From Ignavibacteriaceae bacterium (GTDB lineage Bacteria; Bacteroidota; Ignavibacteria; Ignavibacteriales; Ignavibacteriaceae), in contig JACAFA010000286.1 in NCBI GenBank assembly GCA_013388525.1, positions 1 to 25,238 on the forward strand: 25,238 bases of DNA. Direction: 5' to 3'. The stretch's first letter is position 1. The number at the start of each line of letters is the position of its first letter. The notes under the pieces are model-generated. The model was not told where the DNA came from. It worked only from the letters and a program-made list of their open reading frames with translations, and made no database searches. Shown here piece by piece: positions 1-25,238 of the stretch. A program made the translations under genes and the position numbers.

Positions 1-1662
1 GGAAATATAGATAATCAAATTAACATCGGTTACAACACAATTGATTTCCTAAAAGTTGAAACCTCACTTGGGACAGATCAGGATTACAAAAATTTTGTAG
101 ACGCTGCTCATCAGCTTGGATTGAAAGTTATTCAGGACATAACTCCAAACCATACAGGACGGGAACATCCTTTCGCCCAGGAAGCTTTGCTTTATAAAGA
201 CTATTCGCAATACTGGAATTATTATCAAACAGAATTTATTGCTCACAATACAAATGGTTTAGGGCAATGTATAACTCCGCAAGGAATTTATTATTACTGC
301 GGTTTTAGTGATGCATTGCTGAATTATGACTGGAGAGATCTCGATGCAAAAAAATATATGGTTGATGTTTATGATTACTGGGTGAGAGAATTTGGAATTG
401 ATGGTTACCGATTTGATGTTTATTGGGGACCCCACAGAAAATATGGCGAAAGTAATATGGGAATTCCAGTCAGAAATTCTTTAAAGCATATTAAGCCTGA
501 TATTCTGCTGCTTGGAGAAGATGATGGAACAGGTGTAGGAACTGAAGTCTTATATGCTGATCAGAATGGTGGCTTAGATGCCAGCTACGATTTTGCTCTT
601 TACTTTAATGCAATCCGAAGTTTTAACTTTACTTCTTCAGCTGTAAATACTTTGCACTCGCAGCTTAGCAACAATGGATATTATCCGGGAGAGAATTCTT
701 ACTTTTTAAGATTTATGGAATCTCAGGATGAAGACCGAATTAGTTACGTTTACAATTCTTTCGAAAAGACAATGCCTATTGCAACAGCAATCTTCACCGC
801 ACCTGGAATGCCGATGATGATGAACGGGCAGGAAGTTGGCTGGGGCAAAGGACTTGGTCAACCGGGTGAACCTGATTTAAATGTTCGCAGAAGAGGAATA
901 ATTGATTGGAACTTTGCCGGAAGAGATTTACTCACTCCACATTACCAGAGAATTGTACAAATCCGTACACAGTTTCCTGCATTCTCTCAGCACAAACTGG
1001 ATACAAACGGAGATGGACAGGTCAACAGTTCTGATGAATCTGATTTTGACAGAATCACAACAACTGATGGACTTGTTTACGCTTTCCTCCGTCCGTGGAA
1101 AGATTCAAATGGATTGACAGTAGTTAACTTCAGTAATACAAGTAAAACAGTTACGATGAATTTAACAACAGCAAATCTGAAATTCACCAATGGTTTTAAT
1201 CAGGGTTCAACGTACTGGGTAAATAATTTATACTCTGATTCCAGCCTTCAGGTTCTCGGAAGCGAACTTGCTAACTTCAGTGTTTCTTTGCCGGCTTATG
1301 GTTCGGCAATTTATACTATTTCAACTATCGAAGAATCAGTTGTATTGCCGCCGATTCCTCCAATTGTTTCTGTTAATGATGAACTTTCTTCCCAGCCTGA
1401 GGATTATAACTTGTTTCAGAACTATCCGAACCCTTTTAATCCATCAACAACAATTCGTTATAGCATTACCAAGCCTGATCTGGTCAGAATAAAAATTTAT
1501 GATATTCTTGGCAGGGAAGTAAAGACATTAGTTAATGAATTACAGCAAGCTGGAACTTATGAAGTTCAATTTTCCGCTTCAGAATTAGCAAGTGGTATTT
1601 ACCTATACCGAATTGATAGCGGTTCTTTTATCCAAACAAAGAAGATGATACTGCTCAAATAA
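1..1662 (+). CDS. Secreted GH13 alpha-amylase-family glycoside hydrolase with T9SS tail (5' end outside window)
   Basis: The frame is open to the left edge, so the start is missing; 553 residues are visible. The GH13 conserved regions appear in order: region I DITPNHTG, region II GYRFDVYW with the nucleophile Asp at codon 415-417, region III LLLGEDDG with the acid/base Glu at 517-519, and region IV MESQDED with the transition-state Asp at 727-729. In region IV the usual His before that Asp is Gln. A calcium-loop-like insertion (DTNGDGQVNSSDE) begins at residue 334 of the visible part, followed by a beta-sandwich domain C. The last ~85 residues are a T9SS type A sorting domain (NYPNPFNPSTTIRYS ... 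KKMILLK), so the enzyme should cross the outer membrane and stay on or leave the surface. Likely role: hydrolysis or transglycosylation of alpha-glucans outside the cell. Exact specificity cannot be told. A regulator of the type that often controls polysaccharide use follows. Confidence 0.9.
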   Translation, partial: GNIDNQINIGYNTIDFLKVETSLGTDQDYKNFVDAAHQLGLKVIQDITPNHTGREHPFAQEALLYKDYSQYWNYYQTEFIAHNTNGLGQCITPQGIYYYCGFSDALLNYDWRDLDAKKYMVDVYDYWVREFGIDGYRFDVYWGPHRKYGESNMGIPVRNSLKHIKPDILLLGEDDGTGVGTEVLYADQNGGLDASYDFALYFNAIRSFNFTSSAVNTLHSQLSNNGYYPGENSYFLRFMESQDEDRISYVYNSFEKTMPIATAIFTAPGMPMMMNGQEVGWGKGLGQPGEPDLNVRRRGIIDWNFAGRDLLTPHYQRIVQIRTQFPAFSQHKLDTNGDGQVNSSDESDFDRITTTDGLVYAFLRPWKDSNGLTVVNFSNTSKTVTMNLTTANLKFTNGFNQGSTYWVNNLYSDSSLQVLGSELANFSVSLPAYGSAIYTISTIEESVVLPPIPPIVSVNDELSSQPEDYNLFQNYPNPFNPSTTIRYSITKPDLVRIKIYDILGREVKTLVNELQQAGTYEVQFSASELASGIYLYRIDSGSFIQTKKMILLK

Positions 1663-1684
1663 AAAATATCTAATGAACTATCTC

Positions 1685-1713
1685 AACCCCTTTCTAATCG
1701 AAGGGGTTTTTTT
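1685..1713 (+). terminator. Rho-independent terminator of the amylase gene
   Basis: A 6-bp stem (cccctt/aagggg) with an 8-base loop is followed by seven or more T, 23 bases after the amylase stop. It separates the amylase transcript from the regulator gene downstream. Confidence 0.85.
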
Positions 1714-1764
1714 ATGTCAAGGCTTACCTTGCTTGATAACATTCTTCATCACTAAATTACAAAT

Positions 1765-4700
1765 ATGATTATTGCAGGGAAGAACCGGAAAATCTATTTA
1801 GCATTTCTTTTATTTGTTTCAGCATTTGCTGCAAATCTTTTTTCTCAAAGTCTGAGCTTCAATAGCCTTTCTGTTAAGGACGGTTTATCGAACAATAAAG
1901 TAAATACCATTCTTCAGGATAGTAATGGATTCATCTGGCTGGGAACAGAAGACGGTTTAAATCGTTATGATGGTTATAAATTTAAAATCTACCGGAACAA
2001 TCCGTTGGATTCTAATTCTATATCTGATAATTATGTCTGGTCACTGTTTGAAGATGAAGATGAAAATCTCTGGATTGGCACCAAAAGCGGAGATTTAAAT
2101 CTTTATGATTTAAAGAGTGATTCGTTCCGCCATTGGAAAATTGAAACCCGGAGTGTCAAAGAAAGTGGTATTATTTCAATCTTTAAAGATTCTAATGGTA
2201 ATGTCTGGATTGGCACATATCAATCAGGTCTTTACCGGTTGAATCCTGAAACAAATGAACTCATAAACTGGAATTACAACCCGGACGATCAAAAATCTCT
2301 CAGTAACAACTTTGTTACATCAATTATTGAAGACGATGGTAATCTGTGGATAAGCACTTACAACGGGCTTAATAAATTTAATTTGAAAGTCAATGACAAC
2401 ACATTCACAAGATTCTACTCTGAACCTCAAAATAAAAACAGCCTCAGCAATAATCTCATCTGGGAAATATCAAAATCTGAATTCAATCCCGATGTCTTGT
2501 GGATTGGAACTGCAAATGGTTTAGTAAGATATAATAAAAGTAAAAATTCATTTACAAGAATTGACCTTCCGGAAAGCAATTTACTCCAATTTGCAAACAG
2601 TATTTCCTCTATTGTTGAAGAGAAAATTAATAATGAAACAGTGTTATGGTTAGGCACATACTCAGGACTGGTTCGCCAGAATTTGAATAGCGGCAGGTCA
2701 GTCAGATTTTTGAAAAATGAATCCGATCCTTCAAGTCTGGTAAGCAATGAAATAAATCAGGTTATGAAAGACAGATCGGGTGTTATCTGGATGGCAACTG
2801 AAAACGGACTTAGTAATATCTCTAAGAAAGCAACTAAGTTTAATAATCTTTTCAGTGAGCAAAAAGGAGTTCTGGGATTAGAAGAACTAAAAAAGAAAAA
2901 TGTCAAATCTATTGATCAACACGATGATGGTTCTATCTTCTTCGGAACTTCCAACGGAATTTACTATTTAAACGGCAGTTCTTCTGATCGAAAGCTCCGC
3001 AGGTTCAACAATACAGAAGGACTAAACGTCTGGTCAATGGTTTCAGGCAGCTCAGATTACTTATGGATAGGAACTTACGGTCAGGGCTTGAAGCAGCTTA
3101 ATCTGAAAAATGGCAGAGTAAAAAACATCAACATTAAAAGTCCTACATTTGAAACTTCAGCTTACAATTATATAAAATCATTACACCTTGAAGAAAATAT
3201 TTTGTGGATGGGATTCTGGGGTGGTGGATTTGCCAGGTATGATACCGAAACAGGAAATTATAAAATCTGGATTACCGAATCTTCAGATCCACATAGTATA
3301 AGTTATAACGATCTCTGGTCAATTATCCGCGACAGAAAAGGAAGACTCTGGCTCGGAACAAACGGAGGCGGACTAAATCTATTTGATAACTCGTATGAAG
3401 GTAAATTTTATCGCTTAAATGAAGATAACGTGAGTTCAATTAAACTCAGCGGTAACAGCATTTACTCTTTGTGCGAAGGTAAAAGAGGAAAGTATTCTGA
3501 TGAAACTGAGCAAACAATTCTCTGGGTTGGAACAAGCAGCGGATTAAATAAATTATTTATAAACTCATCTCCCGATATTTTCAAAGCTGATGCATCAAAT
3601 ACAAAAGTTATTAGTTATTCAACTGAAAACGGACTTTCTGATAACTCAATTAAAAGTATTCTTGAAGATGAAAACGGAAATCTCTGGCTTGCAACAAATG
3701 CGGGTATTTCTTTCTTTGATATTGAGAAAGAAAACTTTACAAATTTCTCAGCATCAGATGGATTAAGAGGAAATGATTTCAATTCAGAATCTGCTCTTTA
3801 CTCCAATGATGGTCTGATGTATTTAGGCAGCACCGAGGGATTAAATGTATTTGATCCAGAACAAATAACTCAGTCCGATTTTATTCCTCCTCTGGTATTT
3901 ACAGATTTTCAGATTTTTAATCAGCCTATAAAAATCGGCGGTGATTCCCCTCTTAAAAAAAATATTCTTGATGCAGAAGAAATTATTCTTCCGTTCTCAC
4001 AGAATGTTTTCTCGTTTGAATTTGCGGCTCTGGATTATAACTCGCCTCAATCAATTCAATATTCATATATGATGGAAGGCTTTGATGATGACTGGGTATC
4101 TGCCGGCAACAGAAGATTCATAACTTACACAAATCTTAATTCGGGCAGTTACATTTTCAAGGTGAAGGCTACCAACAGTGATGGTGTTTGGAGTGATAGC
4201 TACAAATCTATTTCAGTAATCATCAATCCGCCCTGGTGGAGAACAAGCTGGGCGTATGTGGTTTATGTATTTTTAATTATTGGCGGGCTGTACACTGCCA
4301 GAAGAATTGAAATGAATCGTTCGCGCCTTCGTAATGAACTAAAAATGCGTGAGTATGAAGCAAACAAACGTGCAGAGCTTGAAAATTTAAAATCCAGATT
4401 CTTCGCGAACCTTTCTCATGAATTCAGAACACCGCTCACTCTCATTCGGGGACCGATTGAAGAATTGATAAATAAAAAAGCCGGCGATAATCAGGAGGAA
4501 TATCTTCAGCTTATTAAACGCAACAGTGAGAAACTTCAGGAACTGATTGACCAGCTTCTGGAATTAACTCAGCTTGAGAATGCATCCATTCCATTAAAAG
4601 CACAACAGGAAAACCTTGTAAAAATTCTGCGCGGAATGTTTTATTCGTTTGAGTCGCTGGCAAAACAAAAGAACATCAATCTCTCTTTCATTTGTGTTGA

Positions 4701-5970
4701 TGAATCAATAATCAGCTGGGTTGACAGAGATAAGCTCGAAAAAATAATTAACAATTTACTTTCCAACGCTTTCAAGTTTACACCGGATAATGGCAGTATT
4801 TCTCTGAGCGTTACCAGACAAATAAAAGATGAAAAAGAATTTGCAGAAATTAAAATAGCTGATACCGGAATAGGTATTCCGCCAGATAAAATTAAAAATA
4901 TTTTTGACCGATTTTACCAGGTTGATGACACAACAAGAAAAAAATACGGCGGCTCCGGAATTGGTCTGGCTTTAGTGAAAGAACTTGTTGACCTGCATAA
5001 ATGGAATATCGAAGTTCAAAGTGAATTTGGAAAGGGAACTGAGTTTATTCTTACTATCCCGATATCGGATACTTATCTCAGTGAACAAGAAAAGGTCCTC
5101 GGACAGATTGTTGATTCTGAAAAAGAAGCGGAAACTAATTGGGAGCTTACAGAAGAAGATTCTGAACAAATTGAAATAGAGATCGAAAAAGAAATTCAGG
5201 AAAAACAAAAGCTGCTCGGCGCAAAACCTCTGCTTTTAATTGTTGAAGATTCAGAAGATGTTCGCTCTTACTTAACCGGTCTTTTGAAAAATGATTATCA
5301 ATTAAGTGAAGCTGTAGATGGTGAGGATGGAATAAGTAAAGCTTCTGAACTTATGCCAGATCTGATTATCAGCGATGTGATGATGCCTTCGATGGATGGT
5401 TTTGAGTTCTGCAAGAAAATAAAAACTGACTGGCAGACGAGTCATATTCCCGTAATTCTTCTCACTGCAAAAGCTTCAGCTGAAAGTAAAATTGAAGGTC
5501 TTGAAACCGGTGCCGATGATTATCTTACAAAACCTTTCAGCTCTAAAGAATTATTTATAAGAATTAAAAACCTTCTCGAGCAGCGAAAGAAACTACGCGA
5601 GAAGTTCGGCAGGGAAATTAAAGTTGATACTTCTGCAATTGCAGTAAATTCAGTTGATAATGAATTTCTCGAAAAAGCTTTTGCAGTTGCAGAAAAAAAT
5701 CTATCCAGGACTGAATTCAACTCCGAAGCTTTTGCAAAAGAAATGTTTCTAAGCCGCAGCCAGCTTCACCGCAAATTACTTGCAGTTACTGGTCAGGCAC
5801 CGGGAGAATTTATCAGGACTTACAGACTTAAAAAGGCTGCTTCACTCATACTTGAAAACAAATTAAACGTAACGCAGATTGCTTTCGAGGTTGGATTCAG
5901 CAGTCCTTCACATTTCTCTAAAGCATTCAAACAGCAATTCAACTGTCTTCCGAAAGAGTTCAGCGGTTAG
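1765..5970 (+). CDS. Hybrid two-component system protein (periplasmic sensor, histidine kinase, receiver, AraC DNA-binding)
   Basis: 1401 residues with the full layout of Bacteroidota HTCS regulators. A signal/anchor (residues 1-28) is followed by 14 propeller repeats of the type LWIGTxxGLxxYD, enough for two seven-bladed propellers. Then come a Y_Y_Y domain (~755-820), one membrane span (~828-850), a HisKA domain with phospho-accepting His885 in SHEFRTPLT, and a HATPase with N box NNLLSNAFKF and G boxes DTGIGI and GGSGIGLAL. A receiver follows with Asp1204 in ISDVMMP and Lys in TKPF, then an AraC helix-turn-helix at the C-terminus. Family knowledge: such proteins sense oligosaccharides in the periplasm and activate polysaccharide-use genes from a membrane-bound position. 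The amylase just upstream is a plausible target, but this is inference from position. No clear Shine-Dalgarno precedes the ATG. Every key residue I looked for is present. Confidence 0.97.
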   Translation: MIIAGKNRKIYLAFLLFVSAFAANLFSQSLSFNSLSVKDGLSNNKVNTILQDSNGFIWLGTEDGLNRYDGYKFKIYRNNPLDSNSISDNYVWSLFEDEDENLWIGTKSGDLNLYDLKSDSFRHWKIETRSVKESGIISIFKDSNGNVWIGTYQSGLYRLNPETNELINWNYNPDDQKSLSNNFVTSIIEDDGNLWISTYNGLNKFNLKVNDNTFTRFYSEPQNKNSLSNNLIWEISKSEFNPDVLWIGTANGLVRYNKSKNSFTRIDLPESNLLQFANSISSIVEEKINNETVLWLGTYSGLVRQNLNSGRSVRFLKNESDPSSLVSNEINQVMKDRSGVIWMATENGLSNISKKATKFNNLFSEQKGVLGLEELKKKNVKSIDQHDDGSIFFGTSNGIYYLNGSSSDRKLRRFNNTEGLNVWSMVSGSSDYLWIGTYGQGLKQLNLKNGRVKNINIKSPTFETSAYNYIKSLHLEENILWMGFWGGGFARYDTETGNYKIWITESSDPHSISYNDLWSIIRDRKGRLWLGTNGGGLNLFDNSYEGKFYRLNEDNVSSIKLSGNSIYSLCEGKRGKYSDETEQTILWVGTSSGLNKLFINSSPDIFKADASNTKVISYSTENGLSDNSIKSILEDENGNLWLATNAGISFFDIEKENFTNFSASDGLRGNDFNSESALYSNDGLMYLGSTEGLNVFDPEQITQSDFIPPLVFTDFQIFNQPIKIGGDSPLKKNILDAEEIILPFSQNVFSFEFAALDYNSPQSIQYSYMMEGFDDDWVSAGNRRFITYTNLNSGSYIFKVKATNSDGVWSDSYKSISVIINPPWWRTSWAYVVYVFLIIGGLYTARRIEMNRSRLRNELKMREYEANKRAELENLKSRFFANLSHEFRTPLTLIRGPIEELINKKAGDNQEEYLQLIKRNSEKLQELIDQLLELTQLENASIPLKAQQENLVKILRGMFYSFESLAKQKNINLSFICVDESIISWVDRDKLEKIINNLLSNAFKFTPDNGSISLSVTRQIKDEKEFAEIKIADTGIGIPPDKIKNIFDRFYQVDDTTRKKYGGSGIGLALVKELVDLHKWNIEVQSEFGKGTEFILTIPISDTYLSEQEKVLGQIVDSEKEAETNWELTEEDSEQIEIEIEKEIQEKQKLLGAKPLLLIVEDSEDVRSYLTGLLKNDYQLSEAVDGEDGISKASELMPDLIISDVMMPSMDGFEFCKKIKTDWQTSHIPVILLTAKASAESKIEGLETGADDYLTKPFSSKELFIRIKNLLEQRKKLREKFGREIKVDTSAIAVNSVDNEFLEKAFAVAEKNLSRTEFNSEAFAKEMFLSRSQLHRKLLAVTGQAPGEFIRTYRLKKAASLILENKLNVTQIAFEVGFSSPSHFSKAFKQQFNCLPKEFSG

Positions 5971-5993
5971 GTATAGTTAAACTGTAATACATT

Positions 5994-6175
5994 TAAGCGT
6001 AAAAGGGAGATGAATACTGAAATCCCAAATAATAAAACACAAATTCCAAGTAAATCTCAATTTTCAGAATTCAAATTCAATGGGAGGCGCAATCAAAGTT
6101 TCGAATTTGGAATTTATTGTTTGGAATCTTTAATACGAGTGTTTAAGAAAATATGTCTTAGATTTTTTACGCTTA
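5994..6175. repeat. Nested inverted-repeat element, 182 bp
   Basis: The ends are an 11-bp perfect inverted repeat, taagcgtaaaa (5994-6004) and ttttacgctta (6165-6175). Inside is a second, imperfect inverted repeat: left arm about 6021-6049 (ending aaattccaa) and right arm about 6107-6130 (starting ttggaattt). No coding sequence fits inside. It may be a small non-autonomous mobile element or a structured intergenic repeat. Confidence 0.55.
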
Positions 6176-6194
6176 TAATTTGAACTCTATCCAA

Positions 6195-6217
6195 CCTTTC
6201 CCTTAAAAAGGGAAAGG
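6195..6217. repeat. Perfect 10-bp hairpin
   Basis: cctttccctt pairs with aagggaaagg across a 3-base loop. No strong T-run follows, so a terminator role for the HTCS gene is possible but unproven; an intergenic repeat is equally likely. Confidence 0.55.
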
Positions 6218-6308
6218 CTTATTATCCGCCGTAACAAGAGATAAGGAATGTTATCATTCATATACACCTAAGGACAAGATTAGCTAGGGATAGTTTCCCC
6301 TGATAATA

Positions 6309-6335
6309 AATCCTTCTCTTTTTAAGAGAAGGATT
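6309..6335. repeat. Perfect 12-bp hairpin
   Basis: aatccttctctt pairs exactly with aagagaaggatt across a ttt loop. There is no T-run on either side. Together with the hairpin 92 bases upstream it looks like part of one intergenic repeat unit. Confidence 0.55.
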
Positions 6336-6604
6336 ATAGAATGAGTTCAAGACGATATTTATAAAAGAAATTTCAAATATTTTTATTTAGAATTTATTTG
6401 TTTTTTAATACTTGGATTTTGTTATTTCCATTTTGGTTCAGGCTATTCTGGTATATGGAATTAGGGATAGGTGAAGATTATGGTCAATAAGTAAAAATTC
6501 GTTAAAAACCCAAAAAACTATTAACTAAAACCAAGGACTAATAAACCAGAACTAAAAACTAACAAACTAATAACCAACCCCTTATACCCCTATACTTTTT
6601 ACCC

Positions 6605-6676
6605 CCATTTTGCAACAAATCCGCTAAACTTTGACACACAAACGACAGCGGACGCTCTACTTATAAATTAACTTTG
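6605..6676 (+). promoter_or_regulatory. Promoter/operator-like element, copy A
   Basis: Positions 6605-6658 (54 bases) match 13720-13773 at 49 positions with no gap. The element ends in the palindrome AGCGGACGCT (6647-6656). Twelve bases further on is TAACTTTG (6669-6676), a match to the Bacteroidota -7 box TAnnTTTG. No TTG lies at the expected -33 position; the palindrome sits there instead, as expected for a promoter that needs an activator. It precedes the gene at 6737 and the first half of the secreted-protein island. Confidence 0.55.
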
Positions 6677-6736
6677 TCTTTAAAATTTTAATAATAGTCA
6701 CATAAATCTTTAACTAATTTAACAAAGGAGGCATAA

Positions 6737-7999
6737 ATGAAAATCTATTCTAATCTTTTAACCATAGTCTTGCTAATTTTATCGCAAGGTGTTAATGCAC
6801 AGTGGGTATATGTAGGAATCCCAACAAGCAGATCAGTGCAGGCATTTGCATTTGAAGATTCAACTGTAGTCATTGGAACAAATCAGGGAATGAATTATTC
6901 ATCAGATTATGGAAACAACTGGACTTTTGGCGGCGGCGGGATAGCATATGTAGATATTCGAGCGGTTGTTTTCGCTCCGATTTTTACACAATACTATCAG
7001 GATAATTGGTTAGCTGGTACAAATGGTTCATACATTTATGGCTCTCTCATTCCTGCAACTAATTGGACAACGTTTCCCAATGATACAGCGGTATTAACCG
7101 GAGGTAATAATGTCAATTCAATTTTAAAAACCACCGGAGATGAATTATATGTTGGCACTGATAAAGGAATGTATATCCTGAAAGGCGGGCCTCCCAATGA
7201 ATATTGGGATAGAATAAATAACGGACTGTATTCCGGAGATTTTACGATCGTGAGAGATGTGATAGAATTTAATGGTGATGTTTTTATCGGCACAAACAGT
7301 GGAGTATATAAAAGAACAAGTTCAGGCTGGATTGAGAAAAATGTTGGTCTAACGAACACGAATGTTACCGCTCTTGGTGGTTCTGGAAGTTTTTTATTTG
7401 CCGGTACAAATACCAGTTCTACCGAGGGTGTATTCATTTCATCTGATCATGGAGAAAGCTGGTCATTTTTACTAACAATTCCTTGGGTTACATCAATCCA
7501 GGCTATTGGTCCGAACATTTTTGCCAGCAGCTATGGTGATGGAATCTGGCTATCGATAGATTATGGCAGTTCGTGGACTCAAATAAATGATGGATTTAGT
7601 TCAAGTGCATATTATGTGTTGTCCACAGGTATAAATGATAAATATATTTATGCAGGAACAAATGCCTCGGGCGTTTGGCGGAGAGAACTAACAGAACTTA
7701 TAACTGATGTAAATAGTGGTAATAATTTAACTCCATCTGAATTTTATTTAGAACAAAACTATCCTAATCCATTCAATCCATCTACTAGTATCCAGTATCA
7801 AGTATCTAGTATCTCTCAGGTAACACTCAAAGTTTATGATATTCTTGGTAATGAAATTGTAACATTAGTTAACGAAGAAAAACCTGCAGGCATTTATGAA
7901 ATAGCTTTTTATGCAACTGGATTATCCTCCGGAATATATTTCTACAAATTGAGTGCAGGTTCTTTCGTTCAAACAAGGAAGATGTTGCTTGTTAAATAA
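6737..7999 (+). CDS. Secreted beta-propeller protein with T9SS type A sorting domain
   Basis: 420 residues. A strong Shine-Dalgarno, aaaggagg (6724-6731), fixes the start. Residues 1-21 are a signal peptide with probable cleavage at NA|QW. Residues ~22-325 contain repeated propeller-like strands (VVIGTNQGMNYSSDYG, LYVGTDKGMYIL, VFIGTNSGVYK, LFAGTNT, IYAGTNASGVW) resembling sialidase/photosynthesis-repair-type propellers, though no catalytic motif is visible. The C-terminus from about residue 340 is a T9SS sorting domain (NYPNPFNPSTSIQYQ to RKMLLVK). The protein should be exported and then delivered to the surface or released. It is the first gene after promoter copy A, and the small membrane protein at 8001 begins one base after its stop. 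Function of the propeller is unknown; binding rather than catalysis is my guess. Confidence 0.88.
   Translation: MKIYSNLLTIVLLILSQGVNAQWVYVGIPTSRSVQAFAFEDSTVVIGTNQGMNYSSDYGNNWTFGGGGIAYVDIRAVVFAPIFTQYYQDNWLAGTNGSYIYGSLIPATNWTTFPNDTAVLTGGNNVNSILKTTGDELYVGTDKGMYILKGGPPNEYWDRINNGLYSGDFTIVRDVIEFNGDVFIGTNSGVYKRTSSGWIEKNVGLTNTNVTALGGSGSFLFAGTNTSSTEGVFISSDHGESWSFLLTIPWVTSIQAIGPNIFASSYGDGIWLSIDYGSSWTQINDGFSSSAYYVLSTGINDKYIYAGTNASGVWRRELTELITDVNSGNNLTPSEFYLEQNYPNPFNPSTSIQYQVSSISQVTLKVYDILGNEIVTLVNEEKPAGIYEIAFYATGLSSGIYFYKLSAGSFVQTRKMLLVK
7785..7812 (+). repeat. Heptanucleotide repeat inside the T9SS domain
   Basis: Four perfect head-to-tail heptamers of consensus CnAGTAT (ctagtat, ccagtat, caagtat, ctagtat) lie inside the sorting domain of the propeller gene, coding for part of TSIQYQVSSI. 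Since 28 bases is not a multiple of three, gain or loss of one unit would shift the frame. Confidence 0.7.
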
Positions 8000-8000
8000 A

Positions 8001-8144
8001 GTGAAAGTCAAACCAGATCCGGACAGAATATCCGAAGAAATTGAGAAAAGCGAAAAGCGGTTTAGGCTGGCAATGATTATAGTTCTGTTGATTGTCAGCT
8101 GTGCTGCAGTTATGATATTCATAAGCTTAATAAGTGTTTTATAG
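8001..8144 (+). CDS. Small single-span membrane protein (paralogue 1 of 3)
   Basis: 47 residues from GTG at 8001, one base after the upstream stop, which suggests translational coupling; no clear Shine-Dalgarno. A charged head (DPDRISEEIEKSEKRFR) is followed by a hydrophobic span of about 22 residues and almost no tail, predicting a cytoplasmic N-terminus and one membrane helix. From Ser11 (SEEIEKSEK) to the stop it aligns without gaps, 37 columns, to the proteins at 13358 and 13848; Lys, Lys, Leu, Ser and Met are shared by all three at columns 6, 9, 13, 23 and 28. An in-frame GTG at 7953 would overlap the upstream gene; I prefer 8001 because the paralogues have no matching extension. Function unknown. 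Confidence 0.65.
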   Translation: MKVKPDPDRISEEIEKSEKRFRLAMIIVLLIVSCAAVMIFISLISVL

Positions 8145-8203
8145 TTCAAATTACTAATGAAGCAAACAGTAATCTGTAAACAGTAATAAACATAGGAGTA
8201 AAA

Positions 8204-9607
8204 ATGAAAAACTTTTTTTCAACGATCGTTTTAAGTGTAATGCTTATATCTGTAATATCAAATGCACAGGATATAACAAACACACTTGCACCAAATGGGA
8301 GTTTTAAAGTTAAAGATGGCGCAACTGATTACCTTTCTTTATCGCAGACAACAGGCAACTTAATTTTATTCAGAAACTTTGAAATGAATGGTTTAGAAGA
8401 AGATTCAACAACAACAGTTATACGCTTAAACGGGCAAAGATTTATGCATAATTATAAAGGAATAGGAACAAATGGATTTAATACCTTCCTTGGCCTTAAT
8501 GCTGGAAGCTTTTCGGTTGGAGGATTTTCGTTCCAAGGAAGCTACAATACAGGCGTTGGATTTGAATCACTGACATCGCTAACAACTGGTTACTATAATT
8601 CTGCCTTTGGTAGTAGGTCACTTTCCAACAACACAACTGGCAAAAATAATTCAGCTTTCGGATTAAAATCTCTTTACAACAACACAACCGGAACTGATAA
8701 TTCAGCTTTCGGAAATTACACACTAAACGATAACACCAGTGGAAGATATAATTCTGCTTTCGGAATAGCATCTCTTCTGAAAAATACAACTGGAAATTTC
8801 AATTCCGCCTTTGGTTTAAACACGCTCGGCGCTAATACTTCAGGAACCCGAAATTCCAGTTATGGGGCTCTATCTCTTTTCATGAACACGATAGGCAATC
8901 AGAATACAGCAGTCGGCTATAAATCGTTGTATTCAAATGTATCTGGTTTTCAAAATACTGCTGTAGGTGATTCTGCGCTTTATAAAAACACAGGCAACTA
9001 CAATACAGCTATCGGTTATAACGCAGGTTCAAATGTAACAACCGGTGCAAACCTTACCTTAATCGGGATTGATGCAAATCCTTCCTCTCCGACGGCAATA
9101 GACCAGATAACACTGGGAAACCAGTTTGTTCAATCACTTCGCTGCAATGTGCAGACTATTACAAGTCTTTCAGATGCAAGAAATAAGAAGAATATAGAAG
9201 ATTTATCTCTCGGACTTGACTTTATAACAAAACTAAAACCAAGACAATTCAACTGGGATAGAAGGGATTGGTATGAAGGGGGAAAATCAGATGGAAGTAA
9301 AATGAAAGAAGAACCAACAGCAGGATTTATTGCACAGGAACTTGATGAATTACAAAATGAAGAACACGCAGAATGGCTGAACCTTGTGTTAAAAGATAAT
9401 CCGGAAAAGTGGGAGGCAACTTATGGAAATCTTTTACCTGTGATTGTTAAAGCAGTGCAGGAGTTGAAAGCAGAGAAAGATACAGAGATATCGGAATTAA
9501 AAATTCAAAATGAAAAATTAACAATTAAAAATGCAAACCTCGAAGAACGACTTTCAAAGTATGAAGAGATGCAGACTGTTCTTGTAAAAAAGTTAGAACA
9601 AATTTAA
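8204..9607 (+). CDS. Secreted repeat fibre protein with C-terminal peptidase S74 self-cleaving chaperone domain
   Basis: 467 residues; Shine-Dalgarno taggag before the ATG. Signal peptide ends at SNA|QD. After a ~90-residue N-terminal region come 10 tandem repeats of consensus NSAFGxxSLxxNTTGxx (17 residues, one with 16), resembling heads of trimeric adhesins and phage fibres. A peptidase S74 intramolecular chaperone domain begins at LSDARNKKNIEDL: Ser323 and Lys328 have the five-residue spacing of the Ser-Lys dyad known in this family (e.g. MyRF). The C-terminus (~420-467) is a coiled coil. Family knowledge: the domain trimerises, cuts itself just before the Ser and is released. No T9SS domain is present, so how it crosses the outer membrane is unclear. 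It is a tandem paralogue of the next gene. An adhesin or surface fibre is likely. Confidence 0.87.
   Translation: MKNFFSTIVLSVMLISVISNAQDITNTLAPNGSFKVKDGATDYLSLSQTTGNLILFRNFEMNGLEEDSTTTVIRLNGQRFMHNYKGIGTNGFNTFLGLNAGSFSVGGFSFQGSYNTGVGFESLTSLTTGYYNSAFGSRSLSNNTTGKNNSAFGLKSLYNNTTGTDNSAFGNYTLNDNTSGRYNSAFGIASLLKNTTGNFNSAFGLNTLGANTSGTRNSSYGALSLFMNTIGNQNTAVGYKSLYSNVSGFQNTAVGDSALYKNTGNYNTAIGYNAGSNVTTGANLTLIGIDANPSSPTAIDQITLGNQFVQSLRCNVQTITSLSDARNKKNIEDLSLGLDFITKLKPRQFNWDRRDWYEGGKSDGSKMKEEPTAGFIAQELDELQNEEHAEWLNLVLKDNPEKWEATYGNLLPVIVKAVQELKAEKDTEISELKIQNEKLTIKNANLEERLSKYEEMQTVLVKKLEQI
8546..9052 (+). repeat. Ten tandem coding repeats of 51 bp
   Basis: Nine 17-codon units and one 16-codon unit (total 169 codons), each starting with Asn-Ser/Thr and spanning AFG...NTTG. 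The repeats are diverged at DNA level, so this is an old expansion rather than a recent slippage tract. Confidence 0.88.
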
Positions 9608-9682
9608 TCCAGTGAACAGTTGCTCAAAGTTCAATTAGTGAATTCTGAAATCAATAATCAATAAACAAAACAGGAGTAATAA

Positions 9683-11797
9683 ATGAAAAACATTCTCTCA
9701 ACAATCGTTATCAGTATAATGCTGTTAAATTTTGTATCCAATGCACAGGATATAACAAACACTCTTGCACCAAATGGGAATTTCAAAATTAAGGATGGTA
9801 CATCAGACTATCTTTCACTTTCTCAATCGAACGGAAATTTATCTCTATTCAGGAATTTAGAACTAGGTGGAATATTCAATTCCACTTCGGAAAGAGGAGT
9901 AATTACAAAGGGTGGAGTCAGTTTTCTACATAATTATGGTTTACAAAATATATTTATTGGTTTTTATTCAGGAAATTTTTCTCTTAATGCAACTAGTTCT
10001 GTTGCGAATACCGCTGTTGGGTTTGGCACTTTACAGTCATTAACTACAGGACTAGAAAATTCAGCATTTGGAAACGAAGCACTCCGCTTTAATACAACAG
10101 GAAATTATAACTCAGCTTTTGGTTCTTTTGCTTTAACACCAAATACAATTGGTTCTTATAATTCAGCGTTTGGATACAGCTCTTTAAGAAACAACACAGA
10201 AGGGAATAATAATTCAGCTTTTGGAACTGCTGCCCTATACTCTAATACAACAGGCAATTTTAATTCAGCTTTTGGGAATAATTCTTTACAGTTTAATACA
10301 ACTGGATATGGTAATGCGGCATTTGGATACCAAGCACTTTATTCTAATACGACCGGACTTTTTAACACAGCAGTTGGGCAAAGTGCTTTAGGAAATAATA
10401 CAACTGCTAATGATAATACAGCAGTTGGTTCCAATTCATTGGTTTTTAATACAACGGGTGAAAATAATACCTCAGTTGGTGCAGCATCTCTTTATTTAAA
10501 TACGGTAGGTAATGATAATTCAGCTTTTGGTTTCTATTCCTTAGGATCTAATACTGCTGGTTTCGGGAATTCCGCAGTTGGTGTAAAATCACTTTATTCA
10601 AATACAAGTGGAGATAACAACTCAGCTTTCGGATTTCAATCACTTTATTCAAATACTACAGGTATATATAATTCAGCCTTCGGATCTAATTCTCTTTTTA
10701 ACAATACAACAGGCTTCCATAACTCAGGGTTCGGATATAAGTCATTATTCTATAATACAACTGGTTATAATAATTCTGGTTTCGGATATTTTTCGCTCTA
10801 CTCAAATAGCACCGGAAACTATAATTCAGGATTTGGACACCAATCTCTCGCATCCAATACAACAGGTAATAATAACTCAGCATTTGGTTTCGCTTCAATG
10901 GTACAGCACACAACAGGAACAGGTAATTCCGCATTTGGTTATCAATCACTTTATTCAAGCACGACTTCTGACTACAATTCTGCCTTCGGAGTTAATTCAT
11001 TATATGATAATACTACCGGCTATGCAAATTCAGCTTTTGGGTACAGAGTGCTTGAGAACAATACAGTAGGATTCGGAAATACCGGTGTTGGAAGTGAAGC
11101 TTTGTTAAATAAAACCACTGGTGACCAAAATACAGCCATAGGTTACTTCTCAGGTTCTAACATCACTTCCGGGACTAACAATATAACAATCGGTTATAAT
11201 GCACAGGTACCAAATAATGCAGCTAACAATCAGATCAGGCTTGGCAATGCATCAATCAGTTATGCAGGAATTCAGGTCGGCTGGACAATAACAAGTGACA
11301 GGAGATGGAAAGAAAATATAGAGCCAAGTAATCTCGGTCTTGGATTTATATCAAAGCTTAATCCTGTATCATATACAAGGATAAATGACGAAAACCACAG
11401 AGCAGAATATGGATTGATAGCACAGGAAGTAGAGGAGGTTCTGAAAGAATGTGGATTGGCAGATAAAACCGGTATGCTTACAGTAACAGAAGAAGGGATG
11501 TATGAGCTTCGTTACAATGACCTTATTGCACCAATGATAAAAGCGATACAAGAATTAAAAATTCAAAATGAAAAATTGTCCGAAGGACTCCATTCGGAAA
11601 AAATTAAAAATGCAAATGAGATAACAAAACTGACAGAGGAAAACTTAAAACTTCAGTCAGAACTTAAAAGTCTCAGTTCAATTAAAGAAGATATAAGCAG
11701 AATTGAATCTTTAAAGGAAGAATTAATTCAGCAGATAAATGAGCTGAAGTCAATCCGAAAAGAATATGAAAATAAATTTAGCTCATTAGAAAACTAA
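9683..11797 (+). CDS. Secreted repeat fibre protein with peptidase S74 domain, longer paralogue
   Basis: 704 residues; Shine-Dalgarno caggag before the ATG. The first ~60 residues closely match the gene upstream (both contain SNAQDITNTLAPNG and SDYLSLSQ or TDYLSLSQ), showing tandem duplication. Then 23 exact-length 17-residue repeats of consensus NSAFGxxSLxxNTTGxx (residues ~109-499), more than double the sister. The S74 chaperone domain begins at TSDRRWKENIEPSNLGLGF with Ser538 and Lys543 as the probable cleaving dyad, followed by a ~75-residue coiled coil (EKLSEGLHSEKIKNANEITK onward). Expected product: a self-processed trimeric fibre longer than its neighbour's. Eleven bases separate it from the next gene, so they are probably co-transcribed. 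Confidence 0.88.
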   Translation: MKNILSTIVISIMLLNFVSNAQDITNTLAPNGNFKIKDGTSDYLSLSQSNGNLSLFRNLELGGIFNSTSERGVITKGGVSFLHNYGLQNIFIGFYSGNFSLNATSSVANTAVGFGTLQSLTTGLENSAFGNEALRFNTTGNYNSAFGSFALTPNTIGSYNSAFGYSSLRNNTEGNNNSAFGTAALYSNTTGNFNSAFGNNSLQFNTTGYGNAAFGYQALYSNTTGLFNTAVGQSALGNNTTANDNTAVGSNSLVFNTTGENNTSVGAASLYLNTVGNDNSAFGFYSLGSNTAGFGNSAVGVKSLYSNTSGDNNSAFGFQSLYSNTTGIYNSAFGSNSLFNNTTGFHNSGFGYKSLFYNTTGYNNSGFGYFSLYSNSTGNYNSGFGHQSLASNTTGNNNSAFGFASMVQHTTGTGNSAFGYQSLYSSTTSDYNSAFGVNSLYDNTTGYANSAFGYRVLENNTVGFGNTGVGSEALLNKTTGDQNTAIGYFSGSNITSGTNNITIGYNAQVPNNAANNQIRLGNASISYAGIQVGWTITSDRRWKENIEPSNLGLGFISKLNPVSYTRINDENHRAEYGLIAQEVEEVLKECGLADKTGMLTVTEEGMYELRYNDLIAPMIKAIQELKIQNEKLSEGLHSEKIKNANEITKLTEENLKLQSELKSLSSIKEDISRIESLKEELIQQINELKSIRKEYENKFSSLEN
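10007..11179 (+). repeat. Twenty-three tandem coding repeats of 51 bp
   Basis: 1173 bases, exactly 23 x 51, with no indel in any unit. Variation is concentrated at repeat positions 6-7, 10-11 and 16-17, while Asn1, Gly5 and the NTTG block are well kept. Confidence 0.9.
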
Positions 11798-11808
11798 AGG
11801 AGATAAAA

Positions 11809-13116
11809 ATGAAATCAATCAAATATTTAATCGTTACTATTTTATTATCGCAATTTGCGATTGCTCAAAGCATAGTAATCGGAAGCGGTTCATCAATTGA
11901 AGTTGGATTAGGCTCAGATATTTGTGCAGGTGTTTATGGCAATATAACAGGCAATTTATTTGGAGAAGGGACACAGTGTAATCAGTCAGCTGTAACAACT
12001 TTTCAACTAGCCGTTAATATAATTAATGGCTGGAATATGGTATCAATTCCTGGCTTACATCCAGTAGATCAGAATGTAAATACCTGGTGGCAGTACAGAG
12101 ATCCGGGCGCTAATGTATTCAAGTATTCAGGTTCATATCAGCAGGTAACAACCGCAACACCTGGAACTGGTTACTGGATGAAACACGCTGGTGCGAGGAC
12201 ATATAACACCGGTGACGAATGGCCAGCAGGAGGAATACAGATAGTTGCACACAATCCAATACCAGGAACAGTTGGATGGAATCTGATAGGTGGATACGAG
12301 ACAAGTGTAGCAACATCAGGAATGACAACAACACCTCCGGGATTGATAGTATTCCCAGTATATAAATACTCAGGCGGATATCAGGTAGCTGCAACATTGG
12401 ATCCGGGCTATGGATATTGGGTAAAACTCAGTGGAGCCGGACAGATAAACATCCCAAGTTCAATGGCAAAAGGCAGCTTAGAAATAGCTGACTATTTTCC
12501 ATCAGAATGGGGGAAAATAATATTTAGTGATAACGCTGGCAATAGCTATGTGCTTTACGCCGCCGATGAAAAAACTGATCTTAGTGTATATGAACTGCCG
12601 CCAGCACCTCCCTCAGGTATGTTTGATATCAGATTTGGAAGTGGAAGAATAGCTGAGGATATTAATAAATCAGTCCAGACAATTGAGCTGAGCGGAGTTC
12701 AATATCCTTTAACTGTTAGAGTTGAAAATATGTCCATCCGGTTGCAGGACGGATTGGGTAATCATATGAATAAAGTACTTAAAACAGGAGAAGATATTGT
12801 AATTAATGATGCAACCTTAAGCAAGCTGACTATTTCAAAAGATAAAATACCAGAAACTTTCGCCCTTGAACAGAACTATCCAAATCCATTCAATCCAAGC
12901 ACAACGATAAGTTTCGCACTGCCGCAGGCAACACAATTAAAGATAAAAGTATATAATATGCTTGGCGAGCAAGTAAACACAATCGCAGAAGGAATGTATG
13001 ACGCAGGATATCATAAAGTAACATTCAATGCAAGCAATCTGCCAAGCGGAACATATATCTATCGGTTGGAAAGTAATGATTTCGTTCAGGTTAGAAAGAT
13101 GATTTTAATAAAATAA
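11809..13116 (+). CDS. Secreted protein with a duplicated module and T9SS type A sorting domain
   Basis: 435 residues; Shine-Dalgarno aaaggag 11 bases after the previous stop. Signal peptide ends at AIA|QS. The middle carries two related modules of about 65-70 residues: the first has NGWNMVSIPG, VFKYSGSYQQ and GTGYWMKHAG, the second VGWNLIGGYE, VYKYSGGYQV and GYGYWVKLSG. I do not recognise a named family with certainty; similar GWN...YW modules occur in secreted T9SS cargo. Residues ~350-435 are a T9SS sorting domain (NYPNPFNPSTTISFA to RKMILIK) of the NMLGEQV subtype, nearly the same as in the gene at 18047 and unlike that of the genes at 1 and 6737. Secreted or surface-bound; function unknown. 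Confidence 0.85.
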   Translation: MKSIKYLIVTILLSQFAIAQSIVIGSGSSIEVGLGSDICAGVYGNITGNLFGEGTQCNQSAVTTFQLAVNIINGWNMVSIPGLHPVDQNVNTWWQYRDPGANVFKYSGSYQQVTTATPGTGYWMKHAGARTYNTGDEWPAGGIQIVAHNPIPGTVGWNLIGGYETSVATSGMTTTPPGLIVFPVYKYSGGYQVAATLDPGYGYWVKLSGAGQINIPSSMAKGSLEIADYFPSEWGKIIFSDNAGNSYVLYAADEKTDLSVYELPPAPPSGMFDIRFGSGRIAEDINKSVQTIELSGVQYPLTVRVENMSIRLQDGLGNHMNKVLKTGEDIVINDATLSKLTISKDKIPETFALEQNYPNPFNPSTTISFALPQATQLKIKVYNMLGEQVNTIAEGMYDAGYHKVTFNASNLPSGTYIYRLESNDFVQVRKMILIK

Positions 13117-13158
13117 TTTTCCTAAAACTGATCAGTGACAAGCCTAAGGTAATAATAT

Positions 13159-13354
13159 ATTGAAAGATTTAGGCTGTGGCGTTTATTGTTCATACACAGC
13201 AGACATAAACTGTAATTGAATAGTAAACGCCACGTATCACTGCTCTGTCTGGAACAACCGGAACAAATTTACACAGGTGCCAGCACCGGTTGATAATCCC
13301 AACGGTGAAGTTATCATTTATAAAAAAGTAAATTCTGGAAAAAAACAGGAGTAA
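13159..13354 (+). pseudogene. Decayed 3' end of a dockerin-like-tailed gene
   Basis: Read in frame from 13162, the sequence gives KDLGCGVYCSYTADINCN, a stop at 13217-13219, then IVNATYHCSVWNNRNKFTQV and a tail of about 25 residues ending at TAA 13352-13354. This matches the C-terminus of the intact protein at 14058 (KDLGGGVFGLFTADTDGNGT, then VNASDRSSVWNNRN and TTQVPALVD). Key loop glycines are now Cys or stop (ggt to tgt, gga to tga) and the final loop Asp is Tyr. The left end fades near 13159. It is probably the remains of a third large secreted protein that once preceded the small membrane gene at 13358. Confidence 0.75.
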
Positions 13355-13357
13355 ATA

Positions 13358-13513
13358 ATGAATAATAATATTTCAACAATAAATAATACTGAAAGCTCAT
13401 TTGACCGATTACGGAAAAGTGATAAACGACTTAAGCTTGTTCTTGCGGCAGTGCTTTTTATCGCAAGCCTTGCGACGGTTATGGTAATTATTGGTTCACT
13501 TAATTCAAAATAG
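13358..13513 (+). CDS. Small single-span membrane protein (paralogue 2 of 3)
   Basis: 51 residues from ATG 13358 to TAG 13511-13513, with a good Shine-Dalgarno (aggag, 13347-13351) at six bases. A polar head (MNNNISTINNTESSFDRLRK) is followed by SDKRLK, then a span of ~22 hydrophobic residues ending VMVIIGSLNSK. From FDRLRKSDK to the stop it aligns without gaps over 37 columns to the proteins at 8001 (13 identities by my count) and 13848 (13 identities). The Shine-Dalgarno and context resemble those of the fibre genes (caggagtaa). It directly follows the decayed dockerin-like gene. Cytoplasmic head and inner-membrane location are predicted; function unknown. Confidence 0.75.
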   Translation: MNNNISTINNTESSFDRLRKSDKRLKLVLAAVLFIASLATVMVIIGSLNSK

Positions 13514-13719
13514 CGACAGAGATGTCTCGGACAATGTCAGAAAATCAGACAAGCATAGCTTTTTGTGAGTAATTGCAGAAAGGAAACTAGGAATAAAGGA
13601 AATAAGGATATTAAGGTATAAGGGTATATAGGAATATGGTATAAGGTATTTTGTGTTTGGAAAATTTTTAATTTTTAGTCCCTTATACCTCTATACCTTT
13701 ATAGCTTTGCCTGTAAGCT
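13514..13719. other. Gene-free stretch with purine-rich quasi-repeats
   Basis: No reading frame is supported here. The stretch contains the ~8-bp-period repeat at 13590-13650 and the ccttatacctctatac string at 13681-13696, shared with the region upstream of promoter copy A. There is no convincing terminator after 13513, so read-through from the upstream genes cannot be excluded. Confidence 0.5.
13590..13650. repeat. Short quasi-tandem repeat, period about 8 bp
   Basis: Eight aGG-centred units (ggaataaa, ggaaataa, ggatatta and so on) spaced 8, 8, 9, 8, 8, 7 and 7 bases. The units are imperfect. The pyrimidine-rich string at 13681-13696 is a rough inverted match to part of it. Confidence 0.5.
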
Positions 13720-13791
13720 CCATTTTGCAACAAATCCGCTAATGTTTGACACAAAAGCGACAGCGAACGCTCTCAATAAAAATTATTTTCG
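13720..13791 (+). promoter_or_regulatory. Promoter/operator-like element, copy B
   Basis: Positions 13720-13773 differ from copy A (6605-6658) at only 5 of 54 bases. The palindrome AGCGAACGCT (13762-13771) keeps both half-sites, the base difference falling in the spacer. Twelve bases further is TATTTTCG (13784-13791), at the same distance as the TAACTTTG of copy A. It precedes the small membrane gene at 13848 and the second half of the secreted island. Confidence 0.55.
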
Positions 13792-13847
13792 CAGCAAAAA
13801 AATCAGATATTTAACATAAACTCAACTAAAACACAGGGAAATCAAAA

Positions 13848-13973
13848 ATGGAAAAAACCTTCGATCAGTTAAAAAAACGGGAAAAAATTGTCTCACTCGC
13901 AGCTAAAGCTTTATTCTTTGTAGTCAGCCTGACTTTAATGATGATGATTTTAAGTATTGCAAGCTCTTTATGA
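13848..13973 (+). CDS. Small single-span membrane protein (paralogue 3 of 3)
   Basis: 41 residues, ATG 13848 to TGA 13971-13973; weak Shine-Dalgarno (aggga). The head MEKTFDQLKKREK is followed by a hydrophobic stretch to the stop, with one Lys near its start (SLAAKALFFVV). FDQLKKREK lines up with FDRLRKSDK of the protein at 13358, and the remaining 28 residues are the same length in all three proteins. It is the first gene after promoter copy B, and its stop overlaps the start of a 26-residue membrane peptide in the arrangement ATGA. Function unknown; its place at the head of a unit encoding two large secreted proteins hints at a role linked to their export or control. Confidence 0.72.
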   Translation: MEKTFDQLKKREKIVSLAAKALFFVVSLTLMMMILSIASSL

Positions 13974-14050
13974 AATTCATACAAAAACATATTTCAATAA
14001 TTATTTATTCGATTACTTTAATAATTTTAATTCTTTTACTGGAAAGGTAG
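13970..14050 (+). CDS. 26-residue membrane peptide, translationally coupled
   Basis: MKFIQKHISIIIYSITLIIL plus six residues (ILLLER) and a TAG stop. The start overlaps the previous stop as ATGA, a classic coupling signal, and the next gene's Shine-Dalgarno (agagg) overlaps this stop, leaving seven bases to the next ATG. A short basic head and one helix of ~17 hydrophobic residues are all it contains. It could be a real microprotein or a leader that carries ribosomes across to the gene at 14058. AT-rich DNA readily gives such hydrophobic frames, hence the modest confidence. Confidence 0.45.
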   Translation: MKFIQKHISIIIYSITLIILILLLER

Positions 14051-14057
14051 AGGTTAT

Positions 14058-17000
14058 ATGAAAAACTTAATAAAAATTTTTATACTGCTTGTATTTTTAA
14101 CGGTTTTGATAATTCCACAAGAACAGCCCAATAACGATAAACGGCTGATAGTTCTCCCTGATGGAAAAGTTATGTCAGGAATTGATGGAACCATAATTTC
14201 AGACAAGCCTGAAACAAATTTTATAAAACAGAATCGCCAGCTTGATAGTCCGCCAATTGGTACACCCTATAGCTGGGATAATAATTTGGGTTTTTATGCC
14301 GGTTCTTCTGATTGGACAGTAAACGCGATTGCTGTTTCAGGTTCTGATGTTTACGTGGGCGGTGATTTTTTAGATGCAAATGGAAATTCAAATGCAGACC
14401 ATATAGTCAAATACAACCAAAAAACAAACACATACGAAGCTTTGGGCTTAGGTTTAAATGGTAGTGTTTATGCAATTGCAGTATCTGGTAATGATGTATA
14501 TGTGGGAGGAAATTTTACTGACGCCGGTGGAAACTCAAGTGCAGATTATATTGCACGCTGGGATGGAAATAATTGGAATGCATTAGGCGTTGGATTAAAT
14601 GATAATGTTTATGCAATCGCTATTCAGGGAAACAATGTTTATGTGGGCGGAGGTTTTACCAGTGCAGGAGGAATTTTTGAATCGGATTATATAGCAAAAT
14701 GGGATGGAAGTTCCTGGAGTTCGATGGGTCAGCTTGATGGTTTTGTTCGTGCTATCACCGTAAGTGGTTCGGAAGTTTTTGTTGGTGGTGAATTTTCATC
14801 TGCCAGCGCGGTAGGATTTAATTATTTTGCTATCTATGATGGTTCTAGTAATGTCTGGGGAGGGGATCTAGGAGCAAATTTAAATGGTGAAGTTCTGGCG
14901 ATCGCAATCTCAGGTTCCGATTTATATCTCGGTGGTGTATTTAAAGATGTTGGTGGGGATACATTAGCCGATGCTATTGTTTATTTTAATCTGGATACTT
15001 TTAGCGGCTGGCAATCACTAGGTAATGGTATCATCACAAATGATGCATATTATAGCTATGTCGCATCCATAGCAGCAATTGGAAAAGATTTATATGTCGG
15101 TGGACTTTTTCTTAAACCATACAGCTCGGATTTTGATTTTATCGCATACTGGAATGGAACAACATGGGATTCTTTAGATACTGGTTATGGATTGGCCTGG
15201 ACTTGCAGAGCGCTTGCTCTTTCGGGAACTGATCTTTTTGTGGGTCACGAATATGGTTTCAGTAGATGGTTTGGATCTTATGCCTCGGGTTTATATGGTG
15301 GGGTGCAAAAACCATTAACTGATGGAACTGGATTTTTAGAATTCAATACTGCCAATGATTCAACTGTAATTAGCTTAGAGCTAAACTACTACAATGGTAA
15401 TACCGGAACATTCAATGTTTTCTGCTATGAAGACAAAATACTTGATGGAACAATTTTACCTATTGCAAACCACAGATGGATAATTCAGCAAACGGGTTTA
15501 CCTGGGAGTGAAATAAGTGGAACAATCAGAATTAAAGTTGTTGATTTACCAGACAGCAGTGGAATTATTTATCCGGGCAGCAGCGGTATTGGTATTTTTC
15601 AACGATCTACACCAGGCAGAGAGCAGTTTAATGATTTAACTCCTTTTACATGGTATGACTCGTATACCGGTGAGTATGTTACTCCATTTTTTGGTACTGG
15701 TGAATTTGTTATTGGTTTACCAAATACTGTGGATGGGGTTATAAGCGTTGGCGAGTATGGTACCCATGAAGAAGGTGAGAATATGCTGACCAGTGATGGC
15801 AAAACCTGGTATATGAAATCGGATGAATACTATTTTTATTTCGGTATTAGTAACTACACTAATGAAAATGATGCAATAAATATTTATCTGGATAATTCAG
15901 GTATTTCTCCAGTAAATTATCCTTGGGATTATTATGGTACCCTGACGGGAACGGGTAAAGATGGTGTAACCCCAAATTTACCTTTTGGCGCTGAATTTTT
16001 TGCTTATGTAAAGCCAGCATACGATGAATACAGATACACGGACCAATTTGGTGGTTGGATGGACAGTGTTGCTATAAGTTTTATAAGATCATACAATGAT
16101 GCCGGGAATGTTTTTGAATTCGCTATACCAATATCAAGTTTACCAGTTTCTACAAACATTTATAACTATCCATTAGATTGGTTTAATTGGTTAGGGTTTT
16201 TATCTAACAGTGGAAATATTTCATCACGTGTTCCCTCAAACCCTAATCCTTCCGGCATCTTAAATGATTTAGTTTGGTATTTTGCAACGAATATATATTC
16301 TCCAGCTTTCAAAAATAATTGCTATACTCACATCGGTCCTTCAATTCCAAATTTTGGAGCATTTGACTGTTATGAATTTACCTTTTATCCACAGTCTCCA
16401 ACAACATTTATAAACAGAACAAGCGGTGTATGGAATATTGAAGGTGATTTATGGGTGTATAACGGAACTTTAACTTTTCAGAACAGCGATTCTGTAAATG
16501 TTGGTGGATTTCTAACAGCAGGTGGAACCACAAATTTTTCTTATAACACTTCTGATGCGCCGTTAAATCTAAAATATTTCTTATGGCAATGGCCTCTTGG
16601 GGGAACTTTATTTATGGACAGTGGTCATTATCTAAATTTTGTTCCTACACTGTACAATAGCAACGCAACCTTTCAAAGTAACGCACTTTATCAAAATATT
16701 GTTGTAAATAACCCCTCTAAAGTTTATTTGAGATCTGATATGAAAATAAATCAATCTCTTACATTGCTTAATGGAAATATTCAAACAATCACTAACTACA
16801 CCCCTCCCGATACTTTCCGTGTTATTTTGAATAGCGGGGCAATCATTGGTGGTTCAGGTTATATCGAAGGATCTTTAGTTCAGTATGTAGATTTGGCTCC
16901 CGGTCCTAACGGTGGAGATTCACCCGATAATTTAGTAGTTAATTTTCCTGTAGGAACAGCAAATGGACCTTCTCCTGTTAGCTTCGATTTCAGCAGTGTT

Positions 17001-18023
17001 ACTTCACCGGGCAAACTAACTGTTGAAGCATTTCAGAGTATTCATCCGAATACAATTGATTCTTCTGAAACTCTGGGTCGGTACTGGAGAATAACTAAGG
17101 ATGAGAATCTCGCTTTCACAAGTGCAGATATAACCTTCAATTACCGACCGGAGGATTTTAACGGCACCACATTCTCTGAAGAAACTGATGAAGCTTCGAT
17201 GATTGTAGGCAAGTACGATGCAAGCTGGTCATATCCAAGCATTTTCACACGCACACCCGGCGGAATTAACGATGGCGGTTCAATAACAATTTCTGGTGTT
17301 ACATCCTTCTCTGATTTTACGATGTTCAAATCACAGCTTTCAGCTAATGTAAGAGTATTTCTTGAGGGTCCATATTTATCCGGTTCAATGAGCACAGCAT
17401 TAAACACCGGTGGAAGTATTCCACTTAGTCAGCCGTACTATATTGATCCGTGGGGATATAACGGAACCGAAACAGTTGCAAGTATTCCTTCCGGGGTTGT
17501 TGATTGGGTTTTATTAGAACTCAGATCAAACCCAACAACACAAGTTGCAAGAAGAGCAGCGTTCGTAAGAAGTAACGGTTCGCTTGTCGATCTCGATGGA
17601 ACAAGCAATGTCTCATTCACCGGAGTGCCGGCAGGGAATTATTATCTGGTAATTTATCACAGGAATCATCTCCCAATAATGACAGCAAGCACTGTAAGTG
17701 TATCTGAAACTCCGACATTGTACGATTTGTCAACTGGTCAGGGACAAGCATACGGTACAAATGCGATGAAAGATTTAGGTGGCGGAGTTTTTGGATTATT
17801 CACAGCAGACACAGACGGTAATGGAACAGTAAACGCCACAGACCGCAGCAACGCCTGGAATCAAAGAAACTTATCAGGGTATTATGGAACAGATGTGGAC
17901 TTAAGCGGAACAGTAAACGCCTCTGACCGAAGTTCAGTCTGGAACAATAGAAATATTACAACACAGGTTCCTGCACTTGTAGATGTACCTATACTAGAAA
18001 TTGCAAAAGAAAATAATCAATAA
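14058..18023 (+). CDS. Large secreted propeller protein with dockerin-like C-terminal calcium loops
   Basis: 1321 residues with a signal peptide (1-~21, cleavage before a Gln). Residues ~85-420 contain seven propeller blades of the pattern VYAIAVSGNDVYVGGNFTDA ... YIARWDG, enough for one seven-bladed propeller. Around 560-740 is a domain starting VDGVISVGEYG with ESDEYYFYFGI-like strands (KSDEYYFYFGISNY), which looks like a CBM9/DOMON-type carbohydrate-binding fold. The region ~790-1100 is beta-rich (possible beta-helix). The end has two F-hand loops, DTDGNGTVNATD at Asp1251 and DVDLSGTVNASD at Asp1279, each followed by RSxxWNxRN, as in dockerins. No T9SS type A domain is present, so the tail may be an alternative anchoring or docking device. 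It shares a transcript with the gene 23 bases downstream. Roles of the parts are inferred. Confidence 0.85.
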   Translation: MKNLIKIFILLVFLTVLIIPQEQPNNDKRLIVLPDGKVMSGIDGTIISDKPETNFIKQNRQLDSPPIGTPYSWDNNLGFYAGSSDWTVNAIAVSGSDVYVGGDFLDANGNSNADHIVKYNQKTNTYEALGLGLNGSVYAIAVSGNDVYVGGNFTDAGGNSSADYIARWDGNNWNALGVGLNDNVYAIAIQGNNVYVGGGFTSAGGIFESDYIAKWDGSSWSSMGQLDGFVRAITVSGSEVFVGGEFSSASAVGFNYFAIYDGSSNVWGGDLGANLNGEVLAIAISGSDLYLGGVFKDVGGDTLADAIVYFNLDTFSGWQSLGNGIITNDAYYSYVASIAAIGKDLYVGGLFLKPYSSDFDFIAYWNGTTWDSLDTGYGLAWTCRALALSGTDLFVGHEYGFSRWFGSYASGLYGGVQKPLTDGTGFLEFNTANDSTVISLELNYYNGNTGTFNVFCYEDKILDGTILPIANHRWIIQQTGLPGSEISGTIRIKVVDLPDSSGIIYPGSSGIGIFQRSTPGREQFNDLTPFTWYDSYTGEYVTPFFGTGEFVIGLPNTVDGVISVGEYGTHEEGENMLTSDGKTWYMKSDEYYFYFGISNYTNENDAINIYLDNSGISPVNYPWDYYGTLTGTGKDGVTPNLPFGAEFFAYVKPAYDEYRYTDQFGGWMDSVAISFIRSYNDAGNVFEFAIPISSLPVSTNIYNYPLDWFNWLGFLSNSGNISSRVPSNPNPSGILNDLVWYFATNIYSPAFKNNCYTHIGPSIPNFGAFDCYEFTFYPQSPTTFINRTSGVWNIEGDLWVYNGTLTFQNSDSVNVGGFLTAGGTTNFSYNTSDAPLNLKYFLWQWPLGGTLFMDSGHYLNFVPTLYNSNATFQSNALYQNIVVNNPSKVYLRSDMKINQSLTLLNGNIQTITNYTPPDTFRVILNSGAIIGGSGYIEGSLVQYVDLAPGPNGGDSPDNLVVNFPVGTANGPSPVSFDFSSVTSPGKLTVEAFQSIHPNTIDSSETLGRYWRITKDENLAFTSADITFNYRPEDFNGTTFSEETDEASMIVGKYDASWSYPSIFTRTPGGINDGGSITISGVTSFSDFTMFKSQLSANVRVFLEGPYLSGSMSTALNTGGSIPLSQPYYIDPWGYNGTETVASIPSGVVDWVLLELRSNPTTQVARRAAFVRSNGSLVDLDGTSNVSFTGVPAGNYYLVIYHRNHLPIMTASTVSVSETPTLYDLSTGQGQAYGTNAMKDLGGGVFGLFTADTDGNGTVNATDRSNAWNQRNLSGYYGTDVDLSGTVNASDRSSVWNNRNITTQVPALVDVPILEIAKENNQ

Positions 18024-18046
18024 GAAAATAAAAGGAGTAAACAACA

Positions 18047-19222
18047 ATGAAAAAACTCACAATGATTCTAAGTGCACTTATGCTTGTTGCAGGCACATTG
18101 CTTCCGCAGGTTAATGTAACTGTCACAGTTGCAAACCAAGAGGTTGTTGGGACGGAATTTTTCTTTGACTTGTATTTGAGGACAAATTCTGCAAGTGAAA
18201 TTTTGTATTTAGGCAATTCGGACTTCGTATTTACTTATGATGTTGGAAACTTTAATTCCCCTACAATAAACTTAGTGGGTGATCCATTTGATGGTGGTGG
18301 ATACTGCACATTTGTACCAACTAATGCAACCGCAAGTAATATTACCGGAACAAGAGAACAATACGCGCAAAGTACATCGGATACTATTTATATCGGTGAA
18401 ACTAATAAGTTATATATAAATTTACTTGGCACAGGGATAACTGGTCAAACTCAATTTAATAATAGAGTTGCAAGGATTGATAATTCACCCCTAACTCATA
18501 GATTGGGGCGGTTTAGTGTAACTGGTATAACTAATCCAAACGGATTTATGGATTTACAATGGGTTACAGGAAGTATAATTGTGAGGACTATAGATACTTC
18601 AAATCCTTGGAATGAATCGCCAACAATTGTTCACTTAGATCCTATATCGAATGCACCACTACCGGTAGAGCTAACATCTTTCACAGCAACATATAAAAAC
18701 TCAGCAGTAACTTTAAACTGGCAAACAAAAACAGAAGTAAACAACTACGGATTTAATGTTGAGAGAAGAATAAATGAAGGAGAGTGGGACAGCATTAAGT
18801 TCATAGAAGGAAGTGGCAACTCAAATTCACCAAAGGAATACAGCTATACGGACAAAGAACTATTTGCCGGCGGAAGTAAGTTCCAGTATAGACTAAAACA
18901 AATTGATAGTGATGGAAGTTTTGAATATTCAGATGTAGTTGAAGTAGAAGTTGTTCCAGATCAGTTTGAGTTATCACAGAATTATCCAAATCCATTTAAC
19001 CCAAGCACAACGATAAGATTTTCACTTCCTCAGGCAGCACAGATAAAAATAAATCTGTACAATATGCTTGGAGAACAAGTTGCGAATATAGCAGAAGGAA
19101 TGTATGAATCAGGATTTCATAAGGTAACATTTAATGCAATAGGTTTGCCGAGCGGGACATACGTTTACCGATTGGAAAGCAGCGAATTTGTCCAGGTCAA
19201 AAAGATGGTATTAATAAAATAA
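18047..19222 (+). CDS. Secreted protein with possible cohesin-like domain, FN3-like domain and T9SS tail
   Basis: 391 residues; Shine-Dalgarno aaaggag, 23 bases after the previous stop. Signal peptide ends near LLP|QV. Residues ~22-190 form a beta-rich domain with strands FFFDLYLRTNS, LYLGNSDFVFTYD and LGRFSVTGI, which resembles the cohesin-like sandwich seen in some secreted Bacteroidota proteins; this is a fold-level impression only. Residues ~200-300 (LPVELTSFTATYKNSAVTLN onward) are an FN3-like domain common just before T9SS tails. Residues ~305-391 are the sorting domain (NYPNPFNPSTTIRFS to KKMVLIK), nearly the same subtype as in the gene at 11809. It follows the dockerin-like protein in the same unit, so the two may bind each other. 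A terminator follows. Confidence 0.85.
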   Translation: MKKLTMILSALMLVAGTLLPQVNVTVTVANQEVVGTEFFFDLYLRTNSASEILYLGNSDFVFTYDVGNFNSPTINLVGDPFDGGGYCTFVPTNATASNITGTREQYAQSTSDTIYIGETNKLYINLLGTGITGQTQFNNRVARIDNSPLTHRLGRFSVTGITNPNGFMDLQWVTGSIIVRTIDTSNPWNESPTIVHLDPISNAPLPVELTSFTATYKNSAVTLNWQTKTEVNNYGFNVERRINEGEWDSIKFIEGSGNSNSPKEYSYTDKELFAGGSKFQYRLKQIDSDGSFEYSDVVEVEVVPDQFELSQNYPNPFNPSTTIRFSLPQAAQIKINLYNMLGEQVANIAEGMYESGFHKVTFNAIGLPSGTYVYRLESSEFVQVKKMVLIK

Positions 19223-19256
19223 AATTTGGGTGGGAACTAAGGAGGCTGTTCGGATG

Positions 19257-19286
19257 AAGGCGATCAACTGGTCGCCTTTTTATTTT
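19257..19286 (+). terminator. Rho-independent terminator of the second secreted unit
   Basis: Stem aaggcga/tcgcctt (7 bp) with an 8-base loop, then tttttatttt. It lies 35 bases after the stop of the T9SS gene and has the T-run only on the plus strand. Confidence 0.87.
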
Positions 19287-19315
19287 ATTAAAATTAAAAA
19301 TTTCAATAAACACAG

Positions 19316-19352
19316 ATTCCGGACTCTCCGGCAACTGCCGGATCGCCGGAAT
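19316..19352. repeat. GC-rich REP-like nested palindrome
   Basis: Outer arms attccgg (19316-19322) and ccggaat (19346-19352) enclose an inner perfect stem tccggc/gccgga (19327-19332, 19337-19342). It is much richer in G+C than its surroundings and lies between two convergent genes, a common place for REP elements. CACGTaACGTG just downstream (19361-19371) is a further short palindrome. Confidence 0.6.
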
Positions 19353-19384
19353 GACAGCTACACGTAACGTGAGTTTATATTTTC

Positions 19385-20155
19385 TTATTGAATTTTCAGG
19401 GTTAAATTGGCAAGAAGCACAGCAGAAGCTGAGGCAACATTCAGCGATTCGGCTTTACCAATTTTCGGGATGGAGATTTTTTTATCACTTATCTTTTCAA
19501 TTTCTTTTGAAGGTCCGTGTGACTCGCTGGAAAGAACTAATATCTTTTTCTTTTCACTTTTATAGGTGAATGCGTTTTCACCTTCAATATCCGCACAAAG
19601 AATTTCAAAGCCTGTTTCCTTCAAATCATTAAGCTGGCTTGGTTTCACTTCTTCAAAAAGGTTAACGTGAAAAACGGACCCCATTGATGCACGAATAACT
19701 TTCGGATTAGTGTAGTCAACAATACTATCGCTTAAAAAAATATTTTTAACACCAAACCAGTCGCAGTTCCTGATGATGGTCCCAAGATTTCCCGGGTCGG
19801 AAATATTCTCAAGCATAACGATAAGTTTTTCATTGGCAAAAATATCAGGAGAAAATTCAAGTTCAGGTTTCAGAAATACAGCCGCAATTCCCTGAGGCGT
19901 TTCTGTGTCAGAAATTTTTAGAAATTCCTTTTGTTTAAGTGAGACAAATTTCTTTTTCACTTTTGCTAATTCAGCAATTGCATCCTCGTGTTCTTCTGCA
20001 AATTTATTTGTAACGAAAACCACCTCGCATTCATAATTGCTTTTCAATCCTTCGAGAACGCATTTTTTCCCTTCAACTATAAATTTGTTTTCAGCCTTTC
20101 GGTGTTTTTTTGAAAGCAGCGAAGAGTAATATTGAAGGTCACTCTTTGAAATCAT
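19385..20155 (-). CDS. TrmH/SpoU-family RNA 2'-O-methyltransferase
   Basis: 256 residues. The N-terminal ~95 residues match the substrate-binding domain of such enzymes (NKFIVEGKKCVLEGLKS, then ETPQGIAAVF). The catalytic SPOUT domain has motif 1 NISDPGNLGTIIRNCDWFG with Asn123 and Arg129, motif 2 LVLSSESHGPS with Glu211 (here SSES rather than the usual GNEG), and motif 3 IPKIGKAESLNVASASAVLL. The enzyme uses S-adenosylmethionine to methylate a ribose 2'-OH in rRNA or tRNA in the cytoplasm; the target nucleotide cannot be told. Its ATG overlaps the TGA of the DUF971 gene (ATGA), so the two are coupled. Confidence 0.93.
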   Translation of the reverse strand: MISKSDLQYYSSLLSKKHRKAENKFIVEGKKCVLEGLKSNYECEVVFVTNKFAEEHEDAIAELAKVKKKFVSLKQKEFLKISDTETPQGIAAVFLKPELEFSPDIFANEKLIVMLENISDPGNLGTIIRNCDWFGVKNIFLSDSIVDYTNPKVIRASMGSVFHVNLFEEVKPSQLNDLKETGFEILCADIEGENAFTYKSEKKKILVLSSESHGPSKEIEKISDKKISIPKIGKAESLNVASASAVLLANLTLKIQ

Positions 20156-20493
20156 AGCAGTTTATCGTAATCCTGTTTTTTTTCAGATGTCTGTCCTTTA
20201 TCAAGTTCCTGCAGATAATCATAAGTGTAAATACCGGTATTATGTCCGTCTTTCCAGGTAATTTGTATTGCGTACTCTCCGACAGTTTCAATGTTTTTAA
20301 CCAAATACATTTCCGGTGTTATCATTTTATTTACCGGTGGACGATAAGTTTTGAGTAAAACTGTTTCACCTTTGCAGGTAGCGCAGGGACATTCATCCCG
20401 TAAATACTTCAATGAAATATTACTTACTGTTTCATCTTCCCAGATTATTTCAAGTGAGGATTTATCTTTTAGTTTAATTGTCTTTGGAATCAT
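20152..20493 (-). CDS. DUF971-family protein
   Basis: 113 residues from the ATG at 20493. A frame of 134 residues from 20556 exists, but ggag lies five bases before the internal ATG and family members usually begin at MIPKTIKLKD-type sequence, so I choose the shorter form. It shows the DUF971 pattern: SLEIIWEDET, LRDECPCATCKGE with three Cys, and ITWKDGHNTGIYTYDYL. The domain also occurs at the N-terminus of gamma-butyrobetaine hydroxylase, and free-standing members have been associated with iron-sulfur metabolism; its role here is not shown. It is translationally coupled to the methyltransferase gene by a 4-base overlap. Confidence 0.88.
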   Translation of the reverse strand: MIPKTIKLKDKSSLEIIWEDETVSNISLKYLRDECPCATCKGETVLLKTYRPPVNKMITPEMYLVKNIETVGEYAIQITWKDGHNTGIYTYDYLQELDKGQTSEKKQDYDKLL

Positions 20494-20574
20494 TCTTTCT
20501 CCGAAACTATCAATTTTTTGATAACCAATTTTAACCAAATAGATTTTACCATTCAATTGTTCATATATTATTAA

Positions 20575-20647
20575 TTAAGTGTTCGCTATCTTTAAACGGT
20601 TAAAATGAATATTATTTATTTTTCAGAATAATTCTTTGGACACTTAA
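20575..20647. promoter_or_regulatory. Divergent intergenic region framed by an 8-bp inverted repeat
   Basis: TTAAGTGT (20575-20582) and ACACTTAA (20640-20647) are exact inverse complements, 57 bases apart, between the divergent DUF971 and CNNM genes. The promoters of both genes must lie here, but I find no clean TAnnTTTG box. A looping operator or chance are both possible. Confidence 0.3.
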
Positions 20648-20656
20648 AGACTGTAA

Positions 20657-21991
20657 ATGAGCTTTTTATTTATTGAATTGATTTTATTTATTCTTTCAGT
20701 TTTCCTGGCTGGTTTTGTTACGGCTGCAGAAATTGCCCTTTCATCTTTCGGCGAAAACAAAATTGAAGAACTGAAAGAGAAGGGTGATAATATCTGGCAG
20801 AAATTTTTGATCGTTCATAAAAATCCTGAACCATTTTACGGTACAATTCATTTATTATCATTAACGTTTTTAATTTCTTCAGTTCTTTTTGGATTTCTGC
20901 TAAGTGCAAAGCTAATCAATCCGGTTATAACCGAACCCAACACAGGATTCTATGATGACCCAATAAGATTAATCCTATCATTTGCATTGACAATTATCCT
21001 CATTGCTTCTGCTCTTACAATTTTTTGTTACCTGATTCCAAAAGCTATCGGTTTTAAATATTCTGATTTTCTTGGAAGATTTTTCGTAACCCTGTTAATA
21101 CCTGTTGCTAACCTTTTCATTTTTCCTGTAAAATTGCTAAATACATTAAGTAATTTTTTGTTGATACCTTTCAAAGAGAAGACTAACTTTTCGCAGGCTA
21201 AACCTTCGGAAGATGAAATTCTTGACATTATTGCTGACGGAGTAAAATCCGGTGCAATTGATGAAAAAGAAGAAGAAATAATTCAGAATATCATTGAGTT
21301 TAATGACCTGAAAGCCGGTGAAGTAATGGTGCCGCGAACAGAAATGATTTCAATTGACATAAATGAAACAGAGGAGGAATCACTTCGCAGCATAATTTTG
21401 AAAGGTCATACATTAATTCCTGTTTATGAAGATTCAATTGATAACATAGTAGGAATACTTCACAGCAAAGATGTAATAAAACTTTTACTAGAATCAGGTT
21501 CAATATCATCAATAAAAAATTTGATAAGACCAGCTTACTTTATTCCTGAGACAAAATTAATTTCCGAAATTCTTACAGAAATGCAGCAGCGCGGTGAGCG
21601 TTTAGCAATTGTATCTGACGAATACGGCGGTACAGAAGGTGTTATCACAATTGAAGATATACTTGAAGAAATTGTCGGGGAAATAAAAAGTGATTCTGTT
21701 ACCGAACAAAAAGAGTATTACAAATTTCCGGATAATAAATATTTTGTCCTTGGCTCAATGCAGATTAGTGATTTTAACGATGTGTTTAATCTTCAGCTTC
21801 CCGAATCTGATGAATACAATACGGTTGCTGGATTTATTGCTGAAAGGTCAGGCAAAATTTTAAGTCTGAATGAAACGGTTGAATATGAAAGCGTTAAATT
21901 CGAACTAATAAAAAAAATCAGACAAAAGATGGTGCAATTTAAAGTATATTCTGATGACGGTTCATTTAGGGAAAAGGTAAATAATTTGTGA
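20657..21991 (+). CDS. CNNM/CorC-family (DUF21-CBS-CorC_HlyC) membrane protein
   Basis: 444 residues. A DUF21 membrane domain covers ~1-185, with spans near 3-25 (containing [14 protein letters not shown], the family signature), 60-85, 98-125 and 135-160. A CBS pair follows: [20 protein letters not shown] at ~222 and the second repeat ending [20 protein letters not shown]. The C-terminal ~350-430 is the CorC_HlyC domain ([24 protein letters not shown]). Proteins of this family are linked to magnesium or cobalt efflux and were once named hemolysins; in Bacteroidia a relative is the gliding protein GldE. The substrate cannot be assigned here. Inner membrane. No strong Shine-Dalgarno. Confidence 0.93.
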
Positions 21992-22001
21992 ATAAAATCT
22001 C

Positions 22002-22032
22002 TTGCAATCTTTAATCAAAACGACTAATTTTG
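22002..22032 (+). promoter_or_regulatory. Promoter of tRNA-Thr
   Basis: TTG (22002-22004), 20 bases, then TAATTTTG (22025-22032), which fits the Bacteroidota TAnnTTTG -7 box. The mature tRNA begins 17 bases after the box. Confidence 0.65.
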
Positions 22033-22048
22033 GCACACAAAAAATTAA

Positions 22049-22121
22049 GCTGGTGTAGCTCAGCTGGTAGAGCAGCTGATTTGTAATCAGCCGGTCGGCG
22101 GTTCGAATCCGTTCACCAGCT
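22049..22121 (+). tRNA. tRNA-Thr (anticodon TGT)
   Basis: 73 bases fold as a full cloverleaf: acceptor gctggtg/caccagc, D arm with gctc...gagc, anticodon stem gctga/tcagc with loop tttgtaa giving anticodon TGT at 22082-22084, and T loop ttcgaat. The discriminator is T and CCA is not encoded. It decodes ACA and probably other ACN codons. Confidence 0.97.
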
Positions 22122-22125
22122 CAAC

Positions 22126-22152
22126 AAACCCTCTCATAAAAGAGGGTTTTTT
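22126..22152 (+). terminator. Terminator after tRNA-Thr
   Basis: Stem aaaccctct/agagggttt (9 bp) with loop cataaa and a run of six T begins four bases after the tRNA. Confidence 0.87.
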
Positions 22153-22325
22153 ATTTTTAATCGAAGGAAAAACCCCACACGGAATACTACCCAAATGGTA
22201 AATTTTATCAAATAATCTTTCAAATTTTAAAATAACTCGAGTTTTTCAATGGCACTTGAATTGTCCAGAATCGTTGGCTCTTTTTAACTATATAATCCAT
22301 TTTGTAAAACTATATGGTGGTTTTT

Positions 22326-23891
22326 ATGAAACATTATTTTACCAAATATTTGAAATATTTTTTAATAGTAATTTTTTTCTTTGCTTTTACTAAGTCTTAT
22401 GCACAGTTCAATGACTACACTGTGAAACTTGGCTTGCAGGCTAACGGGATTCTCCCCGATACTGAATTTGATAAAGAGAACAAACCAAAAGATCCGGAAT
22501 ATAAATTCTCTGGTCTTGGGAGACTTTTTCTAAGGTTTGAGTTTTTTACACCAGTCGTTGAAATGGAAATTGGTGGTGGATTTGGCAGACTTGCAGGAAT
22601 TGATACCGCTAAAAATAATTGGTGGACAACTATTATACCTGCAGATTTTCGGGTTATTCTTAGTCCTTTTGATATGGATGTTTGGAGTCCTTATTTATAT
22701 GGTGGTGTGGGAGGAATGTATTTTAATAACGATGACCCGCCAAGTGAAGCCTTTAATAATGGTAAAGAGGAAGGTTGGACAACCATATTTCCGGTAGGTG
22801 GCGGATTCGAAGTTGCACTCTCTGAGGCTATCACTCTCGATTTTTCTGGCGGTTACACTTTTACTAAATCGGACGATTTAAATAAATATAACAATCGAGA
22901 TATCCCGAACACTGAAGGAAATTACGATGGATACTATAGCGCTGGCATCGGACTAATTTTCGTGAATGGCAGCGGTTCATCCGATAAAGATGGAGATGGT
23001 CTGACAAAAAGAGAAGAGAAAGAACTTAGCACTGATCCTGATAATCCTGACACTGATGGTGATGGTTTGAAAGATGGCGAGGAAGTAAGAACTTATATGA
23101 CTAATCCTCTCAATACTGATACTGATGTTGATGGTTTAACTGACGGTGAAGAAGTGAAAACTTACTTAACAAATCCTGTTAAGGCGGATACTGATAACGA
23201 TGGACTTTCTGATAACTTAGAAATTAAAACCCACAATACTGATCCTCTGAAAGCCGATACAGATGGAGATGGTTTATCAGACGGTGATGAAATAAACACT
23301 TATAAAACTGATCCGCTTAAGGTTGATACCGATAGTGATACGATATCAGATAGCGATGAATTGAATCTGTATAAAACTAATCCATTAAATCCGGATACTG
23401 ATACTGATGGATTGAAAGATGGAGAAGAAATCAATATGTATAGAACTGATCCTTTGAAACCAGATACCGATAGTGGTTCAGTTAATGACTTTACAGAAAT
23501 AAACAGAGGCACCAATCCTCTGAATCCTGAAGATGATGTTGTAAAAATGGATGTTCCGATTGTTCTTGAAGGAATAACCTTTGAAACTGGTAAAGCAGAT
23601 ATTACACCTGAATCTGAAGTTGTTCTACAAAGTGCCCTTAAAACAATGCAGACGTATTCTGACATTATTGTAGAAATAAGTGGTCACACAGATGATGTTG
23701 GAAGTGCTTCCAGCAACCAGGCATTATCGCAACGAAGAGCAGATTCAGTAAGGTTCTGGTTGATAAGTAAAGGAATTAATCCTGACAGAATAATTTCAAA
23801 AGGTTATGGCGAAGAGTTCCCGAGAGTGCCTAATAATACTCCTGAGAATAAGAGAATGAACAGAAGAATAGAATTCAAACGAATCAGATAG
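22326..23891 (+). CDS. OmpA-family outer-membrane protein with thrombospondin type 3 repeats
   Basis: 521 residues from the ATG at 22326. An upstream ATG at 22314 adds MVVF; I prefer 22326 because it gives a normal signal peptide (MKHYFTKYLKY ... KSYA|QF), and neither start has a strong Shine-Dalgarno. Residues ~28-215 look like an outer-membrane beta-barrel (alternating strands, glycine-rich turns, VNGSGSS at its end). Residues 220-404 are about eight calcium-binding type 3 repeats (DTDGDGLKDGEE, DTDVDGLTDGEE and others). Residues ~410-521 are an OmpA C-terminal peptidoglycan-binding domain: ITFETGKADITPES, ISGHTDDVGS and QRRADSVRFWL. The protein should sit in the outer membrane, hold the cell wall, and use the calcium-stiffened linker as a spacer across the periplasm. 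It is probably monocistronic with its own terminator. Confidence 0.93.
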   Translation: MKHYFTKYLKYFLIVIFFFAFTKSYAQFNDYTVKLGLQANGILPDTEFDKENKPKDPEYKFSGLGRLFLRFEFFTPVVEMEIGGGFGRLAGIDTAKNNWWTTIIPADFRVILSPFDMDVWSPYLYGGVGGMYFNNDDPPSEAFNNGKEEGWTTIFPVGGGFEVALSEAITLDFSGGYTFTKSDDLNKYNNRDIPNTEGNYDGYYSAGIGLIFVNGSGSSDKDGDGLTKREEKELSTDPDNPDTDGDGLKDGEEVRTYMTNPLNTDTDVDGLTDGEEVKTYLTNPVKADTDNDGLSDNLEIKTHNTDPLKADTDGDGLSDGDEINTYKTDPLKVDTDSDTISDSDELNLYKTNPLNPDTDTDGLKDGEEINMYRTDPLKPDTDSGSVNDFTEINRGTNPLNPEDDVVKMDVPIVLEGITFETGKADITPESEVVLQSALKTMQTYSDIIVEISGHTDDVGSASSNQALSQRRADSVRFWLISKGINPDRIISKGYGEEFPRVPNNTPENKRMNRRIEFKRIR

Positions 23892-23913
23892 TTGATGTGG
23901 TTAGTTAAGAATC

Positions 23914-23940
23914 AGCCCCTCAGATTTTGAGGGGCTTTTT
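23914..23940 (+). terminator. Rho-independent terminator after the OmpA-family gene
   Basis: A 9-bp perfect stem, agcccctca/tgaggggct, with a 5-base loop and a five-T run, 22 bases after the stop. Confidence 0.92.
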
Positions 23941-23985
23941 CTATTAATAAAATTCATTTCAGAAAAATATTTTTTGTCGTAGTAC

Positions 23986-24015
23986 TTGACTCTAAACATT
24001 TTTTGACTATTTTTG
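23986..24015 (+). promoter_or_regulatory. Promoter of the M20 peptidase gene
   Basis: TTG (23986-23988), exactly 19 bases, then TATTTTTG (24008-24015). This is the Bacteroidota spacing and -7 box. The ATG lies 45 bases further. Confidence 0.7.
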
Positions 24016-24060
24016 TAATAAATTTTTCATTATTAGTAATAGATGTAATATTATTTTCAA

Positions 24061-25155
24061 ATGAATACTCATCATCTAATAAATCTTTTTCTGGAAACCG
24101 CAAAGATTGATGCACTCTCTGGTAATGAGAAACCTCTTGCCGATTATATAAAATCCTATCTGACTAAATACAATTACACTATCACCGTTGATAACTCAAA
24201 TCGCTACTCAAACAGTAATACCGGTAACCTTATTTGTAAAGTTGGTGAAGGTGGCGATTTTGTGTTAACAGCGCATATGGATACTGCACGACCGACTACG
24301 AATCTCAAACCTAAAATATTGGAAGATAAAATAGTCTCCTCAGGAGATACGGTACTCGGAGTAGATAATAGAGCTGGTGTAACTACACTGTTGTTTCTGC
24401 TGCAAAAAATAGCAACGGAAAGAATACCGGTTAAAGATTTTACTGTGGCATTTACTACTTGTGAAGAAACTACTCTATTTGGTTCAAAATATTTGGGAGT
24501 AAATGGTAACATTAAATACGGTTTTGTATTCGATTCAGGTTACAGACCCGGGAATTTCATTTATGCAGCTTGTGGTGCGATGGGATTTAAAATAAAAGTA
24601 ATTGGCAAGGCTTCACATTCCGGGATTTCACCTGAAAAGGGCATTAACTCTTTGCTTATTGCATCAAAAGCGATTTGCAATCTGCCTCTTGGCAGAATTG
24701 ATGAAGAATCAACTATGAATATTGGAGTATTAAAAGGAGGAAGCGCTGTAAATGTAATACCTGAAGTTACCGAACTTGATGGCGAGGTGAGATCATTTGA
24801 TGTAAATAAAGTTGAAAATTATTTTGATTTAACTTTAGAGATATTCAAAAAAGAAGCTGGAAAATCAGACGGTAAAATTGAATACAATTCCTTCTGGGAT
24901 TTTAAACCTTTCACTGTGTCCGAAAGCTCATTTGTGTACAATGAAACAGTTAGAGCACTAAAAAAAGTTGGATTGAATCCAACTCCAAAAATTTCACTAG
25001 GAGGAAGTGATGCTAATTCTTTAAATGAGAAAGGTATCCAATCAGTTAATCTTGGTATTGGTGCTCAAAATCCGCATTCCAATGATGAATTTATTTTTAT
25101 TGAAGACCTTGTTAAATCAGTTGAAATTGCCCTTGAACTTGTAAAGAAAAATTAA
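24061..25155 (+). CDS. M20-family metallopeptidase (PepT-like)
   Basis: 364 residues. The expected co-catalytic zinc ligands are present: His72 in AHMDT, bridging Asp102 in GVDNRAG, Glu135-Glu136 in TCEET (base and ligand), Asp158 in FDSG, and His339 in NPHSNDE. The lid/dimerisation domain sits between ~170 and 285 (KASHSGISPEKGINSL). The layout resembles tripeptidase PepT and its YqjE-like relatives: cytoplasmic removal of N-terminal residues from short peptides. There is no signal peptide and no Shine-Dalgarno. Its stop overlaps the ATG of the next gene by one base (TAATG), so the two are probably co-transcribed. Confidence 0.93.
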   Translation: MNTHHLINLFLETAKIDALSGNEKPLADYIKSYLTKYNYTITVDNSNRYSNSNTGNLICKVGEGGDFVLTAHMDTARPTTNLKPKILEDKIVSSGDTVLGVDNRAGVTTLLFLLQKIATERIPVKDFTVAFTTCEETTLFGSKYLGVNGNIKYGFVFDSGYRPGNFIYAACGAMGFKIKVIGKASHSGISPEKGINSLLIASKAICNLPLGRIDEESTMNIGVLKGGSAVNVIPEVTELDGEVRSFDVNKVENYFDLTLEIFKKEAGKSDGKIEYNSFWDFKPFTVSESSFVYNETVRALKKVGLNPTPKISLGGSDANSLNEKGIQSVNLGIGAQNPHSNDEFIFIEDLVKSVEIALELVKKN

Positions 25156-25238
25156 TGCTTATGAAAAAACTTTTACAGCTTCTCTTAATTCTTTTGTTTG
25201 TGTTCATTGAACAAGGATGTTATGCCCAATCCACAAAA
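25155..25238 (+). CDS. N-terminus of an exported protein (runs off the window)
   Basis: 28 codons are visible. MLMKKLLQLLLILLFVFIEQ followed by GCYAQSTK is a signal peptide with probable cleavage at YA|Q; the Gly-Cys could also suggest a lipobox, but the spacing to the preceding residues (IEQGC) is a poor match. A second ATG at 25161 may be the real start. The start overlaps the peptidase stop. The mature protein is not visible. Confidence 0.7.
   Translation, partial: MLMKKLLQLLLILLFVFIEQGCYAQSTK

Follow-up and report, generated by a model that had tools for sequence, protein, structure and literature searches.

The window, by which we mean the whole stretch of 25,238 nucleotides of Ignavibacteriaceae DNA analysed here, carries the gene of an HTCS hybrid sensor/regulator at the head of a locus with secreted-protein genes, three micro membrane protein genes (micro1, micro2, and micro3), and two copies of an operator-like direct repeat. 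The features are summarized in Table 1. The regulator was assigned as an HTCS because Pfam detected a periplasmic propeller sensor, a histidine kinase, a receiver, and an AraC-type DNA-binding domain in one protein. It shared 87% identity with its counterpart in G001, one Ignavibacteriaceae MAG, over 126 columns. Neither this HTCS nor the two repeat copies were mentioned in the earlier note on this DNA. An alternative in-frame GTG at 7953 would extend micro1 to 63 aa. The remnant, labelled dockerin-like both in the earlier note and here, has an intact counterpart in G001 that overlaps the micro2 orthologue by 8 nt. A 57-aa ORF (6010–6183) right behind the HTCS gene was rejected as a further micro gene; it was missed by the hydropathy filter and had no Pfam match.

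Table 1 Genes and sequence elements of the window.
Feature	Position	Strand	Remarks
HTCS hybrid sensor/regulator, clade A	1765..5970	+	Pfam: Reg_prop propeller, Y_Y_Y, HisKA, HATPase, receiver, AraC-type HTH; clade from tree
Operator-like direct repeat, copy 1	6609..6648	+	Two half-sites 21 bp apart; profile score 53.4 bits
TAACTTTG, −7-type box	6669..6676	+	Fixed distance from operator copy 1
Secreted protein, T9SS sorting domain (Por_Secre_tail)	6737..7999	+	Pfam; first gene past operator copy 1
micro1, micro membrane protein 1	8001..8144	+	47 aa, GTG start; 1 nt past stop of T9SS gene
NSAFG-type repeat protein with Peptidase_S74 chaperone domain	8204..9607	+	Pfam, repeats
Second NSAFG-repeat/Peptidase_S74 protein	9683..11797	+	Pfam, repeats
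Secreted protein, T9SS sorting domain	11809..13116	+	Pfam
Dockerin-like gene-end remnant	about 13126..13353	+	G001 counterpart; repeat D9
micro2, micro membrane protein 2	13358..13513	+	51 aa; predicted single helix
Operator-like direct repeat, copy 2	13724..13763	+	53.5 bits; immediately upstream of micro3
TATTTTCG, −7-type box	13784..13791	+	1 mismatch to TAnnTTTG; fixed distance from operator copy 2
micro3, micro membrane protein 3	13848..13973	+	41 aa; first gene behind operator copy 2
Large secreted protein (Rax2-like propeller, dockerin-like end)	14058..18023	+	Next gene after micro3
Secreted protein, T9SS sorting domain	18047..19222	+	Last gene of the island

The three micro frames were found with the coordinates and lengths given in the earlier note, each adjoining a secreted gene or its remnant as described there: a T9SS gene for micro1, the dockerin-like remnant for micro2, and the large secreted protein gene for micro3. 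Its alignment was also reproduced. The proteins share a gapless block of 37 residues, from SEEIEKSEK in micro1, FDRLRKSDK in micro2, and FDQLKKREK in micro3 through the stop, with five invariant columns (K6, K9, L13, S23, and M28). Neighboring pairs have 13 identities per 37 residues (micro1/micro2 and micro2/micro3), and micro1/micro3 has 11. The summed BLOSUM score and summed identities were equalled by none of 20,000 shuffles, in which the compositions of the head and of the membrane span were held separate, indicating a likeness beyond chance as had been claimed.

Homologues were present in relatives, contrary to one outcome that the earlier note had named as counting against the frames. 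A protein database contained seven micro homologues of 43–51 aa, the window's own excluded, and 131 relatives of the H-type at E up to 0.1. A cultured relative, Ignavibacterium album JCM 16511, has a homologue as well (IALB_3181). Each of the three genes has a positional orthologue in G001, and the pooled dN/dS of the micro orthologues was 0.11, below 1 as proposed, indicating purifying selection. Interrupted frames, also named as an objection, do occur in two single copies (G003 and G034), against many intact ones. The family ranges from 38 to 62 residues, mostly with a K-x-x-E/D-K motif in the head. Six W-type relatives with 'WxIxxGDY' before the head (L069, L075, L078, L080, L178, and L185) were excluded from the locus counts. 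They were linked to the family by hhalign, in which composition inflates the values of one-span proteins, although a single control with an unrelated micro profile gave no match; by eye, four of the six have neighbors resembling housekeeping genes.

In all 27 micro copies the K/R count was higher before the span than after it, and 0–6 residues follow the predicted span. This hydropathy and charge pattern, together with the micro2 model, which predicts a single helix, suggests single-span inner-membrane proteins with the basic head in the cytoplasm (N-in topology). No named family was recognized, in agreement with the earlier note: Pfam gave no match for micro1, micro2, and micro3 at E 0.001, NCBIfam gave no convincing match for eight micro proteins (one sub-cutoff match, to EssA), and the five proteins tried against PHROGs gave no E-value below 0.034. 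Among the best-ranked literature matches, mostly titles and the beginnings of abstracts, no paper on this family was found. Judged by sequence, micro1, micro2, and micro3 are real, conserved members of an unnamed paralogous family.

The size and hydrophobicity of the proteins would also suit small toxin- or holin-like peptides kept in a mobile surface island. However, the conserved basic head, the purifying selection, the placement within a regulated operon, and the PHROGs result make this explanation highly improbable. A scan of viral contigs with the micro alignment gave no match, nor did a plasmid search with positions 13100–14057 of the window. A viral-contig scan with the protein encoded at 18047–19222 returned 26 loci that matched mainly the T9SS tail, and these were set aside.

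The distribution of the micro genes was compared with the HTCS tree. Clade A comprises 27 rows with support of 100/99 and includes the window HTCS. A small hydrophobic ORF follows within 700 nt in 16 HTCS, and every one of these belongs to this clade, compared with 0 of 39 rows outside; the hydropathy cut was chosen after inspection of the loci. Micro profile matches within 9 kb downstream accompany 18 of the 26 HTCS of clade A and 1 of the 40 outside it (Fisher 4e-9; 16 micro-positive genomes), with profiles A3 and A6 including several of the micro proteins counted. The micro gene at the lone non-A exception belongs to an adjoining clade A locus. These 16 genomes were selected for carrying micro genes; thus, only the contrast between loci within genomes is fair.

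Across 80 genomes, clade A HTCS were present in 16 of 17 micro-positive and 2 of 63 micro-negative genomes (p = 9e-14), with G001 counted as clade A-positive by the tree and not by score. Micro-positive here means a match at E ≤ 0.001 in an open frame not exceeding 100 aa, with both limits set afterwards; G341, with a W-type relative, counted as positive, and G028, G042, and G337, which match only within a long frame, as negative. Weak profile matches of the latter kind, in these and other genomes, were discarded as chance. Eight of the 26 clade A HTCS, three of them near contig ends, had no micro profile match downstream, and neither had G351 (a short contig) and G352, the two clade A loci that came from beyond the starting set; the micro protein is therefore not obligatory for clade A. 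The gene can also be remote: a stretch of about 2–15 kb containing secreted-protein genes separates the HTCS gene from micro1, micro2, and also from the copies of G003 and G016:C51. For one G001 copy (C330), the gene at the head of the locus encodes a propeller histidine kinase, with a separate LuxR-type regulator, and not an HTCS. Membership of the micro family in the clade A HTCS regulon is well supported by sequence.

The earlier note expected homologues beside secreted genes, and they were repeatedly found there, not scattered without such a link; however, the micro genes track HTCS clade A, and a T9SS or dockerin link in itself was not supported. The neighborhood could indicate a cargo-specific export accessory, made with a secreted protein and helping its passage through the inner membrane or toward the T9SS motor. 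Also in keeping with a cargo role, the coupling of several micro genes to T9SS genes is close, by overlap or by a gap of less than 40 nt: micro1 lies 1 nt from a T9SS-tail gene, overlaps of 4 and 11 nt occur in G016 and G003, and gaps of 4–36 nt, with the start set at the first possible codon, in G001, G003, G016, G058, and G348. The window copies also lie amid secreted genes. However, at least 150 Por_Secre_tail matches were counted in every one of the four genomes examined, yet micro genes occur at few loci, and many clade B HTCS have T9SS genes downstream without micro genes. At L200 the micro gene is directly followed by type VI secretion genes, and at L203 by a protein kinase gene, with a T9SS gene in third place. 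No T9SS component was among the Pfam or NCBIfam matches of micro proteins. T9SS cargo genes lie downstream of clade A and non-A HTCS alike; T9SS adjacency, which thus fails to distinguish clade A loci from the rest, was rejected as the defining link. The tie to one HTCS clade and its probable DNA switches thus points to sensor tuners rather than parts of an export machine, and we consider an export role unlikely.

The micro proteins might instead be membrane anchors or assembly partners of the S74/NSAFG-repeat surface fibres. In the window and in G003, the gene right after micro1 or its counterpart is an S74 gene; in G001 it is an NSAFG-repeat gene cut by the contig end, with no domain match in the cut piece. 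By contrast, when the immediate surroundings of the L175, L176, and L179 micro genes were inspected by eye, no S74 or NSAFG gene was seen, and this role is very unlikely.

Apart from the two copies of the operator-like repeat, the best site in the window scored 2.9 bits, and copy 2 occupies the same place in G001. Downstream of clade A HTCS genes, a direct repeat of 21-bp period reached 20 bits or more at 24 of the 26 loci by leave-one-out, with nine start sites kept in the first step even for their own left-out locus. The maximum at the 40 non-A HTCS loci was 15.7 bits, and the lowest clade A scores (L205, 1.7 bits; L200, 8.5 bits) fall within the range of those loci. A strict pattern matched 15 times in 80 genomes, and a reversed-pattern control 0 times; of the 15 matches, 13 follow a clade A HTCS gene at no more than 0.6 kb and one directly precedes the micro3 orthologue. 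The −7-type box has the consensus TAnnTTTG (PMC7366714). A box of this type, counted as TA plus at least three of the four letters of TTTG, was found at an identical offset from the repeat, beyond the training window, in 25 of 26 clade A loci. Published Bacteroides HTCS motifs are direct repeats, for example of 16-bp sites with a 5-bp spacer or 12-bp sites with a 9-bp spacer (PMC3878776), both of which have the 21-bp period of the clade A repeat. Clade A HTCS thus probably bind this repeat.

A micro gene was the first gene after the repeat in 15 of 26 clade A loci by hand count. Micro3 likewise comes first after its repeat copy in the window and in G001, and the operator and −7 box stand directly upstream of micro3 and 15 homologues. 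Leader ORFs, whose translation and not their product couples expression of the next gene, could likewise open the presumed transcript or overlap a neighbor, as micro genes often do. This explanation is hardly credible in view of the dN/dS of 0.11 and a head-plus-span design kept across 27 copies.

We favor, with moderate confidence, the reading that the micro proteins are made under clade A HTCS control and probably act within the membrane as modulators of that sensor, much as MgrB acts on PhoQ. Of the roles offered in the earlier note, regulatory peptides lie in this direction and export assistance does not. The reading builds on what genome comparison provides directly: the family, its purifying selection, its linkage to clade A, the repeat, the fixed promoter spacing, and the frequent first position of the micro gene. 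The clade A HTCS would bind the tandem 21-bp-period repeat just upstream of the TAnnTTTG promoter and activate an operon that encodes secreted surface proteins together with micro proteins. The latter would take up a position in the inner membrane beside the HTCS and contact it there, adjusting its signalling via its single span and juxtamembrane helix; the sign would most likely be negative feedback in the MgrB/PhoQ manner.

MgrB is a 47-aa regulator of PhoQ (PMC2789325; PMC8404706; PMC8534201) and, as described there, resembles the micro proteins in size, single inner-membrane span, lysines in the cytoplasmic N-terminus, and location in a sensor-kinase regulon. MgrB requires a periplasmic part with two important cysteines (PMC8404706), whereas the micro proteins, ending 0–6 residues past the span in 27 of 27 copies, are without its periplasmic C-terminal region. 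The partner would also differ, being a propeller-bearing hybrid sensor, and some loci have several micro copies. The Pfam and NCBIfam libraries contain an MgrB model, and MgrB was absent from the NCBIfam matches of eight micro proteins and from the 12 Pfam families touched by A6 members at E 0.1. SafA, UgtL, and MzrA are small membrane activators of PhoQ and EnvZ (PMC8534201); by description they likewise are small inner-membrane proteins acting on sensor kinases under two-component control, but SafA and MzrA act via a periplasmic part that the micro proteins lack, and UgtL has two spans instead of one. Bacteroides HTCS regulons share the identical HTCS domain order and direct-repeat operators of about 21-bp period before the neighboring operon, but they serve polysaccharide use (susC/susD) instead of micro and T9SS/S74 surface proteins, and the part of the source consulted mentions no micro membrane partner (PMC3878776). 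The best-ranked literature matches, again largely titles and abstract openings, did not include any work on HTCS with micro membrane partners.

More tentatively, we propose that an Ignavibacteriaceae HTCS clade has dedicated single-span micro partners, encoded first or coupled to cargo in the operon that the sensor switches on, so that each round of surface-protein production would also make a membrane element that retunes the sensor; diverged copies per locus may provide graded or cargo-specific feedback. If true, the micro proteins would be a built-in accessory subunit for the HTCS class. HTCS are a major regulator class in Bacteroides (PMC11253607). If micro proteins modulate HTCS, they would add an extra signalling layer that is easily missed in annotation because the genes have only about 40–60 codons. 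The operator, the promoter spacing, and the candidate partner are now defined well enough for direct testing, and the micro family offers an example for the discovery of small membrane regulators through regulon logic.

Three small membrane proteins (micro1, micro2 and micro3) lie inside the island of secreted-protein genes headed by the hybrid two-component sensor (HTCS) of the window. We compared the stretch between the start of the head motif and the stop codon in all three. It is 37 residues long in each, as the earlier note had stated, with K6, K9, L13, S23 and M28 invariant; the claim that neighbouring pairs share 13 of 37 residues agrees with the ungapped identities of the three pairs (13, 13 and 11 of 37). 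The observed sums were reached by none of 20,000 shuffles in which the compositions of head and span were kept apart.

A profile of micro1, micro2 and micro3 recovered seven more proteins of 43–51 aa from the protein database, the homologues that the earlier note had called for. In an Ignavibacteriaceae MAG (G001), four matches reach E 1.2e-5 or better: a counterpart of each of the three and one further copy; a fifth match (E 0.88) was discarded. Purifying selection, proposed as a test in the same note, was evident: pooling 306 codons from seven pairs of copies gave dN 0.15, dS 1.36 and dN/dS 0.11 (Nei-Gojobori; bootstrap 0.06–0.16), a rough ratio because three of the seven pairs, taken singly, had saturated dS. 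At a limit of E 0.1, the profile of the H-type sub-group matched 131 proteins; 120 of them were listed, among them IALB_3181 of Ignavibacterium album, and every listed name that includes an organism points to Ignavibacteria of some rank. All 27 family members examined are predicted from hydropathy and charge to have one span preceded by a basic head (mean K+R 4.6 in the 15 residues before the span vs 0.26 after) and 0–6 residues beyond it. For micro2, run together with nine relatives, AlphaFold2 predicted a single helix (residues 3–50, mean pLDDT 78). The micro family is real.

Library searches with micro1, micro2 and micro3 gave no Pfam match at E 0.001, a sub-cutoff EssA match in NCBIfam (E 0.019) and a match in PHROGs (E 0.052). 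Twelve H-type members touched 12 Pfam families at E 0.1; the best, TMEM132_C (E 0.0004), was below its cut-off and is taken as span composition.

Two settings are seen among the relatives. In the T setting (genomes G003, G016, G058, G348 and G001), the micro gene is directly 3′ of a gene with a T9SS sorting tail, sometimes overlapping it; in the H setting, it is directly 3′ of an HTCS gene. The profiles of the two settings are related (hhalign, 96% probability), and a control with an unrelated micro profile gave no match. In G003, a stretch of no more than 12 kb holds four copies, three of them intact. The frame of the fourth and that of a copy in G034 are broken in the head region, which may reflect decay or assembly error. 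Five loci contain a second, apparently unrelated micro membrane protein of 32–37 aa (RRDFFKIxYxxLLLxWLL) directly 3′ of the H-type gene (dN/dS 0.21 for the G349/G031 pair). The longer W-type relatives carry WxIxxGDYxxxxxxY ahead of the K-x-x-EK head; they adjoin T9SS genes in L069 and L080, and the other four lie among genes that look like housekeeping genes.

Coordinates of features in the window and in loci (L) of comparison genomes
Feature	Sequence	Coordinates	Strand	Remark
HTCS	window	1765–5970		hybrid sensor-regulator
Repeat, copy 1	window	6590		81 nt
T9SS gene	window	6737–7999
micro1	window	8001–8144		47 aa
NSAFG-type repeats	window	8629–11040
247-nt repeat	window	12870–13116, 18976–19222
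129-nt repeat	window	13126–13254		dockerin remnant
129-nt repeat	window	17732–17860		dockerin-like end, 14058 gene
micro2	window	13358–13513		51 aa
Repeat, copy 2	window	13705		81 nt
micro3	window	13848–13973		41 aa
Broken micro frame	L066	about 5215–5320
Broken micro frame	L177	9364–9480
RRDFFKI-type	L071	8827–8934	-
RRDFFKI-type	L073	8563–8676	-
RRDFFKI-type	L170	9436–9543	+
RRDFFKI-type	L171	1305–1418	-
RRDFFKI-type	L173	755–853	-
W-type	L069	7791–8228
W-type	L080	7697–7912
W-type	L075	8936–9205
W-type	L078	7995–8189
W-type	L178	2105–2299
W-type	L185	8580–8798
Membrane ORF	L195	5266–5466		66 aa
HTCS-micro pair, type VI genes	L068	9339–12780
HTCS end, G001 (frame lost)	L064 / L028	near 1427

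We built an HTCS tree from all 66 C-terminal matches (E 1e-12) listed for 16 micro-positive genomes; it has 66 rows, including the HTCS of the window, with one row under 110 aa left out. The window's HTCS falls in a branch of 27 rows, clade A (support 100/99). A small hydrophobic ORF starts within 700 nt downstream of 16 HTCS in clade A and of none of the 39 rows outside; two of the 16 (L195 and the 48-aa ORF of L207) are not recognised by the family profiles. With bit score alone, the same rule gave 15/25 vs 1/41 (p = 1.6e-7). The family profiles found a member up to 9 kb downstream in 18 of 26 clade A loci vs 1 of 40 others, and this one is a micro gene belonging to the next clade A HTCS. 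Among 80 genomes of the family, clade A HTCS occur in 16 of 17 micro-positive vs 2 of 63 micro-negative genomes (p = 9e-14), G001 being counted as a clade A carrier by tree, not score; the exception, G341, carries a W-type relative. An order-level scan of 164 genomes gave matches at E 1e-47 in 17 genomes, each of which the family-level scan had already yielded; the shortened HTCS copy of G001 scores below this cut. This copy loses its frame within the AraC-type domain, and a domain-like remainder follows in another frame. G351 and G352, with clade A loci by score and outside the starting set, have no micro gene.

The several copies coupled to T9SS genes fit a role as helpers of T9SS cargo. However, T9SS genes follow both HTCS groups, and each of four genomes checked has at least 150 Por_Secre_tail matches; therefore, T9SS cargo alone brings no micro gene. 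The earlier note's link to secreted genes thus survives as recurrent adjacency but not as an effect of T9SS cargo in itself, as micro genes track clade A. Evidence against this sensor-linked reading comprises the coupling of several copies to T9SS genes, eight of 26 clade A HTCS without a downstream profile match (three of these are close to a contig end, and L207 has a look-alike that the profiles miss), one G001 copy (C330) whose locus begins with a propeller kinase and encodes a LuxR-type regulator separately, and the two broken frames.

The 81-nt repeats of the window are 80% identical, and their core is a direct repeat with half-sites of the TTTGCAACAAATCCGCTA / TTTGACACA type, 21 bp apart. 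We used the 350 nt downstream of clade A HTCS genes to train a motif, leaving each out in turn. In 24 of 26 cases, the left-out locus reached 20 bits or more (exceptions: L205, 1.7; L200, 8.5), and the maximum at 40 other HTCS was 15.7 bits. The window copies scored 53.5 and 53.4 bits vs 2.9 bits for the best other site. A strict pattern had 15 matches in 12 of the 80 genomes and none when reversed. Of these, 13 are found no more than 0.6 kb downstream of a clade A HTCS (G351 and G352 among them) and one directly before the micro3 counterpart of G001; the last, which has three mismatches, is at another place in G031. In 25 of 26 loci, the repeat is followed at one exact, constant distance by a TAnnTTTG-type box (TA and three or more of TTTG), which lies outside the training stretch; TAnnTTTG is described as the −7 consensus of B. 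fragilis (PMC7366714). Bacteroides HTCS motifs described in PMC3878776 are direct repeats, with examples of two 16-bp sites with a 5-bp spacer and 12-bp sites with a 9-bp spacer, both of 21-bp period. We strongly infer from these sequence patterns that the HTCS binds the repeat.

By hand count, the repeat is followed first by a micro gene in 15 of the 26 clade A loci (L188–L192, L171, L173, L196, L199, L200, L203, L204, L207, L208 and L064). L207 was counted on its position and design alone; the longest ORF of L188 and of L199 begins within the repeat, and a later start was taken there. The micro gene is second in L193, the unrecognised membrane ORF is first in L195, and the remaining nine begin with a larger gene, which mostly has a T9SS tail. 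In the window, copy 1 precedes a T9SS gene followed by micro1, and copy 2 is directly upstream of micro3; in G001, the counterparts of micro1 and micro3 each have a repeat directly upstream. The L195 ORF (G049) lies between two operator copies after its HTCS. In G010, three type VI secretion genes, for an FHA protein, a TssJ-type lipoprotein and VasE/ImpJ, come after the HTCS-micro pair; therefore, clade A sensors may also control a contact-dependent secretion system.

The island also shows signs of domain shuffling: a 247-nt repeat (79%) between two T9SS sorting domains and a 129-nt repeat (74%). NSAFG-type repeats of 51 nt (17 aa), with 21 copies of a 33-nt core unit, occur in two S74 proteins.

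Small membrane regulators of sensor kinases, HTCS and HTCS repeats are already known kinds; no account of the micro family, of its link to a single HTCS clade or of its position in the regulon was found among the matches listed from the open-access literature. The layout predicted for the micro proteins (about 47 residues, a single span, lysines in a cytoplasmic head and a gene in the sensor's own regulon) is that of MgrB, which is described as interacting with and repressing PhoQ (PMC2789325); the MgrB span is reported to mediate the contact with PhoQ, and two cytoplasmic lysines matter (PMC8404706, PMC8534201). However, MgrB needs a periplasmic part that the micro proteins lack. Identity with MgrB was rejected on this ground and for lack of a match in Pfam and NCBIfam.

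At the level of sequence, we consider the family, its selection, its clade A linkage and the switch established. In the mechanism that we consider most likely, the HTCS propeller would sense a signal, the HTCS would bind the repeat, and micro and surface-protein genes would be switched on. The micro proteins would insert into the inner membrane with the head on the cytoplasmic side and contact the HTCS where it crosses the membrane once and at the helix that connects to the kinase. Negative feedback is our first choice for the sign of this effect; activation is possible.
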